NCBI RefSeq assembly: GCF_036967205.1
Contig: NZ_CP146022.1
Location: 7,936,001-8,000,000, forward strand
Reading direction: 5' to 3'
Length of the DNA: 64,000 nt
Origin: Streptomyces sp. Q6
Lineage (GTDB): Bacteria > Actinomycetota > Actinomycetes > Streptomycetales > Streptomycetaceae
The position numbers were made by a program, and so were the translations under genes. The first letter of the stretch is position 1, and every line of letters starts with the position of its first letter. The notes below the pieces were generated by a model. That model ran no database searches. It was not told where the DNA came from and saw nothing but the letters and a program-made list of their open reading frames with translations. This document shows, one piece after another, positions 1 to 64,000 of the stretch.

Positions 1-391
1 TGCGGTGCCGGCGCACCTCGACGTCGGCGGAGACCTCGATGGTGCGCCCGTCGACGTCGAAGAACCGGAAGCCGTAGCCGCCGCCGGGCGTGTCCACCGC
101 GCCGGGCCGCGTGATCAACTGCACGCCCCCGGCCAGGAGTCGCTCGGCGAGCGTGTCCACGTCGGCCGCCGAGGCGGCACCGTAGGACACCAGGTCCAGG
201 CGCTTCTCGTCGGCCTTGCGCAGCCGCACCACGTACTGCTCGGGGGAGCCCTCGGCTGCCAGGAACGAGATGCCGGAGTCCTCGGCGACCTTGGTCAGGC
301 CCCAGACGCCGGAGTAGAAGTCGAGCTGCTTGTCGAAGTCGGGCACGGCCAGGTCGACATGGCGCAGATGGGTCAGCAGACGGGACGTCAT
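1..391 (-). CDS. VOC-family (extradiol dioxygenase/glyoxalase-like) protein, 3' end cut by window
   Basis: Read on the minus strand the product begins MTSRLLTHLRHVDLAVPDFD and continues through a fold typical of the vicinal-oxygen-chelate family: an N-terminal beta-alpha-beta-beta-beta module with the metal-type His in HVDLAV, and a later stretch ending in GYGFRFFDVDGRTIEV, where the second module's metal ligand Glu would lie. About 130 codons are visible and the C-terminus is outside the window; intact catechol 2,3-dioxygenase-like proteins are about 300 residues. A Shine-Dalgarno GAAGGAGG sits 6 nt before the ATG. It is last in the visible part of the operon and follows the amidohydrolase after 12 nt. 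Ring cleavage of a dihydroxylated aromatic is the likely role given the monooxygenase upstream; that assignment is inferred from context. Confidence 0.8.
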   Translation of the reverse strand, partial: MTSRLLTHLRHVDLAVPDFDKQLDFYSGVWGLTKVAEDSGISFLAAEGSPEQYVVRLRKADEKRLDLVSYGAASAADVDTLAERLLAGGVQLITRPGAVDTPGGGYGFRFFDVDGRTIEVSADVEVRRHR

Positions 392-403
392 GGTGGTCCT
401 CCT

Positions 404-1399
404 TCAGGAGAGGTCGAGGAGCGCGGAAGCGGTGGCGCCGCGGACGGCGTCGAAGGCGGCGTCGTCCAGGCGGGCGGCGCGCAGCGCCCCGAGCGGGTCC
501 GACGCGCCCATGTCGAAGGGGAAGTCGGAGCCGAGCAGCACCCGGTCGGCGCCCGCGACGCGCACCAGTTCGCGCAGCACGTACGGGTCGTGGACGAGGG
601 AGTCGAAGTACAGGCGCCGCAGGTAACTGCTCGGCAGGTGGGCGCAGTGGGCGCCCGCGTCGGTGCGGGTCCGCCACGCGTGGTCGGCGCGCCCGATATG
701 GGTCGGCAGATAGCCGCCGCCGTGCGCGGCGATGATCCGCAGGCCCGGATGGCGGTCGAGGACCCCGGAGAAGATCAGGTGGGACAGGGCGACCGCGTTC
801 TCGGTGGGCTGCCCCACCGAGTTGGACAGGTACCACTGGTCCAGGCGCTCGTCCAGCGTGCAGCCGAACGGGTGCAGGAACAGCAGCGCCCCGGTCTGTT
901 CGGCCCGCGCCCACAGGGGATCGAGCGCGGGGTCGGACAGCTCGCGACCGGGGGCGTGGCTGGAGATCTCCACGCCCAGCAGCCCCGCGTCGAGCGCGTG
1001 GTCGAGCGCCGCGACAGCCAGCCGCGGATGCTGGAGCGGCACCAGACCCAGACCGCGCAGCCGCGCGGGCTCGGCCGAACAGTGCGCCGCGACGGCCTCG
1101 TTGGCCAGGCGGAACACCTTCTCCGCCAGTTCCTCGTCGGCCCAGTAGTGGTAGTGCGACGGGGACGGGCTGACCAGTTGGACGTCCACCCGCTGCTCGT
1201 CCATGGCCCGCAACCGGGCCCGCACGTCGGTGAGCCGGGCGAACCGCTCCCGGATCATCTCCCCGCTGACCTTCAGAGCGGCGGGCCCGTTGCGCCGCGC
1301 GTCCAGCGCCCTGGCCTCCTCGAACCCCGGGGTACCGGCGACCAACTGCTCGACGTCGGGCAGCAGTACGTGGGCGTGGACATCGACGGTGTGCGTCAC
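404..1399 (-). CDS. Amidohydrolase family protein (ACMSD/decarboxylase-like)
   Basis: Product of 331 residues starting at a GTG whose last two bases overlap the TGA of the upstream monooxygenase gene (GTGA), so the two are translationally coupled. Metal ligands of the amidohydrolase-2 family are visible: HAH near residues 8-10, a middle His in FLHPFG, a later His in AAHGGG, and the Asp in GSDFPFDMG close to the C-terminus. Members of this family (ACMSD, gamma-resorcylate decarboxylase, oxalomesaconate hydratase) decarboxylate or hydrate ring-cleavage products using a metal in a TIM barrel. Here it probably processes an intermediate between hydroxylation and ring-fission product removal. The exact substrate cannot be read from sequence. 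Confidence 0.85.
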   Translation of the reverse strand: MTHTVDVHAHVLLPDVEQLVAGTPGFEEARALDARRNGPAALKVSGEMIRERFARLTDVRARLRAMDEQRVDVQLVSPSPSHYHYWADEELAEKVFRLANEAVAAHCSAEPARLRGLGLVPLQHPRLAVAALDHALDAGLLGVEISSHAPGRELSDPALDPLWARAEQTGALLFLHPFGCTLDERLDQWYLSNSVGQPTENAVALSHLIFSGVLDRHPGLRIIAAHGGGYLPTHIGRADHAWRTRTDAGAHCAHLPSSYLRRLYFDSLVHDPYVLRELVRVAGADRVLLGSDFPFDMGASDPLGALRAARLDDAAFDAVRGATASALLDLS

Positions 1400-2529
1400 G
1401 GGCGCTCCTGCAACTGGGACATGGTGCGGGCCATCAGACCGGGCACATCGGCGTCGCGGACCCCGTCGAGCTGCCACTGCCCCAGCTGGACGGACGCCTC
1501 GACGACCGCCCGGACGCGCCCGATGCGCCGCTCGTAGTAGGCGCTCAGCAGCGCGTCGTCCCAGGCGTCGCCGCCGGTGAGCAGCTCGGCGAGGACCGCG
1601 GCGTCCTCCAGGGACATTGCCGCCCCTTGGGCGAGGGTGGGCGGGCAGCAGTGGGCGGCGTCGCCGATGAGGACCACGCGGCCGCGGTGCCAGGAGCCCT
1701 CCACCAGCATCCGGTCGAACCAGGTGTAGTTGACCTGCGCCGGGTCGGTGATCGTCTTGGTGATCTCGGGCCAGTGGCCGCCGTACGCGGAGGCCAGCCG
1801 GACCATCTCGTCGGCGTAGCTCTCGGGCGGGATCGCCGCCCGGTCCCGGTTGGCCTCCACGACGTACGCGTACAGGGTGTCCTCGCCGGTCGGACAGTAC
1901 CCGGCGATGTAGGCGGGGCCGCCGTAGGCGAGGTCGGTGCGCGTGACGCCCGCAGGCCGGGGCGCGGCCACCCGCCAGATCGCCATGCCGGTGGGCTCGG
2001 GCCGGTCGGTGATGCCGATCGCGGCGCGGGTGGCGGAGCCCAGGCCGTCGGCGGCGACGACCAGGTCGTAGCGGGCCTCCCGACCGTCGTCGCTCAGCCG
2101 CACGGTGACGCCGGTGTCGTCCTGCTCCACGATCGTCGCGGTGGTGCCGAGGCGCACCGTGGCACCACTGGCGCGTACCGCCTCGATCAGGATCTGCTGC
2201 AACCTCGGGCGCCGCATGCCGACCGTCGCGGGCAGGTCGTCGCCGCCGGTGCGCAGGTCGTCCTGGACGTGCAGCACGGTGCCGTCGGGCGCGGTGATGC
2301 CGACCGAACCGAACCCGTAGCCGCTGGCGTCGATCCGGTCCCACACGCCGAGGTCGCGCAGCACGCGCAGGGCGTTGCCCTGCAAGGTGATGCCGGAGCC
2401 GGCGGTGGCGTTCCAGTCCTGCCTGGCCTCGACGAGGTCGACCGCGACGCCGGCCCGGCGCAGCAGGATCGTCAGCGCGTTGCCGGCCGCGCCGCCGCCG
2501 ATCACGAGCACGTTGCGTGAGGGTGCCAT
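1396..2529 (-). CDS. FAD-dependent aromatic monooxygenase (group A)
   Basis: A 377-residue protein with the three hallmarks of class A flavoprotein hydroxylases. The N-terminal GxGxxG dinucleotide fold is VLVIGGGAAGNALTILLRRA (about residues 8-27). The central DG motif is VVAADGLGSATR. The C-terminal GD motif is VLIGDAAHCCPPTLAQGAAM, which binds the FAD ribose and pyrophosphate. Related enzymes are salicylate- and 3-hydroxybenzoate-type hydroxylases using NAD(P)H and O2. The start has Shine-Dalgarno AAAGGAG 7 nt upstream. It follows the cyclase gene after 24 nt and is coupled to the amidohydrolase. Substrate unknown; an aromatic acid is the natural guess from the neighbours. Confidence 0.88.
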   Translation of the reverse strand: MAPSRNVLVIGGGAAGNALTILLRRAGVAVDLVEARQDWNATAGSGITLQGNALRVLRDLGVWDRIDASGYGFGSVGITAPDGTVLHVQDDLRTGGDDLPATVGMRRPRLQQILIEAVRASGATVRLGTTATIVEQDDTGVTVRLSDDGREARYDLVVAADGLGSATRAAIGITDRPEPTGMAIWRVAAPRPAGVTRTDLAYGGPAYIAGYCPTGEDTLYAYVVEANRDRAAIPPESYADEMVRLASAYGGHWPEITKTITDPAQVNYTWFDRMLVEGSWHRGRVVLIGDAAHCCPPTLAQGAAMSLEDAAVLAELLTGGDAWDDALLSAYYERRIGRVRAVVEASVQLGQWQLDGVRDADVPGLMARTMSQLQERP

Positions 2530-2553
2530 GGGGGAACTCCTTTGTCCCGGTGG

Positions 2554-3516
2554 TTACTTGACGGCGAGCGGGTTGATCGGGGAGCCGACCGCCCCGGTGA
2601 TGGGCAGCGGGGGAGCGGCGAGGAAGAACTCGTAGACGCCGTCCTCGGCGCAGTCCTCGCCCAGGGCCTCCAGGTCCCACATCTCACCGACGAGCAGCCC
2701 CATGTTGGGGATGACGACCTGGTGCAGCGGCTGGAAGGCGGCCTCGAACTCGTTGGGGCGCACCTCGAAGCCCCAGGTGTCGGTGGCGATCGCGGCGATC
2801 TCACTGGCGTGCAGCCAGCCGGCCGTGGTGAAGGACAGGCCGGGCGCGGGCCCGCCGGCGTACTCGCCCCACCCGTCACGCCGTACGCGGGCCAGCTGCC
2901 CGGTGCGGACCAGCACGATGTCGCCCCGCTCCACCTGGACGCCCTGGGCGCGCGCGGTCTCGTCGAGGTGCTCGGCGGTGATGGCGAAGCCGTCGGAGAG
3001 CTCGCCGGAGGGGCTGATCGCCCGTCCGACGTCCAGGAGCACACCGCGTCCGGCGACGTGCGCGGCCATGTGCTCGATGCCGGTGACGAGGTCGCCGTCG
3101 GAGGTGACGGTGGTCGCGGCGTCGCGGCCGTTCCACGCCTTGCCGTGGTCGAAGATGTGGCCGAGGCCGTCCCACTGCGTGGAGCACTGCAGGGGCATGG
3201 CCACCACGTCGTCCGCGCCGCCGATCCCGTGCGGCATGCCCTGCGTGCCGAGGGCCGCGTCCGAGCCGGTGTCCAGCATGGTGTGCACCGGGTTGGTGCG
3301 CCGGCGCCAGCCCCGCTGCGGGCCGTTCATGTCGAAGGACTGGGCCAGCGAGAAACTGACGCCACGACGGACGAGGGCCGCGCCCTGGAGCCGCTTGGCC
3401 TCGGTGAGGAAGTTCAGGGTGCCCAGACGGTCGTCCGCACCCCAACGACCCCAGTTCGAGAAGGACGTGGCCGCTTCGGCGACTGCGCTTTCCGGGTCGA
3501 GACGGTCGTAGGTCAT
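2554..3516 (-). CDS. Cyclase family protein (kynurenine formamidase/isatin hydrolase-like)
   Basis: A 320-residue protein matching the cyclase family (PF04199), metal-dependent hydrolases that open cyclic amides or cleave formamides. The core is visible as CSTQWDGLGHIFDHGKAWNG (about residues 111-130), where the WDGLGH segment corresponds to the family's HxGTHxDxPxH metal site in the variant form common to actinobacterial members. A second conserved stretch, RGDIVLVRTGQ, follows. The ATG overlaps the stop of the upstream FAH-family gene (ATGA), so they are coupled. It may hydrolyse an amide or lactone in the same aromatic pathway as its neighbours. A role in kynurenine breakdown is possible, but nothing in the operon (no kynureninase or tryptophan dioxygenase) proves it. 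Confidence 0.85.
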   Translation of the reverse strand: MTYDRLDPESAVAEAATSFSNWGRWGADDRLGTLNFLTEAKRLQGAALVRRGVSFSLAQSFDMNGPQRGWRRRTNPVHTMLDTGSDAALGTQGMPHGIGGADDVVAMPLQCSTQWDGLGHIFDHGKAWNGRDAATTVTSDGDLVTGIEHMAAHVAGRGVLLDVGRAISPSGELSDGFAITAEHLDETARAQGVQVERGDIVLVRTGQLARVRRDGWGEYAGGPAPGLSFTTAGWLHASEIAAIATDTWGFEVRPNEFEAAFQPLHQVVIPNMGLLVGEMWDLEALGEDCAEDGVYEFFLAAPPLPITGAVGSPINPLAVK

Positions 3517-4508
3517 GCCGACGCCTCCGCCACACAGCGCGTGCGCTGGGCGCCGAGCCCGGTGACGGTCGCGTCCATCACGTCGCCGTCGCGCAGCAGC
3601 CGGCCCCAGTGCATCCCGTTGCCGGCCGGGCTTCCGGTGAGCACCAGGTCGCCCGGCAGGAGGTGCACGGTCCGGGAGATGTACGCGATCAGCCGCGCGA
3701 CCGGGAAGATCATGTCCTTGGTCGACTCGTCCTGCATCGTCTCGCCGTTCAGCTTCAACGTGACCTGGAGGTCGTCCGGCGTCGCGACGGACCCGGCCGG
3801 CACGATCCAGGGGCCGAGCGGCGTGAAGCCGGGGGCGTTCTTGCTGCGCAGCCAGTCGGTGCCGATCTGCGGCATGTCACGGCGGAAGACCGTGGCCCGG
3901 TCGGTCAGGTCGTTGGCGATCGTGTAGCCGGCCACGTGGTCCAGCGCCTGCTCCTCGGACACCTGGAAGGCGGGCCTGCCGATGACGGCGGCCAACTCCA
4001 GTTCCCAGTCGGGCTTCTCGGCCCAGGCGGGCAGCACGACGTCGTCGTACGGGCCGGTGATCGCGCTCGGCAGCCCGATGAACACGTACGGCAGGTCCTC
4101 GGCGGCCCGCCGGTCCATGATCTCGGCGGCCTCGGCGCGGGCCTCCTCCTCGCTGAGCCCGTCCGAGCCGTCCCGGTGCGCCACATGCAGATCAATGACG
4201 TGCTGGCGGTAGTTGGCTCCGGATTGCAGGACCTGACGAGGCGCGAGCGGCGCGTGCACCCGGAACGTGTCCACGGCCGGGTCGCCTTCGGACGGACGCC
4301 CGCCCAGGTCGGCGAAGGCGGCCGTGTGACGGTCCCAGTCCTCCAGCACGTCGAGCATCGTCAGCGACGGGTCGTCGAGAGCCCGGCGCAGATCCACGAC
4401 GGAGCCGTCGCGCCGGATCAGCGCGGGGAACGCGTCCTGTCCGGCGGCGGAGAGAGTGCCCAGGGCGTAGGGGCCGGCGAAGAGCGCGGGGGCGGCTTCA
4501 GGTTTCAC
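3513..4508 (-). CDS. Fumarylacetoacetate hydrolase (FAH) family protein
   Basis: About 331 residues; the C-terminal two thirds is the FAH fold. Metal-ligand acidic residues are visible in WELELAAVIGRP, followed by YTIANDLTDR and the substrate-loop motif VLTGSPAGNG near the end. Such enzymes cleave C-C bonds of acylpyruvates or isomerise and hydrate ring-fission products. It is first in the operon. Start choice: an ATG occurs at 4514, but the strong AGGAGG at 4522-4517 is only 2 nt from it and 8 nt from the in-frame GTG at 4508, so GTG is the better start; using the ATG adds two residues. It is divergent from the LysR gene, with the dyad at 4578-4594 between them. Confidence 0.86.
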   Translation of the reverse strand: MKPEAAPALFAGPYALGTLSAAGQDAFPALIRRDGSVVDLRRALDDPSLTMLDVLEDWDRHTAAFADLGGRPSEGDPAVDTFRVHAPLAPRQVLQSGANYRQHVIDLHVAHRDGSDGLSEEEARAEAAEIMDRRAAEDLPYVFIGLPSAITGPYDDVVLPAWAEKPDWELELAAVIGRPAFQVSEEQALDHVAGYTIANDLTDRATVFRRDMPQIGTDWLRSKNAPGFTPLGPWIVPAGSVATPDDLQVTLKLNGETMQDESTKDMIFPVARLIAYISRTVHLLPGDLVLTGSPAGNGMHWGRLLRDGDVMDATVTGLGAQRTRCVAEASA

Positions 4509-4726
4509 GAACATGTCCTCCTGATTGCGGTGTGCCTAATCTGGCCCCCACACCCCTGATCAGGGAAATCGATTCTGTGGATACTCTTTATCCATCGGAC
4601 GAATACCCCTGGCGCCCCGCCCGAAGAAAGACCCCGAGGAAGTACCCCGAGGAAGTACCCCGAAGAGGGCCCGCGCAGAGGGCCCGCGAAGAAGGCCCGC
4701 GCAGAAGCACTCGTGAAGAAGGACTC
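4509..4726. promoter_or_regulatory. Divergent promoter region of catabolic operon and LysR gene
   Basis: This is the intergenic stretch between the minus-strand catabolic operon and the plus-strand LysR regulator. Its left half is unusually AT-rich for the window and contains the dyad listed separately. Its right half (about 4628-4726) is a purine-rich set of short imperfect repeats just before the regulator's start. LysR regulators normally bind and act in exactly this kind of divergent gap. No canonical -35/-10 pair was assigned with confidence. Confidence 0.6.
4578..4594. promoter_or_regulatory. Candidate LysR operator (dyad TGGATA-N5-TATCCA)
   Basis: A perfect 6-bp inverted repeat, TGGATA and TATCCA separated by CTCTT, gives the T-N11-A geometry of LysR-type binding sites. 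It lies 70 nt from the first operon start and about 130 nt from the regulator start, in the only AT-rich part of the gap. The dyad is seen directly; binding by the neighbouring LysR protein is inferred. Confidence 0.6.
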
Positions 4727-5629
4727 GTGAACCTCTCCCGCCTCGACCTCAATCTCGTCATCGCGCTGCGCGCCCTGCTGGAGGAGCGCAACGTCACCCG
4801 CGCCGGGAAACGCGTCGGCCTGTCCCAGCCCGCGATGAGCGCCGCCCTGTCACGCCTGCGCCGCCACTTCGACGACGACCTGCTGGCCCGTACCGGCGGC
4901 CACTACGAGCTGACGGCCCTGGGGCAGGTCCTGCTCGAACGGACCTCCACCGCCTGCGACCTGCTGGAGCGCCTGTTCAGCAGCCAGGCCGACTTCGATC
5001 CGGCCACCGAGAGCCGCACCTTCACCCTGATCGCCTCCGACTACGCGGTGGCCGTCTTCGGCGCCGCGCTGAGCCGCCTCGTGCACACCGAGGCCCCCCA
5101 CGTCAGGCTCCGCTTCACCCAGACGCCGCCGACCGTCGTCGAGGACCTCGGCGTGCTGCTCAGTACGACCGACGGTCTGCTGATGCCGCACGGTGTCGTC
5201 GGCGACATGCCCCGCACCGACCTCTTCCACGACGAGTGGGTCTTCCTCGTGGCCGAGTCCAACACCGAGGTGACGGACCACCTGACCCGGACCCAGCTCG
5301 CGCGGCTGCCCTGGGTCACCTACCAGCGCACCTACGACGCCCCCGCCGTACGGCAGTTGGCCATGCTCGGCATCGAACCGCGCGTCGAGGTCTCGGTCGA
5401 CAGCTTCGCCATGCTGCCCTTCATGGTCGCCGGTACCGACCGGATCGCCCTGATCCAGAAGCGCCTGGCCACGCTGATGCACCACCACTCCGCCGTGCGC
5501 GTGGTGGCGCCGCCCTATGAGGCCGTCCCCCTCCAGGAAGCCCTGTGGTGGCATCCGCTCCACACGCACGACTCCACCCACATCTGGCTCAGGCAGGCAG
5601 CGCTGCGCGTCGCGGCGGACATGGCGTGA
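4727..5629 (+). CDS. LysR-family transcriptional regulator
   Basis: 300 residues from the GTG at 4727 (MNLSRLDLNLVIALRALLEE with GTG read as Met). The N-terminal winged helix-turn-helix (about residues 4-62) includes ERNVTRAGKRVGLSQPAMSA and the downstream SRLRRHFDDDLLAR segment. The rest is the periplasmic-binding-like inducer domain of the NodD/LinR/NahR type. The open frame runs further upstream to 4532, but that extension is low-complexity (basic, Arg/Glu-rich repeats) and lies in the promoter region, so the GTG just before the conserved N-terminus was chosen. It is divergent from the aromatic catabolic operon and is its likely co-inducer-responsive activator. Confidence 0.88.
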   Translation: MNLSRLDLNLVIALRALLEERNVTRAGKRVGLSQPAMSAALSRLRRHFDDDLLARTGGHYELTALGQVLLERTSTACDLLERLFSSQADFDPATESRTFTLIASDYAVAVFGAALSRLVHTEAPHVRLRFTQTPPTVVEDLGVLLSTTDGLLMPHGVVGDMPRTDLFHDEWVFLVAESNTEVTDHLTRTQLARLPWVTYQRTYDAPAVRQLAMLGIEPRVEVSVDSFAMLPFMVAGTDRIALIQKRLATLMHHHSAVRVVAPPYEAVPLQEALWWHPLHTHDSTHIWLRQAALRVAADMA

Positions 5630-5844
5630 CGCCGACCGCCGGTGCCCACGGCGACTCCGCTCGTGGGACGCCTCCGTCGACTGAGCCGATTCCTCCGCGG
5701 ACGGCCACCTCGGCTCGCGGATCGAGGCGTCGTACGTCCGCCGGGAACGGCCGGAGCGGTCCGCCGCCGGCCGGTGCCCAGCGGCGCTGAGAAGGCGCCG
5801 AGCCGCTTCCCGCCTGTTCGCAGCGCAGGCCCGAAAGGTCGCGC
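5630..5844. other. Gap without recognisable gene
   Basis: Very GC-rich sequence after the LysR stop. Short open frames exist on both strands but none resembles a known protein or has a convincing ribosome-binding site. Nothing functional was recognised. Confidence 0.5.
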
Positions 5845-6155
5845 CCCACGGCCTTTTCCCTGACCGGCAGGGGCTGTACGTCGTGCAGGTCTACGCCCTC
5901 CTGCCCGACGGCGCCGCGGCCGAGCCCCGACGCCTGGTCGCGTTCCGCAAGGTCACCCTGGCCGTGAAGACCTCCATCCTCATCGAACTCGCATTCCCTC
6001 TGGCCACGAAGACCTCCATCCTCGTCGAACTCGCCGTGCCTGGAACGGAGTTGACGGTCCGGCAGTCGAGTGGCCGGCGGCTGGTCGGCGGCACCTACAC
6101 GTTCGCGGCCAGCACGGCCACTCCTCCCGCGACCTCACCGCCCGACGCGCACTAG
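5845..6155 (+). pseudogene. Remnant of a GH3 beta-glucosidase C-terminal Fn3-like domain
   Basis: The plus frame reads GLYVVQVYALLPDGAAAEP, then RRLVAFRKVTLAV, and ends with ELTVRQSSGRRLVGGTYTFA. This resembles the fibronectin-III-like tail of family 3 beta-glucosidases (normally VVQVY, L-x-GF-x-VxLxPGE, and a closing PG-x-YTF strand). The piece that should carry the PGES turn is replaced by an imperfect duplication, KTSILIELAFP followed by KTSILVELAVP. No catalytic domains precede it. It is best read as a decayed fragment. The identification rests on short motifs only, so confidence is moderate. Confidence 0.4.
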
Positions 6156-6221
6156 GCATCAGCTGACCCGCCGCCCTGCCCCCTCCCGCGCATCCGGCGC
6201 CGCCACGCACAGCACGCTGGA

Positions 6222-6266
6222 CACGCCCGGCATCCACGCCATGCGGGGCACGCCCGGCATCCACGC
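6222..6266. repeat. 18-bp direct repeat, two copies
   Basis: CACGCCCGGCATCCACGC occurs at 6222-6239 and again at 6249-6266, with a 27-bp period. It lies in non-coding sequence between the beta-glucosidase remnant and DoxX, immediately before the hairpin at 6265-6316. Confidence 0.7.
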
Positions 6267-6316
6267 GAGGAATCCCTCGGCATCACCACAAGCGATGAGC
6301 CGAGGGATTCCCTCGC
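6265..6316. terminator. Long hairpin, possible terminator
   Basis: The left arm GCGAGGAATCCCTCGGC (6265-6281) pairs with the right arm GCCGAGGGATTCCCTCGC (6299-6316) with one bulged C. The loop is 17 nt. There is no U tract, but Streptomyces terminators often lack one. It would end transcription of whatever preceded DoxX, or act as a processing site. The structure is seen; the function is inferred. Confidence 0.5.
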
Positions 6317-6469
6317 GGTCGCCCGGACCGCACAGTTGCGCCTACGCCACCCAGGCCCTCGACCGGTGAGGACGCGGAGCTGTCCGTCCGGGACCGGCAC
6401 GCCTGTTGGGGTGCTGCGGCTTTCGCGCTCGCGGAGTTCCGCACGGCTACTCACCCGAGAGGTTCACCC

Positions 6470-7285
6470 ATGACCGTCACGTCTCCCCAGCCGCGGCGCC
6501 TGCTCGGCCTCGCACCCGCGGACCGCCTGCGCCCCTACGCGCCCACGGTCCTGCGGACCTTCGCCGGTCTGATCATGCTCGTCCACGGACTCGACAAGCT
6601 CGTGCACGGCCCGGCCGGTTTCGGCGACTTCCTGCGCTCGCTCGGGGTGCCCGCCCCCTCGCTCATGGGCTGGGGGGTGTCGATCGGCGAGACCCTTGCC
6701 GGACTGCTGCTCCTCGCCGGGCTGCTGACCCGCCTTACCTCGGTGGTCCTGGCCGTCCATCTGACCGTGGCGATGACGCTCGTCAACGCCGACACGGGCT
6801 TCATGACTCCCCAGCAGGGGACGGCAAGCGGAGCCGGCCTGGAGTTCCCGCTGCTCCTGGTGGCCCTCCTCATCGGCCTCCTCATCACCGGCCCCGGACC
6901 ACTCGCACTCGACCGGGCCCTCGGGATCGAAGGAGTTCCCGGAGCGCCCGGCGCCGCGACCACCGCACCTCGACGCCCCCGCCCGGCCGCGTCCACGCCC
7001 TCCGCTGCACGAGCAACGTCCGCCGTGCGAGCCCCCTCCGCCGTACGAGCGTCAGCCATCAGCGGGGTCATCGGCGGCGCCATCGGCGCGGTGATGAGCG
7101 CGCTGGCGAACTACCTGGTCGTGGGCCTCCCGTCCAGCGCAGGCGCCAACGCCGCGAACCACGCGGTGTCCGGGCTCATCAGCGGTTTCCTCGCGGGGTT
7201 CCTGGGCCTGCTGATGCACCGGCGCAAGTACGACGATCGCTCGGAGAGCCCCGTCGCGGGCCCCGCCGTCAGCGAGACCCGCTGA
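6470..7285 (+). CDS. DoxX family membrane protein with C-terminal membrane extension
   Basis: 271 residues. The N-terminal part (about 25-150) is the four-helix DoxX fold, recognisable from FAGLIMLVHGLDKLVHGPAG, SIGETLAGLLLLAGLLTRL and a following hydrophobic helix. After a low-complexity Pro/Ala/Arg linker (about 160-200) a second hydrophobic part, ISGVIGGAIGAVMSALANYL and SGLISGFLAGFLGLLMHRR, adds two more membrane segments, which is longer than a standard DoxX protein (about 140-180 residues). DoxX-like proteins act in the membrane in redox or thiol stress complexes. GAGAGG precedes the ATG. The stress-protein neighbours fit that role. Confidence 0.8.
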   Translation: MTVTSPQPRRLLGLAPADRLRPYAPTVLRTFAGLIMLVHGLDKLVHGPAGFGDFLRSLGVPAPSLMGWGVSIGETLAGLLLLAGLLTRLTSVVLAVHLTVAMTLVNADTGFMTPQQGTASGAGLEFPLLLVALLIGLLITGPGPLALDRALGIEGVPGAPGAATTAPRRPRPAASTPSAARATSAVRAPSAVRASAISGVIGGAIGAVMSALANYLVVGLPSSAGANAANHAVSGLISGFLAGFLGLLMHRRKYDDRSESPVAGPAVSETR

Positions 7286-7303
7286 GCCCAGCATGCACAC
7301 AAG

Positions 7304-7326
7304 TGGGGCCCAGGGGCTTGGCCCCA
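7304..7326. terminator. Hairpin between convergent DoxX and USP genes
   Basis: TGGGGCC (7304-7310) is complementary to GGCCCCA (7320-7326) with a 9-nt loop. It lies 19 nt after the DoxX stop, between genes that converge. A short but GC-only stem; a plausible bidirectional terminator. Confidence 0.45.
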
Positions 7327-7413
7327 GGTAAATTCCTTGCCCGATACAGGAGTTGGGTCGCCCTCCGCCCTCCGCCCGTCGGGCTGAGGGAGCGGTGAGC
7401 CGAAGCGCCGCTG

Positions 7414-7959
7414 TCAGCCGGGCACGTGCAGCGCCGGAACGCGCGGACGCGGTCCGCCAAGGCTCGGAGTCCGGCCGAGGACGTCGAACTCGTCCTGCCG
7501 CGGCGGCGGACCGGGAGCGGGTTCCGGCACCGTGACCACGGGGCAGGGCGCTCGGCGCACGCACTCCCGGGCCACCGCGCCGCGTGCGGGGAGCGCGGGA
7601 TCGTCCCGCAGCCGGTGTCCGAGGACCAGCAACAGCGCCTCGTCGACGCGGTCGATGAGGACGGGCACGGCAGGGCCCTCGGTGAGGAAGGCCCTGAGCC
7701 GCGCACCCGGTTCGGCGGCGACGACACGGGAGACGGTGGTGCCGAGCAGGCGGTCGGCCTGCTCCCGGTCGTCGGCGGCGGTGGGGCTGTCCGCGACCGG
7801 GGCGTAGGGTGCGCGCAGCGCCTCGCTCGGCTGCCAGGCGTGGACCGCGACGACGTCGGTGCGGAACAGCCGTGCCTGTCGGATCGACCAGCGCAGCGCG
7901 GCGAGCGCGCCCGGCGAACCGTCGACGCCCACGATCAGCGGGCCGTTGCCACGAGTCAT
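7414..7959 (-). CDS. Universal stress protein, single domain
   Basis: 181 residues with one USP domain. It begins LIVGVDGSPGALAALRWSI (first strand and helix, with the nucleotide-facing Asp13) and ends with the core strand CPVVTVPEP near residue 147, followed by a poorly conserved tail. The ATP-binding GxxG-x9-G(S/T) motif of ATP-binding members is not intact in the LGHRLRDDPALPARGAVAR segment, so it may not bind ATP. USPs are cytoplasmic and accumulate in stasis, hypoxia or dormancy. It is one of three USP loci in this island. Confidence 0.88.
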   Translation of the reverse strand: MTRGNGPLIVGVDGSPGALAALRWSIRQARLFRTDVVAVHAWQPSEALRAPYAPVADSPTAADDREQADRLLGTTVSRVVAAEPGARLRAFLTEGPAVPVLIDRVDEALLLVLGHRLRDDPALPARGAVARECVRRAPCPVVTVPEPAPGPPPRQDEFDVLGRTPSLGGPRPRVPALHVPG

Positions 7960-8050
7960 CGCCTCTGTCTCCCTTCTTCCTGTTCCTTCTGCTCTTCCTG
8001 TTCTTCCTGTGAGCGGTGCGGTTTTCAGGTGCGGGGTGCGGACGGGCTGT

Positions 8051-8386
8051 TCAGGCGACGCGGCGAAGCTGCTGGGACTTCTCCATGGACGCCGCCTCGT
8101 CGGTCAGCTTGCGGGCGAGCCCGGCGAAGAAGTGCAGCAGTTCGCGCCAGAAGTAGCCGGCGCCTGCGATGAGGAGGCCGGTCACCGTGATGCCGATCGT
8201 GTCGTTGCGGACGGGCAGCCCCCAGATCTCGAAGAGGTCGAAGTCCACCAGCCACGCCGCTCCGACACCCAGGCCGACCAGGACGAACGCCCAGAACTCC
8301 GGGGCGCGGGAGAGGAATCGGTGGCCGATCTGCGCCACGGCCAGGACGGCGAGACCGAGAAGTGCGAGGAGTGCGAACGCGTACAT
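8051..8386 (-). CDS. Small membrane protein, unknown function
   Basis: 111 residues with three hydrophobic segments: MYAFALLALLGLAVLAVAQI, then FWAFVLVGLGVGAAWLVDFD, then ITVTGLLIAGAGYFWRELLH. The tail is charged. The start at 8386 is supported by AAGGAAGG 8 nt upstream; a longer frame to 8443 has no such site. I do not recognise a family. Its place among stress proteins and the GGACC-N4-AGCCC type dyad 85 nt upstream suggest shared control with them. Confidence 0.7.
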   Translation of the reverse strand: MYAFALLALLGLAVLAVAQIGHRFLSRAPEFWAFVLVGLGVGAAWLVDFDLFEIWGLPVRNDTIGITVTGLLIAGAGYFWRELLHFFAGLARKLTDEAASMEKSQQLRRVA

Positions 8387-8470
8387 GGTGTGCCTTCCTT
8401 TCCCTGATGTGCGCCGACAGGTCAGGCCTCTTCCTGCCTCCACCGTCCCCCCTCCGCGGTGCCCGGGGCA

Positions 8471-8485
8471 GGGACCGGTCAGCCC
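8471..8485. promoter_or_regulatory. Copy of the island's GGNCC-N4-GGCCC-type dyad
   Basis: GGGACCGGTCAGCCC lies 85 nt upstream of the small membrane protein gene start and downstream of the two-domain USP gene. It deviates from the right half-site by one base (AGCCC for GGCCC). It is grouped with the copies at 9581, 10589, 13851, 19879 and 20424. Confidence 0.4.
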
Positions 8486-8533
8486 TTTCGAGGGCCGGGA
8501 GGCCTGGGCCCAGGGGCGCAGGCCTGCGTGCCC

Positions 8534-9424
8534 TCAGCCGTGCGGCGCGACGGCGACGGGGCAGGCGACATGGTGGATCACCGCGTGGGTGACCGGACCG
8601 GTGCGTGGCCCCATCCCCGCGTGGCGCGGGCCGCGCCCCACGACCAGCAGACCGGCGCCCTCGGAGACGTGGACGATCTCGTGCGCCGTCCGGGCCCGGA
8701 TCACGGAGCTTCGTACAGGGACCGTCGGGTACTTCTCGCGCCATGGGCTCAGCCGGTCCGCCATCGCCGTCTCGGCCGCCTGCCGGGACGCGGCACGGAC
8801 TCCCGGTACCGCGGTGTGGGCCGTGCTGTACGGCAGGTGCCAGACGTGCACGGCGTGCAGCGTCGCGGCGCGCAGGGCGGCTTCCGCGAACGCGAACGCC
8901 AGCAGCTCGTCGTAGGACTTCTCCGGCTCCAGGGCCGCCACGACGTCGCGGAAGGGCGTGCGTTCGCAGGAGGCACCGCTGTCGTGCGGGCGGTGCTCGT
9001 CCGGTGCGGTGAAGCCGGCCCGGACGAGGACGACGGGCAGCGGGGCATGGGACACGACCGACAGCGCGACGGACCCGGAGAACAGACTGCCGACACCGCT
9101 GAGCCCCTCGTTCCCGAGGACCAGCAGCTCCGCATCCTCGGCCGCGGTCAGCAGGGCCTGACGCGGTGGGTGCCGTACCTGTTCCGCGCTGACGTACACC
9201 TGCGGATAGCGCTCGCTGATCCGCTCCAGAGCACCGCGCAGCACCCGGCGGGCCCAGTACTGGGGGACGGTGAGATCGGGCGGCATGGCCTCGCCGGGCG
9301 AACCCTGCCAGGCGTGGACGAGCCGCAGCGGCAGACCGCGCCGCAGAGCCGCCCGCGCTCCCCACTCGGCGGCGGCGAGACTTTGACGTGACCCGTCGAG
9401 ACCGACAACGATCGGCTTGAGCAT
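8534..9424 (-). CDS. Universal stress protein, two domains
   Basis: 296 residues forming two tandem USP domains (about 1-145 and 160-296). Domain 1 starts MLKPIVVGLDGSRQSLAAAE and carries the ATP-site-like segment LVLGNEGLSGVGSLFSGSVA. Domain 2 ends LLVVGRGPRHAGMG, a conserved His pair and the strand CPVAVAPHG. The frame is open to 9964, but the ATG at 9424 starts exactly at the conserved first strand. Tandem USPs of this length are typical of actinobacterial stress/hypoxia islands. Confidence 0.88.
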   Translation of the reverse strand: MLKPIVVGLDGSRQSLAAAEWGARAALRRGLPLRLVHAWQGSPGEAMPPDLTVPQYWARRVLRGALERISERYPQVYVSAEQVRHPPRQALLTAAEDAELLVLGNEGLSGVGSLFSGSVALSVVSHAPLPVVLVRAGFTAPDEHRPHDSGASCERTPFRDVVAALEPEKSYDELLAFAFAEAALRAATLHAVHVWHLPYSTAHTAVPGVRAASRQAAETAMADRLSPWREKYPTVPVRSSVIRARTAHEIVHVSEGAGLLVVGRGPRHAGMGPRTGPVTHAVIHHVACPVAVAPHG

Positions 9425-9580
9425 GACCTTCGCCTCCCCGGTGGTGCTGTCACCGCGTTCGGCCGGTCCGACGCCTTCGCGTGCGGCGCCCTGCGGACCG
9501 ATTCCTCGTGCGGAGGGGCTCCTGCTCCCACGGTGGCGCCGCAACGCCGTTCGCGGACAGGGGACGTGGGGCCTGTGTCC

Positions 9581-9595
9581 GGACCGGGTGGCCCC
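9581..9595. promoter_or_regulatory. Copy of the island's GGNCC-N4-GGCCC dyad
   Basis: GGACCGGGTGGCCCC lies between the flavodoxin gene end and the two-domain USP start (about 160 nt upstream of the latter). It matches the recurrent dyad of this island. Confidence 0.45.
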
Positions 9596-9633
9596 TGGCG
9601 TAGGCGTCAGGGACGCGCGTGGGCGGGTGGCGC

Positions 9634-10140
9634 TCAGCCGGCGAGCGTCTGGGCGATCGTGTCCGCCCACGCGTCGACCTCGTCCCAGTCGCGGTGGTCG
9701 CCGTAACGGCACCCCAGGAGGCGGAAGAGGATCCGTCCCCGCCGGTCGAGATGGTCCCGGCGGATCACGCCGGAGAAACGGTGGTAGCCACGCGGTTCGA
9801 CGGCGTCCACGAGGCGGGCCAGCCGCGGCGGTTCGCGGCGCGTGGCCAGGCGGCGCAGGGGCCGGGGGAGGGCCGCGGCCATCCCGACGCTGAACATCCA
9901 CACCGGGGTGGCGAAGAGCTGGGCCCGACGCTCCCGCACGTAGCCGGCGGCTTCCGGCAGCCACGCGCCGTCGTGCACGGCGCTGCCGAGCACGACGGCG
10001 CGCGGCGGCGTGACATCCGGAGCGGCACCGAGCGGCGTCACCGTCACGTCGAACCCGCGGCGCGTGAGCCGCTCCGCGATCCGCTCGGCGAGCGACCGGG
10101 TGGAGCCGTGGACACTCGCGTACGCGATCAGAACGGTCAT
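9634..10140 (-). CDS. Flavodoxin-domain protein (HemG-like)
   Basis: 168 residues starting MTVLIAYASVHGSTRSLAER, which contains the phosphate-binding loop of flavodoxins (S-x-HGST). The central part, PPRAVVLGSAVHDGAWLPEA, and the end, GCRYGDHRDWDEVDAWAD, match the protoporphyrinogen-oxidase-like flavodoxin family found near USPs. It likely binds FMN in the cytoplasm and transfers electrons. Its ATG overlaps the stop of the DUF1876 gene (ATGA), so the two are coupled. Confidence 0.85.
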   Translation of the reverse strand: MTVLIAYASVHGSTRSLAERIAERLTRRGFDVTVTPLGAAPDVTPPRAVVLGSAVHDGAWLPEAAGYVRERRAQLFATPVWMFSVGMAAALPRPLRRLATRREPPRLARLVDAVEPRGYHRFSGVIRRDHLDRRGRILFRLLGCRYGDHRDWDEVDAWADTIAQTLAG

Positions 10141-10430
10141 GGCCACCGCCGGCCAGTGCCTGTGCGGGGCGTCGGCCCGATGGGGCCCGTCAGCTCCACG
10201 ACGTCGTCCACGGCCACGTCGTGCACGCGCAGGGCCAGGTCCTCCAGGGCCCGTGCGACGGCGAACTCGTCGCCGATCTCCGGTACCGGCCGGTCGATCG
10301 GGTGACGGCGCGACACCCCGCGGCCGACGACCGTCTTGGACGAGCCCGGCGCGGTCAACTCGGCGCGGGCGCACGTCTCGTCGCCCTCCTCGATGAGGTG
10401 GATCCGAACGGCCCACTCCTTGGCGGTCAT
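10137..10430 (-). CDS. DUF1876 (dsRBD-like) protein
   Basis: 97 residues, beginning MTAKEWAVRIHLIEEGDETC and containing the family core ELTAPGSSKTVVGRGVSRRH and PEIGDEFAVARALEDLA. DUF1876 proteins are small, of unknown activity, and commonly sit in actinobacterial stress islands. An in-frame ATG lies at 10457, but the Shine-Dalgarno AGGTGA 5-6 nt before 10430 selects the shorter form. It is coupled to the flavodoxin gene. The upstream dyad at 10589 may drive both directions. Confidence 0.82.
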   Translation of the reverse strand: MTAKEWAVRIHLIEEGDETCARAELTAPGSSKTVVGRGVSRRHPIDRPVPEIGDEFAVARALEDLALRVHDVAVDDVVELTGPIGPTPRTGTGRRWP

Positions 10431-10588
10431 CGCGATCACCTGCCCTTGACCGGACATTCTCGTGTCTAAGAGCCCGGCGGCGCGGGCCCAATCCAGGAAC
10501 GAGGAGCCCGCACGTTCATCCGTGCGCCCGACACGTCCAGTCAACTCCCCTGCCCTGGAGGAAGCATGGGCCGCCGGGGACCGACCGG

Positions 10589-10602
10589 GGGACTTTCGGC
10601 CC
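10589..10602. promoter_or_regulatory. DosR-box-like dyad GGGACTTTCGGCCC
   Basis: This 14-mer sits between the divergent DUF1876/flavodoxin pair and the broken ligase/acyltransferase gene, 63 nt before the latter's ATG. Its layout (GGGACT-WW-xGNCCC) is close to the dormancy-regulator DosR/DevR box known from mycobacteria. It is the best copy in the island. No dosR-like gene is present in the window. Confidence 0.5.
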
Positions 10603-10664
10603 ATGCGGGACGCAGCGCGCGGGCGGATGGTCGAGGGAGGAGCCGTGCGAACAGGGAGGCCGTC

Positions 10665-11767
10665 ATGCCCTGGCAGACCCTTCGTAAGAGCGCCTCGCCC
10701 CGGGTGGCGCCGAACCTGGCCGACTACGACCGGGAACGCCGCTGGTTCACGTGGTCCAACGCCCGTGGCCAACTCCTCGGGCTGCACGGCGGGCACGGCC
10801 TCAACATCGCGTACGAGGCGGTCGACCGGCATGTCGACGCGGGCCACGGGGCGGATGTGGCGCTGCGCTGCGTCGCCCGTGACGACAGCCTCACGACGGT
10901 CACCTACGCCGAACTCGCCCTGCGCACGGCCCGGTTCGCCAACGTTCCGCGCTCCCTGGGCATCGGCAGGGGTGACCGCGTCGGCACGCTGCTCGGGCGG
11001 GGCCCCGAGCTGTACACCGTGGTCCTGGGCACGCTGAAGAACACGAGCGTGCTCTGCCCGCTGTTCTCCGCGTTCGGCCCCGAACCGGTACGCCGGCGGC
11101 CGGCGCTCGGCGACTTCCGGGTCCTGGTCACCGCCGCCGCCCTCTACCGGCGCAAGGTCACCGGCATCAGGGACGCGCTGCCCGGTCTGGAACACGTACT
11201 GATCGTGGGGGAGGGGGCCGCGGACCTGCCCGGTACCCGCTCGTACGAGGAGCTGACGGCCGCCGCCTCCCTCGAGTTCACGATCCCGCCGACCTCCGCC
11301 GACGACATGGCCCTGCTGCACTTCACCAGCGGCACGACCGCCGCGCTCGGCGTCGCTGTGTCCCTCCGGGGAGGTGGGCTGCTCACCCCCGCCCTGCACG
11401 ACGCGGACACCCTGGAACTCCCCGCTCTCATGCGCCGGTTGAAGGACCTCGCCGTGCGAGCCCGCGCCGGAAGGCTGCGCGGCAGCGAACTGACCGGCGC
11501 CACCCTCACCTCGGCGAACAGGGTGTCGAGACGGTGTACGGCGTCATCCACCCGCCCCAGGTGGCCCTCGTCGGATTCGGCACCGTGACGGATCGCCCCT
11601 GCGCGGTCGACGGCCTGCTCGGTGTGCACCCGACGGTGACGGCCACGCTCAGCGCCGACCACCGGGCGTCCGACGGCGCTGTCGGCGCACGGTACCTGGC
11701 CACCCTGAACCGCCTGCTGCACCACTCGGAGGAGCAGCGAGAGGAAGCGAGAGGGAGGAGGGCGTGA
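10665..11767 (+). pseudogene. Fused remnants: AMP-forming acyl-CoA ligase N-part and E2 acyltransferase C-part, frameshifted
   Basis: From ATG 10665 (GGGAGG 5 nt upstream) the product is the N-terminal half of an acetyl-CoA-synthetase-like ligase, up to the phosphate loop LLHFTSGTT (about 11330). There the sequence switches within a few codons to the catalytic domain of a 2-oxoacid-dehydrogenase E2, [20 protein letters not shown]. Near 11510 the frame breaks inside what should be the conserved TNLGEQG segment: the next frame reads [20 protein letters not shown] and continues to the active-site motif DHRASDG and a stop at 11765-11767. The pattern fits a large internal deletion fusing two neighbouring genes plus a deletion of about 10 nt. 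Neither enzyme can be functional as a whole. The stop overlaps the OsmC start. Confidence 0.75.
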
Positions 11768-12234
11768 TGTCTGCCGTGGAGCAGGGAACGAACGAGAGCG
11801 GCACACCGCCCGTGGCGACGACCCGGCCCACTGGCGTGGAGGTGGTGTTCACGTCCGGTGAGGCGTACACGATCTCCGTGCGCGAGCACCGGCTCACCAC
11901 CGATCAGCCGCTCGGATCCGGAGGCCGGGACGAAGGCCCCACCCCGGTCGAGCTCTTCGTCGCGTCGCTCGCGGGCTGCGTGGCGTATTACGCGGGGCGT
12001 TTCCTGGAACGGCACCACCTGGCGCGCGAAGGGCTTCTGGTGCGGGCGGAGTTCGACATGGCGGACGACCGCCCGGCGCGGGTCGCGGCCATCCGGGTGC
12101 GCGTCAATGTCCCCGGCGGCCTGAGCGAGGTGCGGCGGGCGGCCCTGCACGCCGTGGTGCGGCACTGCACCGTGCACAACTCGCTGCGACAGCCGCCCGA
12201 GGTCCGGGTGGACGTCGTGGACGTCGGCGACTGA
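11767..12234 (+). CDS. OsmC family protein
   Basis: 155 residues. The OsmC/Ohr fold is recognised from PTPVELFVASLAGCVAYYAG, which carries the reactive N-side cysteine, and from AVVRHCTVHNSLRQPPEVRV, which carries the second cysteine. OsmC proteins reduce organic hydroperoxides in the cytoplasm. GGAGG lies about 8 nt before the ATG; a GTG three bases earlier is an alternative start. The stop of the preceding broken gene overlaps the ATG (TGATG), so this gene is coupled to a pseudogene and may rely on its promoter. Confidence 0.88.
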   Translation: MSAVEQGTNESGTPPVATTRPTGVEVVFTSGEAYTISVREHRLTTDQPLGSGGRDEGPTPVELFVASLAGCVAYYAGRFLERHHLAREGLLVRAEFDMADDRPARVAAIRVRVNVPGGLSEVRRAALHAVVRHCTVHNSLRQPPEVRVDVVDVGD

Positions 12235-12302
12235 CCCCCCCCGCGACTCTCGGGCGCCCTCGGGAGTCTCGGTGTTCGGGGATCCGACGAGGTGGTACGC
12301 CT

Positions 12303-12338
12303 GGCTGCGCCCCGGGACACCCGTCCCGGGGCGCAGCC
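12303..12338. terminator. Strong bidirectional terminator hairpin
   Basis: A perfect 15-bp stem: GGCTGCGCCCCGGGA (12303-12317) pairs with TCCCGGGGCGCAGCC (12324-12338), with a 6-nt loop. It lies between the convergent OsmC and phosphoribosyltransferase-hydrolase genes, 69 and 24 nt from their stops, so it can end both transcripts. Confidence 0.8.
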
Positions 12339-12361
12339 CGCGCGCACGATCGGTGTCGCGG

Positions 12362-13714
12362 TCATGCCGACCGGGCCGACAGGAGCGGCCGGACCTCGGC
12401 GAGCGCCGGGGCGGTGGCGAGGTGGCCGGTGAACCAGTCACGGGCCAGTTCGGCCGCCGCGGCCAGCGCCCCGGGCTCCGTGAACAGGTGGGTGGCGGCC
12501 GGGATCACGGCCAGCCCGCAATCACCCGTCAGCCAATCCGCCGCGAGGCGGTTGACGCTGAGCATCCCGGGATCCTGGCCCCCCACGATCAACAGGACAG
12601 GCGCGCGGACCTGGGCCAGTGCCGTACGACTCGCCAGATCGGTGCGGCCGCTGCGTGCCACGACGGCGAGGATGTCGCTGTCCGACACTGCGGCTGCCTC
12701 CAGGGCGGCCGCCGCGCCCGTCTCCGCACCGAAGTAGGCGACGGGCAGGGTGACGTGATGACGTAGCCAGAGCGTGGCGGCGTGCAGCCGGTGGGCGAGG
12801 AGGCGGATGTCGAAGACCGCGCCGCGCTCCTGGTCCTCCTCCTCGGTGAGCAGGTCGAGCAACAGGGTGCCGAGACCGGCCCGGTTGAGGGTGGCGGCGG
12901 TGTACCGGTTGCGGGGGCTGTTCCTGCCGCTGCTGCCGGCCAGCGCGAACACCACCACCGCCTGCGCGGTGTCCGGCACCGCGAGCTGCGCCGCGAGCCG
13001 TACGCCCGCGACGGAGACCGGCAGCTCCCTGCTCGGGCGCGCGGGATCGGGCTGGACGGTCAGCCGCGGCGCGGGCGCCAGGCGCGTGGCCTGCTCGAGC
13101 AGCCGCCGCACGTCGTCGTCGGAGACCTGGCTGAAGTCGTCGTACCAGGCGCCGATCGAACCGAGATGCTGCACGGACTGGAGACAGAAGAGATCGTCGG
13201 TGATCCGGCGCAGCCGCTCGACGACGGACATCGGAGCGACGGGAACGGCGAGGACGACCTCGCCCGCACCACGCCGGCGGGCGGCGAGACAGGCGGCCTG
13301 CGCGGTGGCGCCGGTGGCGCACCCGTCGTCCACGATCACGGCCGTGTGCCCGGTCACCGGCACCGGGGCCCGGATCGCGCGGTGGTGCAGCACCTGCTCG
13401 TCGAGTGCGGCCCGTTCGGCGTCCTCGACGGACGCGCGCACCGTCTGCGTCAGGCCCGTACGAAGGATGACGTCGTCGTTGAGCACCCGGACCCCGTCCT
13501 CGCCGATGGCACCGAACGCCAGCTCCGGCTGCCACGGCACGCCCAGTTTGCGGACGGCGAGCACGTCCAGCGGCGCGCCCAGCTCCTGGGCCACTTCGAA
13601 GGCGAGCGGTACTCCGCCGCGTGTCAGCCCCAACACGATCGCATGCCGCCCGCGAAGGAAGTCCAGATGCCAGGCCAGCCGTCGCCCGGCTGCCCTACGG
13701 TCGTCGAAACGCAT
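12362..13714 (-). CDS. Phosphoribosyltransferase-alpha/beta hydrolase fusion
   Basis: 450 residues in two parts. Residues 1-215 are a type I phosphoribosyltransferase fold with the PRPP-binding motif VIVDDGCATGATAQAA and the N-terminal segment VLGLTRGGVPLAFEVAQELG. Residues about 220-450 resemble a dienelactone-hydrolase-like alpha/beta hydrolase: VVFALAGSSGRNSPRNRY, a central AYFGAETGAAAALEAAA elbow and a late LLIVGGQDPGM. In the elbow GAETG the usual nucleophile (Ser/Cys) position is Glu or Thr, so catalysis by the second domain is doubtful. Start 13714 was chosen because MRFDDRRAAGRRLAW is the conserved N-terminus and GGAAGGA precedes it. Such fusions recur in actinobacterial stress islands; their substrate is unknown. 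Confidence 0.82.
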   Translation of the reverse strand: MRFDDRRAAGRRLAWHLDFLRGRHAIVLGLTRGGVPLAFEVAQELGAPLDVLAVRKLGVPWQPELAFGAIGEDGVRVLNDDVILRTGLTQTVRASVEDAERAALDEQVLHHRAIRAPVPVTGHTAVIVDDGCATGATAQAACLAARRRGAGEVVLAVPVAPMSVVERLRRITDDLFCLQSVQHLGSIGAWYDDFSQVSDDDVRRLLEQATRLAPAPRLTVQPDPARPSRELPVSVAGVRLAAQLAVPDTAQAVVVFALAGSSGRNSPRNRYTAATLNRAGLGTLLLDLLTEEEDQERGAVFDIRLLAHRLHAATLWLRHHVTLPVAYFGAETGAAAALEAAAVSDSDILAVVARSGRTDLASRTALAQVRAPVLLIVGGQDPGMLSVNRLAADWLTGDCGLAVIPAATHLFTEPGALAAAAELARDWFTGHLATAPALAEVRPLLSARSA

Positions 13715-13850
13715 GGCGCGCCGTCCTTCCACCCGTCCCACCGAGGGGCCGTCCGACGGTCAACCGACCTGCCGCGGCGGGGAGTTGTTGCCCTTCCTCC
13801 CATTGCAGCGCGCGCCGCCGCCCGCGGCAGGAGGCAGTCGGTCCCCGCCC

Positions 13851-13866
13851 GGGACCAATCGGCCCC
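13851..13866. promoter_or_regulatory. Copy of the island's GGNCC-N4-GGCCC dyad
   Basis: GGGACCAATCGGCCCC lies in the 261-bp gap between the minus-strand phosphoribosyltransferase fusion (start 13714) and the plus-strand membrane protein gene (start 13976), about 110-140 nt from each. It could serve either promoter. Confidence 0.45.
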
Positions 13867-13975
13867 GAGCCGGGCCCCTCGCCCCATTCTTCGCAGGTCA
13901 CGAGAGCGAAAGGCTGGAGGAGAGAGCAGAGCGGACCGGAGCGGAGCCGGGGCTGTGTGGGGCGGGAGGGCCGAC

Positions 13976-14731
13976 ATGTCACTGCGTACGAAGGGGCGGC
14001 CCGGCAGGCGCCCTCACCTGAGCCACTTCAGCCCGGGCCACCGGGAAGACCGGGATCGGCGAGCGCGACAGGAGTCCCGCACCCTGCGCCTGGTGCTGCC
14101 CCGTGCTCCGCACCTCACCACCCCGTCCAGCGCCCCCGGTTCCGGGCCCGCCCCCGACCCCGTCTTCGTCGACGCGACCGGCCGACGCGGGCGAGCCGTA
14201 CGCCGCCTCGTCTACGGCGCCGCGGCCCTGTGTGTCGCGTACACGACCGTGCTGGTCCTCAGCTTCATCGGGGCGACGCCGTTCGCCCCGCGTTCCGTGC
14301 TCCCGATCCCCGGTGTGCCCTCCAGCGAGCCGGGGACCGTGCAACGGGTACCGCCGGACAGGCCCGCGAGTCCGGCGACACCGGCCGCGACGCCTACGGA
14401 CATACCCGCCCCGCAGCCACCCCTGCCACCACCGTCGGAGTCGGGCACCGCCTCGACCGGCGGCGCCCCGCCCCCGCCCGCTACGACGACGATCCCGCCA
14501 TCGGGGTCGACACCTCCGACTCCCACGGCCACTCCCACCAGACCGCAGCCGTCGACGCCGTCCGGCACGCGTACGAGCCCCGGTGGTTCGGGCAGCGGGC
14601 CGACCGGCAGCACGAGCCCGTCGGCCTCCACCGGCACTCCCGGAGACATGGCGACGCCCGACACGACCGCGCCCGACGCGCCCACCGCGTCGCCGCTCGC
14701 GGCGACGACACCGACCGGGAACACCCGATGA
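13976..14731 (+). CDS. Single-pass membrane protein with Pro/Thr/Ser-rich outer domain
   Basis: 251 residues. A basic N-terminal 75 residues is followed by one hydrophobic helix, VYGAAALCVAYTTVLVLSFI (about 82-101), and then a long low-complexity tail of Pro, Thr, Ser and Gly that would lie outside the cell. No enzymatic motif was seen. GGGAGGG precedes the ATG. The stop overlaps the ATG of the next gene (ATGA), so it is made together with the three-domain glycan protein. Related two-gene loci in Streptomyces (matAB) make an extracellular glycan. This protein may be a membrane partner or spacer, but no homology to MatA is claimed. Confidence 0.75.
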   Translation: MSLRTKGRPGRRPHLSHFSPGHREDRDRRARQESRTLRLVLPRAPHLTTPSSAPGSGPAPDPVFVDATGRRGRAVRRLVYGAAALCVAYTTVLVLSFIGATPFAPRSVLPIPGVPSSEPGTVQRVPPDRPASPATPAATPTDIPAPQPPLPPPSESGTASTGGAPPPPATTTIPPSGSTPPTPTATPTRPQPSTPSGTRTSPGGSGSGPTGSTSPSASTGTPGDMATPDTTAPDAPTASPLAATTPTGNTR

Positions 14732-17700
14732 GCGGCACAGGACAGGAGGCCGACACCCGACCGGCGCCCCGCCGCAGCCACATACCGGGGCCGTGGCCGG
14801 CCGCCCTCCTGTTCGCGCTGGCGCTGACGCTCGGGATGCTGCTCCTGCACGGCTATGTGCACGGCGAGTTCGGCGCGGACCACCGCGTACACCGGCCCGC
14901 CGCCACCGGCCGGGTCCCCGACGAGGTGCTGCGCGGCGGCCCGGTCGTCGACTTCAGCGGCCCCCGGGCCCGCAGCCACCGCATCCCGGACCACGTCATC
15001 GCCCTCACCTTCGACGACGGCCCCGACCCGACATGGACGCCGCGCGTGCGACAGATCCTCGACCGGTACGACGTCGACGGCACGTTCTTCGTCGTCGGCG
15101 CCGCCGCCGCCCGCGAGCCCGCGCTCGTACGGGACCTGGTCGCGTCGGGGCACGAGATCGGCATCCACACTTTCACCCACCCCGATCTCGCACACCGGTC
15201 CGCGGCCGGACTCGACCGCGAACTGGCCCAGTCCCAAATGGCGTTGGCGGGCGCGGCAGGCGTGCACAGCACCGTCGTGCGCCCGCCGTACTCCGCCACG
15301 GCCGCCGACCTCGACGACCGGTCCTGGCCGGTGGTGCGCAGCCTGGGCGAGAGGGGGTACGTCACCGTCCTCACGGACGTGGACGGCGAGGACTGGCGGC
15401 GCCCGGGAACGGACGCCGTCGTCGAGCGGGTCACCCGCACCCTGCACGGCCGTGGCGCCGTGGTTCTGCTGCACGACGCCGGGGGAGACCGGTCCCAGAC
15501 GGTGCGCGCGCTGGAGCGGATCGTGCCCGAGCTCAAGAGCCGCGGTTACCGGTTCGCCACCGTCACCGAGGCGCTCGGCGCCGACGACGCCCGACATCGC
15601 GTCCACGGAGCCGCGTTGTGGAGTGGCCGGACCTTCGTCGCCGCCGTCGTGACCGCCGACCGGATCGTGCCGGCCCTGGCCGTGCTGCTCGCCGTGGTCG
15701 GCGCCCTGGTGCTCCTCCGGCTGGCCACCATGGTGCTCCTGGCCCACCGGCACGCCCGTACGCGCGGCGGCCCGGACTTCTCCTGGGGGCCGGAGGTCAC
15801 CGAGCCCGTCAGCGTGGTGATCCCGGCCTACAACGAACGGGAATGCATCGCCCAGACGGTGCTGTCCGTGGTCGGCGGTACGCACCCGGTCGAGGTCGTC
15901 GTGGTGGACGACGGCTCCACCGACGGCACGGCCGACATCGTGCGGCGGCTCGGCCTGCCGGGCGTCGTCCTCGTCCGACAGCGCAACCGGGGCAAGGCCG
16001 CGGCGCTGAACACCGGAGTGGCCCGCGCCTCGCACGAGCTGATCGTCATGATGGACGGCGACACCGTCTTCGAGCCCGACACCGTGCACCGGCTGGTGCA
16101 GCCCTTCGCCCGCCGTCGTACCGGCGCCGTGGCGGGCAACACCAAGGTCGGCAACCGGCGCCGGCTGCTGGGCGGCTGGCAGCACCTCGAATACGTGACG
16201 GGCCTCAACCTCGACCGGCGCATGTACGACCTGCTCCGCTGCATCCCCACGGTGCCGGGCTCCGTCGGCGCCTTCCGGCGCACCGCGCTGCGGCACATCG
16301 GCGGCGTGAGCGGCGACACCCTCGCCGAGGACACCGACCTCACCATGGCGCTGCACCGAGGTGGTTGGGACGTCGTCTACGAAGAGCGCGCCCGCGGCTG
16401 GACCGAGGCGCCGCAGAGCATCCGCCAGCTGTGGCGACAGCGCTACCGGTGGAGCTACGGCACGCTGCAAGCGATGTGGAAGCACCGCCACGCCGTCGTG
16501 GAACGCGGCCACGCGGGCCACTTCGGACGCTACGGCCTCGTCCTCGTCGTCCTGTTCACGGCACTCACCCCGCTCCTGGCGCCGCTCATCGACCTGTTCC
16601 TGCTGTACGGGCTGCTCTTCCAGGACCCCGAGCGCACCCTCCTCGTGTGGGGCGGGCTGCTGGCGGTGCAGACGCTCTGCGCGGGCTACGCGCTCCACCT
16701 GGACGGCGAGAAACTGCGCGCCCTGTGGGCGCTGCCGCTCCAGCAGATCGTCTACCGGCAACTCCTCTACCTGGTACTGCTGCAATCCTGCGCGACGGCG
16801 GTGACGGGGGCCCGGCTGCGCTGGCACAAACTCCGCCGCACCGGCCTGGTGACCGCTCCGGCGACGCCGGAACGGCAGCGCACGCGGCAGTCGCCGACCC
16901 CCGTACCCCCATCCGGACCGAGCGCGAAACCACCCCTTCCACCGACTGCGAATCCGACCGCTCGACCGGCCGGAAAGCCGCCCAGGAACCTCTATCTCGA
17001 CTTCCTGCGCGCCCTGGCCCTGGTGCGGGTGGTCACCTATCACACCTTCAACTGGGCCTGGCTCACCTTCGCCTTCCCCGCGATGGGCGTCATGTTCGCC
17101 CTGGCCGGCTCCCTGATGGCCAGGTCGCTCGACCGGCACGACCGCAGCGCGCCGACGGTCGTACGGGCCCGTATGCGACGCCTGCTGCCTCCCTTGTGGA
17201 TGTTCGGGCTCTGCGTGCTCACCGCGATGTTCGCGCACGGCTGGACGCCCGCCGAGGCAGGCCCAGGAACGTCGCGCGGATGGCCCGAACTGCTGTGGTG
17301 GATCGTGCCGCTGAACGATCCGCCCGCGGCGGACACCGAATGGGCCCGACAGATCGTCGCCCCTCTCTGGTACGTCCGCGCGTACCTCCTCTTCGTCCTG
17401 TTCTCCCCGCCGCTGCTGCGTCTGTTCCGGTGGCGGCCGTGGTGGTGCGTGGCCGGGTTCCTGGCCCTCGCGGCGCTGATCCGGACCGGAAGCGTTCCCT
17501 TTCCGGAGCGCCTCGACGGGCCGGTCACCGACTTCGTCACCTTCGGTGCCTGCTGGCTCCTCGGCTTCGCCCATCGTGACCGGCTCGTCGGCCGCCTTCC
17601 GGTCGCGCGCGTCGTAGCGCTGTCGGTGCTCGTCATGGCGATGGGCGGCTGGTACGCGCTGACCCACGGGGCCGACGCCGGATACGACCTGGGCGAGATC

Positions 17701-18057
17701 CCGTTCGCGCAGGCGCTGTGGTCGTTCGGCTTCGTCCTGCTTCTGCTGCGCCTGTCGCCGCGAGGCGACCAGTGGGTGCGACGCCTGCGGCCCGTGCACG
17801 CCACCGTGGTGCTGCTCAACGCCCGTGCGGTGACGGTCTACCTCTGGCACGAAGTGGCCCTGGTCCTCGGGGTGCTTCTCATCGACCAGTTGTGGAAGGT
17901 CCACGCGCTGGAGACGGCCCTGCCCCTGGGCGCCGACTGGTTCCTCTTCCTCGTCGTGTGGCCGCTCATCGGCGCGGCGATCCTGCTGGTCGGCTGGGTC
18001 GAGGACCGCGCGGCCGAGCGACCCGTCCGGCTCTGGCCGGGGGTGTCAGGTTCCTGA
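14728..18057 (+). CDS. Three-domain membrane protein: polysaccharide deacetylase - GT2 glycosyltransferase - acyltransferase 3 (MatB-like)
   Basis: 1109 residues. After an N-terminal membrane segment (about 23-45) comes a NodB-type deacetylase with motif 1 LTFDDGPD (D96, D97), motif 2 HTFTH (H147, H151), RPPYSA, DVDGEDW and VVLLHD. A membrane segment (about 315-340) leads to a processive GT2 domain with DDGS (D394, D395), MDGD (D443, D445), ED (534-535) and QRYRW (571-575), then membrane helices. A Pro-rich linker (about 715-750) precedes an acyltransferase-3 domain starting NLYLDFLRALALVRVVTYHT (R761, H772) with multiple helices to the end. The first two domains match MatB of Streptomyces, linked to poly-N-acetylglucosamine-like glycan and pellet formation; the acyltransferase is an addition. 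All key motifs are present, so it looks active. The glycan product is inferred. Confidence 0.9.
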   Translation: MSGTGQEADTRPAPRRSHIPGPWPAALLFALALTLGMLLLHGYVHGEFGADHRVHRPAATGRVPDEVLRGGPVVDFSGPRARSHRIPDHVIALTFDDGPDPTWTPRVRQILDRYDVDGTFFVVGAAAAREPALVRDLVASGHEIGIHTFTHPDLAHRSAAGLDRELAQSQMALAGAAGVHSTVVRPPYSATAADLDDRSWPVVRSLGERGYVTVLTDVDGEDWRRPGTDAVVERVTRTLHGRGAVVLLHDAGGDRSQTVRALERIVPELKSRGYRFATVTEALGADDARHRVHGAALWSGRTFVAAVVTADRIVPALAVLLAVVGALVLLRLATMVLLAHRHARTRGGPDFSWGPEVTEPVSVVIPAYNERECIAQTVLSVVGGTHPVEVVVVDDGSTDGTADIVRRLGLPGVVLVRQRNRGKAAALNTGVARASHELIVMMDGDTVFEPDTVHRLVQPFARRRTGAVAGNTKVGNRRRLLGGWQHLEYVTGLNLDRRMYDLLRCIPTVPGSVGAFRRTALRHIGGVSGDTLAEDTDLTMALHRGGWDVVYEERARGWTEAPQSIRQLWRQRYRWSYGTLQAMWKHRHAVVERGHAGHFGRYGLVLVVLFTALTPLLAPLIDLFLLYGLLFQDPERTLLVWGGLLAVQTLCAGYALHLDGEKLRALWALPLQQIVYRQLLYLVLLQSCATAVTGARLRWHKLRRTGLVTAPATPERQRTRQSPTPVPPSGPSAKPPLPPTANPTARPAGKPPRNLYLDFLRALALVRVVTYHTFNWAWLTFAFPAMGVMFALAGSLMARSLDRHDRSAPTVVRARMRRLLPPLWMFGLCVLTAMFAHGWTPAEAGPGTSRGWPELLWWIVPLNDPPAADTEWARQIVAPLWYVRAYLLFVLFSPPLLRLFRWRPWWCVAGFLALAALIRTGSVPFPERLDGPVTDFVTFGACWLLGFAHRDRLVGRLPVARVVALSVLVMAMGGWYALTHGADAGYDLGEIPFAQALWSFGFVLLLLRLSPRGDQWVRRLRPVHATVVLLNARAVTVYLWHEVALVLGVLLIDQLWKVHALETALPLGADWFLFLVVWPLIGAAILLVGWVEDRAAERPVRLWPGVSGS

Positions 18058-18142
18058 CCCGGCGGGTGGTCGGCGCCGTAGCGCCAGGGACGAGCCGGGC
18101 GGCGAACGGGGCGAGCCCGCCGAGGTTCCGCAGCACGCACGT

Positions 18143-18817
18143 TCACAGGTGCTCCAGATCCTCCAGGTGCTGACCCGGCTCCGTTCCGCCCATGTCGAGC
18201 CGGAACGGCGGGTACGAGTCGGTCATCAGGGCCACGTAGGCGGCGACCCGCAGCACCCACCGGTTGAGCCCGATGACCAGGTCGAACAGGCCCCGCGGGT
18301 AGGCGGCGGTGAAGGCCAGCGCCACCCCGGCGATCAACGCGAGGACGGAGATGAGCCCGCCGTCCCAGCCGCCCAGGTGGTACCCGCCGAGGAAGAGCCC
18401 GACGACGATGTAGTGCGGAATCGCCAGCAGCCACCACTTCACCAGGACCAGGCCGCGCGACAACCGCGGCGGCCGGTCGATGTCGAGCCGCGTGGGGTAG
18501 CCGGATTCCTCGCCCAGGCTGAAGGGCGGATACCGGTCCGTCGCGAGAGCGCCGTACGAGTAGTAGGCGACGCGCCAACTCCAGCGCAGCACACCGAGAT
18601 TGAAGTCGAAGAGGGACCGTGGGTAGTGCTGGGTGAAGAGGATGGAGAAGAAGGCGACCACACTCACCGCGGTGAACGCGATCCACAGGAAGAACAGCAC
18701 CACGTAGTGGGGGATCAGCAGGAACCACTTCACCAGCCACAGCCACCGGGACAGCGACGGATCCAGCTCGGCATCGACCCGGACCGGGTGGTGCGTCGGC
18801 TTCGGCGGAGTTGTCAT
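18143..18817 (-). CDS. DUF4389 domain membrane protein
   Basis: 224 residues with two repeats of the DUF4389 unit. Each starts with a short amphipathic part and LVKWFLLIPHYVVLFFLWIA or LVKWWLLAIPHYIVVGLFLG, followed by a second helix, a YPRxLFDxxxGxxRW motif and a cytoplasmic TDxYPPF segment. Four membrane helices in all. Function unknown; the family is common beside USPs in actinomycetes. The start at 18817 has GAAGGAG about 10 nt upstream; a longer frame begins at 18847. It converges with the glycan synthase gene. Confidence 0.85.
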   Translation of the reverse strand: MTTPPKPTHHPVRVDAELDPSLSRWLWLVKWFLLIPHYVVLFFLWIAFTAVSVVAFFSILFTQHYPRSLFDFNLGVLRWSWRVAYYSYGALATDRYPPFSLGEESGYPTRLDIDRPPRLSRGLVLVKWWLLAIPHYIVVGLFLGGYHLGGWDGGLISVLALIAGVALAFTAAYPRGLFDLVIGLNRWVLRVAAYVALMTDSYPPFRLDMGGTEPGQHLEDLEHL

Positions 18818-18894
18818 GACGGTGTGCTCCTTCGGACGGACCGGCACGTGCTCCCGCAGGACGTCGGATCAGGCCATGGGACGAAGACGCAGAG

Positions 18895-19778
18895 TCAGGG
18901 CGCCAGGCGCGGCCTCGAGGTCACGGCGTCCGGGACGGGGACCAGGACGATCGGGCAGGCCGCATGGTGCGCGGCAGCGTGGGCCACGACCCCCAGCCGG
19001 GGCCGGGCGGCGTGCGGCGCGTGGCGGCCGAGGATGGCGAGGGACGCGTGCCGGGCGGCGGCGATCACGGCCTGGGCGGGAACATCGTCGTGGCAGACCT
19101 CCTCCACCCGCACGCCGGGGTACTTGTCACGCCACGGCAGCAGGGCCTCGGTCAGCTGCCGTGCGGCGCGCCTGACCTGTGGCCGGCTGCCGTGGTGCGA
19201 GGTGGAGAGCGGGTACGAGCGCAGCGTCGGCCCGGGCGCGGCGTACAGCGCCCGCAGGGGCAGCCCGCGCAGCGCGGCCTCCTCGAAGGCGAAGGCGAAC
19301 AGCGCACCGGTGTCTGCCTGATCGTGCCCGGCGTCGACCGCCAGCAGGATCGGCCCGGGCGGCGGAGCGGGCCGTACGAGGGTGACAGGGAAGCCCGCCC
19401 CGGCGGCGACGGCGTCCGTGGTGGAGCCGACCACCAGCGGCGAGACGGTGCCGAGCCCCGGGACCCGATGACCAGCAACTCCGCCTCGTCGCCCGCCGCG
19501 AGGAGCGCCGCGCGCGGTGCGGCCCCCATGAGCCGCGTGTGGATCTCCAGGCGGGGACGGCGGCTGCGCAGCCGCTCGGCGGCCAGGTCCAGCGAGCGCA
19601 GGGACCAACGGCGCCGCTCGACCGCCTCCGCGGCGTCCGGGACGGCTCCGTACGAGGCGGGCCAGGCCGCCACGAGACGCAGGGCCGTGTCCCGGAGTTC
19701 GGCCTCGTGGGCCGCCCACTCGGCGGCCGAGAGACTGGCGGCACTGCCGTCGATTCCGGCGATGACGGGGCGGGGCAC
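18895..19778 (-). pseudogene. Two-domain universal stress protein with a frameshift
   Basis: The GTG at 19778 has GGAGGTGA 6 nt upstream and starts a USP domain, RPVIAGIDGSAASLSAAEWA, up to ELLVIGSRG. At about 19453-19456 the frame breaks: one base is missing where the family has SRGLGTV. The continuation in the next frame, LGTVSPLVVGSTTDAVAAGA, carries the rest of domain 1 and the whole of domain 2 to CPIVLVPVP. The missing base lies next to a CCCCGGG run, so a sequencing or assembly error is a real alternative to true inactivation. If the base were restored, the product would be about 293 residues, like the neighbouring two-domain USP. Confidence 0.8.
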
Positions 19779-20035
19779 GATCGCTCACCTCCGTGAGGAA
19801 GGGACGGACGAGGTCGCGTACCGGGCCCACTCTCCCGGCTGCGCCCCCGCCCGACGAGAGCATGTGGGCCCCACCCCAGGGCCGAACGGCCCCTGCCTGT
19901 AGGGGACTTCGCTGCGACGGACCGTCAGCCGTGCCTCAGGGGTGTTCGTCCTCTGCCTCCCCGGACGGCAGGTGAGGGTGCCTTCACGGCCCTCGTCGAC
20001 CGACTCTTCGCCAAGAACTGACAGCAAGAACTGTC
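19779..20035. other. Gap upstream of the USP gene
   Basis: No gene recognised. It holds the dyad at 19879-19893 and a 7-bp inverted repeat, CTGACAG (20018-20024) with CTGTCAG (20031-20037), embedded in a short repeat of AAGAACTG. The large hairpin at 20036-20084 follows. Confidence 0.5.
19879..19893. promoter_or_regulatory. Copy of the island's GGNCC-N4-GGCCC dyad
   Basis: GGGCCGAACGGCCCC, an almost perfect dyad, lies about 100 nt upstream of the frameshifted USP gene. Confidence 0.45.
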
Positions 20036-20084
20036 AGCGCACCGTGCCGGTCATCGACCACGACGACGACCGGCACGGTGCGCT
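20036..20084. terminator. 17-bp perfect hairpin downstream of SHOCT gene
   Basis: AGCGCACCGTGCCGGTC (20036-20052) pairs with GACCGGCACGGTGCGCT (20068-20084) across a 15-nt loop. It begins 14 nt beyond the minus-strand stop of the SHOCT-domain gene, the position of an intrinsic terminator, and would also insulate the USP promoter region. Confidence 0.75.
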
Positions 20085-20097
20085 GTCGGCGTCGACG

Positions 20098-20364
20098 TCA
20101 GCGTTTCGTGAGCGGGTCGGCCGTGTGCAGGACGGCCAGGCGCCCTCGGTACTCGTCCTCGTCGATCTCGCCCCGGGCGAAGCGCTCGGCGAGCAGCCGC
20201 TCGGGCGCGGCTGGTGCGGACGAACGCGAGGGCTCGGGAGGGTGGGGGAAGGCCCGGAAGATCAGGACGACGGCGGTGACGGTCAGCGCCCAGAACACGA
20301 GGGTGCCGACCGACATGCCGAACCAGCCCCAGCCACCCGGATCATGTCCGTTCCAGAACATCAT
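20098..20364 (-). CDS. SHOCT-domain small membrane protein
   Basis: 88 residues. A hydrophobic helix, MSVGTLVFWALTVTAVVLIF (about 15-35), is followed by a Pro-rich linker and a C-terminal SHOCT motif, RLLAERFARGEIDEDEYRGR. The SHOCT motif is a short oligomerisation-like element found at the ends of many small membrane proteins. GGGAGG 9 nt before the ATG at 20364 supports this start over upstream in-frame codons. It closes the stress island. Confidence 0.82.
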   Translation of the reverse strand: MMFWNGHDPGGWGWFGMSVGTLVFWALTVTAVVLIFRAFPHPPEPSRSSAPAAPERLLAERFARGEIDEDEYRGRLAVLHTADPLTKR

Positions 20365-20423
20365 GGCGAAGCACCTCCCAGTCATGTCATTGCCACTCTC
20401 GCCCACGCGCCGACACGAGGGCA

Positions 20424-20438
20424 GGGGCCGACAGGACC
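20424..20438. promoter_or_regulatory. Copy of the island's GGNCC-N4-GGCCC dyad (minus orientation)
   Basis: Read on the minus strand this is GGTCCTGTCGGCCCC, about 60 nt upstream of the SHOCT gene start. Confidence 0.4.
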
Positions 20439-20511
20439 TCGGAACGGGGCCCTTCCTTCCCCGCTCGGGTACGGGTAGCACGGTCTCTCCCGTCACCGAA
20501 CTTCCAGCCCG

Positions 20512-21417
20512 TCAGCCCTTCAGCCCCGACGACGTGATCCCCTCCCGCAGCGGTCGCTGCCCGATCACGAACACCACCACGGCGGGGATCATCGACAGCA
20601 CGACTCCCGCGAGCACGACGGAGATCGACCCCGTGCCGAGGTTCCCCTGGAGCGAGACCAGGCCGAGCGGCATCGTGAAGTTCTGGTTGCTGGTCTCCAG
20701 GATCAGCGGCCGGAAGAACTCGTTCCAGTGGTAGTTGAAGGCGAGGACCCCGACGATCGCGAGTCCCGGGGTCGCCAGTGGCGCGTACACCGAGCGGAAG
20801 ACACGCCACGGCCCGGCCCCGTCGATCATCGCCGCCTCGCCCAGCTCCTTCGGCATCGTGAGGAAGTACTGCCGCATCAGGAACGTGCCGAACGCGGTCG
20901 GGACCGCGGGCACGATCAGCGCGAGCAGCGTGTCCGTCAGCCCCATCCCCTTCAGGATCAGGAACACCGGCACGATGGTGACCTGGACCGGGACCATCAT
21001 CGTGGCGAGCACGAGCCCGAACAGCGGGCGCTTGAACCGGAAGTCGAGCCGCGCGAACGCGTACCCGGCGAGACCGGCCGTGATCATCTGGCCGACGGCG
21101 ATGAGGCCGGTCACCAGGGCCGAGTTGAGCGCGAAGAGCCAGACGTCGATCTGGTCGAAGACCTGCCGGTACGCCGACAGAGTGCCGTGCGCCGGGATCA
21201 GCTGCGGCGGCAGGTCGAAGGACTCGGCCGGCGAGCGCAGCGACGTGGACACCGTCCACACCACGGGCCCGATGGTGAACAGCGCGACGACGAGCAGTCC
21301 GCAGACGCGCGCGACGGTACCGAGCCGCCGCGCGGTGAGGGAGCCGACCCGCTCGCGCAGCCGGTCCGGCGAGGACGAGTGGGTGGACGAGGAAGGGGAG
21401 TACGACGCTGAGGTCAT
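20512..21417 (-). CDS. Sugar ABC transporter permease (MalG-type), fructan island
   Basis: 301 residues with six predicted membrane segments. The inner-membrane-component EAA loop appears as ELGEAAMIDGAGPWRVFRSV, which contacts the ATPase. MalG-type features include the N-terminal LFTIGPVVWTVSTSL and the C-terminal GSISVVLAGVVLSMIPAVVV. It is third in the operon binding protein - permease - permease and lies 17 nt after the first permease. No ATPase gene follows, so it probably uses a shared ATPase. The GH32 and fructokinase context points to a fructo-oligosaccharide or sucrose substrate. Confidence 0.9.
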   Translation of the reverse strand: MTSASYSPSSSTHSSSPDRLRERVGSLTARRLGTVARVCGLLVVALFTIGPVVWTVSTSLRSPAESFDLPPQLIPAHGTLSAYRQVFDQIDVWLFALNSALVTGLIAVGQMITAGLAGYAFARLDFRFKRPLFGLVLATMMVPVQVTIVPVFLILKGMGLTDTLLALIVPAVPTAFGTFLMRQYFLTMPKELGEAAMIDGAGPWRVFRSVYAPLATPGLAIVGVLAFNYHWNEFFRPLILETSNQNFTMPLGLVSLQGNLGTGSISVVLAGVVLSMIPAVVVFVIGQRPLREGITSSGLKG

Positions 21418-21434
21418 GGCGGGGGAGGGGCCTC

Positions 21435-22370
21435 TCACTGGTAATGCACGAAGCGGCGGCTGAGGCGGAACTGAAGCGCGGTCACGGCGAGGATCAGCAC
21501 GAAGAGCACCACGCCCACGGCCGAGGCCTCGCCGAACCGGAGCTGCTCGAAGGCGGTCTGGTAGAGGACCATCACCGCGGTGCGCGTCGAGTCGCCCGGC
21601 CCGCCGTCGGTGAGCACGTACGGCTGCTCGAAGACCTGTAGCGCGTTGATCACGCCGACCACCGAGGCGACGAGCAGGGTGGGCGAGAGCAGCGGGATGG
21701 TGATCCGCAGGTGCTTGCGCAGCCCGGTCGCGCCGTCCATCGCGGCGGCCTCGTGCAGTTCGCGCGGGATGTTGGCGAGTCCGCCGACGAACAGCAGGAA
21801 GGAGAAGCCGAATTGCTGCCACACGTAGACGAGGACGACCGCCGCCATGGCCCAGCCCTCGGAGGTGAGCCAGGGCACGGGGGAGGCGCCGACCTGTCCG
21901 AGCAGCCAGTTGACGACGCCGAAGTCCTGGTTGAACAGGTACTTCATGACGACCGAGATGGACGCCGCCGACAGCACGAGCGGGAAGAAGAAGGCGGAGC
22001 GCAGCGCCTGTTGGATCCATCGCGGCATCCGCCCTTGCAGCGCCAGCGCGAGGACGAGCGCGACGACGAGCTGGAGCGTCACGGCGAGGACCATGAACAG
22101 GAGCGTGTTGCGGAACGCGGTGAGGATGGAGGAATCCGCCGTCAGCTCGCGGTAGTTGGCGAGACCCGCGGGCGTGGGGGAGTCGATGACGTCCCAGTGG
22201 AAGAACGACAGGACCACCGAGCCCACGATGGGCACCACGGTGAAGACGACGACGCCGAGCACGGTCGGTGCGAGGAACAGCCAGGCGGTGACGCGCGCGG
22301 CGCGGCTCCGTCCGGCACGGGCGGGGATGCTCTTGGGGGTGCGCACGGGGGTACTCACAGGGGTGCTCAT
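21435..22370 (-). CDS. Sugar ABC transporter permease (MalF-type), fructan island
   Basis: 311 residues, six membrane segments, starting with a Thr/Pro-rich cytoplasmic tail and AWLFLAPTVLGVVVFTVVPI. The EAA loop is ELHEAAAMDGATGLRKHLRI. It pairs with the downstream MalG-type protein to form the channel. Its start overlaps the end of the binding-protein gene by 4 nt (ATGA-type), so they are co-translated. Confidence 0.9.
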   Translation of the reverse strand: MSTPVSTPVRTPKSIPARAGRSRAARVTAWLFLAPTVLGVVVFTVVPIVGSVVLSFFHWDVIDSPTPAGLANYRELTADSSILTAFRNTLLFMVLAVTLQLVVALVLALALQGRMPRWIQQALRSAFFFPLVLSAASISVVMKYLFNQDFGVVNWLLGQVGASPVPWLTSEGWAMAAVVLVYVWQQFGFSFLLFVGGLANIPRELHEAAAMDGATGLRKHLRITIPLLSPTLLVASVVGVINALQVFEQPYVLTDGGPGDSTRTAVMVLYQTAFEQLRFGEASAVGVVLFVLILAVTALQFRLSRRFVHYQ

Positions 22371-23812
22371 ATGTCACGCTCCATGGCGCGTTCCAGGTCC
22401 CGTTGCAGTGCCCGCAGGGCGGGCCTGACGCTGCCGGGGCTGCCGAGCGCGGTCGCGGTGTGCTTGGTCAGGGCGAGGTCGACGGCGGCGACCTGCGGCG
22501 GGGCCGGGATCGGCCCGGTGGTGGGGAAGCGGTCGAGGGTGTCGTAGAAGATCTCCCAGTGGGCGGGGCCGGTCTTCGCGTACCGCTCGGCGGTGAGCAT
22601 GGAGCGCCGCGCCGGGGTGGTCTGGTTCGCCTGGAACAGCCGCGTCATCACGTCCTTGCGGACCGCGTACTTGACGAACTCCCACGCCTCGTCCTGCCGC
22701 TTCGATGTGCGCAGGATCGCGTATCCGGCGGCCCCGTACTGGTGCCGCTGGGTGCGCCAGCGCGGGAAGAACTGCGCGTCGTACGCGTCCCGTTCGACAC
22801 CCGCCGCGCTCAGCCCGCCGGCCCAGAAACCGCCGGCCGGAGTGGCGCCGACCCGCCCGGTGGAGAACGCGCCGATCAGGTTCGTCCCGCTGCCGCCCTC
22901 GGGACGGGAGCACAGGCCGTCGTGGACGAGCGAGGCCAGATACTCGTAGACCTCCTCCACGCGCGCGTCCAGCGCCTGCGGGGTGGTCCAGCGGAAGCCG
23001 CCACCGCGTCCGCGCCGCGCCTTCGGCTCGTAGAAGGTGTCCCAGAGCCAGTCGCCGCCCGGGGCCTTGGACTCGCTGAGGATGTTCGTGCCGTTCGCGA
23101 AGAGCCACGGAACGACGCCGCCCCACAGGCGGTTGGTCCAGAAGAACGGGGTGAAGCCCCGGCCGCCGGCCCGCTTCATGTCGCGCAGCAGCCCGGTGAA
23201 GTCGTCGCGGGTCCAGTCGGCGGGCGGGAGCGTGGCGTGCGTGCGGTCGAGGACCTTCTTGCTGAGGTACATGTCGGCCGCGTTGAACTCGACCGGCAGC
23301 TGGTACAGCGACCCCTCGTACATCATCGACTCGACGAGCGAGGGGTGGACGTCGGCGAAGAACTCCCGCAGTTCGTCGGCGTCCCGTCGCACCCAGGGGT
23401 CGAGCGCGACGCCGAGCCGGTCGGCGAAGAGCTGCACGCCCTCGGTCGCCACGTACACCACGTCGGGGGCGCTGCCGGCCGCGATCTGGGTCAGGATCTT
23501 GGAGAAGAAGTCGCTCCAGTCGGTGGCCTGGACGGCGAGCAGCCGGACCTTGACGCCGGGGTGCAGCCGCTGGAAGTCCTCGACCAGAACGCTCTGCTGG
23601 CTCGGATCGATCGCCGAACCGAGGATGGCGACGGTGAGCATGGACCCGTCGCGGCCCGGGATGTCGGAGGCCGTGAGCCGGTCCCAGTGGGCGGCGGTGG
23701 AGGCGAGTCCGGCCGCCGCGAGGGTGTAGCCGCCGGCGCGCAGCAGGGTCCGGCGGCCGGGACCGGTACGGCGTGACGGGGCGGGAGCGGGGGACGGCAC
23801 TGGTGTCGTCAT
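22367..23812 (-). CDS. Extracellular sugar-binding protein with Tat-like signal, fructan island
   Basis: 481 residues of the solute-binding family 1 type. The N-terminus has a twin-arginine stretch, GPGRRTLLRAGG, and the hydrophobic segment YTLAAAGLASTAA. There is no lipobox cysteine, so it is probably Tat-exported rather than a classic lipoprotein, which is unusual for this family. The body begins SMLTVAILGSAIDPSQQSVL, with the later conserved PDVVYVATEGVQLFADR and the C-terminal WEFVKYAVRKDVMTRLF. It captures the sugar outside the membrane. It heads the operon and is preceded by operator copy 1 (23851-23865), 39 nt upstream of the start. Confidence 0.88.
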   Translation of the reverse strand: MTTPVPSPAPAPSRRTGPGRRTLLRAGGYTLAAAGLASTAAHWDRLTASDIPGRDGSMLTVAILGSAIDPSQQSVLVEDFQRLHPGVKVRLLAVQATDWSDFFSKILTQIAAGSAPDVVYVATEGVQLFADRLGVALDPWVRRDADELREFFADVHPSLVESMMYEGSLYQLPVEFNAADMYLSKKVLDRTHATLPPADWTRDDFTGLLRDMKRAGGRGFTPFFWTNRLWGGVVPWLFANGTNILSESKAPGGDWLWDTFYEPKARRGRGGGFRWTTPQALDARVEEVYEYLASLVHDGLCSRPEGGSGTNLIGAFSTGRVGATPAGGFWAGGLSAAGVERDAYDAQFFPRWRTQRHQYGAAGYAILRTSKRQDEAWEFVKYAVRKDVMTRLFQANQTTPARRSMLTAERYAKTGPAHWEIFYDTLDRFPTTGPIPAPPQVAAVDLALTKHTATALGSPGSVRPALRALQRDLERAMERDI

Positions 23813-23850
23813 GCCTGCCGTCCCGGGGCGATGGGGAACATCAAGTCGGG

Positions 23851-23865
23851 CCTAACTCGTGATAG
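23851..23865 (-). promoter_or_regulatory. Fructan operator copy 1 (ABC operon side)
   Basis: Plus strand CCTAACTCGTGATAG; on the minus strand CTATCACGAGTTAGG, identical to copy 2. It lies 39 nt before the binding-protein start, oriented toward it. It has the LacI-type partial dyad CTAWCACG-WGTTAG with a central CG. Confidence 0.8.
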
Positions 23866-23963
23866 TTGCGGTGACTTCCGGATGATGGGAGGGGCGGGAG
23901 GGTCGCGTCAAGAGGGTGGACCAAGGAATTTTCGCCCACCCCACACCCCTTGCGGGGCTTGAC

Positions 23964-23978
23964 CTATCACGAGTTAGG
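23964..23978 (+). promoter_or_regulatory. Fructan operator copy 2 (secreted GH32 side)
   Basis: CTATCACGAGTTAGG, exactly the reverse complement of copy 1 and 98 bp from it. It overlaps a -35-like TTGACC at 23959-23964, so bound repressor would block polymerase. The secreted GH32 gene starts 64 nt downstream. Confidence 0.8.
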
Positions 23979-24042
23979 TTACGTGCCCGAGGGGTCCGGC
24001 GCGGACGGCGCGACCCCCGCCCCCCGATCGAGAGGCCGCCCC

Positions 24043-25632
24043 ATGACGATCAGACCTGTGACCCGCCGAGCCGCACTCCTCGGGGCCTCGGCCCTGGGCG
24101 CCCTGGCCCTGCCCGCCCCCGCTGCCCGGGCCGGGACCGCGGCCGACGCCGGGACCGGAGCCGGAGCGAAGCCCAAGTCCACGACGGCGCTGGGCAGTTA
24201 CCGAGCCGCCTATCACTTCACGATCCCGGACAACTGGAAGAACGACCCGCAGCGCCCGATCTGGATCGACGGCGCGTACGCGTACTACACGCTCTACAAC
24301 GCCGACTACATCACCGGCGCCGAAGGCACCGCCTGGCGTCTCGCCACCTCCACCGACCTGGTGCGTCACAGCGACCAGGGCGTCGCGCTGCCGAAGGACA
24401 CGACCGCCGCGGGCGACGCCTGGTCGGGCAGCGCGGTCGTCGACGAGGAGAACACGGCCGGCTTCGGCGCGGGCGCGGTGATCGCCCTCGTGACGATGGA
24501 ACCGGACGCGGCGGCCGACTCCCAGGCGCAGTACCTGTGGTACTCCACCGACTCCGGCCGCACCTTCCGCCCGTACGGCACGCGACCGGTCCTGGCCAAC
24601 CCCGGGGTCAAGGACTTCCGCGACCCCAAGATCGTCCGCGACACGGACCGCGACCGCTGGGTGATGGCTCTCGCCGAGCGCGACAAGATCGGCCTCTACA
24701 CCTCCGGCGACCTCACGTCCTGGACGTACCGGAGCGGCTTCGTGCGCGACGGCTACGGCACCCTCGAATGCCCCGACCTGTTCCGCATCAAGGCCGCGGA
24801 CGGCACCTCGCACTGGGTCCTCGCCGCGAGCGCCAACGGCTCAGCGCGGGGACTGCCCGCCACCTACGCCTACTGGACCGGCGACTTCGACGGCGAGACC
24901 TTCACCGCCGACGCGGACGCGCCGCAGTGGCTGGACCACGGCCCGGACTGGTACGCGGGCGTCACCTGCGAGAAGCGGGCGGCGGACGGCACGGTCGACC
25001 CGGCGGCCCGGTACGCCTTCGCCTGGACGAACAACTGGGAGTACCCCCACAACACCCCCACCCTCATCGCCGACGGCTTCAACGGCACCGACTCGATCAC
25101 CCGGGAGATCACCCTCCAACGGGCTGGCGACGGGACCTACTTCCTCGCCTCGCGTCCCACCCCGGCCCTCGACGCCTACGTCACACGGACCCAGCGGCTC
25201 GGTGACGTGACGGTGGACGGCGCCAAGACCCTCGACCACACGGGCACGGCCTACGAGATCCGCGGCGAACTGCGGTGGACCCCCGGCAGCACCGAGAACG
25301 TCGGCCTTCAGCTCCGCAAGGCCCCCGGTGGGACCCGTCACGTCGACGTGGGTGTGTACGTCGCGGGCGGCTACGCCTACGTGAACCGTGGCGGCACGCT
25401 GTATCCCGGCGGCACGCGCGAGACCCACACGCCGGTGGACGCGAGCGCCGGGAAGGTGGCGCTGCGGATCCTCGTGGACCGCACGACGGTGGAGGTGTTC
25501 GTGGGCGACGGCCGCTATGTCCACACCCACCAGGCGTTCGGCCTGCCCGGCGACGACCGTGTCGCCCTGTACGCCTCGGGCGGCCCGGCCGTCTTCGGGG
25601 ACCTGGAGATCCGCGAGTACGGACTGGGCTGA
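24043..25632 (+). CDS. Secreted GH32 fructan hydrolase (levanase/fructanase-like), Tat-exported
   Basis: 529 residues. The Tat signal is TRRAALLGASALGALALPAP with AxA cleavage near residue 30. The five-bladed GH32 propeller carries WKNDPQ (nucleophile D68), FRDPK (D194) and LECPD (acid/base E242). A C-terminal beta-sandwich follows from about residue 380, ending VALYASGGPAVFGDLEIREY. The usual WMNDPNG motif is WKNDPQR here, a variant that suggests a subfamily different from plain invertases. It releases fructose or small fructo-oligosaccharides outside the cell for the divergent ABC importer. GAGAGG precedes the ATG. Levan versus inulin preference cannot be told. Confidence 0.9.
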   Translation: MTIRPVTRRAALLGASALGALALPAPAARAGTAADAGTGAGAKPKSTTALGSYRAAYHFTIPDNWKNDPQRPIWIDGAYAYYTLYNADYITGAEGTAWRLATSTDLVRHSDQGVALPKDTTAAGDAWSGSAVVDEENTAGFGAGAVIALVTMEPDAAADSQAQYLWYSTDSGRTFRPYGTRPVLANPGVKDFRDPKIVRDTDRDRWVMALAERDKIGLYTSGDLTSWTYRSGFVRDGYGTLECPDLFRIKAADGTSHWVLAASANGSARGLPATYAYWTGDFDGETFTADADAPQWLDHGPDWYAGVTCEKRAADGTVDPAARYAFAWTNNWEYPHNTPTLIADGFNGTDSITREITLQRAGDGTYFLASRPTPALDAYVTRTQRLGDVTVDGAKTLDHTGTAYEIRGELRWTPGSTENVGLQLRKAPGGTRHVDVGVYVAGGYAYVNRGGTLYPGGTRETHTPVDASAGKVALRILVDRTTVEVFVGDGRYVHTHQAFGLPGDDRVALYASGGPAVFGDLEIREYGLG

Positions 25633-25651
25633 GCTCCCTCGCTCCCGGTCC

Positions 25652-25683
25652 CCGGGGTGCCCGCCGACGTGCGGGCACCCCGG
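25652..25683. terminator. Bidirectional terminator between GH32 and fructokinase
   Basis: The 13-bp stem CCGGGGTGCCCGC (25652-25664) pairs with GCGGGCACCCCGG (25671-25683), with a 6-nt loop. It lies 19 nt after the GH32 stop and 23 nt beyond the fructokinase stop of the convergent gene. Confidence 0.8.
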
Positions 25684-25706
25684 CACGGGGTCAAGTGCTG
25701 CTCGTC

Positions 25707-26612
25707 TCAGACGAGTTCATGGGCGTACGGGGGTTCCGCTCCCGCCCGGGACACCGTGACCGCGGCCGCCCGCGCGGCGAAGGAGAGCACGTCGCGCCAT
25801 CGGGCCTCGCCCAAGGCCGACATCGCCTCCCCGGACAGCGCGTCGTGGGCGGCGAGGCGGTGCAGGAGCGCGGCGTTGACCGTGTCGCCCGCACCGATCG
25901 TGTCCGCGACCGGCACCCGTACCGCGGGCACGGTCACCTCGCCCGCGCGCGTGAGGACGGTCAGACCCTCGCCGCCGCGCGTGATCACCACGGCGGAAGG
26001 GCCGTGCCCGAGCCAGGAGTCGGGGTCGCCGCCCAGCCAGCGGGCGTCGTCGTCGGACAACTTGACCAGCGTGGTGCTCGGCAGCCAGGAGCGGAAGCGG
26101 GCCCGATAGGCGTCCGGGTCAGGGATTATTCCGGGCCGGATGTTCGGGTCGAGGGCGGTGCACACGCCGCGCGCGTGGGCGCGGCGCAGCAACTCCTCGT
26201 ACGCGCTCGCGCCCGGTTCGAGCACCAGGGAGCAGGTGCCGAACGACACCGCCCTTGTCCCGTGCGGAAGTTCGCGCGGCGCGCTGAACAGGCGGTCCGC
26301 GGTGCCTTCGACGTAGAACGTGTAGCCGGCCGAACCGTCCGGGCCGAGCGCGGCCACCGCGAGCGTCGTCGGCTCGTCGCCGCGCTGCACATGCGTGACG
26401 TCGACTCCCGCCGCCCGCAGGCCGTCGAGCAGCTCCTGCCCGAACGCGTCGCGCGACAGACGGGACAAGAACGCGGTCCGCTCGCCGAGCCGGCCGAGCG
26501 CCACGGCGGTGTTGTACGGGCCACCGCCACGCTTGGGGGCGAGGGGGGCCAAGGGGCCGCAGCCGGGCTGCGGGACGAGGTCGACGAGAGCCTCGCCGGC
26601 GACGACGATCAC
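25707..26612 (-). CDS. PfkB-family carbohydrate kinase (fructokinase)
   Basis: 301 residues. The ribokinase fold starts IVVAGEALVDLVPQPG with the GG hinge in APKRGGGPYNTAVALGRLG. The C-terminal catalytic motif DTIGAGDTVNAALLHRL contains the anion hole and base Asp. It phosphorylates fructose released by the cytoplasmic GH32. The start is the GTG at 26612, with AAAGGAA 8 nt upstream; the frame is open further upstream into a repeat that duplicates the initiation region. It is transcribed divergently from the cytoplasmic GH32, with operator copy 3 between them. Confidence 0.9.
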   Translation of the reverse strand: MIVVAGEALVDLVPQPGCGPLAPLAPKRGGGPYNTAVALGRLGERTAFLSRLSRDAFGQELLDGLRAAGVDVTHVQRGDEPTTLAVAALGPDGSAGYTFYVEGTADRLFSAPRELPHGTRAVSFGTCSLVLEPGASAYEELLRRAHARGVCTALDPNIRPGIIPDPDAYRARFRSWLPSTTLVKLSDDDARWLGGDPDSWLGHGPSAVVITRGGEGLTVLTRAGEVTVPAVRVPVADTIGAGDTVNAALLHRLAAHDALSGEAMSALGEARWRDVLSFAARAAAVTVSRAGAEPPYAHELV

Positions 26613-26725
26613 GGGCGGATTCCTTTCGGGGCGATGGGGGACGCGGGCGGGTTCGTTCGGGGGCGGTGACGATCGCGAGCGGGTTCCTTCGCGGTGGTGG
26701 CGATCACGGGCGGATTCCCTCCGGT
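26600..26725. repeat. Three imperfect copies of the fructokinase translation-initiation region
   Basis: The segment GATCACGGGCGGATTCC (start codon and Shine-Dalgarno of fructokinase read on the other strand) occurs at about 26608-26624 and again at 26703-26719. A decayed middle copy, GATCGCGAGCGGGTTCC, lies at about 26670-26686. Only the first copy is in frame with the kinase. The outer copies are 95 nt apart, which is not a multiple of three. Confidence 0.7.
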
Positions 26726-26957
26726 GTCTGCGGGTCGTCGCGGCGGGGGCGGCGCTGGGGCCCGCCGGGGACTCGGCTGGTGGCCTGGTCGGGACCGGGG
26801 CGCGACCCCGGTCGGAACCTGAGGCGCGCTCCGGGCCGAGCCTGCGCACGGTCCTGGCGGGGCGCGGGACAGGGCCCCGTCCGGTCCCGGCGCGAGGCCC
26901 TCGCGGGACCCGGCGTGCGGTACCGCCGGGGACTCGACGTATACGGGAGCAGCGAAG
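26726..26957. other. Non-coding leader between kinase and cytoplasmic GH32
   Basis: A GC-rich stretch with repeated GGGACCGGGG-like pieces and no recognisable gene. It probably holds the minus-strand promoter of the fructokinase. No promoter was assigned. Confidence 0.45.
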
Positions 26958-26972
26958 CTATCACGTGTTAGG
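26958..26972 (+). promoter_or_regulatory. Fructan operator copy 3 (cytoplasmic GH32 side)
   Basis: CTATCACGTGTTAGG differs from copies 1 and 2 at one base (T for A). Its core, CTATCACGTGTTAG, is an almost perfect 14-bp palindrome around CACGTG. The match to copy 2 extends two bases further (TT). It lies 88 nt upstream of the cytoplasmic GH32 start and may also control the divergent fructokinase. Confidence 0.8.
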
Positions 26973-27059
26973 TTGCGCTGCGCAGGGCGTACGTGAAGGG
27001 CCGTCGGCCCGGTCCGCCGCCCCGCACCCCCCGTTCACGACGTCGAGGAGTCATGCCGC

Positions 27060-28487
27060 ATGCCGCACGTCACGCACCTCGCCCCGCAGGCCCCCGGCAG
27101 CGTTCAGGCCGCCGACCGTTCGGCGCCGCGCCACCATGTGCGGCCCGCCGCGGGCAACTGGTGCAACGACCCCAACGGGCCGCTCCACCACGACGGCCGC
27201 TACCACCTCTTCTTCCAGCACAACCCCCACGAACCGGTGTGGGGCGACATCCACTGGGGCCACGCGTCGAGCCCCGACCTGGTGCGCTGGACCGACCACG
27301 GCATCGCGTTGGAGCCCAGCCCCGAGCTGCCCGACCGCCTCGGCGCCTGGTCCGGCTGCGCGCTCGTCGAGGACGGCGTGCCGACCGCCGTCTACACCGG
27401 GATGAACCGCCACGACGGCCTCGGCACGGTCATGCTGGCGCGCGCCACGGACCCGGAGATCACCCGCTTCGACGCGCTGCCCCGCCCGGTGGTCGACGGC
27501 CCGCCGCCGGGGCTCGACCTGCTCGCCTTCCGGGACCCGTACGTCTTCACGTACGAGGGCCGCCGCTGGGCCCTCGTCGGCGCGGGACACCGGGGTGCCG
27601 TGCCGCGCCCCGACGTCCTCGTGTACCGGATCGACGAGGAGTCCCTCGACGCGCCCTGGGAATGGGCCGGTTCACTCCTCGACGCCGAGGCTCCCGCCGC
27701 GGCCCGGCACGCGATGCCGGCCACCGCCTGGGAGTGCCCCGCGCTGATTCCGGTGCGGGAGGGGCGGTGGCTGCTCATCCTGTCGCTCTGGATCGACGGC
27801 GTCACCTACACGGCGACCCACCTCGGCGGCACGCTCCGCACCGAGGGCGACGGACTGCGGTTCGTCCCGGACGACGGCGGACTCCTCGACCACGGCCGGG
27901 ACTTCTACGCCCCCACCGCGCTCGTCGAGCACGACCGGGTCCTGGTGTGGGGGTGGAGCTGGGAGTCCCGTACCGAGGCCGAATCGGTGGCCGCGGGCTG
28001 GGCCGGCTGCCTCACGTACCCCCGCGAGATCGGGCTGCATCCCGACGGCACCGTGCGGCACGCCTTCGCCCGTGAACTGACCGCCCTGCGCGGACGAGAG
28101 CTGCCCGTCGGAGCCGAACTGCCGCCCGCGTACGAGATCCAGGCCGACATCCGCACGCGGGAACCGGACGCCGAAGTGACCGTGCGCCTCGGCGACGCGG
28201 TCTCGGTCCGCGTCAATCCCACACGCGGCACGGTGACGCTGGACCGCACGGAGGTTCCCGCCTCGGCGACGCGCCCGTATCCCCGTACCGGCACGGTGAC
28301 CGCCACCGGCCCGACCGGTGCCGACGGCCGCCTCCGCGTCCTCGTCGACGGACCGCTCGTCGAGGTGATCTGGGACGAGCGGGTGGCGCTCACGGAGAAG
28401 ATCCATCCGGCGCCGCGGGGCAGGCTGGCGATCGAGGTCGCGCGGGGCGGCGCGGAGGTCGAGGTCGCGGCGTGGGAACACCCGTGA
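27060..28487 (+). CDS. Cytoplasmic GH32 beta-fructosidase (sucrose/fructo-oligosaccharide hydrolase)
   Basis: 475 residues and no signal peptide. GH32 motifs: NWCNDPNGP with nucleophile D37, the FQHNPHEPVWGDIHWGHA block, FRDPY (D159), and WECP with acid/base E225. The C-terminal sandwich starts about residue 350. It splits imported sucrose or short fructans to feed the fructokinase. Start: GAGGAG ends 9 nt before the ATG at 27060; an ATG at 27053 is in another frame. The gene is followed after 18 nt by the convergent LacI repressor. Confidence 0.92.
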   Translation: MPHVTHLAPQAPGSVQAADRSAPRHHVRPAAGNWCNDPNGPLHHDGRYHLFFQHNPHEPVWGDIHWGHASSPDLVRWTDHGIALEPSPELPDRLGAWSGCALVEDGVPTAVYTGMNRHDGLGTVMLARATDPEITRFDALPRPVVDGPPPGLDLLAFRDPYVFTYEGRRWALVGAGHRGAVPRPDVLVYRIDEESLDAPWEWAGSLLDAEAPAAARHAMPATAWECPALIPVREGRWLLILSLWIDGVTYTATHLGGTLRTEGDGLRFVPDDGGLLDHGRDFYAPTALVEHDRVLVWGWSWESRTEAESVAAGWAGCLTYPREIGLHPDGTVRHAFARELTALRGRELPVGAELPPAYEIQADIRTREPDAEVTVRLGDAVSVRVNPTRGTVTLDRTEVPASATRPYPRTGTVTATGPTGADGRLRVLVDGPLVEVIWDERVALTEKIHPAPRGRLAIEVARGGAEVEVAAWEHP

Positions 28488-28505
28488 CCGGGGTGGCCGG
28501 GCGGG

Positions 28506-29537
28506 TCAGTCGTGCGCCGGGGCCGCCACCGAACCGCGGCTGACGACCGGGCAGTCCAGGCGCCGCACCCGCTCCGTCGCGACGGGTTCGCCGGACTCCA
28601 CCGAGTCGAGCAGGGTGTCCACGGCGGCGGCGCCCATCGCGTGATGCGACAGCGCCACGGTCGTGAGGGCCGGGACCAGATGCGCGGCCATCTGGTCCTG
28701 GTCGTCGTACCCGACCACCGACAGCTCCTCGGGAACCTGGATGCCGAGCCGGGCGGCGGCCAGCAACACCCCGGTCGCGACACGGTCGTTGGCGCACACG
28801 ACGGCCGTCGGCCGCTCGGCCGCGTCCAGCAGCCGCAGCGCGGCGGCGTGTCCCTCGTCGATCTGCCAGCCGACCCGCCGCGACCAGCCCGGTCGCACGG
28901 ACAGGCCCGCCGCGCGCAGACCGTCGGTGAAGCCGCGGGCCCGGTCGTCGGCGGCGATGTTGCCCTCGGGGCCGCCCACCAGGGCGATGTCCCGATGTCC
29001 GGCCGTGAGCAGCACGTCCACGGCGCTGCGTCCGCCGGCGTGCTCGTCGGTGACCACGGCGGCGTACGAACCCTCCTCGCGCGGAAGGCAGTTGGCGAGA
29101 ACGGTCCGTGCCGGATCGAGGCCCTCGGGGACGTCCGTCACGTTCAACTCCATGGCCGCGTAGACGAATCCGTCGACCCGCCGGGCCCGCAGCTCGGCGA
29201 TCGCCTCGGCCTCCGCCGCGCTGTCGCTGCGCGACTCCATGAGGAGGATCTGGTGTCCGCGCGCGCGTGCCGCCTCCATCGCACCGAGGACCATGCGCCC
29301 CGCGAACGGGCTCGTCGCGATCGAGTCGCTGAGCATGCCGATCACCCCGGTGCGCCGCCCGCGCAGCGAACGCGCCACCTCGTCCGGACGGTAGCCGAGG
29401 GCGTCGGCCGCCTCCTTGATACGGGCCTGCGTCCGGGCCGACAGATTCCCCTCGGCGCGCCCGCTGAAGACGAACGACACGGCTGCCCGCGAGACTCCGG
29501 CGCGCTCGGCGACGTCGCGGGCGGTGGGGCGCTTCAC
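28506..29537 (-). CDS. LacI-family repressor, likely of the fructan regulon
   Basis: 343 residues. The N-terminal helix-turn-helix and hinge are TARDVAERAGVSRAAVSFVF and ARTQARIKEAADALGYRPDE (about 4-55). The remainder is the periplasmic-binding-like sensor, with GHRDIALVGGPEGNIAADDR and VVGYDDQDQMAAHLVPALTT. It sits at the end of the fructan island and is the only regulator there, so it most likely binds the three CTATCACGWGTTAGG operators. No copy of that operator was found before its own start, so it may not be autoregulated. Confidence 0.9.
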   Translation of the reverse strand: MKRPTARDVAERAGVSRAAVSFVFSGRAEGNLSARTQARIKEAADALGYRPDEVARSLRGRRTGVIGMLSDSIATSPFAGRMVLGAMEAARARGHQILLMESRSDSAAEAEAIAELRARRVDGFVYAAMELNVTDVPEGLDPARTVLANCLPREEGSYAAVVTDEHAGGRSAVDVLLTAGHRDIALVGGPEGNIAADDRARGFTDGLRAAGLSVRPGWSRRVGWQIDEGHAAALRLLDAAERPTAVVCANDRVATGVLLAAARLGIQVPEELSVVGYDDQDQMAAHLVPALTTVALSHHAMGAAAVDTLLDSVESGEPVATERVRRLDCPVVSRGSVAAPAHD

Positions 29538-29567
29538 GGCAGCGGCTCCTTCAGGGGGCGGCGGGAG

Positions 29568-29605
29568 TTGTCCGCTCGGGCACGCTCACGTGCCCGAGCG
29601 GACAA
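29568..29605. terminator. 17-bp perfect hairpin between cupin and LacI genes
   Basis: TTGTCCGCTCGGGCACG (29568-29584) pairs with CGTGCCCGAGCGGACAA (29589-29605) around a 4-nt loop. It lies 110 nt after the minus-strand cupin stop and 30 nt before the LacI start on the same strand. A terminator of the cupin operon is most likely; an operator for LacI autoregulation is the alternative, though it does not resemble the fructan operators. Confidence 0.7.
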
Positions 29606-29717
29606 GAACAGTGGGCTCCAGTGTGCCTCCTCCTCCTGCGAGGGCCGTACGCGGCATCACATCGAGTGCGTCGGCACACGCCGGCACCCCGGCTCCCCGG
29701 CCCCGGTCAGGCGTCGC

Positions 29718-30137
29718 CTATCGGGTGTCGCCGGTGGCGGAGAGCGCCGCGGCGTACTGCTCGTCGGTGACCGGCTCGAGCCACGTGGTGCCGTCGCCCT
29801 GGCCGTCGCCGACCACGATGGCGATGTGGGACATGAACGTGGCGTCCGTCGCGCCGTGCCAGTGCTCCTCGCCCGCGGGGCACTTGACGGTGCCGCCGGC
29901 GCCGACCCGTACGACGTCTCCGTCCCGGGTGCCGACCAGGCCGACGCCCTCGGTGACGTAGAGGGTCTGGCCGTTGGCGTGCGCGTGCCAGTGGGTGCGG
30001 GCGCCGGGGGTGAACCGGACCAGGCCCACGGCCAGACGGGCCGGTTCAGCGGGCGCTTCGAGCAGGTTCAGGTAGACGTCGCCGGTGAAGCGCTCGGCCG
30101 GGGTCTTGACGGTGGGGGTCGACGTGACGAGTTCCAT
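29718..30137 (-). CDS. Cupin-domain protein
   Basis: 139 residues forming one cupin barrel. Metal-ligand motif 1 is HWHAHANGQTLYV (about 49-61) and motif 2 is GEEHWHGATD. Such single-domain cupins often accompany SDR and carboxymuconolactone-decarboxylase-like genes in small detoxification operons. It is last in the three-gene operon, 28 nt after the SDR. No substrate can be assigned. Confidence 0.85.
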   Translation of the reverse strand: MELVTSTPTVKTPAERFTGDVYLNLLEAPAEPARLAVGLVRFTPGARTHWHAHANGQTLYVTEGVGLVGTRDGDVVRVGAGGTVKCPAGEEHWHGATDATFMSHIAIVVGDGQGDGTTWLEPVTDEQYAAALSATGDTR

Positions 30138-30165
30138 GAGTCCTTCTCCGTTGCTGTGGTGCGGG

Positions 30166-31008
30166 TCAGACGGCGTCCGCGTGGGCCAGGCCCGAACCCG
30201 AGCCGCGGGAGGCTTCGACCTGGGCGAGGAGTTCTTCGGCCTTGGCCTCGACGGCCTGGAGGCAGTCGTCGCCGGCGATGAACCGCAGCGGCGGCTCGTC
30301 GAGTTCGGCGACCTCGACGAGGGCGTCGGCGAGCTTGACCGGGTCCCCGGCCTGCTGCCCGTTCATGGACTCCCAGACCTTCTTGGTCTCCGCGGTGCGC
30401 TCGGCGTAGTCGTCGAGGGAGAGTTCCGCGTACGTGGTGGAGGAGTCCACCAGGAGTTCGGTGCGGAAGAAGCCGGGCTCGACGATGGTGGTGCGGATGC
30501 CGAACGGCTCGACGTCGTGGCGGAGGGACTCCATGAAGCCCTCCACGCCGAACTTGGCGGCCGAGTAGGCGACACAGAAGTCGACGCCGACCACGCCCGC
30601 GAGGGAGGAGACGGTGATGATGTGCCCGGAGCGCTGGGCGCGCAGGACGGGCAGGGCGGCGCGGGTGACGTTCATCGGGCCGAACAGGTTCGTCTCCAGT
30701 TGGGCGCGGACCTGCGCGTCGGAGAGCTCCTCGAAGAAGCCCGCGTAGAAATTGGCGGCGTTGTTGATCAGTACGTCGATGCGGCCGAAGCGGTCGACGG
30801 CGGCCCGGACCGCGGCCTCGGCGGCGGCCGGGTCGGTGATGTCCAGGGCGGTGGCCAGGAGGTTCTCCTGCTCGCCGCCGAGGGTTTCCAGGACGCGCTC
30901 GGGACGGCGCCCGGTGGCCACGACCTGGTGGCCGGCGGCCAGGGCCTGGCGGGCGATGTCCGCGCCCAGGCCGCGCCCGGCGCCGGTGATGAAGAAGACC
31001 TTGCTCAT
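30166..31008 (-). CDS. Short-chain dehydrogenase/reductase
   Basis: 280 residues of the classical SDR fold: cofactor site TGAGRGLG (about 8-15), NNAAN, the catalytic Ser of ITVSSLAG, and Y-x3-K in YSAAKFGVEG. A lack of an Arg or Asp signature after the second strand leaves NAD versus NADP open. The longer C-terminus (about 90 residues beyond the active site) is typical of the actinobacterial SDRs paired with MmyB-type regulators. It lies 57 nt after the CMD-like gene in the same operon. Confidence 0.88.
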   Translation of the reverse strand: MSKVFFITGAGRGLGADIARQALAAGHQVVATGRRPERVLETLGGEQENLLATALDITDPAAAEAAVRAAVDRFGRIDVLINNAANFYAGFFEELSDAQVRAQLETNLFGPMNVTRAALPVLRAQRSGHIITVSSLAGVVGVDFCVAYSAAKFGVEGFMESLRHDVEPFGIRTTIVEPGFFRTELLVDSSTTYAELSLDDYAERTAETKKVWESMNGQQAGDPVKLADALVEVAELDEPPLRFIAGDDCLQAVEAKAEELLAQVEASRGSGSGLAHADAV

Positions 31009-31065
31009 GCGGGGTGTGCTCCGTGCGTGAGGTGTGCTGTGGGTGTCGCGTGATGTGCGGTGGGC

Positions 31066-31389
31066 TCAGCCGGCGTCGCGTTCGTCGGCGATCTTCTTGA
31101 GCCGGGTGATCGCGGTCATGGCGTTGGGCCAGCCCGCGTAGAACGCCAGGTGCGTGATCGCCTCGGACAGTTCCTCGACGCTGAGTCCGTTGTCCAGGGC
31201 GACGCCCAGGTGGTACGGGAGCTGCTCGCCGCGGTACAGGGCGGCGAGCACGCTGACGGTGACCAGGCTGCGGTCGCGCGGTGACAGACCGGGCCGCTCC
31301 CACACGTCGCCGAACAGGACGTCGTCGGTGATCTCGACGAGCTTCGGCGCGATCCCGGCCAGCTCCTGGGGTGCGGACTGCTTCGGCAT
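31066..31389 (-). CDS. Carboxymuconolactone decarboxylase (CMD) family protein
   Basis: 107 residues. The family helix pattern is visible in DRSLVTVSVLAALYRGEQLP and YHLGVALDNGLSVEELSEAI, followed by THLAFYAGWPNAMTAI. The CxxC redox pair of AhpD is absent, so it is more like the decarboxylase or lyase branch. The start at 31389 has CTGGAG 6 nt upstream. It is the first gene of the operon, divergent from the MmyB-like regulator. Confidence 0.86.
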   Translation of the reverse strand: MPKQSAPQELAGIAPKLVEITDDVLFGDVWERPGLSPRDRSLVTVSVLAALYRGEQLPYHLGVALDNGLSVEELSEAITHLAFYAGWPNAMTAITRLKKIADERDAG

Positions 31390-31609
31390 GACGGCTCCAG
31401 AGTGCGAAGGGGGCGTACCGGCACAGGCCACTGTGTGGCCCGGCCTGTCGTGCGGCAGCCGCCGCGGTCTGGCCCCGGATACCGTCCGGGAGGCCCCAGC
31501 TGCTGCCGATGTCCAGGAAATCGCAGGTCAAAGTGGTGGAGAAGGGTCTGGCGTTACAGGTACCGACAGGACCCCCCACAGGTGCGCCGTCCGATCTAGC
31601 CTGGAATGC

Positions 31610-32476
31610 GTGAGCACCGAGAGCGACATCCGCGAGTTCCTGGCCTCCCGCCGCGCCAGGATCACCCCGCAGCAGGCGGGACTGCCCGCCTACGGCGGCA
31701 ACCGCCGCGTGCCGGGCCTGCGCCGCGAGGAGGTCGCCCTGCTCGCGGGCGTCAGCATCGACTACTACGTCCGCCTGGAACGCGGTCACCTCGCCGGCGC
31801 GTCGGACGAGGTCCTCGACTCCCTCGCCCACGCCCTCCAGCTCGACGACGCCGAGCGCGCGCACCTCTACGACCTCGCCCGTGCCGCCGCGAAGCGGCCC
31901 GCCCGCCGTACGAAGCGTGTGCGCGGACCGCTGCCGGACAGCGTCCTGCGGGTGCTGCACTCCATGACGGACTCCCCGGCCTTCATCCGCAACGGCCGCC
32001 TCGACGTCCTCGCCGCCAACGACCTGTGCCGCGCCCTGTACAGCCCGCTCTACGCGGAGAAGGGCCGGCATCCGGTGAACATCGCCCGTTTCCAGTTCCT
32101 CGACCCCGCCGGGCCCGACTTCTTCCCGAACTGGGAGGAGTCCGTGAACACCACCGTGTCCCTGCTGCGCACCGAGGCCGGGCGCGCCCCGGGCGACACC
32201 GAGCTGACCGGCCTGATCGGTGAACTGGTCACCCGCAACGACGAGTTCCGCACCGCCTGGGCCAGGCACAACGTGCGGCTGCACCACACCGGCCGCAAAT
32301 CCTTCCGGCACCCCGTCGTCGGCGAGATCACCCTCGACTTCGACGCCATGGAACTCCCCGCCCGGCCCGGCCTGACCCTCACCGCCTACAGCGCCCCGCC
32401 GAACACCCCCGACCACGACCGGCTCCACCTCCTCGCCGCCTGGGCCGCCACCGAGAACGTGACCGCACCGCGGTAG
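31610..32476 (+). CDS. Helix-turn-helix regulator with MmyB-like ligand-binding domain
   Basis: 288 residues. The N-terminal XRE-type HTH (about 25-80) reads RVPGLRREEVALLAGVSIDY and YYVRLERGHLAGASDEVLDS. The C-terminal MmyB-like domain begins LRVLHSMTDSPAFIRNGRLD and ends LHHTGRKSFRHPVVGEITLD. This family often controls a divergent SDR, as here. The GTG at 31610 starts the conserved N-terminus; there is no Shine-Dalgarno, so a leaderless transcript is possible. It is the likely repressor of the CMD-SDR-cupin operon. Confidence 0.88.
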   Translation: MSTESDIREFLASRRARITPQQAGLPAYGGNRRVPGLRREEVALLAGVSIDYYVRLERGHLAGASDEVLDSLAHALQLDDAERAHLYDLARAAAKRPARRTKRVRGPLPDSVLRVLHSMTDSPAFIRNGRLDVLAANDLCRALYSPLYAEKGRHPVNIARFQFLDPAGPDFFPNWEESVNTTVSLLRTEAGRAPGDTELTGLIGELVTRNDEFRTAWARHNVRLHHTGRKSFRHPVVGEITLDFDAMELPARPGLTLTAYSAPPNTPDHDRLHLLAAWAATENVTAPR

Positions 32477-32547
32477 CCGCCCGGCCGCACCACCGTCGTC
32501 CGCCGGTCCAGCCATCAGGGGCCCGGCCGACCCGCGCGCCGGAGGCG

Positions 32548-33618
32548 TCACCTGCCGCGGACGCGATCCGGCACCGGCAGCATCGCCAGATGGGCGATGT
32601 CCGCGGGCGGCGGCGTGGACACCGACCACAGCCGCGGGGGACACCCGTCGGCCACCGCGGCCGGGGCGTCCGTCAGGTTCATCCGCTCGCGCAGCCGGCC
32701 GTAGAAGTCCATCGGGGCGAGGCGTACCGCGCGCAGCCGGCGCGGCGCCGCGTACACCGCGATCCAGTCACCGGGGTCCAGGACGCCGCGCAGCTGGCCG
32801 TCGATGCTGACCGCGGCCTGGCCGGACCGTTCGAGGATGCGCAGGGCGACGGGTTCGTCGGCGGCGGCGACGATGGACCGGTTGAACGCCATGTGCGGAG
32901 CCACCGGCGTGAAGACGAGGGCGTCGGCGCGCGGCGAGACCACGGGGCCGCCGGCCGCGAAGCTGTACGCGGTCGAACCGGTGGGGGTGGCCACCAGGAG
33001 CGCGTCGGCGGAGTAGGCGGCCAGCAGCCTGCCGCAGAGATAGACGCCGACGGACACCTGGCGGTCGCGGGTGAGTTTCTCCACCACGATGTCGTTGAGC
33101 GCGGTGACGCTCAAGGGGGTGCCCCATTCGCCGTCGCCCTGGAGATCGGGGCGCACCGGGGGCGGCGGCATCATGCGGCCACGGCCGTACTCCACCCAGT
33201 CCGCCACATCCTTGGGGACCTCCAGACGGCGGGAGGCGCGCAGGGCGAGCAGCATGCGGCTGTCGACCTCGAACCGGCCCTCGTGCACCGCGTCCAGCGC
33301 CGCGCGCACGTCCTCGGCCGACACGTCGGTGAGGAAACCCACGCGTCCGAGGTCGACCCCGAGCACCAGCGCCTCGTCCTCCACGGCGAGTCGTGCGCCA
33401 CGCAGGAAGGTGCCGTCGCCGCCGAGCGTGACGATGAGATCGGGATGGCCCGCGGCCGCGAGTTCCGCACGGTCGTCAGGCGGCCCTTCGTCGTGCCACG
33501 CGTCGATGTCGGTGCACCGCACGGCGTGCTCCTCGCACCACGCGCGGACCACCCGGGCCGCTTCCACGGCCTCGGCCCGCCCGCCGTGCACGACCAGGCC
33601 CACTCGGTTCACTGTCAC
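32548..33618 (-). CDS. NAD kinase paralogue
   Basis: 356 residues. The signature LIVTLGGDGTFLRGARLA (GGDGT at 66-70) and the later ADALLVATPTGSTAYSFAAG are both present, as is the NE/D site region. NAD kinase makes NADP from NAD and ATP. It is longer than typical bacterial enzymes (about 290-300 residues) because of a Pro-rich insertion, GRMMPPPPVRPDL, around residue 150 and a C-terminal tail. It stands alone, not in the usual hemolysin-recN neighbourhood, so it is probably a second copy in this genome. Confidence 0.9.
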   Translation of the reverse strand: MTVNRVGLVVHGGRAEAVEAARVVRAWCEEHAVRCTDIDAWHDEGPPDDRAELAAAGHPDLIVTLGGDGTFLRGARLAVEDEALVLGVDLGRVGFLTDVSAEDVRAALDAVHEGRFEVDSRMLLALRASRRLEVPKDVADWVEYGRGRMMPPPPVRPDLQGDGEWGTPLSVTALNDIVVEKLTRDRQVSVGVYLCGRLLAAYSADALLVATPTGSTAYSFAAGGPVVSPRADALVFTPVAPHMAFNRSIVAAADEPVALRILERSGQAAVSIDGQLRGVLDPGDWIAVYAAPRRLRAVRLAPMDFYGRLRERMNLTDAPAAVADGCPPRLWSVSTPPPADIAHLAMLPVPDRVRGR

Positions 33619-33716
33619 TGTCGCCTCCCAGGCCGTCGCCGCTCGCGGCGGGCGGGGGACGCACGCGACCCCGCGTTCGGAGTGCGGGCCCCGGACCGAC
33701 TCCGTAGCGTCAAACT

Positions 33717-34013
33717 ATGACAAACGGCCCGTTTCCGCTGAACAACGGTGTACGGATCCCCGCCCTCGGTCTCGGTGTCCTCCAGAGCCCGCCCGAGGTC
33801 ACCGCCGCCGTCACGGAGGCGCTGCGCGTCGGCTACCGCCGCGTCGACACCGCCGCCGCGTTCGGCAACGAGCCCCAGGCCGGTGAGGCCCTGCGCGACA
33901 CGGACGTCGCCCGCGACGACGTGTTCCTGGAGACCAAGGTCTGGATCAACGACCACGGAGAGGACGCCACCGCGCACGCCTTCGAGAAGGCGTCCCGAGG
34001 CGTGAGCCCATGA
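33717..34013 (+). pseudogene. Truncated aldo/keto reductase
   Basis: 98 codons covering only the first third of an aldo/keto reductase (family about 275 residues): LNNGVRIPALGLGVLQSPPE, then YRRVDTAAAFGNEPQAGEAL with the catalytic Asp but Phe where the proton-donor Tyr should be, then LETKVWINDHG. After this it runs into unrelated codons and stops. The substrate barrel and NADPH site are missing. It starts with a Streptomyces-like promoter gap but can only make a fragment. Its stop overlaps the next ATG. Confidence 0.75.
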
Positions 34014-34440
34014 CCGGATCCGCCCCGCACGCCCCGCTCACCGTCCTGGTCGTCGGCGCCACCGGCAGCGTCGGCACCCACGCCGTGGCCGAGGCCCTGC
34101 GCCACGGCCACCACGTCAAGGCTCTGGCCCGCGACCCCGAGCGGCCCGAGCCGCCCTGCCCGCCCGCGTCCAGATCGTCGCCGGCGACCTCACCGACGCC
34201 GGCAGCCTCGGCGCCGCCGTCGAAGGCGTCGACGCCGTCGTCTTCACGCACGGCTCCCATGGCGGCCCCGGTCAGGCGGAACACATCGACCACGGGGGAG
34301 TCCGCAACACCCTGGCCGCCCTCGGCAACCATCCGGCGCGGATCGCGCTCATGACCGCGATCGGCGTCCCCGGCCGCCAGGTCCTCGTCACGGCGCTCAC
34401 CTCGCCCGATGCGGACCACAAGACGCTCGAACCCGTCGCC
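34010..34440 (+). pseudogene. NmrA-like NAD(P)-binding protein, frameshifted and internally deleted
   Basis: The first frame gives LTVLVVGATGSVGTHAVAEA, a normal Rossmann N-terminus. Near 34145-34158 the frame breaks, and the next frame continues ARVQIVAGDLTDAGSLGAAV, then GVDAVVFTHGSHGGPGQAEH, then [11 protein letters not shown]. It then jumps to the C-terminal [20 protein letters not shown], skipping about 80 expected residues. So it has one frameshift and one in-frame internal deletion. It is coupled to the aldo/keto reductase fragment (ATGA), as if the two decayed together. Confidence 0.72.
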
Positions 34441-34534
34441 GTCCACGCCCCGTGCCCCAGCCCTCCCCGCACCGGACGACACCGAACGCCCAAGCCCCGA
34501 ACGACAACCACCACCCCTCACGGAAGGGACCCCC

Positions 34535-35275
34535 ATGTCCGAGAAGATCACCGGCAAGGTCGTCGTCATCACCGGCGCGAGCAGCGGCCTCGGCGCCGAG
34601 ACCGCCCGGCACCTGTCCACGCAGGGTGCCGAGATCGTGCTCGGCGCCCGCCGCCTGGACCGCCTTGAGCAACTGGCGGAGGAGATCTCCCTCGAACCCG
34701 CGGCCGTCGTACGGACCGACGTCACCGACCGCGAGCAGGTGAAGGAACTCGTCCAGCGGGCCGTCGACCTCCACGGCCGGGTCGACGTCATGCTCAACAA
34801 CGCCGGCCTCATGCCGCTGTCCCCCTTGGAGATGGAACGCTTCGACGAGTGGGAACAGGCCATCGACGTCAACATCAAGGGTGTCCTCTGGGGCATCGCG
34901 GCGGCCCTGCCCCACTTCAAGGCACAGAGCTCCGGTCACTTCATCAACGTCTCCTCGGTGGCCGGACACGTCATCAACCCCGGCGGCGCCGTCTACTCGG
35001 CCACCAAGTACGCCGTGCGCGCCATCTCCGAGGGCCTGCGCCAAGAGGTCAAGCCGTACAACATCCGCACCACGGTCATCTCCCCGGGCGCGGTCGCCAC
35101 CGAACTGCCCGCCTCGGTCAAGGCCGAGGGCGTCGCGGACGGCATCGCCGACTTCTACCGGGACACCGCCATCCCCGCCGACAGTTTCGCCCGCTGCGTC
35201 GCGTTCGCCATGAGCCAGCCGCAGGAGGTCGACATCAACGAGATCCTCTTCCGCCCGACGCGGCAGGAACGCTGA
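34535..35275 (+). CDS. Short-chain dehydrogenase/reductase
   Basis: 246 residues, a complete classical [11 protein letters not shown] cofactor loop (about 14-21), [10 protein letters not shown], catalytic Ser in [10 protein letters not shown], and Y-x3-K in [10 protein letters not shown]. It resembles the oxidoreductases that often follow aldo/keto reductase and NmrA genes in actinobacteria. GGAAGGGA precedes the ATG at 34535; the open frame upstream belongs to the decayed neighbour. Of the three plus-strand oxidoreductase genes here only this one is intact. Confidence 0.9.
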
Positions 35276-35297
35276 CGCCCCTGTCCACCTGGATGGT

Positions 35298-36326
35298 TCA
35301 CGTCGCGCTGCGTTCGCTGGCCTCGCGGTACTCGCGATCCGCGGCCAGTGCGTATCTCTCCTCCGGCCGCCCTGCGCGCAGGAGTTCGCGCCACTGCTCG
35401 GCGCTCCAGTCGCTGGGCGTGGTGGTGGCGATGAACTCCTCCAGGACGCGGATGAACCGGGCGGGATCGGCGTGGTGGGGGAAGTGCCCGGCGCCGCGGA
35501 AGATCTCCAGTCGGCTGCCGGGCATCGCCCGGTGCGCGGTGTGGGCGTGCGCGATGGGCAGCACGCTGTCGCGGTCACCCCAGACGAGGAGGGTGGGTAC
35601 GCCCCGGGCCAGGTAGCAGCGGTCCAGCATGGTGACCACCTGGCCGCGCCAGTCGACGACGGCGCGGAGCGTACGCGTGAAGGCGTTGCGGGAGTTCTGG
35701 TCGGGCAGCGCGTCGACCACGTCGACGAGGTCGACCGCGTCCAGGCCGAGCCCGGTGTCCAGAAGCTGGAGGGCGCGGATGAACGCGGTGATCTGCCACC
35801 GCGCTCCGGGCACCTTCAACAGGCCGAGTGCGAGCCCCGCGCCGGGCAGGGTCGCCGCCCGCAGCACCGGGGTGACCTGGCGCCCGACACCACCGGTGGC
35901 GATCAGGACGAGCCGGTCCACGCGCTCGGGGAACTGATAGGCGAACTGCATCGCGACGCCACCGCCGAAGGAATGCCCGACGAGGGTGACGCGCTCGACG
36001 CCGAGCACGCCCAGGAGGTCACGCAGGCCGTTGGCGTACGCGGCGACCGAGTAATCGGCGCGCGGCTTCGCCGAGTCTCCGTGACCGAGCAGGTCGGGGG
36101 CGATGACGGTGTGCCGGCGCGCGAGGGTCTCGATGCAGTCCTCCCAGTGCGCGGAGGTCGCCCCGATCCCGTGGATGAGCAGCACGGCCGGCCCCTTGCC
36201 GGTCATCCGGTAGGCGCGGCGGTGACCATGCACGGTGGCGAAGGCGAGTGCGCTGCCGCTGTCCGGCGCACGCCCGTCGCGTACGGCACGTGCGGCAGGG
36301 CCGCGCATCGGAATGATGTTCGCCAT
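35298..36326 (-). CDS. Alpha/beta hydrolase
   Basis: 342 residues. Typical fold: oxyanion segment VLLIHGIGATSAHWEDCIET, APDLLGHGDSAKPR, nucleophile elbow GHSFGGG (Ser), acid in LVWGDRDSVLP, and His in GAGHFPHHADP. The triad appears complete. The C-terminal extension after the last helix is polar and variable. The start at 36326 has GGGGAGA 5 nt upstream. It converges with the SDR gene. Many relatives are annotated as haloalkane or ester hydrolases, but the substrate cannot be deduced. Confidence 0.86.
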   Translation of the reverse strand: MANIIPMRGPAARAVRDGRAPDSGSALAFATVHGHRRAYRMTGKGPAVLLIHGIGATSAHWEDCIETLARRHTVIAPDLLGHGDSAKPRADYSVAAYANGLRDLLGVLGVERVTLVGHSFGGGVAMQFAYQFPERVDRLVLIATGGVGRQVTPVLRAATLPGAGLALGLLKVPGARWQITAFIRALQLLDTGLGLDAVDLVDVVDALPDQNSRNAFTRTLRAVVDWRGQVVTMLDRCYLARGVPTLLVWGDRDSVLPIAHAHTAHRAMPGSRLEIFRGAGHFPHHADPARFIRVLEEFIATTTPSDWSAEQWRELLRAGRPEERYALAADREYREASERSAT

Positions 36327-36475
36327 GGCGGTCTCCCCATGAGCAGTCGTCCGCCGGCGCGTATGGGATCCCGGTGTCCAGGACTGGTACGCCGAGTGTA
36401 CGAAGCGCGGTGCGGCGGGGGGTTTCCTGCCGGTTGCGGGGCGATTCCGTTTCTGGGGCGGGGCGCCGGGCGGGG

Positions 36476-36985
36476 TCAGTCCGGAGAGCCTGCGGAATCG
36501 TCGTTGCTCCCGGCCATCACCCTGCCGCCGACGAAGGCCACGCACAGCGCGAGCGCGCCGGCGGCGCCCACCAGCACCTTCTTGAACTGTCCGTCCAGAA
36601 ACTGTTTGTTCTCGCTGTCCTTCTGGAACTGCATCCGCGCGGTCTCCTGAAGCTGCTCGTAGATGAACTTCCGCTCCTCCCAGCTCAGGTCATCCTTGTT
36701 GAGCTCGCCCCTGAGGATCTCCCTGACCTCCTGGCAGGCCCGGTGGACATGGTCCTGACTCTGATCATTGGCCGAGAGCGTCGCCGCGTGCGCGCGTTCG
36801 ATGGCGCTCACAGCGTCCTTGGCGAAGTCCTTGAAGGCGGGGAACTGCTCGATGACCTTGAGGGCCACCTCGGTGTCCAGATCGGGCATCATGGCGACGA
36901 AGCTGATCATCTTGTCCCGGGAGAGATTCCTCCAGGTGTCGATGCCCAGCGCCTGCTTGATCTCGGATTCGCTCCGGTACTTCAT
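36476..36985 (-). CDS. Conserved-looking hypothetical protein with C-terminal membrane anchor
   Basis: 169 residues. The first 130 are rich in charged helix-forming residues (KYRSESEIKQALGIDTWRNL, then MISFVAMMPDLDTEVALKVI, then ERKFIYEQLQETARMQFQKD), with a likely coiled coil at about 85-130. One hydrophobic helix follows, KVLVGAAGALALCVAFVGGR (about 137-156), and then a short acidic tail. No enzyme motif was seen. Third-position GC is lower than in the neighbours, which hints at horizontal origin. It would be a tail-anchored cytoplasmic protein. I do not recognise the family. Confidence 0.7.
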   Translation of the reverse strand: MKYRSESEIKQALGIDTWRNLSRDKMISFVAMMPDLDTEVALKVIEQFPAFKDFAKDAVSAIERAHAATLSANDQSQDHVHRACQEVREILRGELNKDDLSWEERKFIYEQLQETARMQFQKDSENKQFLDGQFKKVLVGAAGALALCVAFVGGRVMAGSNDDSAGSPD

Positions 36986-37317
36986 GCCGCGGCCCCCTCA
37001 CGTCGACCAGGTCGGCCACGGACTCAAGTCCCAGGTCGGCCGCCTGCCGTGCCAGTTCGTCCGAACTGATCTCTCCCTAATTTAACGGGAGTTGAGCTCA
37101 GCCTCATGCCTGTCGGTGCGGCGGCGGTGAGCGGCGTAGGCGTGGTGGGCGCAGACCCGGATGCGCAGGGGCGGCCGCAGCGCTGATGGCGCATCGCGCC
37201 CACCGGCGGCAGCGTGATGGTCGCGCACGACGAACAGGGCCGCGGCCGGGGAGCGGGCGCGCGATCGGTGCCGGCGGGCCACCGCCTCCGTGTCCCGCCG
37301 ACCGCCAGTGGGTCACG
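36986..37317. other. Gap with possible gene debris
   Basis: On the minus strand just upstream of the tail-anchored protein, a short frame reads EISSDELARQAADLGLESVA and then DLVDV. It looks like coding sequence but has no start codon after the GGGAGAG box and an in-frame TAG before it. It may be the remnant of a small gene. The rest (37080-37317) shows nothing recognisable. A TTTAA tract at 37080 is the only AT-rich spot. Confidence 0.4.
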
Positions 37318-38184
37318 CTACTTGGTGGCCCCCTGCGCGAAGCCGTTGTAGATGTAGCGCTGAAGGAACAGGAAGATCAGCAGCGTCGGCAGGATCACGA
37401 GGATCGCCCCCGCCGAGATGGCCTCCCAGTGCGCCCCGAACGGCCCCTTGAAGCGGAACAGTGCCGTGGAGATGGTCCCCTTGTCCTCGGAGGGCATGTA
37501 CAGGAACGGGATGTAGAAGTCGTTGTACGTCGTGATGCCCTTGACGATGACGACGGTGGCGATCGCCGGCTTGAGCAGCGGAAAGATGATCTTGCGGTAG
37601 ATGGTGAAGGTGTTGGCGCCGTCGAGGCGGGCCGCCTCGTCGAGCGACGTGGGGATGCCGCGGATGAACTGAAGGAAGATGTAGATCGACACGATGTCGG
37701 TGCCCATGTAGAGCAGGATCGGCGCCCATCGGCTGTCCACCAGGCCGAAACTGTTGACCACTTGGAAGGTGGCGACCTGCGTCGTCACACCCGGGACGAG
37801 CGTGGCGACGAGGAAGAGCGCCATGACCGTCCTCTTCAGCCGGAACTCGAAGCGGTCGATCGCGTACGCGGTCATGGAACCGATCAGCACGGTGCCGGTG
37901 ATGGAGAACAGCAGGATGAACGCGGTGTTCCCGAATGCCCTCAGCATCTCGCCGTCGTGGAACGCGGTCGCGTAGTTGGAGAAGTTCAGCCAGTCGTGGG
38001 GCAGGCTCAACGCGCTGCCGCCGTCGCTGACTTCGCGGGAGGACTTCAGCGAGGTGAGGAAGACGACGACCAGGGGGACCAGCACCACGAGCGAGGCGAC
38101 GAGCAGGGAGAGGTACGTCAGGGCCGTGCCGATGCGGGGTCGGTTGCGGGGCGTCGGGCGGTCGTGCGTGGTCGGCGTGGTCAT
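37318..38184 (-). CDS. Sugar ABC transporter permease (MalG-type), mannoside island
   Basis: 288 residues, six membrane segments. The EAA loop reads SLDEAARLDGANTFTIYRKI. The start overlaps the stop of the MalF-type gene by 4 nt (ATGA). It completes the operon lipoprotein - permease - permease, with no ATPase gene. The neighbouring beta-mannosidase suggests manno-oligosaccharides as cargo. Confidence 0.9.
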   Translation of the reverse strand: MTTPTTHDRPTPRNRPRIGTALTYLSLLVASLVVLVPLVVVFLTSLKSSREVSDGGSALSLPHDWLNFSNYATAFHDGEMLRAFGNTAFILLFSITGTVLIGSMTAYAIDRFEFRLKRTVMALFLVATLVPGVTTQVATFQVVNSFGLVDSRWAPILLYMGTDIVSIYIFLQFIRGIPTSLDEAARLDGANTFTIYRKIIFPLLKPAIATVVIVKGITTYNDFYIPFLYMPSEDKGTISTALFRFKGPFGAHWEAISAGAILVILPTLLIFLFLQRYIYNGFAQGATK

Positions 38185-39149
38185 ACGAGGTCCACCTTGT
38201 CGTCGGGCACGAGGCGGCGCTGGATCCAGGTGATCACCAGGATGATCAGCAGCAGCACCACGGCGCAGGCCGAGGCCAGGCCCGTCTTGTTGAACTGGAA
38301 GGCGAGCTTGACCGTCTGGATGACGAAGGTCGAGGTGCCGGTCGCACCGCCGGTCATGATGTACGGGATCTCGAAGACGGCGAGTGAGCCGGAGATCGCC
38401 AGGATGACGCTCAGGCTCAGCACCGGCCGGATGCTCGGCGCGATGATGTGGCGGAACTGCTGCCGGCGGCTCGCGCCGTCGAGTTGGGCCGCCTCGTAGA
38501 GCTCGCCCGGGATCGACTGGATCGCGCCGAGGAAGAGGACGAAGTTCAGACCGGTGAAGCGCCACACCGACACCCCGGCGAGGGACGTGTTGGCCGACTC
38601 GGGATCGCCGAGCCACGCGTGGTCGCCGCCGACGCCGAACCAGGACAGGACCGAGTCGAGGGTGCCGCCGTCCTGGAAGAAGTACAGGAAGACGAAGCCG
38701 ATGGCGACGCCGTTGATCAGGTAGGGGAAGAACAGGATCCCCTTGAAGAAGTTGCGGAAGCGCAGGTCGAAGCTGAGGACGGTCGCGAAGTACAACGCGA
38801 TCACGATCTGCACGGCCGACGCCGCCAGGTAGTAGAAGCTCACGAAGAACACCCGGAACAACTCGGGCCGGGTGAAGAGCTGGGTGTAGTTGTCGAACCC
38901 GACGACGCTCCGGTCGGGGCTCACCCCGTCCCAGTCCGTGAAGCTGTAATAGATCATGTTGCCCACGGGCACGTAGGTGAACGTGATCAGCAGCGCCAGC
39001 GGCGCGAGCAGGAAGAGCCACGGGGTGATCCTGCGCAGCGGGTGGTCGCGCCAGGACCGGGTGGGCGGGACGCCCCGGCGCGGACGCCGGCCGACGGGGG
39101 CGGCCTGGCGTGCGGGCGTCGACGGCGCTGTGGACGTGGTGTCGGTCAT
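38181..39149 (-). CDS. Sugar ABC transporter permease (MalF-type), mannoside island
   Basis: 322 residues with a long basic cytoplasmic N-terminus (about 1-45) and six membrane segments starting ITPWLFLLAPLALLITFTYV. The EAA loop is ELYEAAQLDGASRRQQFRHI. It follows the binding-protein gene after 91 nt, a gap that contains the hairpin at 39195-39225. Confidence 0.9.
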   Translation of the reverse strand: MTDTTSTAPSTPARQAAPVGRRPRRGVPPTRSWRDHPLRRITPWLFLLAPLALLITFTYVPVGNMIYYSFTDWDGVSPDRSVVGFDNYTQLFTRPELFRVFFVSFYYLAASAVQIVIALYFATVLSFDLRFRNFFKGILFFPYLINGVAIGFVFLYFFQDGGTLDSVLSWFGVGGDHAWLGDPESANTSLAGVSVWRFTGLNFVLFLGAIQSIPGELYEAAQLDGASRRQQFRHIIAPSIRPVLSLSVILAISGSLAVFEIPYIMTGGATGTSTFVIQTVKLAFQFNKTGLASACAVVLLLIILVITWIQRRLVPDDKVDLV

Positions 39150-39194
39150 GTCGAACGGGCCTTTCGTGATCCGTGTCGAGCGCGATGCAGGAAA

Positions 39195-39225
39195 GGGGCC
39201 CTGCCCGCGGACGGTGCGGGGCCCC
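39195..39225 (-). terminator. Intra-operon hairpin between binding protein and permease genes
   Basis: GGGGCCCTGC (39195-39204) pairs with GCGGGGCCCC (39216-39225) with one mismatch and an 11-nt loop. Hairpins in this position of sugar ABC operons commonly stabilise the upstream mRNA and reduce downstream expression, giving excess binding protein. Function is inferred. Confidence 0.5.
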
Positions 39226-39240
39226 GTGCTCGTGTCCGGG

Positions 39241-40560
39241 TCAGTTGCCGGCGGTGGCGGCCGCGTCGGCCCAGCGCTTGTCGAGGTCGTCGAAGTAGTC
39301 CTGGAGAGAGCCCTTCTGGGCGCCGCGGGCGATGTCGATCAGCTTCTGGCGGTAGTCCTGCTTGGCGAGACCGATCTCGGAGGCGTTGTCGATGGCATTG
39401 ACCTGCTCGGTCTTGGCCTCGGATCGCTCGATGAGCTTGACATCGTTGTCTTCATAAGGCTTGAGGACGTCGGGGAAGCTGATGGACGTCAGGGCGGAGA
39501 CGCCGCCTTCCTCGGCGGCGAAGCCCGACTTCTCGGTGAACCAGTCGATCCAGGCGCGGGCCGCGCTCTTGTTCTTGGAGTGCGTGTTCACGGCCAGTTG
39601 GTAGTCGGAGAGCATCGTGGCGCAGAATGTGCCGTCCTTCTGGACCGGGACGGGCATGAAGCCGATGTCGTCCGGGTCCTTGCCCGCCTTGGTGGCGGCG
39701 TCGCGCATCTGGTTCACGGCCCAGGACCCGAGCAGCATGCTGCCGATCCTCCCCTTGGCCAGGTCCGTCTTCGAGGTCTCCCAGTTGGTGGTCGTGGGGT
39801 CCTTCTCGGACAGCCTGTCGTGGACGATGTCGTGGAGGAGGGTGTCCAGGACGTTCAGATCGCTGCCCTCGGCCCAGGGCTTGTCGGACGTCGCGAGCGC
39901 GTCCGAGGCGTTCACGTCACAGCTGACCGAGCCGACGCTGTTGGTCCACGGGCTGCTCAGCGGCCAGCCGTCCTTGAAGTTGGTGTAGTACGGCGTGGCC
40001 CCGGTCTTCGCCTTGATCTGCTTCAGGTCGTCGAGGAACCGCGCCGGCGTGGTCGGCCAGTCGGTGATGCCGGCCTTCTTCCACACCGCCTTGTTGTAGA
40101 CGAGGCCGTTGACGGTGCCGAAGTTGGCGATGCCGTACGTCTTGCCCCTGACGTCGGTCTTGCCGGTGAAGCGATACGTCTTCGCCATGTCCTTGGTGTC
40201 GCCCAGCGGGGCGAAGAACTTCGGGTAGTCGCCCTTGGCTATCACGGAGGGGATCAGCAGGACGTCACCGTAGTTCTCCGTGTTCATCCGGATCTTCACC
40301 TCGCCCTCGTAGTCGGTGATGCCCTGGAACTTCACCGTCACCTTGGGGTGTGTCTTCCTGAACTCCGCGGCGTACTTCTTCATCGTGCCGTCCTGGACCA
40401 GGTCGGTCCGGTTGGTCAGTACGGTGATGGTGCCCGACGCCTTGCCCGGGTCCGCAGGCGACGTGGCAGCCTCGCCCGTCGAGGCCCCTCCTCCGCCACA
40501 TCCCGCGACGGTCACTGTCGCGGCGGCGAGCAGCGCGATGCTCAGCGGCTTCTTCCTCAT
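39241..40560 (-). CDS. Sugar-binding lipoprotein, mannoside island
   Basis: 439 residues. The lipoprotein signal is RKKPLSIALLAAATVTVAGC, with the lipid-modified Cys at the end of the VAGC lipobox, followed by a Gly/Ser linker. The solute-binding family 1 body begins SGTITVLTNRTDLVQDGTMK. It binds sugar at the outer membrane face and delivers it to the two permeases. The ATG at 40560 has GGAAGGAG 8 nt upstream. The gene is divergent from the beta-mannosidase. Confidence 0.92.
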   Translation of the reverse strand: MRKKPLSIALLAAATVTVAGCGGGGASTGEAATSPADPGKASGTITVLTNRTDLVQDGTMKKYAAEFRKTHPKVTVKFQGITDYEGEVKIRMNTENYGDVLLIPSVIAKGDYPKFFAPLGDTKDMAKTYRFTGKTDVRGKTYGIANFGTVNGLVYNKAVWKKAGITDWPTTPARFLDDLKQIKAKTGATPYYTNFKDGWPLSSPWTNSVGSVSCDVNASDALATSDKPWAEGSDLNVLDTLLHDIVHDRLSEKDPTTTNWETSKTDLAKGRIGSMLLGSWAVNQMRDAATKAGKDPDDIGFMPVPVQKDGTFCATMLSDYQLAVNTHSKNKSAARAWIDWFTEKSGFAAEEGGVSALTSISFPDVLKPYEDNDVKLIERSEAKTEQVNAIDNASEIGLAKQDYRQKLIDIARGAQKGSLQDYFDDLDKRWADAAATAGN

Positions 40561-40628
40561 GTGCCCAACTCCTTCCAAGGGTTACGGCTCAGGCCCAGCG
40601 GCTGACCGCACTATGTCAGCCATCTGTG

Positions 40629-40638
40629 AACCGGTAAA
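40629..40638. promoter_or_regulatory. Candidate LacI half-dyad (AACCGGTAAA), mannoside island
   Basis: This lies 69 nt upstream of the binding-protein start, in the divergent gap. Its ACCGGT core recurs at 40753 here and at 45352 and 45382 before the second LacI gene. LacI proteins usually recognise dyads with a central CG, as in ACCGGT. Confidence 0.45.
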
Positions 40639-40752
40639 GCACTGATTTCCGGCGCGATGCCCAATCGTTACCAGCTCGCTAGACCACCTGCGGTAAAGAG
40701 CGGTTCCTGTCTGGGGTGTTCGCGTGCGGCCGTGATCGCTTCTGAGGACTGG

Positions 40753-40761
40753 ACCGGTTAA
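40753..40761. promoter_or_regulatory. Candidate LacI site (ACCGGTTAA) before beta-mannosidase
   Basis: It lies 70-78 nt upstream of the beta-mannosidase ATG and shares the ACCGGT core with the site at 40629. Two more partial copies (GCGGTAAAG near 40690 and TTACC near 40668) lie between them. Confidence 0.45.
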
Positions 40762-40830
40762 TCATGAGGGGGTTAGGTTGGCGGGCGTTGCGCACGACCA
40801 GGGCCTGCGCCTGTCTGAATGGAGCCGCTG

Positions 40831-43242
40831 ATGAAGGACATCGTCCAGCTGACCGAGGGCTGGCACGTCAGCCACGAGGGGAGGCTCCTCGAAGCCCGTG
40901 TCCCCGGCTGTGTCCACACGGATCTGCTCGCCGCCGACCTCATCCCCGACCCGTTCCTCGGTGCGAACGAGCGGGAGGTGGACTGGGTGGGGCGGCGGTC
41001 GTGGACGTATACGCGCCGTCTGGACGGCCCGGCACCCGGCTCCGCCCCGCACGAGCGCACCGACCTGGTCTTCGACGGCCTCGACACCGCCGCCCATATC
41101 ACGCTGGACGGGCGGGAGTTGGGGCGCACGCGCAACATGCACCGCAGCTACCGGTTCGATGTCACGGACCTCACCGGCGAGTTGAGCGTCACGTTCGCCT
41201 CCGCCTACGACGAGGCCGCGTCCGTGCGGGAGTCGACCGGAGACCGGCCGAACGTCTATCCCGAGCCGTTCCAGTACATCCGCAAGATGGCCGCGAACTT
41301 CGGCTGGGACTGGGGGCCCACGGTGGTCACCGCGGGCATGTGGCGCCCGGTCCGCCTCGAGCGCTGGTCGACGGCGCGCATCGCGCGGGTGCGTCCGCTG
41401 GTGACGGTGGAGGGCGGTCGCGGTCGCGTCGAACTCCACGTCGATCTCGAACGCACCGCCTCGGGTGCCGGCCGGCCTCTCGCCGTGCGGGCCGCGGTGG
41501 CGGGGGCCGAGGCGTGCGCCGACGTTGATGACAACGCTGTCACGCTCGTGCTCGACGTCCCGGACGTACGACTGTGGTGGCCGCGCGGATACGGCGAACA
41601 GCCCTTGTACGAGATTGAGTTGACCTTGTTCGACGGCTCCTCCCCGCTGGACGGGTGGCAGCGCCGGGTCGGGTTCAGGACCGTAGAACTGGATCGCGCC
41701 GCCGACGAGCACGGCACCGGTTTCACGTTCGTCGTCAACGGCGAGCGGATCTTCGTACGCGGTGTGAACTGGATCCCCGACGACGTGCTGCCCTCCCGCA
41801 TCACACCCGAGCGCTACCGCGCCCGCCTGGAGCAGACCGCCGCCGCCAACGTCGACCTCGTACGGATCTGGGGCGGCGGCATCTACGAGGACGACGCCTT
41901 CTACGACGCCTGCGACGAACTGGGCCTGATGGTCTGGCAGGACTTCCTCTTCGCCTGCGCCGCCTACCCGGAGGAGCAGCCGCTGCGCGGCGAGGTGGAG
42001 GCCGAGGCGCGCGACAACGTCGTCCGGCTGATGCCGCATCCCAGTCTCGTGCTGTGGAACGGCAACAACGAGAACCTGTGGGGCTTTCGCGACTGGGACT
42101 GGGAGGAACCGCTCGCGGGCAACTCCTGGGGCGAGGGCTACTACCTCGGTCTGCTGCCGCGCGTGGTCGCGGAGCTGGACCCGACGCGGCACTACTCGGC
42201 CGGCAGCCCGTGGTCCGGATCGTGGGACCACCATCCGAACGACCCCGACCACGGCACCTACCACTCGTGGGAGGTGTGGAACCGGCGGGACTACACCGAG
42301 TACCTCGACAACGTGCCCCGCTTCGTCTCCGAATTCGGCTGGCAGGCACCCCCGGCGCTCGCCACGCTGCGCCGCGCCCTGCCCGGCGAGGAGCTCGCCC
42401 CGGACTCGCCCGGCATGCTCCACCACCAGAAGGCCGAGGACGGCAACGGCAAACTGAACCGCGGCGTCGAGCGTCACTTCGCCCTGCCCGAGGGCGACTT
42501 CGACCGCTGGCACTACCTCACCCAGGTCGTCCAGGCCCGCGCCGTCGCCACCGGCATCGAGCACTGGCGCGCCCACTGGCCGCGCTGCGCGGGCACCGTC
42601 GTGTGGCAGATCAACGACTGCTGGCCCGTCAGCTCCTGGTCCGCTATCGACGGCGACGGCCGCCTCAAGCCGCTCCACCACGAACTGCGCCGCGTCTACG
42701 CGGACCGGCTCCTCACCCTCCAGCCCGGCGTCGAGGGACCGGATCTCGTCCTGGTCAACCAGGCTGCCGAGCCGTGGAGCGGCGAGGTGACGCTGCGCCT
42801 GATGCGGAGCGACGGCACGCTCGCCGCCCGCGTCGACCACCCCTTCACCGTGCCCGCGCGCGAGGTCCTGAAGCTGCCCGCCCCGCCGCAGGTCCGGCCC
42901 CCGACAGGGGCCACGAAGGAGTACCTGGTGGCCGACGCCGACGGGCTGCGCGCCCTGCATCTGCCCGTGCGGGACAAGGAGTTCGCCTATCCGGCACCGC
43001 GATTCGACATCGCGGTGGAGACCGTGGGCCGGGACCGGGACACGGTCGATGTCGTGGTGACGGCGCACACCCTCGTACGCGACCTGCTGCTCCAGCCCGA
43101 CCGCCTCGCCCCGCACGCCACCGCGGACCGCGGGCTGATCACGCTGCTGCCGGGCGAGCAGACGCGCATTCGGGTACGGGGGGCCCAGGGCGCGGGTGCC
43201 AACGCGTTCCGCGCGGCCCTCTTCTGCGTGGAACCGGCGTGA
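40831..43242 (+). CDS. GH2 beta-mannosidase
   Basis: 803 residues. N-terminal jelly-roll sugar-binding domain (LTEGWHVSHEGRLLEARVPG), then immunoglobulin-like domain, then the TIM barrel with IWGGGIYEDDAFYDACDELG. The acid/base Glu lies in WNGNNENLW (E414) and the nucleophile in FVSEFGWQ (E501). A C-terminal sandwich completes the usual length for the family. There is no signal peptide, so it hydrolyses imported beta-mannosides in the cytoplasm. Start: GGAG 6 nt before the ATG at 40831 is better than the in-frame ATG at 40819. Its stop overlaps the GTG of a LacI gene (GTGA), so enzyme and regulator are co-translated. Confidence 0.92.
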   Translation: MKDIVQLTEGWHVSHEGRLLEARVPGCVHTDLLAADLIPDPFLGANEREVDWVGRRSWTYTRRLDGPAPGSAPHERTDLVFDGLDTAAHITLDGRELGRTRNMHRSYRFDVTDLTGELSVTFASAYDEAASVRESTGDRPNVYPEPFQYIRKMAANFGWDWGPTVVTAGMWRPVRLERWSTARIARVRPLVTVEGGRGRVELHVDLERTASGAGRPLAVRAAVAGAEACADVDDNAVTLVLDVPDVRLWWPRGYGEQPLYEIELTLFDGSSPLDGWQRRVGFRTVELDRAADEHGTGFTFVVNGERIFVRGVNWIPDDVLPSRITPERYRARLEQTAAANVDLVRIWGGGIYEDDAFYDACDELGLMVWQDFLFACAAYPEEQPLRGEVEAEARDNVVRLMPHPSLVLWNGNNENLWGFRDWDWEEPLAGNSWGEGYYLGLLPRVVAELDPTRHYSAGSPWSGSWDHHPNDPDHGTYHSWEVWNRRDYTEYLDNVPRFVSEFGWQAPPALATLRRALPGEELAPDSPGMLHHQKAEDGNGKLNRGVERHFALPEGDFDRWHYLTQVVQARAVATGIEHWRAHWPRCAGTVVWQINDCWPVSSWSAIDGDGRLKPLHHELRRVYADRLLTLQPGVEGPDLVLVNQAAEPWSGEVTLRLMRSDGTLAARVDHPFTVPAREVLKLPAPPQVRPPTGATKEYLVADADGLRALHLPVRDKEFAYPAPRFDIAVETVGRDRDTVDVVVTAHTLVRDLLLQPDRLAPHATADRGLITLLPGEQTRIRVRGAQGAGANAFRAALFCVEPA

Positions 43243-44279
43243 GCACCTCCGCCGGGCGCGTCACCATCAAGGACGTGGCGGCCGCCGCCGGGGTGTCCAA
43301 GGGCGCGGTGTCGATCGCGTTCAACCACAAGCCCGGCCTCGCGGAGCCCACACGGGAGCGCATCTTCGCCGCCGCCCGTGAACTGGGCTGGGCACCCAAC
43401 TCCTCCGCCCGCAACCTGTCGACGCAGCGGACCGACACCATCGGCCTCGCCCTGTGCCGTCCTGCCCGGCTGCTCGGCCTCGAACCGTTCTACATGGAGT
43501 TCATCTCCGGCATCGAGAGCGTCCTGGCCGAGCGGTCCTGCTCCCTCCTGCTCCGACTGGTGAGCAGCCTGGACGAGGAGATCGCCCTCCAGGAGACATG
43601 GTGGCGCGAACGGCAGGTAGGGGGCTCCATCCTGGTCGACTTCCACCAGGGCGACCCGCGGATCGAGCCGCTCAAGCGGCTCGGCGTTCCGGCGGTGGCG
43701 GTCGGCCACCCGGACCTGACCGGGGGCCTCCCGTCGGTGTGGACGGACGACGCCACGGCGGTGGCCGAGGCGGTGCGCTATCTCGCCGCCCTCGGCCACC
43801 GGCGCATCGCCCGGGTCGGCGGCCCGCAGGGCCTGGGGCACAGCGCCATCCGCGAACGTGCCTTCCAGGACACCCTGCGGGACCTCGGCCTGGCCCCTGG
43901 CATCCAGGTGTCGACCGGGTTCGCCGGGGAGGAAGGGGCCCGCGCCACCCGCTCGTTGCTGCTGCGGCCCGAGCGGCCGACCGCCGTCGTCTACGACAAC
44001 GACATCATGGCCGTGGCCGGGCTCGGCGTCGCCGCCGAGATGGGCATCGCGGTTCCGGACGATCTGTCGCTGCTCGCCTGGGACGACTCGCAGCTGTGCC
44101 GTCTGACGCATCCCACGCTCTCGGCGATGAGCCACGACGTGTACGGGTTCGGCGCCCAGGTCACCCGGGAACTGTTCGCCGTGATCGCCGGTCGGGAAGT
44201 GTCCCCGCTGCCGCCGCACGCCCCCGCCCTGACGCCCCGTGCCTCGACCGCCGCGCCTCGTCGTCCGCCGACGAGCTGA
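43239..44279 (+). CDS. LacI-family regulator coupled to beta-mannosidase
   Basis: 346 residues. HTH and hinge: TIKDVAAAAGVSKGAVSIAF and TRERIFAAARELGWAPNSSA. The sensor domain contains LCRPARLLGLEPFYMEFISG, VYDNDIMAVAGLGVAAEMGI and LSLLAWDDS. It is about half identical to the convergent LacI at 44319-45338 by eye, including WWRERQVGG and YDNDIMAVAGL. The last 20 residues (APALTPRASTAAPRRPPTS) look out of frame: another frame reads PPRLVVRRR, the usual LacI ending, so a small C-terminal frameshift is possible. Likely regulator of the ABC and mannosidase genes. Confidence 0.88.
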   Translation: MSTSAGRVTIKDVAAAAGVSKGAVSIAFNHKPGLAEPTRERIFAAARELGWAPNSSARNLSTQRTDTIGLALCRPARLLGLEPFYMEFISGIESVLAERSCSLLLRLVSSLDEEIALQETWWRERQVGGSILVDFHQGDPRIEPLKRLGVPAVAVGHPDLTGGLPSVWTDDATAVAEAVRYLAALGHRRIARVGGPQGLGHSAIRERAFQDTLRDLGLAPGIQVSTGFAGEEGARATRSLLLRPERPTAVVYDNDIMAVAGLGVAAEMGIAVPDDLSLLAWDDSQLCRLTHPTLSAMSHDVYGFGAQVTRELFAVIAGREVSPLPPHAPALTPRASTAAPRRPPTS

Positions 44280-44318
44280 CAGGGCGGCCCGCCCCGGCGG
44301 AACCCCCGGCGGGCGCCT

Positions 44319-45338
44319 TCACAGGGACCGAGGCGGGCTGGTGCTGCCCCGCGGCACCAGCCGGGCGGCCGCCACCTGGAGATGCTCGACCGGCTCCTTG
44401 TCGATGGCTGCCAGCAGCGTCCGCGCGGCACATGCGCCGTACTCGGGGATGTCCCGTGTCAGGGCGGTGAGTTGGGGACGTACGGCCTGGGTGAAGGGGG
44501 AGTCGTCCCAGGCCACGAGGGACAGATCGCGGGGCACCTCCAGGCTCAGCTCCTGGGCGACCGAGAGGCCCGCGACGGCCATGATGTCGTTGTCGTAGAC
44601 GATCGCGGTGGGACGGTCCGGGGAGATGAGCAGCTTGCGGGTGGCCTGTGCTCCCTCCTCGCCGGAGTAGTCGGTGTGCACCACGACCGGCTCGGGCAGA
44701 CCCGCCTCGCGGCAGCTCGCCTCGAACGCGGCATCGCGCACGGTGGTGTGCGCGAGGCGGGCGAGTCCCGCCACCCGCGCGAGGCTGCGGTGCCCCAGTG
44801 CGGCCAGATAGGCGACGGTCTCCCGGATGCCGGCCCCGTCGTCGGACCAGACGGCGGGCACGCTCCCCGCCGCGTGGGGCGGGCCGAGCGCCACCACGGG
44901 CATGTCCAGGGCGGTGAGAGCGGGGACGCGGGCGTCGTCGTCGTGCAGGTCCACCAGGAGCGCGCCGTCCACCCGGCCCTCGCCCCACCAGCGCCGGTAC
45001 AGCTCCGTCTCGTCCTCGTGGCTGGTGACGGTCTGGAGCATGAGCGCGATGGAGCGCGGGGCGAGCACCGACTCGATGCCGCCGATGAGTTCCATGAAGA
45101 ACGGTTCGACGCTGAGCGTGCGTGCGGGGCGGCACACGGCCAGGCCCACGGCACGGGCCTGCGCGCCGTTCAGCGCGCGGGCGGCACTGCTGGGCCGCCA
45201 GCCGACCTCCTGGGCGATCGCCTTGATCCGCGCCCGGGTCTGCGCGGAGACGCCCGGCTGGTCGTTGAGCGCGTAGGAGACCGCGACCTTGGAGACTCCC
45301 GCCTGGCGCGCGATGTCCGCGATCGTCGGCCGTTTCAT
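44319..45338 (-). CDS. LacI-family regulator, paralogue of the neighbouring one
   Basis: 339 residues. HTH: TIADIARQAGVSKVAVSYAL; hinge TRARIKAIAQEVGWRPSSAA. The sensor has VCRPARTLSVEPFFMELIGG, WWGEGRVDGALLVDLHDDDA, IVYDNDIMAVAGLSVAQELS and SLVAWDDSPF. It ends with LVPRGSTSPP, a normal LacI C-terminus. It converges with its paralogue across a 39-nt gap. ACCGGT sites lie 14 and 44 nt upstream of its start, similar to those before the mannoside genes, so it may regulate itself and that operon. Confidence 0.9.
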   Translation of the reverse strand: MKRPTIADIARQAGVSKVAVSYALNDQPGVSAQTRARIKAIAQEVGWRPSSAARALNGAQARAVGLAVCRPARTLSVEPFFMELIGGIESVLAPRSIALMLQTVTSHEDETELYRRWWGEGRVDGALLVDLHDDDARVPALTALDMPVVALGPPHAAGSVPAVWSDDGAGIRETVAYLAALGHRSLARVAGLARLAHTTVRDAAFEASCREAGLPEPVVVHTDYSGEEGAQATRKLLISPDRPTAIVYDNDIMAVAGLSVAQELSLEVPRDLSLVAWDDSPFTQAVRPQLTALTRDIPEYGACAARTLLAAIDKEPVEHLQVAAARLVPRGSTSPPRSL

Positions 45339-45351
45339 GCGCCCTCCCGCT

Positions 45352-45393
45352 GTACCGGTTCCGTGCCTCAGCGGCCGACCTTACCGGTCGGCC
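45352..45393. promoter_or_regulatory. Upstream region of second LacI gene with ACCGGT sites and an 8-bp inverted repeat
   Basis: TACCGGTT at 45353-45360 and TTACCGGT at 45381-45388 share the mannoside-island core. The second lies inside the inverted repeat GGCCGACC (45373-45380) and GGTCGGCC (45386-45393). It could be an operator or the terminator of the CBM2 remnant beyond. Confidence 0.45.
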
Positions 45394-45417
45394 GCCGGGA
45401 CGCGCTCAGCCGGTCAC

Positions 45418-45431
45418 TGAACCATGGTTCA
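45418..45431. repeat. Perfect 14-bp palindrome TGAACCATGGTTCA
   Basis: The palindrome overlaps the stop codon of the CBM2 remnant on the minus strand and is 80 nt upstream of the second LacI start. Perfect dyads of this length with a lower GC content stand out here. It may be an operator; no regulator is assigned. Confidence 0.5.
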
Positions 45432-45710
45432 GGCGACGGCGCAGCTCCTGCCGTCGAGCGAGAAGGACGTCGGTGTGCCGTTGCCGCCGGTCGAGGAGCC
45501 GTTGAGGCCGAAGCTCACCGACCCGCCCGCGGGGATGGGGTTCGTCCAGGACTCGGGGGTGACATGGACATCGGAACCGTTCTGGGTCGCCTTGGCGTTC
45601 CACACGGAGTTGATCTTCTGCTGCCCGGGGAAGGCGAAATCGAGCTTCCATCCGTCGAGCCGGCGGTCCGACGTGTTGCGCACGGTGATGTCGGCGCTGG
45701 GCGCTTCCTG
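45429..45710 (-). pseudogene. C-terminal remnant of a secreted protein: CBM2 cellulose-binding module
   Basis: The minus strand reads ADITVRNTSDRRLDGWKLDF, then AFPGQQKINSVWNAKATQNG and PAGGSVSFGLNGS, and ends FSLDGRSCAVA. This is the C-terminal three quarters of a family 2 carbohydrate-binding module with its closing Cys. The signal peptide, the catalytic domain and the first CBM strands are missing. The frame runs directly into unrelated sequence at about 45710. It probably derives from a secreted mannanase or cellulase that once belonged to this island. Confidence 0.7.
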
Positions 45711-45768
45711 GCGTCGCTGGTCCTGCGCTTGTGTGAATCGGATGGTCGATCATCGCGTCGGCCGCAGG

Positions 45769-45816
45769 CCGCTTGGCACGGTGCTCGGCGACGGTGGCGG
45801 CGTTGATCTTCGACAT
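45769..45816 (-). pseudogene. N-terminal remnant of a TetR-family regulator
   Basis: MSKINAATVAEHRAKR is the typical first 16 residues of a TetR/AcrR regulator, after which the helix-turn-helix should follow but is absent. The frame continues into the CBM2 debris. Only this short match supports the call. Confidence 0.35.
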
Positions 45817-46159
45817 GGGGCGGGTTCTTCGGGGGCGCGGTCGGTTCAGACGGCCGCCGCGCGAGGACAGGAAGTTCACGTGTTCGGCGAGGCGAGAAGG
45901 GGTCGGCCTGCCGGACGACACAGCGGATGTGGCGGCGGTGCGCGTTGCCGGTGGTGACCCAGGTGCAGCGCGACGCCGGCCAACCGCTCGGCCTTGTGCT
46001 GCGGCCGCGCGCTGAGCCGGTCTGTTTCGGGGCAGGGTGAAGGCACCGACAGGTTGTGCCGAAGCCGGTGTCAGCGGCCCGGCCCGGGTCCCGACAGCCT
46101 TGTCGGTGACGTTGTCCTCGCTGGCTGCACGATCCGGACCGCGACACACGGCGGACCGG
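45817..46159. other. Gap, probable deletion scar
   Basis: No gene recognised on either strand. It lies between the TetR/CBM2 debris and the end of the GDSL esterase gene. It is the downstream end of the eight-gene polysaccharide operon, but no strong hairpin was found in it. Confidence 0.4.
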
Positions 46160-46807
46160 CTATCGCACCGGATCCGGGGACGAGGCATGGACGGTGGAGA
46201 GCCAGGCGTCAGCTATCAGCCGGTGCCCGAGAGGGGTCGGGTGGACACCGTCCTCGGCCAGCTCCGCCGCCGGGCGGTTCCGCGCAGCGCGGGGCAGGAC
46301 GAGATCGGCGCGGACCACCTGGGCGCCGTTGTCCGCGGCGGCCCTCAGAACGGCGTCGGTGCGGGGCCCGAGATCCTCGAACCAGGCTTCCTGTCCCGGC
46401 TCGACCGGGAGGAGGAACGGGGTGATGACGACCAGCCGCGCGGAGAGTTGCTGTGCGGTGACAGCCAGCAGGCGGTCCAGACACGTACGGAACTCCGTGA
46501 TGGAGCTGACCAGTCCCTGGTCGTAGCGCCGCCAGGTGTCGTTGATGCCGATCTTCACGGTCACGACGGTCGGGTTCTGGTCGATCACGTCGGCGGTCCA
46601 GCGGGGTTCGAGGTCGTACACGCGATGGCCGCTGATCCCTCGGTTGACGATCCGGGGGCCGGCGCTGCCGGCCGCTCGGTCGCGCAAGGTCCGGGCGATC
46701 TCGCTGACGTAACCGGTGCCGAGCGAGGTGGCGTCCGCGCGGTCGCGGCCCGCGTCGGTGATGGAGTCGCCGATGAACAGGAGAGTGTCGTCGTCCGTGA
46801 TGTGCAT
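46160..46807 (-). CDS. GDSL/SGNH-family esterase
   Basis: 215 residues, no signal peptide. Block I is LLFIGDSITDAGRDR (nucleophile S15), block II has the Gly of NRGISGHRVYDL, block III is the Asn in GINDTW, and block V is DGVHPT with the catalytic Asp and His. Enzymes of this type remove acetyl groups from sugars or split esters. As the last gene of the polysaccharide operon, it may deacetylate imported oligosaccharides. It lies 70 nt after the epimerase/isomerase-like gene. Confidence 0.88.
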   Translation of the reverse strand: MHITDDDTLLFIGDSITDAGRDRADATSLGTGYVSEIARTLRDRAAGSAGPRIVNRGISGHRVYDLEPRWTADVIDQNPTVVTVKIGINDTWRRYDQGLVSSITEFRTCLDRLLAVTAQQLSARLVVITPFLLPVEPGQEAWFEDLGPRTDAVLRAAADNGAQVVRADLVLPRAARNRPAAELAEDGVHPTPLGHRLIADAWLSTVHASSPDPVR

Positions 46808-46877
46808 GCCTGCCGTCCGGGGTCGGGGTGGAGGGAGCGGACGAACTGTTCCTCGTGGTACGTCCGCTTTCGGTCAA

Positions 46878-47708
46878 CTACGTCTGTGGGGCGTGGGACT
46901 GACCTGCGGCATGCCTCAGGGCTGCCGCCTCGCGGGCCAATAGCGCGGGGCCGTCGCCGGGTACGAACTCCAGAAGTGCCTCCACGCCCCGGCCGCGCAG
47001 AGAACCGAGAGCAGCCGTCCACAGGGCCTTGCGTTCCGCCAGCGGACGTCGCGTGTTGCCCGGCCACCACGAGAAGGCATGGACGGCGGCGACCCGGGCG
47101 CCGAGTTCGACGAGCCCTGCCAGCGCTTCCTCGTCGGGCATGTCGAGCGGGGGCTGCCAGTAGGTGTGCACGTTGTCCGCGTCCACCTCGTCCAGCAGCC
47201 TGACGGTCGATGCGACGGTGTCGGTGAGGGTTCCGCCGTGGAACTCCGTCGCGAGCGTGAGGCCGTGGTCCGCGGCGATCCGGGCTGCCTCTCGCAGGCA
47301 GCGCACGGTCTCGTGCCGCTCATCCGGCAGGACGTGCTGTGATCCGGTGCCGCCCGCCCAGACCCGGACCCGCTGCGCCCCGAGCCGCACCGCGGCCCGG
47401 GCGATGGCGGGGAAGTCGGCCAGTTCCCCCGGGGTGGCGCGGAAGTAGGAACCGTACGAGCAGCAAGCCAGCCCGTACCGGTCGGAGACGGCCCGGACCG
47501 CGCGGACGGTGCCGGGCTCCTGCGCGGGGGCGTGCACGTCCGCCCCCCATTCGATGACCTCCAGTCCGGCATGGACGGCGTACCGCGCGACTTCGATGGC
47601 GGGCAACCGGCGGTAGGTGACGGAGCACAGGCCCAGCCTGGTCCTGTCCGTCGCCGGTGTGGCCGGTGGGCCGGGTGCTGCCGTGGCGTGGCGGTTCGTC
47701 CCGGTCAT
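46878..47708 (-). CDS. Sugar phosphate isomerase/epimerase (xylose isomerase-like TIM barrel)
   Basis: 276 residues. It starts LGLCSVTYRRLPAIEVARYA, with later metal-site strands GLTLATEFHGGTLTDTVAST and ADNVHTYWQPPLDMPDEEAL, and VAAVHAFSW. This is the AP-endonuclease-2-like TIM barrel that isomerises or epimerises sugars. The ATG at 47708 has GAAGAAGG 7 nt upstream. It may process uronate or deoxy-sugar products made by the lyases upstream in the operon. Specific substrate unknown. Confidence 0.83.
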   Translation of the reverse strand: MTGTNRHATAAPGPPATPATDRTRLGLCSVTYRRLPAIEVARYAVHAGLEVIEWGADVHAPAQEPGTVRAVRAVSDRYGLACCSYGSYFRATPGELADFPAIARAAVRLGAQRVRVWAGGTGSQHVLPDERHETVRCLREAARIAADHGLTLATEFHGGTLTDTVASTVRLLDEVDADNVHTYWQPPLDMPDEEALAGLVELGARVAAVHAFSWWPGNTRRPLAERKALWTAALGSLRGRGVEALLEFVPGDGPALLAREAAALRHAAGQSHAPQT

Positions 47709-47779
47709 GGCGCTGCCTTCTTCCGGTGCGTCTGCGGGGTGGGTGGGGTGCGGCCGCCCGCCGGGCGGGCGGCCGGGTG

Positions 47780-49231
47780 TCATCGTGGGGCCGGTTCCGG
47801 CTCAGGGGCGTTCGGGCCCACGTCAGCCGTCGTGAGCGGGTGGCGCAGCGCGGCCGTCGTCGCGTACTCGTCGGCGCCGATGTCCCGGACGCTGCCACGC
47901 GGGTCCCCGTCGATGTCGTCGGTCACGGGCGCGTCGGCGAGGGTGGCCGCGCCGATCGCCGGGCTGGCCGCCGTCAGTCGCATGACCCCGTCCGCGCCCT
48001 GGGCGAGGCGAGGGTCGGCCCGGGTGAAGCCCCCGGCGGGGATGTTGCCGTTCGCCGCCGCGCCCCACAGCAGGTTGCTCTGCCAGGTGAAGCGTGTGGT
48101 GGCTCCCATCGCGACGAGGCTGCCCGCGTCGCCGACCAGCAGGTTGTCGGCGACGACGACGTCCTGAGGCGCGTACGTGCGGGTCTCGCCCTCAAGCGTT
48201 TCGGCGTTGCCGATCAGGGAGTTGTGGGCGATCAGGGCGCGGTCGACGGCGTCGTTGCCCTTCCGCTCCTCATCCGACTCGCTCGTGTTGTGGTCCCGGG
48301 TGGAACCGCTGCCGATCACCAGGGCCCGGCCGGACAGCCCGCTGATGTAGTTGTTGACGATGGTGTGGTCGTTGCCGTAGAGGCGTACACCATTGGTACC
48401 GCCGATCACGTAGTTGCCCTGGACCGTGGAGCGGTTGCCGTGGCGCAGCACGATGCCGCCGAGGCTGTCGCGAATGGTGTTGTACTGGACGGTGTTGTCC
48501 GAGGACTTCACCGAGATGGCCTCGGGGTCGCCGTCGCAGCGTTCGAAGAGGTTGTACTCGACCGTGGCGTCGGCACTGGCCAGGGCCCTCTTGCTGTAGC
48601 CGATCCGGATCGGCTCGCCGCCGTTGGTGCCGCCGTAGCTGTGGTCGGAGAAGTAGTTCCGCAGAATGTGCGTCCGCTGCGTCATGACCGACGTGTCGGA
48701 AGGACCGTCGACGACGAGGAAGATCCCTGCGGTGGTCCTGTCGTGGAAGTGGTTCCGGTCGATCTTCGAGTCGTCCGACCGCACGACGACCCAGTCGAGA
48801 TCCGTGGTGTCGGCGAGCTGGAAGTCGTTGCGGGTCAGGCGTATCCCCGAGCAGCTGACCGGGAGTTCCAGCGTCGTGCTCTGCCGGAAGGCGAAGCCGC
48901 TGAGCACGATGTTGGTCGAGTCGCTCAGTACGAAGCTGCGCTCGCCCTTCAGCACGGCGCCGCCGCGGCTCTGCGCGACGATGGTGATCGGTGCGGCCTC
49001 GGTGCCGTGCTTGCCCGAGATGGTGAGGGCGCCCCCCGACGGGACGGTGTAGGTGCCGTTGGCGACGACTATGCGATCCCCGGGACCCGCGCTGTTGATG
49101 GCGCTCTGGAGCGCGGCCAGGGAGGCGACGGGGATGTCGGCCGCCGAGGCGCTCGTGGTGAGGGTGGTGCCGAGGGGGACGGCGGCGATCGCGGCCACCG
49201 CGGTGCTTCTGAGGAACGTGCGTCGTTGCAT
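47780..49231 (-). CDS. PL6 polysaccharide lyase (alginate lyase/chondroitinase B-like), copy 2
   Basis: 483 residues, a secreted right-handed beta-helix. The Tat-type signal is QRRTFLRSTAVAAIAAVPLG, with cleavage near residue 31. PL6 signatures: NGGEPIRIG (204-211), SVKSSDNT with the catalytic Lys (K242) and VLRHGNR with the catalytic Arg (R263/R267). Repeating rungs such as RNYFSDHSYGGTN follow. The C-terminal repeat ends with SVRDIGADEY. PL6 enzymes cleave uronic-acid glycans (alginate or dermatan sulfate) by beta-elimination. It is closely similar to the adjacent copy 1. It lies 33 nt downstream of copy 1. Confidence 0.9.
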   Translation of the reverse strand: MQRRTFLRSTAVAAIAAVPLGTTLTTSASAADIPVASLAALQSAINSAGPGDRIVVANGTYTVPSGGALTISGKHGTEAAPITIVAQSRGGAVLKGERSFVLSDSTNIVLSGFAFRQSTTLELPVSCSGIRLTRNDFQLADTTDLDWVVVRSDDSKIDRNHFHDRTTAGIFLVVDGPSDTSVMTQRTHILRNYFSDHSYGGTNGGEPIRIGYSKRALASADATVEYNLFERCDGDPEAISVKSSDNTVQYNTIRDSLGGIVLRHGNRSTVQGNYVIGGTNGVRLYGNDHTIVNNYISGLSGRALVIGSGSTRDHNTSESDEERKGNDAVDRALIAHNSLIGNAETLEGETRTYAPQDVVVADNLLVGDAGSLVAMGATTRFTWQSNLLWGAAANGNIPAGGFTRADPRLAQGADGVMRLTAASPAIGAATLADAPVTDDIDGDPRGSVRDIGADEYATTAALRHPLTTADVGPNAPEPEPAPR

Positions 49232-49264
49232 GATGCCTCCTACGTCGATGGGGACAGGGGGTGT

Positions 49265-50698
49265 TCAGGCGGCCTCGGGGCCGACGTCTGCGGGCGTCAG
49301 CGGGCCGCGCCGCGGCGTGCGGGAGGAGTGCTCGTCCGCGCCCACGTCGCGCAGCCGACCGCGCGGTTGACCGTCGATGTCGTGGGTGACAGGCGGCCAC
49401 CGGAGCGTGCCGGCGTCGATCGCCGGGCTGTCGGCGGCCGGCCGAGCGATGCCGTGCGCGTCCGTCACCAGTCTCGGGTCGGTCCGGACGCCGCCCGCGG
49501 TGGGCATGTTGCCGTCGGCCGCGGCGCCCCACAGGATGTTGCCCGACCAGGTGAAGCGCACGGTGGCGGCCATGGCGACCAGTTGACCGGTGTCCGCGAC
49601 GAACAGGTTGTCGGCGACGGTGACATCGCGCGGTTCGTGCGGGCGCTGGCTCTCGCCGGAGAGCGTGCCGGCGTTGTTGACCAGGGTGTTGTAGGCGATC
49701 AGGACACGGTCGGGGGCGTCGTTGCCGCGCCGCGTCTCGGGCGATTCGCCGGGCAGGTGGTCGCGCTCCGATCCACTGCCGATCACCATGGCGCGGCCGG
49801 ACAGGCCGGCGAGGTAGTTGTTGACGATCACGTGGTCGTTGCCGTAGATCCGGAGCCCTTCCGTGCCGTCGACGAGATGGTTGGCTTCCACCCGGTTGCG
49901 GTTGCCGTGTCGAAGGACGATGCCGCCGAAGCTGTCGTGGATCGTGTTGTGCCGGATGGTGTTGTCCGAGGACTTCACCGAAATGGCTTCGGGGTCGCCG
50001 TTGCAGCGCTCGAAGAGGTTGTACTCGACGACGGCCCGGGCGCTCGACAGGGCTCGGGGGCTGACGCCCAGGCGGATCGGCTCTCCGCCGTTGGACCCGG
50101 TGAAGGTGTGGTCGGAGAAATGGTTGCGATAGATGTGGACGCGCTGCGCCATCTCCTCCGTGCCCGCGCCCTCGACGCCGAGATAGATGCCGAGGGTGCT
50201 CTTGCCGTGGAAGTGGTTGTGGTCGATGACGCTGTCGTCGGCGCGCACCATCACCCAGTGCAGGCCCTCGATGTCGGCCAGTTGGAAGTCGTTGCGGGTG
50301 AGTCGGATGTGGGAGCAGTCCGGGGGGACGTCCAGGGTGGTGGTCTGCCGGAAGGAGAAGCCGCTGAGGGTGATGTGGCTGGAGGCTTCCAGGACGAAGC
50401 TCCGCTCGCCCTCGAGGACGACGCCGCCGCGGGTCTGGGCGGCGATGGTCACCGGGGCGCGTTCGGTGCCGTTCGTGCCCCTGATGAGGAGAGGGGTGTC
50501 GGCCGGGACGGTGTAGGTGCCGTCGGCGACGACGATCCGGTCACCCGGGCCCGCGCCGTTGATGGCGGCCCGGAGCTCGTCCAGGGTGCGGACCATGGCA
50601 GGGGCCGTGGTGGCGCTCGCGGTCGACAGGGTGCCGACGGGGGCGGCGGCCAGTGCCACCCCGGCCGCGGTGCTGATGAGGAAGGTGCGACGCTGCAT
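49265..50698 (-). CDS. PL6 polysaccharide lyase, copy 1
   Basis: 477 residues. Tat-type signal QRRTFLISTAAGVALAAAPV, cleaved near residue 29. The same PL6 motifs are present: NGGEPIRLG, AISVKSSDNT and GGIVLRHGNR. By eye about 60% identical to copy 2 along its length, so the pair arose by tandem duplication. They differ near the binding rungs (GYSKRALASAD versus GVSPRALSSAR), which could change substrate or endo/exo mode. It follows the fucosidase gene after 47 nt. The start at 50698 was chosen as the Met of the Tat signal; the upstream open frame is non-coding. Confidence 0.9.
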   Translation of the reverse strand: MQRRTFLISTAAGVALAAAPVGTLSTASATTAPAMVRTLDELRAAINGAGPGDRIVVADGTYTVPADTPLLIRGTNGTERAPVTIAAQTRGGVVLEGERSFVLEASSHITLSGFSFRQTTTLDVPPDCSHIRLTRNDFQLADIEGLHWVMVRADDSVIDHNHFHGKSTLGIYLGVEGAGTEEMAQRVHIYRNHFSDHTFTGSNGGEPIRLGVSPRALSSARAVVEYNLFERCNGDPEAISVKSSDNTIRHNTIHDSFGGIVLRHGNRNRVEANHLVDGTEGLRIYGNDHVIVNNYLAGLSGRAMVIGSGSERDHLPGESPETRRGNDAPDRVLIAYNTLVNNAGTLSGESQRPHEPRDVTVADNLFVADTGQLVAMAATVRFTWSGNILWGAAADGNMPTAGGVRTDPRLVTDAHGIARPAADSPAIDAGTLRWPPVTHDIDGQPRGRLRDVGADEHSSRTPRRGPLTPADVGPEAA

Positions 50699-50745
50699 GG
50701 TTCCTCCGTGACGGTGCGGTGAACAAACGTGTCCGGGACTTGCGG

Positions 50746-52071
50746 TCAGCGGGCGGGGCTGTCCAGGAACAGTTCGATGACGGGGACGGGTGTGTCGGGG
50801 CGGCGTACCGGAAGTTGGAGCGTGAGCGTTCCGGCGGGCTGTCCGCCCATCTCGGTGTTGACCGCGGGCCGGTCCGGCGCGATGTGGACCGGGACGATCT
50901 CGGACGCGTCGTTGAGTAGCTGGGCGTACCGCACCCGGCCGGCCAGGCCCGGCAGATGCAGGTGGCGCAGCGGCCAGGCGAGCAGATGGACGTAGAGCCG
51001 GTCGCCGCGCTGGGTGTAGCGGCATTCGGCGGGGGCGGTGAAGGGGGAGGGGCCGCAGCCGCGGATCGCCCGGTCGTGCAGCCGCATCCAGCGGCCGATC
51101 TCGGCCAGCACCTCGGTGTCGCGCGGGTCCAGATCGCCGCGGCCGGTGGGGCCCACGTTGAGCAGCAGATTGCCGCCCTTGGACACCCCGTCGACGAGCA
51201 TGCGGATGAGCAGGTCCGCGCTCTTGCGGTCGAGGTTGTCACGGTCGTAGCCCCAACTGCCGTTGAGCGTCTGGCAGGCCTCCCAGAGCACGGGCCGCCC
51301 GTTCTCGGTCATCGGTCCTGAGGGCTGGTACTGCTCGGGGGTCACGAAGTCGCCCGGCAGCCCGGTCCGGTCGTTGACGAGGACGTGCGGCTGGAGTTCG
51401 CGGATCGTCTCCAGAAGCTTCGGGGAGTCCCAGTCGTCGGGCCCCTTGCCGCCCCACCAGGTGCGTCCGGCGTACGAGAAGTCGAAGAACAGGTAGTCGA
51501 TGCGCCCGAAGGAGGTCAGCAGCTCACGGACCTGCCCGTGCAGATACCGCTGGTAGTCACGGATGTCCCGGTCCGCGTGGGTGGCCTTGAACTCCTCGTC
51601 GTCACGCTGCGGATGGGTGCCGTCCACGGGGAAGGACGGGTGGTGCCAGTCGATCAGCGAGTAGTAGAGCCCGACCTTGAGCCCCTCGGCCCGGCACGCC
51701 TCGACGAAGGGCCCGACGAGGTCAAGACCGTGCGGGGTGTTGGTGACCTTGTACTCCGTGAGGGCGCTGTCCCACAGACAGAATCCGTCATGGTGCTTGG
51801 TGGTGAGCACGACGTAGCGCATGCCGGCGGCCTTGGCCGCCTTGGCCCACTCGACGGGGTCGTAGCGGTCGGGGTCGAAGTGGTCGAAGTACACCTGGTA
51901 CTGCTCGTCGGTCAGCCGCTCCCGGTTCTTCACCCACTCGTGTCGGGCGGCAAGGGAGTACAGGCCCCAGTGGACGAACATGCCGAACCGGGCGGTGGTG
52001 AACCAGGCCGTCTCCGGGGCCGCTCGGGGAGCCGGTGGCGCGGACAGGTGAGCTTCGGCGGCAGAGGGCAT
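50746..52071 (-). CDS. GH29 alpha-L-fucosidase
   Basis: 441 residues and no clear signal peptide. The N-terminal barrel starts AWFTTARFGMFVHWGLYSLA. VVLTTKHHDGFCLWDS is a conserved substrate block and the probable nucleophile Asp is in DYLFFDFSYAG. A C-terminal sandwich follows from about 340. It would remove alpha-L-fucose from imported oligosaccharides in the cytoplasm. It is preceded in the operon by the second permease (48 nt). The Shine-Dalgarno is weak. A related GH29-type activity on another deoxy sugar is possible. Confidence 0.87.
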   Translation of the reverse strand: MPSAAEAHLSAPPAPRAAPETAWFTTARFGMFVHWGLYSLAARHEWVKNRERLTDEQYQVYFDHFDPDRYDPVEWAKAAKAAGMRYVVLTTKHHDGFCLWDSALTEYKVTNTPHGLDLVGPFVEACRAEGLKVGLYYSLIDWHHPSFPVDGTHPQRDDEEFKATHADRDIRDYQRYLHGQVRELLTSFGRIDYLFFDFSYAGRTWWGGKGPDDWDSPKLLETIRELQPHVLVNDRTGLPGDFVTPEQYQPSGPMTENGRPVLWEACQTLNGSWGYDRDNLDRKSADLLIRMLVDGVSKGGNLLLNVGPTGRGDLDPRDTEVLAEIGRWMRLHDRAIRGCGPSPFTAPAECRYTQRGDRLYVHLLAWPLRHLHLPGLAGRVRYAQLLNDASEIVPVHIAPDRPAVNTEMGGQPAGTLTLQLPVRRPDTPVPVIELFLDSPAR

Positions 52072-52118
52072 GGGGCATCGTTCTTTCTCGTGCACGGGCG
52101 GGGGCGGAGCGGTCGGGG

Positions 52119-52985
52119 TCAGCCCTTCAACGCGCCGGAGGACAGGCCGCTCACGAAGGAGCGCTGGAAGAACAGGAAGACGATCACGGAAGGCAGCAGC
52201 GCGAGCAGGGAGGCCGCCATGACCACTCCGGGCGTGACGGCCGGGTCGATCCGCAGGGTCCGCAGCGCGAGCGGGAGCGTGTACGAGGAGGAGTCGGTGG
52301 AGACGAGCAGGGGCAGCAGGTACTGGTCCCAGATCATGGTGAAGCCGAACACCCCGATGACACCCAGCGCGGGCTTGCACATCGGCAGGATGATCTGGGC
52401 GAAGATCCGCAGGTCTCCCGCGCCGTCGATGCGTGCGGCCTCTTCGAGTTCGCGGGGCACGTCCTTCATGAACTCGGTCATCACCAGGATGGAGAATCCC
52501 CAGGCGCCCAGCGGCACGATCATTCCGGCCAGGGTGCCGATGAGGTTGAAGTGGACGACCGGCAGATCGGACAGGATCAGCGAAAGGGGCAGTGCGAGGA
52601 TCTCCTCGGGCAGCATCAGCGTCGCCAGGATGGCGACGAGCACGAGTGTCATCCCGGGGAACTTCTTGCGCGCCAGCGCGTACCCGGCCAGCACGGAGAC
52701 GGCGACCTGGAGCAGCAGCCCGAAGCCGACCACGAGGAACGAGTTCAGCAGATACGCGAGCACCCCCTGGTCGAAAGCGATCCTGAAGTTGTCCAGCGTG
52801 AGGCCCGAGGGGACGATGCTCAGCTGGGTCGGGTCCTTGACATGGCCGAAGGCACTGACGAGCAGGGCCAGCAGGGGGCCCGCGAAGATGATCAGAACCA
52901 GGAGGTGGACGACGGCCTTCAGGATCCGCCCGCCGGTGCTGCGGCTCTCGGTCAGGCCAAGCGCGGTCTCGGTCTGCGCACTCAC
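52119..52985 (-). CDS. Sugar ABC transporter permease (MalG-type), polysaccharide operon
   Basis: 288 residues, six membrane segments, with EAA loop ELEEAARIDGAGDLRIFAQI. It starts at a GTG that overlaps the stop of the first permease (GTGA), with GGGAGAG upstream. The longer open frame upstream is the shadow of that permease. It forms the channel with the MalF-type protein. No ATPase gene is present. Confidence 0.9.
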   Translation of the reverse strand: MSAQTETALGLTESRSTGGRILKAVVHLLVLIIFAGPLLALLVSAFGHVKDPTQLSIVPSGLTLDNFRIAFDQGVLAYLLNSFLVVGFGLLLQVAVSVLAGYALARKKFPGMTLVLVAILATLMLPEEILALPLSLILSDLPVVHFNLIGTLAGMIVPLGAWGFSILVMTEFMKDVPRELEEAARIDGAGDLRIFAQIILPMCKPALGVIGVFGFTMIWDQYLLPLLVSTDSSSYTLPLALRTLRIDPAVTPGVVMAASLLALLPSVIVFLFFQRSFVSGLSSGALKG

Positions 52986-53953
52986 TTGCTCTCCCTGCGT
53001 CGCAGCAGCTGGACGACGACGGTCAGGATCAGCGTCGCGACGAACAGCAGGACGGCACCTGCGGCTCCGACGCCGAGCCGGCTCTGTTCGAGTCCGAGCT
53101 TGTAGATGAGGGTCATGACGACCTCGGTGGAGCCGTCGGGTCCGCCGTTGGTCAGCAGGAACACCTCGGTGAACACCCGAAGTCCACGGATCGCGGCGAG
53201 GATGAACAGGATCGAGAACACCGACCGCAGTCCGGGCACGGTCACGTACCACACCCGCTGCCACCTCGATGCGCCGTCAACCTTCGCCGCCTCGTACAGG
53301 CCGCGGTCCACGCTCGTCAGACCGGCGAGGATGATCATCATGTCGTAGGGAGCGCCCCGCCAGATGCCGGTGAGCATGATCGAGGCCATCGACGTGTCCG
53401 GATCGTTGATGAACCCCGACGGCCCAAGACCCACCAGACCGAGCAGGGAGTTGAGCATGCCGTCCCCGGTCGGGTGGTACATGATCCGCCACAGCTCGGC
53501 GACGACCGCGATCGGCACCACCACCGGAAGGAACGCGGCGGAGCGCACGAATCTGAGCCGGCGGCCCTGCCCCTCCATCAGCAGGGCGAGGACGAGGCCG
53601 AGCGCCATCGAACCGGCCGTCTGTCCGGCGGCGAGGACGACCGTGTGCCAGGCGGCCTCGCGGAACCCGTGGGACTGCAGCACCGTGGAGTAGTTCTCGG
53701 TGCCGACCCACTTGTTTCCCAGATAGGGCTGAACCTCCTGGAAGGACATGGTCAGCGCGTTGGCCATGGGGATGAACTTGAAGTACAGGAAGAGGATCAG
53801 CGCGGGGGCCAGGAACAGCCAGGGCGTCCACCACCGGCCCGATCTGCGGCTGCGCCCTTGTCGGGCGGTGGCCGCGGCGCGACCGCGGCCCGGTGCGCGG
53901 GGACCGGGCGCGGCTGCCGGAGCGGCCACCGGCTCCGCCTGGTCGAGGCTCAT
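52982..53953 (-). CDS. Sugar ABC transporter permease (MalF-type), polysaccharide operon
   Basis: 323 residues with a long Ala/Arg-rich cytoplasmic tail (1-45) and six membrane segments from WTPWLFLAPALILFLYFKFI. The EAA-like loop is GLYEAAKVDGASRWQRVWYV. The start overlaps the stop of the binding-protein gene by 4 nt. Confidence 0.9.
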   Translation of the reverse strand: MSLDQAEPVAAPAAAPGPRAPGRGRAAATARQGRSRRSGRWWTPWLFLAPALILFLYFKFIPMANALTMSFQEVQPYLGNKWVGTENYSTVLQSHGFREAAWHTVVLAAGQTAGSMALGLVLALLMEGQGRRLRFVRSAAFLPVVVPIAVVAELWRIMYHPTGDGMLNSLLGLVGLGPSGFINDPDTSMASIMLTGIWRGAPYDMMIILAGLTSVDRGLYEAAKVDGASRWQRVWYVTVPGLRSVFSILFILAAIRGLRVFTEVFLLTNGGPDGSTEVVMTLIYKLGLEQSRLGVGAAGAVLLFVATLILTVVVQLLRRRESK

Positions 53954-55278
53954 GACGCGTCGATCCCCTGCTCCTTGAGGATGTCGGCGAGCTGCTTGTC
54001 GAGGTCACCGAGCTTGGCCTCGGTGTTCAGGCTGCAGTCGGCCATGAGCGCGTTCAGGGTGTCAGCCGTCGCCTGCCGCACCGGCGTCCAGTTCGGAATG
54101 GACGGCGCGTACCGACCGGAGTCCTGGTACGCCTGGGAGTAGGTCTTCCAACGGGGGTCGGGGCGTACTTGGGAGACGTCCACGGCCTTGTTGACGGGGA
54201 GTTGCACGGTGTAGGCGGTGTCGCCCTCCATCCCCGTCTTCTGACCCTCGACGGAGACGGCGAAGGAGGCGAAAGCGTCCTGGCCGGCCTCATTGTCGGA
54301 GCCGGCCATCAGATAGACGGAGCCGCCCTCGGCCAGGACGGTGGCGTCCTTCGGGCCCTTGGGCATCGGCACGACCTCGTACTTGTCCTTGCCGAGAGTC
54401 TCGTCGAAGCGGGGCAGCAGGTAGGGACCGACGACGAACATGCCGGTCTTGCCTGACTCGAACGTCTCGTTCGTCGGGGGAGTGTCCATGGTCACGGCGC
54501 CGGGCTGGATGGCCTTGTCCTTGCAGCCCAGGTCGCGGAACCACTGCACCGCCTTGACCGAAGCCGTGCTGGTCATCGCCGGCTTGTACGTTCCCTTCCC
54601 GGCCTCGGTGATGAAGTCGCCGCCGGCGGCCCAGAGGAAGTTGGAGAAGTACCAGGAGGCGTAGCCGCGCTTGGTGGACAGCGGCGCGGCGAGGCCGGAG
54701 GTGTCCTTCTTCCCGTTGCCGTCGGGGTCCTTGGTGGTGAAGGCCTTGGCCATGGCGGCGAAGTCGTCCCAGGTCGTCGGGGTGTCGAGCTTCAGCTTCT
54801 GCCGCCAGTCCTTGCGGATGAGCAGCGCGGAAGCCTGCGCCGAGTACGGCAGCCCGTACTGCTTGCCGTCCACGCTCTTGCCGGAGTCGAGGCCCTGACC
54901 GATGATCTGCTCGCTGTCCTTGATCTTGTCCAGGTCGATCTCCCGCAGCAGCCCCTGACTGTGCATGGCCCCGAGCTGCGTCACGTCGTTCATGACGATG
55001 TCGGGGAGCTTCTTCTGGGCCGCCCGCTGCTGCAGCTTGGTCTCGAAGTCGTCGAAGATGGCTGTGACCTTGACTTTGTAGCCCGTGGCCTTGGTGAAGG
55101 CGGCGGCGAGCTTGAGTGCGCCCTGCTCGCCGGGCCCGCCCGGTGTCGTCCGGGTCCAGAGCTCCAAAGTGGCCTTCGAGTTCTGCTTGGCGGCCACTCC
55201 CGCAGGCCCGGACGAACAGCCGGTGAGCACCAGGGCCGAGGCGAGAACACCGGCACCTACCCATCGCGATCTCTGCAT
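53950..55278 (-). CDS. Sugar-binding lipoprotein, polysaccharide operon
   Basis: 442 residues. The lipoprotein signal is WVGAGVLASALVLTGC with lipobox LTGC. The solute-binding family 1 body begins ATLELWTRTTPGGPGEQGAL. It is the first gene of the eight-gene operon. It would capture unsaturated uronate-containing oligosaccharides released by the PL6 lyases. The promoter region upstream has an AAGCGCTT dyad at 55316-55323. Confidence 0.92.
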   Translation of the reverse strand: MQRSRWVGAGVLASALVLTGCSSGPAGVAAKQNSKATLELWTRTTPGGPGEQGALKLAAAFTKATGYKVKVTAIFDDFETKLQQRAAQKKLPDIVMNDVTQLGAMHSQGLLREIDLDKIKDSEQIIGQGLDSGKSVDGKQYGLPYSAQASALLIRKDWRQKLKLDTPTTWDDFAAMAKAFTTKDPDGNGKKDTSGLAAPLSTKRGYASWYFSNFLWAAGGDFITEAGKGTYKPAMTSTASVKAVQWFRDLGCKDKAIQPGAVTMDTPPTNETFESGKTGMFVVGPYLLPRFDETLGKDKYEVVPMPKGPKDATVLAEGGSVYLMAGSDNEAGQDAFASFAVSVEGQKTGMEGDTAYTVQLPVNKAVDVSQVRPDPRWKTYSQAYQDSGRYAPSIPNWTPVRQATADTLNALMADCSLNTEAKLGDLDKQLADILKEQGIDAS

Positions 55279-55771
55279 GACAACTCCCGATTTCCCACAT
55301 GACAGTTAGCTGAGAAAGCGCTTGCCAGGAGCGCCTGCCAGGAAGGTAGCGGGGCCGGAATCGGCGGTCAATACTCCGATGAATACAAAAAAGTCCTCCC
55401 CGCTCGCCGTGCCCGCTTAGCCCTCTCCGGAAGCATGGCCTTCGCGGGCGGAGGCGTGCTAAGAGTGTCTACCGCCGGGAAAGTGGCCTGGTGTAGGCGT
55501 AGTTGGAGTGTTTGCGCATGATCGTCCAGGAGCAGGTAGGCGGGAATTCTGGCTCCACCTCGTCGAGTAGGGTGCGACAGAACATCCGAGGTGTGCATAG
55601 GGCCTTTCATAGGTCCGATGTATGGTCCCGGCGGGCGTCCAGCTGACGCACTAAACAAGCCACATCGATTTGCCTCACGTAGTCCCACGTTTTCCAACAC
55701 GTCCGAACCCGGGGGGAGTGATCGTCCGGCCCCCGCCCGGGTGCGGATCCACCTGAGGAGACCCGTCCCAC
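55279..55771. promoter_or_regulatory. Divergent promoter region of polysaccharide operon and hydroxyacid dehydrogenase
   Basis: 493 bp without a gene. Near the operon start is GAAAGCGCTTGCC (55314-55326), whose AAGCGCTT core (55316-55323) is a perfect 8-bp palindrome of the LacI/GntR operator type, followed by a direct repeat of TGCCAGGA. An AT-rich patch, AATACAAAAAAG, lies at 55382-55393. Further right, GGTCC-N7-GGTCC repeats near 55612-55628 precede the plus-strand gene. No regulator gene lies next to this gap. Confidence 0.5.
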
Positions 55772-56782
55772 ATGAGCGCAATGGCCACCGCACCCACAGC
55801 CCTGCTGGTCATGGAGGAGGAACGCCGGGCGGACGTCTACGCGCCCGAGGTGCTCACGGGGATCAGCCGACTCGTGCACTGGCAGGCGCCGCCGCGTACC
55901 CGAGAGGAACTCGCCGCGGCCCCCGAGGTGTTGAGGGACGTCGACCTCCTGCTCACCGGCTGGGGCGCACCCGTACTGGACGCCCCGCTTCTCGAGCAGG
56001 CACCCAGACTGCAGGCCGTGTTCGTGGCAGCGGGGTCCGTCCGGCACCTGACCACGCCCGCCTTCTGGGCGCGCGGCATTCCGATCGTCTCGGCCGCCGC
56101 GGCCAATGCCGTCCCGGTGGCGGAATTCACCCTCGCCCAGGTCCTGCTCGGGCTGAAGCAGACGTACCGCATCGCCCGGGACGTCGCGAGCAGCCGCCGA
56201 TTCCCGCGCGACCCCGATGTCCCCGGCGCGTACCGGGCACGGGTCGGCCTGTGGGGGCTCGGCCACATCGGCAGACTCGTCGCCGCCCACCTCTCCCGCT
56301 TCGACGTCGAGGTCGTCGCCACCGACCCCGTGGCCTCGTCGGACATTGCCCGGCAGGCCGACGTCCGGCTGGTCGACATGGAGGAACTCTTCGCCACCTG
56401 TCATGTCGTCAGCCTCCACGCGCCCCTCCTGCCCGCGACCCAAGGCGCCGTCGGGGCAGTGCTGCTGAATTCCCTCCGACCAGGCGCGACTCTGATCAAC
56501 ACCGCGCGAGGCGCGCTGATCGACGAGCAGGCCGCCGTGCAGGTCCTGCGCGCCAGGCCGGATCTCACCGCCGTACTCGACGTCACGCATCCCGAGCCCC
56601 CGGCTCCCGAATCGCCCTTGTTCACGCTTCCGAACGTTGTCCTGACCCCACATCTCGCCGGCGCCCTGGGCGCCGAACGCCACCGCCTTGGACAACTCGT
56701 GCTCGACGAACTCGGGCGGTTCACCCGCTCCGAGGCGCTCCGCCACGCCCTCGACCCGGCCCGCGCCGCGTCGCTCGCCTGA
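55772..56782 (+). CDS. D-isomer-specific 2-hydroxyacid dehydrogenase
   Basis: 336 residues. The NAD-binding domain carries GLWGLGHIGRLVAAHL (about 157-172). Catalytic residues are visible as the Arg of NTARGALID, the Glu of THPEPPAPESP and the His of LTPHLAGAL. It oxidises or reduces 2-hydroxy acids with NAD(P)H. GAGGAG is 12 nt upstream. Because it shares a divergent promoter with a uronate-glycan operon, it may handle an acid sugar intermediate. That link is inferred. Confidence 0.9.
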   Translation: MSAMATAPTALLVMEEERRADVYAPEVLTGISRLVHWQAPPRTREELAAAPEVLRDVDLLLTGWGAPVLDAPLLEQAPRLQAVFVAAGSVRHLTTPAFWARGIPIVSAAAANAVPVAEFTLAQVLLGLKQTYRIARDVASSRRFPRDPDVPGAYRARVGLWGLGHIGRLVAAHLSRFDVEVVATDPVASSDIARQADVRLVDMEELFATCHVVSLHAPLLPATQGAVGAVLLNSLRPGATLINTARGALIDEQAAVQVLRARPDLTAVLDVTHPEPPAPESPLFTLPNVVLTPHLAGALGAERHRLGQLVLDELGRFTRSEALRHALDPARAASLA

Positions 56783-56895
56783 CCTCGCCCGGCACTGCGG
56801 CCGAGGCCCGTGGACCGTGCCCAACACGCGTGGTGAGGGCGGCGCACAGGGAAGCGGCCCGAGCCGAGCCGTCACACCCTCCGGCCGGTGTCCGC
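56783..56895. other. Gap after hydroxyacid dehydrogenase
   Basis: No gene or clear hairpin was recognised. Confidence 0.4.
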
Positions 56896-57312
56896 TCACG
56901 TGGGCTCAATCGCCGAAGGAAGTGACCGGGTTCCCCGTGTGGACCTCGATGCCGTCGTCCACGTTGCCGGGGTGCTCGCCGGTCTCTTCGGCCCCGGTGT
57001 CCCGGGTGACGCCGGCGAGGAGGGGACGCTGCCGACGGCCGGCTCGGTCAGGGGGCGGGCGCGATGCTTGTCGTCCTTGGCGTGCGGGGCGTCGCCACCT
57101 GCGTCATCAGGGGGGACGGCCGGATGCCCCCGGACGGTGCAGGCGGCGCCGGACGTGCTGATCCCGGTGAGCCGCAGGTGGTCGCCCTGCTGCTCCGGGT
57201 TCCCGCGCCGGGGCGCCTGGCCGGGCCAGTTGATGGTGCGGGCGGTGAGGGTGACGCCGAGGGCCGCGGGCACAGCGGTGAGGGCGGTCGTGCGGGCGAT
57301 GGAGCGGGTCAT
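56896..57312 (-). pseudogene. Degraded secreted DUF4232-like protein
   Basis: The minus frame begins MTRSIARTTALTAVPAALGV, a possible signal peptide. It then has GNPEQQGDHLRLTGISTSGA followed by ACTVRGHPAV, which resembles the first strands of DUF4232 (xxQHLRLTxxNTGxxACTLRGYPxV). After that the similarity is lost in Pro/Ser-rich sequence. DUF4232 proteins are normally 150-230 residues with a complete beta-sandwich, so this is either a decayed copy or a divergent short protein. Weak evidence. Confidence 0.35.
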
Positions 57313-57723
57313 GATGATGCACCCCAGGTTTGCGTAGCGGCCCCTGAGCCGGCGGACTCCTTGTGGTCATCACCTTGCCGGGGGCCGTCGCCGTGCCGTC
57401 GCCTCCCCGCTATCGCTCGGGCGCTGTTTCGCTGCCGCTCCAATCACGTGACCGCCGGACTGGTTCGGCGGTCAACCTTGTGCGGTACAGCCCGAACAGA
57501 GGTGGACTGGCCGGGTCCCTGTGCAGAATCAACAAGCTGCACCTCCCCGGTGATTTGTGGGAACCGTGCAGCTGGCTCCTGTAGTCAGCATCGTTCCCGA
57601 GAGGAGGCCGATCCGCCGCGCCGGGGCTACTGAGCCTTGGGGGCGATCGCGTTGGAGGGAAGTCAGGCGAGTCGACTTCGCTGCTCGCCCGACTTCACGT
57701 GGCCTACGCCGAGAACAGTCCGT
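57313..57723. other. Gap with one hairpin
   Basis: No gene recognised in 411 bp. The only structure is an inverted repeat, TGACCGCCG (57449-57457) and CGGCGGTCA (57466-57474), with an 8-nt loop. It may end transcription from the pirin gene, whose minus-strand stop lies 250 nt to the right. Confidence 0.45.
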
Positions 57724-58689
57724 TCAGCGCACTCGACCTCGCGGCTTGAGCGGAACAGGCGGCAGCTCAGGCGCATCCAACCGCCCCCCGTCGTACCCCT
57801 TCACATCCCCAAATCGCGACCCTGTCATCCAGTCCTCCCGCGCCTGAGTGATCTCGTCCTGGTTCCGCCCGATGAAGTTCCACCACATGACGAGCTCCTC
57901 CTCGAACGGCTCGCCGCCCAGGAGCATCACGCTCGCGTCCGACCCCGCGCGCAGCGGGAGTTCGGTGCGGCCGCAGCCGAGGTAGAGCATCGAGCCGGGG
58001 ACGAGCGGGACGTCGTCGACGTGGGTTTCGCCGGACATCGACAGGACCGCGTACTCGAAGTCGGGGTCGAGCGGGACGCGGACGTCCGCGCCCGCCGTCA
58101 GGGTCAGGTCCGCGCCGACGAGCGGGGTGTACGTCGTGCCGGGGGACGTCGCTCCGTCGAGCGTGCCCAGGACGACCGTTCCCGTGAGGCCGGGTGCCGT
58201 GACCGTCGGCAGGGTCGCGTGGTGCTCGAAGCGCGGGTCCGTGTGGCGGTGCGCGTCGGGCAGGGCGACCCAGAGCTGGGCGCCGTGCAGGAAGCGGGCG
58301 TGCGGGCGCGGGCTCTCCTCCGAGTGGGAGATCGCGCGGCCCGACGTCATGAGGCCGAGTTCGCGGGGGCGGATCGTCTGGAGGCTGCCGGTCGAGTCGC
58401 GGTGCAGCACCTCGCCGTCGTGCAGCCAGGACACCGTCTGGAGCCCCATGTGCGGGTGCGGCGGCACCTGCATGCCGGGCTCGTCCGCGATGTCGTCCGG
58501 GCCGTAGTGGTCCACGAACGCCCAGGCGCCCACCATGCGGCGGCCCAGGTTCGGCAGCAGCCGGCGTACTTCCGTGGACTCGCCCAGCCGCACCCGGCGC
58601 GGGCTGAGGAGTTCACGGACCGGTTCCGCCACGACGAACCCGCGTCCGCCGCACACGGAAGGGACCGCCTGACGATCAAGATTGCTCAT
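57724..58689 (-). CDS. Pirin family protein
   Basis: 321 residues, two cupin-like halves. The N-terminal metal site is visible in PPHPHMGLQTVSWLHDGEVL (His-x-His) and the following HSEESPRPHARFLHGAQLWV. Pirins are iron-binding cytoplasmic proteins, some with quercetinase activity, others redox sensors. ATG 58689 is used; a TTG three codons upstream is the only alternative. Divergent from the osmoprotectant transporter. Confidence 0.9.
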   Translation of the reverse strand: MSNLDRQAVPSVCGGRGFVVAEPVRELLSPRRVRLGESTEVRRLLPNLGRRMVGAWAFVDHYGPDDIADEPGMQVPPHPHMGLQTVSWLHDGEVLHRDSTGSLQTIRPRELGLMTSGRAISHSEESPRPHARFLHGAQLWVALPDAHRHTDPRFEHHATLPTVTAPGLTGTVVLGTLDGATSPGTTYTPLVGADLTLTAGADVRVPLDPDFEYAVLSMSGETHVDDVPLVPGSMLYLGCGRTELPLRAGSDASVMLLGGEPFEEELVMWWNFIGRNQDEITQAREDWMTGSRFGDVKGYDGGRLDAPELPPVPLKPRGRVR

Positions 58690-58832
58690 GCCCGACAACC
58701 TAGCCGCGCCACCGTCGCGCGTCAGTCCCGCGGCGGGATGTCGCCCCGTCGGGGGGCGCGCGGGGCGCCCGTCCGCCGCCCGTACGGGTCACCCAGCGCG
58801 CCACGCGCCGCTTCGGCCACTGGAATGGGCGG

Positions 58833-59537
58833 GTGCCCCTCGTGACAGCGGTACCGCAAGCACCGCCACCGGACGACTGCCTCGCCCGCAACGAATGGAT
58901 CTGCGGCGAGTACCTGAGCACGCGCCGGCACATCCTCGTCGACGCCGTGGTGCAGCACCTGGAGATCACGTGCGTCGCCGTCGCGATCGCCCTGGTCATC
59001 GCCGTGCCGCTGGCCGTCGTCGCGCGGCGGTGGGGGTGGGCCGCAGGTCCCGTCCTCGGCCTCACCACGGTGCTGTACACGATTCCGTCGCTCGCGATGT
59101 TCTCGCTGCTGCTGCCCGCGTACGGACTGTCCGCGACGCTCGTCGTCGCGGGGCTCGTGCTGTACTCGCTGACCCTGCTCGTACGGAACATCCTCGCCGG
59201 GCTGCGCGCCGTCCCCCAGGAGACCCGGCAGGCCGCCCGCGGCATGGGGTACGGGCCGATCCGGCTGCTGCTCACCGTCGAACTCCCGCTCGCGCTGCCC
59301 GCCGCCATGGCCGGGCTGCGCATCGCCACCGTGTCCGCCGTCTCCCTGGTGACGGTCGGCGCGATCGTCGGCTACGGCGGCCTCGGCAACCTCATCTACG
59401 CGGGGATGAACACCTACTTCAAGGCGCAGGTGCTGACCGCCTCCGTGCTGTGCGTCGTCATCGCCGTCGCCGCCGACGTGCTGCTCCTCGGCGTGGGCCG
59501 GCTCCTCACGCCCTGGGCGAGAGCGAGCCACGCGTGA
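58833..59537 (+). CDS. Osmoprotectant (betaine/choline) ABC transporter permease 1
   Basis: 234 residues, OpuCB/ProW type, with six membrane segments: VAIALVIAVPLAVVARRWGW, YTIPSLAMFSLLLPAYGLSA and later helices. The EAA-like loop is ETRQAARGMGYGPIRLLLTV. The GTG at 58833 lacks a good Shine-Dalgarno, so the precise start is uncertain. Its stop overlaps the next GTG (GTGA). It imports compatible solutes across the cytoplasmic membrane. Confidence 0.87.
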   Translation: MPLVTAVPQAPPPDDCLARNEWICGEYLSTRRHILVDAVVQHLEITCVAVAIALVIAVPLAVVARRWGWAAGPVLGLTTVLYTIPSLAMFSLLLPAYGLSATLVVAGLVLYSLTLLVRNILAGLRAVPQETRQAARGMGYGPIRLLLTVELPLALPAAMAGLRIATVSAVSLVTVGAIVGYGGLGNLIYAGMNTYFKAQVLTASVLCVVIAVAADVLLLGVGRLLTPWARASHA

Positions 59538-60208
59538 AGACCCTCACCGACACCTGGGACTGGCTCACCGACGCGGCGCACTGGTCCGGCGACGACGGCA
59601 TCTGGCACCGGCTCGCCCAGCACCTCTTCCTGACGATCGTGTGTCTCGTCATCAGCTGCCTCATCGCCCTGCCCGTCGCCCTCGTGCTCGGGCACCTCGG
59701 CAAGGGTGGCGCCCTCGCCGTCAACATCTCCAACATCGGCCGCGCCGTGCCGACCTTCGCCGTCCTCGTCCTGCTGCTGCTTACACCCCTCGGGCAGTAC
59801 GGCGAAGGGCCCACCGTCGTCGCCCTGGTGCTGTTCGCCGTACCGCCGCTGCTCACCAACGCGTACGTGGGCATGCGCGGCGTCGACCGCGGTGTCGTGC
59901 AGGCCGCGCGGGGGATGGGCATGACCGGGCGGCAGATGCTGACGAGGGTCGAAGTGCCGCTCGCCCTGCCGATGATCATGAACGGGGTGCGGATCGCCGC
60001 CGTGCAGCTCGTCGCCACCGCGACCATCGCGGCTCTCGCCGGCGGCGGCGGGCTCGGGCGCATCATCACCGCCGGGTTCAACCTCGCCAGCACTCCGCAG
60101 GTCGTCGCGGGCGCCGTACTGGTCGCCGTGTTCGCGCTCCTCGTCGAAGGGATCTTCGAGATCGCCGAGCGGCTCGCTCCGGCCTGGGCGCGGGGGAGGG
60201 TCGGGTGA
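59534..60208 (+). CDS. Osmoprotectant ABC transporter permease 2
   Basis: 224 residues, same family as permease 1. Segments include TIVCLVISCLIALPVALVLG, and the EAA loop is GVVQAARGMGMTGRQMLTRV. It starts at a GTG overlapping the previous stop and ends overlapping the GTG of the binding-protein gene. The chain of GTGA overlaps couples all three. Confidence 0.88.
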   Translation: MKTLTDTWDWLTDAAHWSGDDGIWHRLAQHLFLTIVCLVISCLIALPVALVLGHLGKGGALAVNISNIGRAVPTFAVLVLLLLTPLGQYGEGPTVVALVLFAVPPLLTNAYVGMRGVDRGVVQAARGMGMTGRQMLTRVEVPLALPMIMNGVRIAAVQLVATATIAALAGGGGLGRIITAGFNLASTPQVVAGAVLVAVFALLVEGIFEIAERLAPAWARGRVG

Positions 60209-61158
60209 CCCGCGCGATGATGCGGAGACTGGCCGGCGCGGTCGGGCTGCTGCTGCTCGTCGGCGGCTGTTCCGGCGGGCCGTCGCTGGAGAACCAGGGC
60301 GAGGTGACCGCGCCGCCCGGTGACAGCAAGCACCTCGTCATCGGATCCGCCGGATTCACCGAGAGCGACCTGCTCGCCACGATGTACGCGCTTCTGCTGA
60401 AGGACGCCGGATACGGCACCGAGATCCTGTCCGTCGCCAATCGCGAGCTGTACGAACCCGCCCTGGAGTCGGGCCAGATCGACGTCGTCCCCGAGTACGC
60501 AGCCACCTTCGCCGACTGGCTCAACGCCAAGACCAACGGCGCCGACGCCGCGCCCGTCGGCTCGCCCGACCTCGACGCCACCATGAAAGCGCTGCGCGAA
60601 CTCGCCCGGCCCCGTGGCCTCGTCGTTCTCGACCCCGGCAAGGCCGTCGACCAGAACGCCTTCGCGGTGGCCTCCTCGTACGCGAAGAAGCACCGACTCA
60701 GGACGCTCAGCGACCTCGGCGCCTCCGGTCTCGAGGTGCGGCTCGCCGCCGGCGACGAGTGTGTCCAACGCCCCTACTGCGCACCGGGGCTGAAGAAGGT
60801 CTACGGCATCGACATCACCGGCGTCGACCCGAAGGGCGTCGGCACCACCCAGTCCAAGAAGGCCGTGCAGAACGGGCAGGACCAGATGGTGCTGACGACG
60901 ACCACCGACGCCACGCTGGGCGACTTCGGGCTCGTCCTGCTCGACGACGACCGGCACCTCCAGAACGCCGACTACCTCGTGCCCGTCGTCAACCGGTCCC
61001 GAGCGGGCAGCGCGAAGGTCGCCGAGGCGCTCGGCGCCCTCAACTCCGTCCTCACCACCGCCGACCTGGCCTCGATGAACCAGCAGGTCGACAGCTGGCG
61101 GCGGCTCCCCGAGGACGTGGCCCGCGCCTACCTCCAGGACAAAGGGCTGTTGCGGTAG
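60205..61158 (+). CDS. Osmoprotectant-binding lipoprotein (OpuCC/ProX-like)
   Basis: 317 residues. The lipoprotein signal is RRLAGAVGLLLLVGGC. The binding domain begins KHLVIGSAGFTESDLLATMY, the family hallmark GSxxFTE. It has VVPEYAATFADWL and a C-terminal LNSVLTTADLASMNQQVDSW. Aromatic residues in such proteins form the cage for quaternary ammonium groups. Third gene of the operon. Confidence 0.9.
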   Translation: MTRAMMRRLAGAVGLLLLVGGCSGGPSLENQGEVTAPPGDSKHLVIGSAGFTESDLLATMYALLLKDAGYGTEILSVANRELYEPALESGQIDVVPEYAATFADWLNAKTNGADAAPVGSPDLDATMKALRELARPRGLVVLDPGKAVDQNAFAVASSYAKKHRLRTLSDLGASGLEVRLAAGDECVQRPYCAPGLKKVYGIDITGVDPKGVGTTQSKKAVQNGQDQMVLTTTTDATLGDFGLVLLDDDRHLQNADYLVPVVNRSRAGSAKVAEALGALNSVLTTADLASMNQQVDSWRRLPEDVARAYLQDKGLLR

Positions 61159-61201
61159 GGCTCCTTGAAACGAAGCGCCCTCAGGGGGTACACGCACGCC
61201 T

Positions 61202-62409
61202 ATGAGCCGAGTCCTAGTCGTCGGCGCGGGCGTACTCGGCGCCTGCGTCAGCTACCACCTCGCCCGCGCGGGCGCCCAGGTCGTCGTCGTGGAAGAGGCG
61301 CGACCGGCCGCCGGTACCTCCGGCGCCTCCTTCTCCGCCGACGTGACCCACCTCAAGACCCCGTACGCCTACTACCGGCTGAACCGGCAGGGCTCCGACG
61401 AGCACGTCCGGCTCGCCGGTGAACTGGGCGGGCCGCGCTGGCGGCATCCGCTGCCGCACGTCCAGTGGGCCGAGAACGAGGCGGACCGACGGGCGCTGCG
61501 CGAGCGCGCCGAACGCGCCCGCGGCTGGGGACACACCTGCCGCGTCGCCCCGGCCGCCGTGCTCCGCGATCTCGCGCCCGCCGTCGACCCGGCCGCCTGC
61601 CGTGCCGCCGAGGTCGTCGTGCACGAGCGCAGCGCCTGGTACGACGCGCCCCGCTTCGTACGGGCCCTGCTCGACGCCGCCGTGCGGCACGGCGCCGAGA
61701 CGCACTTCGGCGCCCGCGTCACCGGACTGCTGCGCGACGGCGAACGGGTCACCGGGGTGGTCGCGGGGAGCGGCGCACGGCCGCCGACACCGTCGTCAAC
61801 TGCGCGGGTCCCGGCGCCGACCGCCTGGCCGCGCTCGCCGGGGTGCGGCTCCCGCTGCGCCGGGTACCGGGACTCGTCGCCGAGAGCCGTCCGCTGCCCG
61901 GTGGGCCCCTCACCGCCATCCTCACCGCGCCCGGCATCGACCTGCGGCCCACACCCGACGGCGGAGTCCTCAGCCTGTCCTGGGAAGTGGACGCCCGGCT
62001 CGACGGGACGGCGCTCGACGGGCTGCCGCAGGAACTCCACGAGCGGGCGACCACCATCGTCCCCGCCCTGCGCGCGGCGCCCGTCGCCGACGCGCGGATC
62101 GGCGTACGGCCGGTGCCGGTGGACGGGCTGCCGCTGATCGGCGAGGCACTCGGCGCTCCCGGCCTCTACCACCTGGTCTCGCACAGCGGGGTGACGCTCG
62201 CCCCGGTGCTCGGCCGGCTCGCCGCCCAGGAGATCACCACCGGCGGGACCGCCCCGGAACTCGCCGCGTACCGGCCCGACCGGCGGCTGCCCGGCGACGT
62301 GCACGACGAGAACCTGCGCGCGATGAATGCGCGCGGACCGAACGGGCAGGTGCCCGATCACGGCCCCGGAACGTCCACCGCGAACCCCAAGTCTCAGGGT
62401 CAGGTCTAG
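61202..62409 (+). pseudogene. DAO-type FAD-dependent oxidoreductase (sarcosine/glycine oxidase-like), frameshifted
   Basis: The N-terminal frame starts MSRVLVVGAGVLGACVSYHL with the GxGxxG motif, then EEARPAAGTSGASFSADVTH, and runs to VTGVVAGSG at about 61770. The G run at 61765-61768 is one base short of the expected reading, because the next frame continues RRTAADTVVNCAGPGADRLA. That frame extends to the C-terminal PVPVDGLPLIGEALG and SHSGVTLAPVLGRLAAQEIT and stops at 62409. So two frames together give a complete enzyme of about 402 residues. Given the betaine/choline transporter, oxidation of an N-methyl amino acid is a natural role. A homopolymer sequencing error is as likely as true loss. 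Confidence 0.8.
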
Positions 62410-62420
62410 GGTGAGGGTTC

Positions 62421-62480
62421 ATCGGTGGAGGTCGGTGGAGGTCGGTGGAGACAGGTAGAGGTCGGTGGAGATCGGTGGAC
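62421..62480. repeat. 10-bp tandem repeat, six copies
   Basis: Units in exact 10-bp register: ATCGGTGGAG, GTCGGTGGAG, GTCGGTGGAG, ACAGGTAGAG, GTCGGTGGAG and ATCGGTGGAC. They lie between the convergent FAD oxidase and transporter ATPase genes. Confidence 0.85.
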
Positions 62481-62500
62481 GTCGGCCGGGACCGGCACGC

Positions 62501-63664
62501 TCACGCGTCGGCCACCGAGTCGAACTCCACCTCGGCACGGGCGATCCCCTGCGCGTCCGCGTCGACCGAGCGGCGCAGCGCCTCATGGAGTTTCGCCGGG
62601 GTGAGGACGCCCAGGAAGCGCGAGCCGTCGAGGACCGCCACCCAGCCCGCGTCGTGCTGAAGCATCACGCCGAACGCCTGCTTCAGCGGAGCGCCGACCG
62701 GGACCCACGCGTTCATCCGGTGCGCGAGATCCCGGACCCGGCCGTCCTGCCCGGCGAGGGCCGCCTCGTCGAGGCCGATCCAGCCGTGCAGATCGCCTCC
62801 CCCGTCGAGGACCACCGCCCAGCGCGCCGCCTCCGCGCGCATCCGGGACGCGGCCTGCGCCGCGGACTCGTCGAGCCGGGCCACCGCGGGCTGTTCGAGG
62901 TCGTACGGCTCGATCTCCGTGACCGACAGACGCTTCAGCCCCCGGTCCGCGCCGACGAACTCGGCGACGTACGGCGTCGCGGGCGTGCCGAGGACCGCGC
63001 CCGGCGTGTCGAACTGCTCGATGCGGCCCTGCCCGTACACGGCGATCCGGTCGCCGAGCCGCACAGCCTCCTCGATGTCGTGCGTGACGAGGAGGACCGT
63101 CTTGCGCACGGCGGCCTGCATCCGCAGGAACTCGTCCTGGAGCTGTTCGCGCACCACCGGGTCGACGGCGCCGAACGGCTCGTCCATCAGGAGCACCGGC
63201 GGGTCGGCCGCGAGCGCGCGGGCGACCCCGACCCGCTGGCGCTGGCCGCCGGAGAGCTGTTCCGGATAGCGGCCGCCGTACGTCTTGGGGTCCAGGCCCA
63301 CCAGGTCGAGCAGCTCGGCGGCGCGCGCCCTGGCCTTCGCCTTCTTCCACCCGACGAGGGCCGGGACGGTCGCCGTGTTGTCGAGGATCGTGCGGTGCGG
63401 GAAGAGGCCGACCTGCTGGATGACGTAGCCGATCCGGCGGCGCAGCTTGACCGGGTCGACCGTCGCGATGTCCTCGCCGTCGACGTAGATCCGGCCCGAC
63501 GTGGGCTCGATGAGCCGGTTGACCATCATCATCGTCGTGGTCTTGCCGCAGCCGGACGGGCCGACGAGCGTGACCAGTTCGCCCTCGGCGACCTCGAAGG
63601 ACAGATCGTCCACCGCCGTGGTGCCGTCCGCGTACCGCTTGGTGACTTGGTCGAACCGGATCAT
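62501..63664 (-). CDS. Osmoprotectant ABC transporter ATP-binding protein with CBS domains
   Basis: 387 residues. The ATPase part has Walker A GPSGCGKTT (37-45), Q loop YVIQQVG, signature LSGGQRQRVG, Walker B VLLMDEPFGAVDP and the H loop VTHDIEEA. The C-terminal third (about 255-375) contains CBS-type repeats, with GWIGLDEAALAGQDGRVRDL and VAVLDGSRFLGVLTPAKLHE, typical of ProV/OpuCA. These sense ionic strength. It is encoded on the opposite strand to the permeases and binding protein, 3.3 kb away, an unusual split. Confidence 0.92.
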   Translation of the reverse strand: MIRFDQVTKRYADGTTAVDDLSFEVAEGELVTLVGPSGCGKTTTMMMVNRLIEPTSGRIYVDGEDIATVDPVKLRRRIGYVIQQVGLFPHRTILDNTATVPALVGWKKAKARARAAELLDLVGLDPKTYGGRYPEQLSGGQRQRVGVARALAADPPVLLMDEPFGAVDPVVREQLQDEFLRMQAAVRKTVLLVTHDIEEAVRLGDRIAVYGQGRIEQFDTPGAVLGTPATPYVAEFVGADRGLKRLSVTEIEPYDLEQPAVARLDESAAQAASRMRAEAARWAVVLDGGGDLHGWIGLDEAALAGQDGRVRDLAHRMNAWVPVGAPLKQAFGVMLQHDAGWVAVLDGSRFLGVLTPAKLHEALRRSVDADAQGIARAEVEFDSVADA

Positions 63665-63686
63665 GGCCTCACGCTAACCGCGCCGC

Positions 63687-64000
63687 TCAGTCCTCGCTCA
63701 CCAGTACCACCTCCAGGGTGCGCGGTCCGTGCACCCCCTCGACCCGGTCCAGCTCGATGTCGCTGGTCGCGGACGGGCCCGAGATCCAGGTGAGCGGGCG
63801 TGCCGGGTCGAGCCGTTCGAGGGCCTGCGGCACGGAGGAGACGACCTGGCCGGGGACGCGCACGACGCAGATGTGGTGGTCGGGGACGAGGGTGATGCGG
63901 CGGCGGCCCTGGTCGGGGGAGCCGTCGAGGACGATCGTGCCCGTCTCGGCGACCGCGACCGCGCAGGCCGTGACGACGCTGTCGGCCCGGTCGAGTTCGG
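63687..64000 (-). CDS. LUD-domain (LutC/YkgG-like) protein, 5' end outside window
   Basis: About 104 C-terminal codons are visible. They read [40 protein letters not shown] and ending [20 protein letters not shown], then [12 protein letters not shown]. The ETGTI/L and [10 protein letters not shown] motifs are diagnostic of LUD-domain proteins such as LutC of the lactate-use operon. It starts beyond the right edge, 22 nt before the ATPase gene start on the same strand. It may join a lactate-utilisation operon lying to the right. Confidence 0.85.

Follow-up and report, generated by a model that had tools for sequence, protein, structure and literature searches.

A probable LacI-controlled levan regulon in Streptomyces sp. 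Q6 and the operators of its relatives

In a 64,000-nt stretch of the Streptomyces sp. Q6 genome (NZ_CP146022.1, positions 7,936,001 to 8,000,000; hereafter the window), an island of carbohydrate genes carries three near-identical short palindromes and one gene for a LacI-family protein. Does this LacI protein act at the three sites, and which fructan do the genes serve? An earlier note on this DNA had described a complete fructan regulon made up of a secreted GH32 enzyme, an importer, a cytoplasmic GH32, a fructokinase and a LacI regulator. We compared the island with related loci of the same genus and of other actinobacteria.

Genes, operator sites and probable substrate

Domain searches agree with the gene inventory of the earlier note (Table 1). 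The three operators are located exactly where it had placed them, with CTATCACGAGTTAGG at operators 1 and 2 and CTATCACGTGTTAGG at operator 3. The GAGTTAG or GTGTTAG half is the gene-proximal one in the window and in relatives, which bears out that each operator is aimed at its gene. Operator 3, said to be nearly a perfect palindrome, departs from one by a single base pair within its 14 bp. The centres of the predicted operators lie ~46, 72 and 95 bp before the three gene starts. LacI-family operators are as a rule even palindromes with a central CG, and more than 75% of the sites are found at 30-140 bp, according to the text of PMC4052901; the three sites are likewise even palindromes with a central CG near the starts of their targets. 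By these features, and by their distribution among the genus genomes (below), they appear to behave as LacI-family operators.

Table 1. Features of the island (positions in the window). Operators and promoter are predicted; a hyphen separates the two halves of an operator.
Feature	Position	Strand	Evidence
ABC importer permease 2	20512..21417	-	PF00528 E 3.5e-13; orthologs in relatives' importer operons
ABC importer permease 1	21435..22370	-	PF00528 E 3.1e-14
ABC importer substrate-binding protein, first gene of the operon	22367..23812	-	PF01547 E 4.1e-24; ATG 23812
Operator 1, predicted, importer	23851..23865	-	CTATCAC-GAGTTAGG; CTATCAC-GAGTTAG in 4/4 LacI-A-only importer loci
Predicted importer promoter	23882..23911	-	TTGACG, 18-bp spacer, CATCAT; by eye; same in L041, L119
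Operator 2, predicted, secreted GH32	23964..23978	+	CTATCAC-GAGTTAGG; 112 bp from operator 1
Secreted GH32, endolevanase-like	24043..25632	+	PF00251 E 1e-62; ATG 24043; twin-arginine start by eye
PfkB-family kinase, probably fructokinase	25707..26612	-	PF00294 E 4.7e-38; GTG 26612
Operator 3, predicted, cytoplasmic GH32	26958..26972	+	CTATCAC-GTGTTAGG
Cytoplasmic GH32, invertase-like, without visible signal sequence	27060..28487	+	PF00251 E 3e-58; ATG 27060
LacI-family regulator, subclade A2	28506..29537	-	PF00356 and PF13377; recognition helix SRAAVSF

A scan of the window with up to 3 mismatches gave 5 strand-wise matches, every one at the three known places (100 shuffles of the window: mean 0.60, largest 3). 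The earlier note had proposed a scan of the genome and regarded a motif spread over it as damaging to its claim. We found CTAWCACGWGTTAG at exactly 3 sites in the 8.95-Mb genome (reversed control pattern: 0), all of them before carbohydrate genes of the island. With 2 mismatches allowed there were 17 matches genome-wide, 6 of which are the same three places on both strands. The remaining 11 compare with 13 for the control, and thus give no sign of more sites in the genome.

The LacI protein has a LacI helix-turn-helix domain (PF00356, 36.9 bits, cut-off 27) and a periplasmic-binding-protein-like sensor domain (PF13377, 124 bits, cut-off 26.5), as expected of a family member. The best NCBIfam match of the kinase is fructokinase at 115 bits, under the cut-off of 450, and the cytoplasmic GH32 scores 161.9 bits with TIGR01322, under the cut-off of 356.4. 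Two strong GH32 matches were found in the whole genome, both in the island; a third is weak (24 bits, cut-off 22.1). By eye, the substrate-binding protein begins with a twin-arginine stretch and lacks a cysteine close to the N-terminus to which a lipid could be anchored. A twin-arginine start without a lipid-anchor cysteine is uncommon for such substrate-binding proteins in Gram-positive bacteria.

The word "complete" in the earlier note overstates the case in two respects. Domain searches of the island genes detected no ABC ATPase. One OB_MalK-type ATPase over the cut-off and one match under it are coded in the genome, both outside the island, and single ATPases can serve several sugar importers, Streptomyces lividans included, as stated in text of PMC7658222. 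The fructokinase start and the centre of operator 3, the nearest one, are ~353 bp apart, versus ~55 bp in the related locus L041, and control of this gene by an operator is putative. Four imperfect copies of a ~33-bp repeat in 31-32 bp steps (26597-26724; 67-82% like the first copy) are found at and upstream of the fructokinase start; L041, where the gap is shorter, has no such copies. The repeats may have increased the distance between the fructokinase and operator 3. A perfect 17-bp inverted repeat with a 4-nt loop (29568-29605), perhaps the terminator of the cupin gene, lies between lacI and this upstream gene. In another part of the window, a single open frame (13621-18057, plus strand) carries polysaccharide deacetylase, family-2 glycosyltransferase and acyltransferase-3 domains.

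The secreted GH32 has the GH32 N and C domains, and its nearest kinship is to a characterised endolevanase; its putative secretion signal is a twin-arginine start recognised by eye. The best solved relative is endolevanase LevB1 (9h8i, E 5.4e-153, residues 51-524 aligned), which by its name alone we take to be the Bacillus licheniformis enzyme of PMC9881289. The second best is levan fructotransferase 4fff (E 1.1e-102), and the similarity to inulinases is much weaker (best 8i12, E 6.2e-48). A LevB1 endolevanase is known from B. licheniformis (text of PMC9881289). These matches make levan the likely substrate. Because the two nearest solved relatives are levan enzymes, "levan regulon" is the best-fitting name; the "fructan" of the earlier note holds and can be narrowed to levan. 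It is rather unlikely that sucrose or inulin is the main substrate instead: the module of cytoplasmic GH32 and fructokinase has a LacY-type symporter in other loci, which would suit sucrose, and inulinases do match the secreted GH32, much more distantly; the two levan enzymes, its best solved relatives, argue against both substrates.

The motif and its regulators among relatives

The motif was found in 59 of 392 genus genomes with 65 hits in all (56 CTAACACGAGTTAG, 5 CTATCACGTGTTAG and 4 CTATCACGAGTTAG). The perfect palindrome CTAACACGTGTTAG was absent from the 65 motif hits of the 392 genomes; every site keeps one imperfect half. The LacI search, in which the 5 best first-look candidates were scored per genome, detected the protein at E <= 1e-70 in 66 genus genomes, or 64 after setting aside two genomes with 47-48% identity. 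Both motif and LacI (clade A or B, below) are present in 58 genomes, the motif only in 1, the LacI only in 6 and neither in 327 (Fisher p 3.4e-61, a value that overstates independence since the genomes are related). The motif stands before importer or GH32 genes in all 58 genomes having both, G128 and G183 included; in G197 the aligned importer sequence extends 7 nt beyond the motif site. G187 has the motif with no related gene nearby, and no such LacI was found there with all candidates scored. Of the six genomes in which the LacI is present but the exact motif is not, three (G302, G084 and G271) carry variants differing by one base ahead of the importer, and G021 carries one ahead of the GH32 gene; no substrate-binding protein was found in G336, and the sixth genome, G001 (79% complete), was left out of the locus comparison. 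When every first-look candidate was scored, a single LacI of the group was found in the window's own genome (91 candidates) and likewise in G103. In a sample of the phylum, such a LacI was detected at E <= 1e-70 in 2 of 396 genomes (5 candidates each), both of this genus.

In a tree with two distant LacI proteins, the LacI relatives form clades A and B (100/98 and 98/88), and the branch separating the clades has 100/100 support in a second tree. The residues at the two specificity positions of the recognition helix are H-T in 61/61 LacI-B proteins and R-A in 14 of 15 LacI-A proteins (R-S in the other); the third recognition position is F in 76/76. In a LacI-B locus the importer and the secreted GH32 face each other, and LacI-B and another GH32 gene are also present.

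The importer operator is CTATCAC-GAGTTAG in all four loci with LacI-A only, which are the window, L041, L119 and L185 (no LacI-B in the genome at E <= 1e-60). Of 55 LacI-B importer operators, 50 are CTAACAC-GAGTTAG, four are one-base variants that all retain AA at the fifth and fourth bases from the centre, and one (L187) is CTATCAC-GAGTTAG. CTAACAC is also found at the importer in 3/3 loci with both regulators and in L190, a piece with no LacI in it. The secreted-enzyme operator is CTTTAAC-GAGTTAG in 51/51 LacI-B loci and in 4/4 loci with both regulators; the four LacI-A ones carry CTATCAC (two), CTAGCAC (one) or CTGTCAC (one). L190 has CTTTAAC-GGGTTAG and CTTTATC-GAGTTAG at the secreted enzyme, and one locus has a second copy of this operator, CTTTACC. 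CTATCACGTGTTAGG is present in 10 of 12 LacI-A-type GH32 loci, and the remaining two have one-base variants. In the first count, importer sites had to begin with CTA and the others had to fit CTNNNNCGNGTTAG with at most one mismatch. In the repeat count the gene-proximal CGNGTTAG was fixed and the other half was free, with the same outcome except for the L126 variant, which drops out because it has no central CG. As the outer half was left free, the counts were not imposed by the search pattern.

Operator bases vary together with the LacI recognition residues. A strict one-to-one code of residues and bases was rejected, in view of the A-type importer operator in L187 (a LacI-B locus) and the variable LacI-A enzyme operators. 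Besides this importer operator, L187 (positions 14970 and 15048) has CTGTAACGAGTTAGG as an additional site between the usual two, and its genome also has a LacI-A. The text of PMC2978694 pairs two recognition residues with bases 5 and 4, counted from the centre, and the third residue with base 6. The importer operator kinds differ at base 4 and the enzyme operator kinds at bases 5 and 3, of which base 3 falls outside the pairing given in that text; base 6 is T in both kinds and the third residue is F in both clades. The TVSR subgroup of the same text has TVSR at AA-17 to AA-20 and G at NT-6; here we found AVSF in 76/76 proteins and T at NT-6. Since LacI-A/B lie outside the TVSR group, the pairing as given there is a guide and makes no prediction for them.

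How independent is the contrast? The window, L041 and L119 form one clade in quick, midpoint-rooted importer and secreted-enzyme trees (99 and 100 SH-aLRT); as they stand apart as a single clade, the contrast of regulators and operators is mainly one split. A reciprocal case was found in Saccharopolyspora (L050), with a GH32 of the window's cytoplasmic type (62%) and a LacY-type symporter (PF01306). This genome has one LacI of the group, of the B clade, and the operators are CTAACAC-GAGTTAG aimed away from the GH32 and CTTTAAC-GTGTTAG towards it; the long branch of this LacI (0.53-0.56) makes the case support and not proof. In Nocardiopsis (L051) a LacI-A is found beside a secreted GH32 that falls on the other side of the enzyme tree, and no operator was detected before that enzyme with up to 3 mismatches. 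We regard the contrast as one main split plus one reciprocal case, with one exception.

The sites could in principle be bound by another regulator coded elsewhere while the neighbouring LacI controls something else. A search to 3 mismatches found no operator copy near the window's lacI gene, which suits this explanation and leaves autoregulation without a site there, and a Streptomycetaceae genome has on average ~32 LacI-family regulators (text of PMC4052901). It is nevertheless improbable, given that the motif and this LacI group occur together in 58 of the 59 motif genomes and that the operator bases vary with the recognition residues of this very LacI. The same two observations, both from sequence comparison, strengthen the prediction in the earlier note that the operators belong to the island's LacI.

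Predicted promoters and mode of control

Operator 1 starts 16 nt downstream of the -10 box in the predicted importer promoter, and 39 of 56 LacI-B-type importer promoters show a loose TTGAC..CATCA-like pattern. In many of 14 LacI-B-type enzyme promoters inspected by eye, TTGACC and a -10-like box flank the operator. Two promoter candidates for the window's secreted GH32, TTGACC (overlapping the operator) and TTGCGG-19-TAGGTT, were considered and neither is convincing. With the importer operator just downstream of the predicted promoter, repression would block early transcription, and such a block is the likeliest mode at the importer promoter.

These comparisons make it highly probable that the LacI protein is the repressor of the importer, the secreted GH32 and the cytoplasmic GH32 through the three operators and that it is released by a levan breakdown product. 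In the absence of sugar, LacI would sit on the three operators and shut off the transcripts of the importer operon and of the two GH32 genes. The inducer would be a product of levan breakdown (levan oligosaccharide, sucrose or fructose) that binds the sensor domain, upon which LacI would leave. The secreted enzyme would then cut levan and the importer would bring in the fragments, probably powered by an ATPase whose gene is outside the island. Inside the cell, the cytoplasmic GH32 and the fructokinase would complete the breakdown. The sites, the genes and their conservation are observed, while we infer LacI binding, the inducer and the sign of regulation from the LacI family. It is likewise improbable that LacI activates, or represses only with a second factor, and that the sites are positive control elements: the secreted GH32 of the window offers no convincing promoter against which to place operator 2, but operator 1 downstream of the predicted -10 box is in a repressor position, the LacI-B enzyme operator lies between -35- and -10-like boxes, and most LacI-family members bind DNA without ligand according to the text of PMC4052901.

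Origin of the arrangement and relation to known systems

A LacI-A-type GH32 faces a LacY-type symporter in 9 of 12 loci (L043, L045-L048, L051 and L119-L121; PF01306 was confirmed for L043 and L120). Between the two is an operator pair 24 bp apart, and the fructokinase is next in the 8 loci where it was seen. In L122 neither symporter nor fructokinase was seen, and no LacY match was detected in the window's island (searched over 18001-34000) or in L041. We consider the unit of GH32, symporter and fructokinase in the relatives a csc-like sucrose module. In E. coli the Csc sucrose regulon comprises CscR, CscB, CscK and CscA. The LacI-A module of the relatives resembles it in gene content, with a LacY-type symporter and a fructokinase facing a cytoplasmic GH32 and a LacI of its own; the window differs in having no symporter, and hence is not of Csc type, and in having an ABC importer and a secreted endolevanase-like enzyme. 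The window would then combine a levan module (secreted enzyme and ABC importer) with a csc-like module without its usual symporter, under one LacI-A-type regulator; we infer both this composition and the order of events in the joining of the modules.

Nested in LacI-A (93/96) is a subclade A2 (6 rows, 100/99) that includes the window's LacI. Genome G783 has an A2 protein with a levan module (L185) and, on other contigs, a second LacI-A (L188) and a sucrose module (L045). In the window, L041 and L119 both modules are found together with a single LacI of the group. The operators of the divergent pair, between which DNA looping may occur, are spaced 112 bp in the window, L041, L119 and L185; the spacing in 56 LacI-B-type pairs is 79-82 in 47 and 113-127 in 9. 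Two further A2-type LacI genes, each 87% identical to the window's, were noticed. One (L120, 15477-16289) has one TGA inside and is located past the fructokinase in a locus with two regulators; the other (L184, 9530-10552) has none of the query genes within the fetched 20 kb.

A plain swap, in which the LacI of the csc module directly replaced LacI-B, was rejected, as the separate subclade A2 and the arrangement in G783 contradict it. We lean slightly towards a natural exchange of regulators that the loci show in different states, in which operator bases track the regulator and not the target gene, and in which the modules of the window fused after loss of a LacI-A paralog. In such an exchange, levan genes would carry LacI-A-type half-sites (CTATCAC and variants) under LacI-A and LacI-B-type half-sites (CTAACAC, CTTTAAC) under LacI-B, even in genomes with both regulators. 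Reciprocally, the LacI-A-type GH32 and symporter of Saccharopolyspora L050 would have come under LacI-B with LacI-B-type operators. In the window one LacI-A paralog would have been lost and the sucrose and levan modules fused under the remaining one. Within the exchange reading the fusion would need no operator change, because both LacI-A paralogs share the recognition residues.

The text of PMC4052901 gives a good account of local sugar regulons of the LacI family and of how they diversified after duplication; the groups of CscR/ScrR (sucrose) and BfrR (fructo-oligosaccharide) described there share with the island the even CG-centred palindrome, the distances of the sites and a small regulon beside its regulator. 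The word "levan" is absent from the main text of that paper, and no title on a Streptomyces levan regulon was among the matches listed from the open-licence literature. We conclude that the island represents an ordinary kind of gene control, one more local sugar regulon of the LacI family, and no new type of system. Genes that family models name no further than "LacI family" and "GH32" are here given a DNA site together with a regulator and a probable substrate. The relatives, with two regulators and two operator kinds that are found together and apart, are a test set for the joint change of a repressor and its site.
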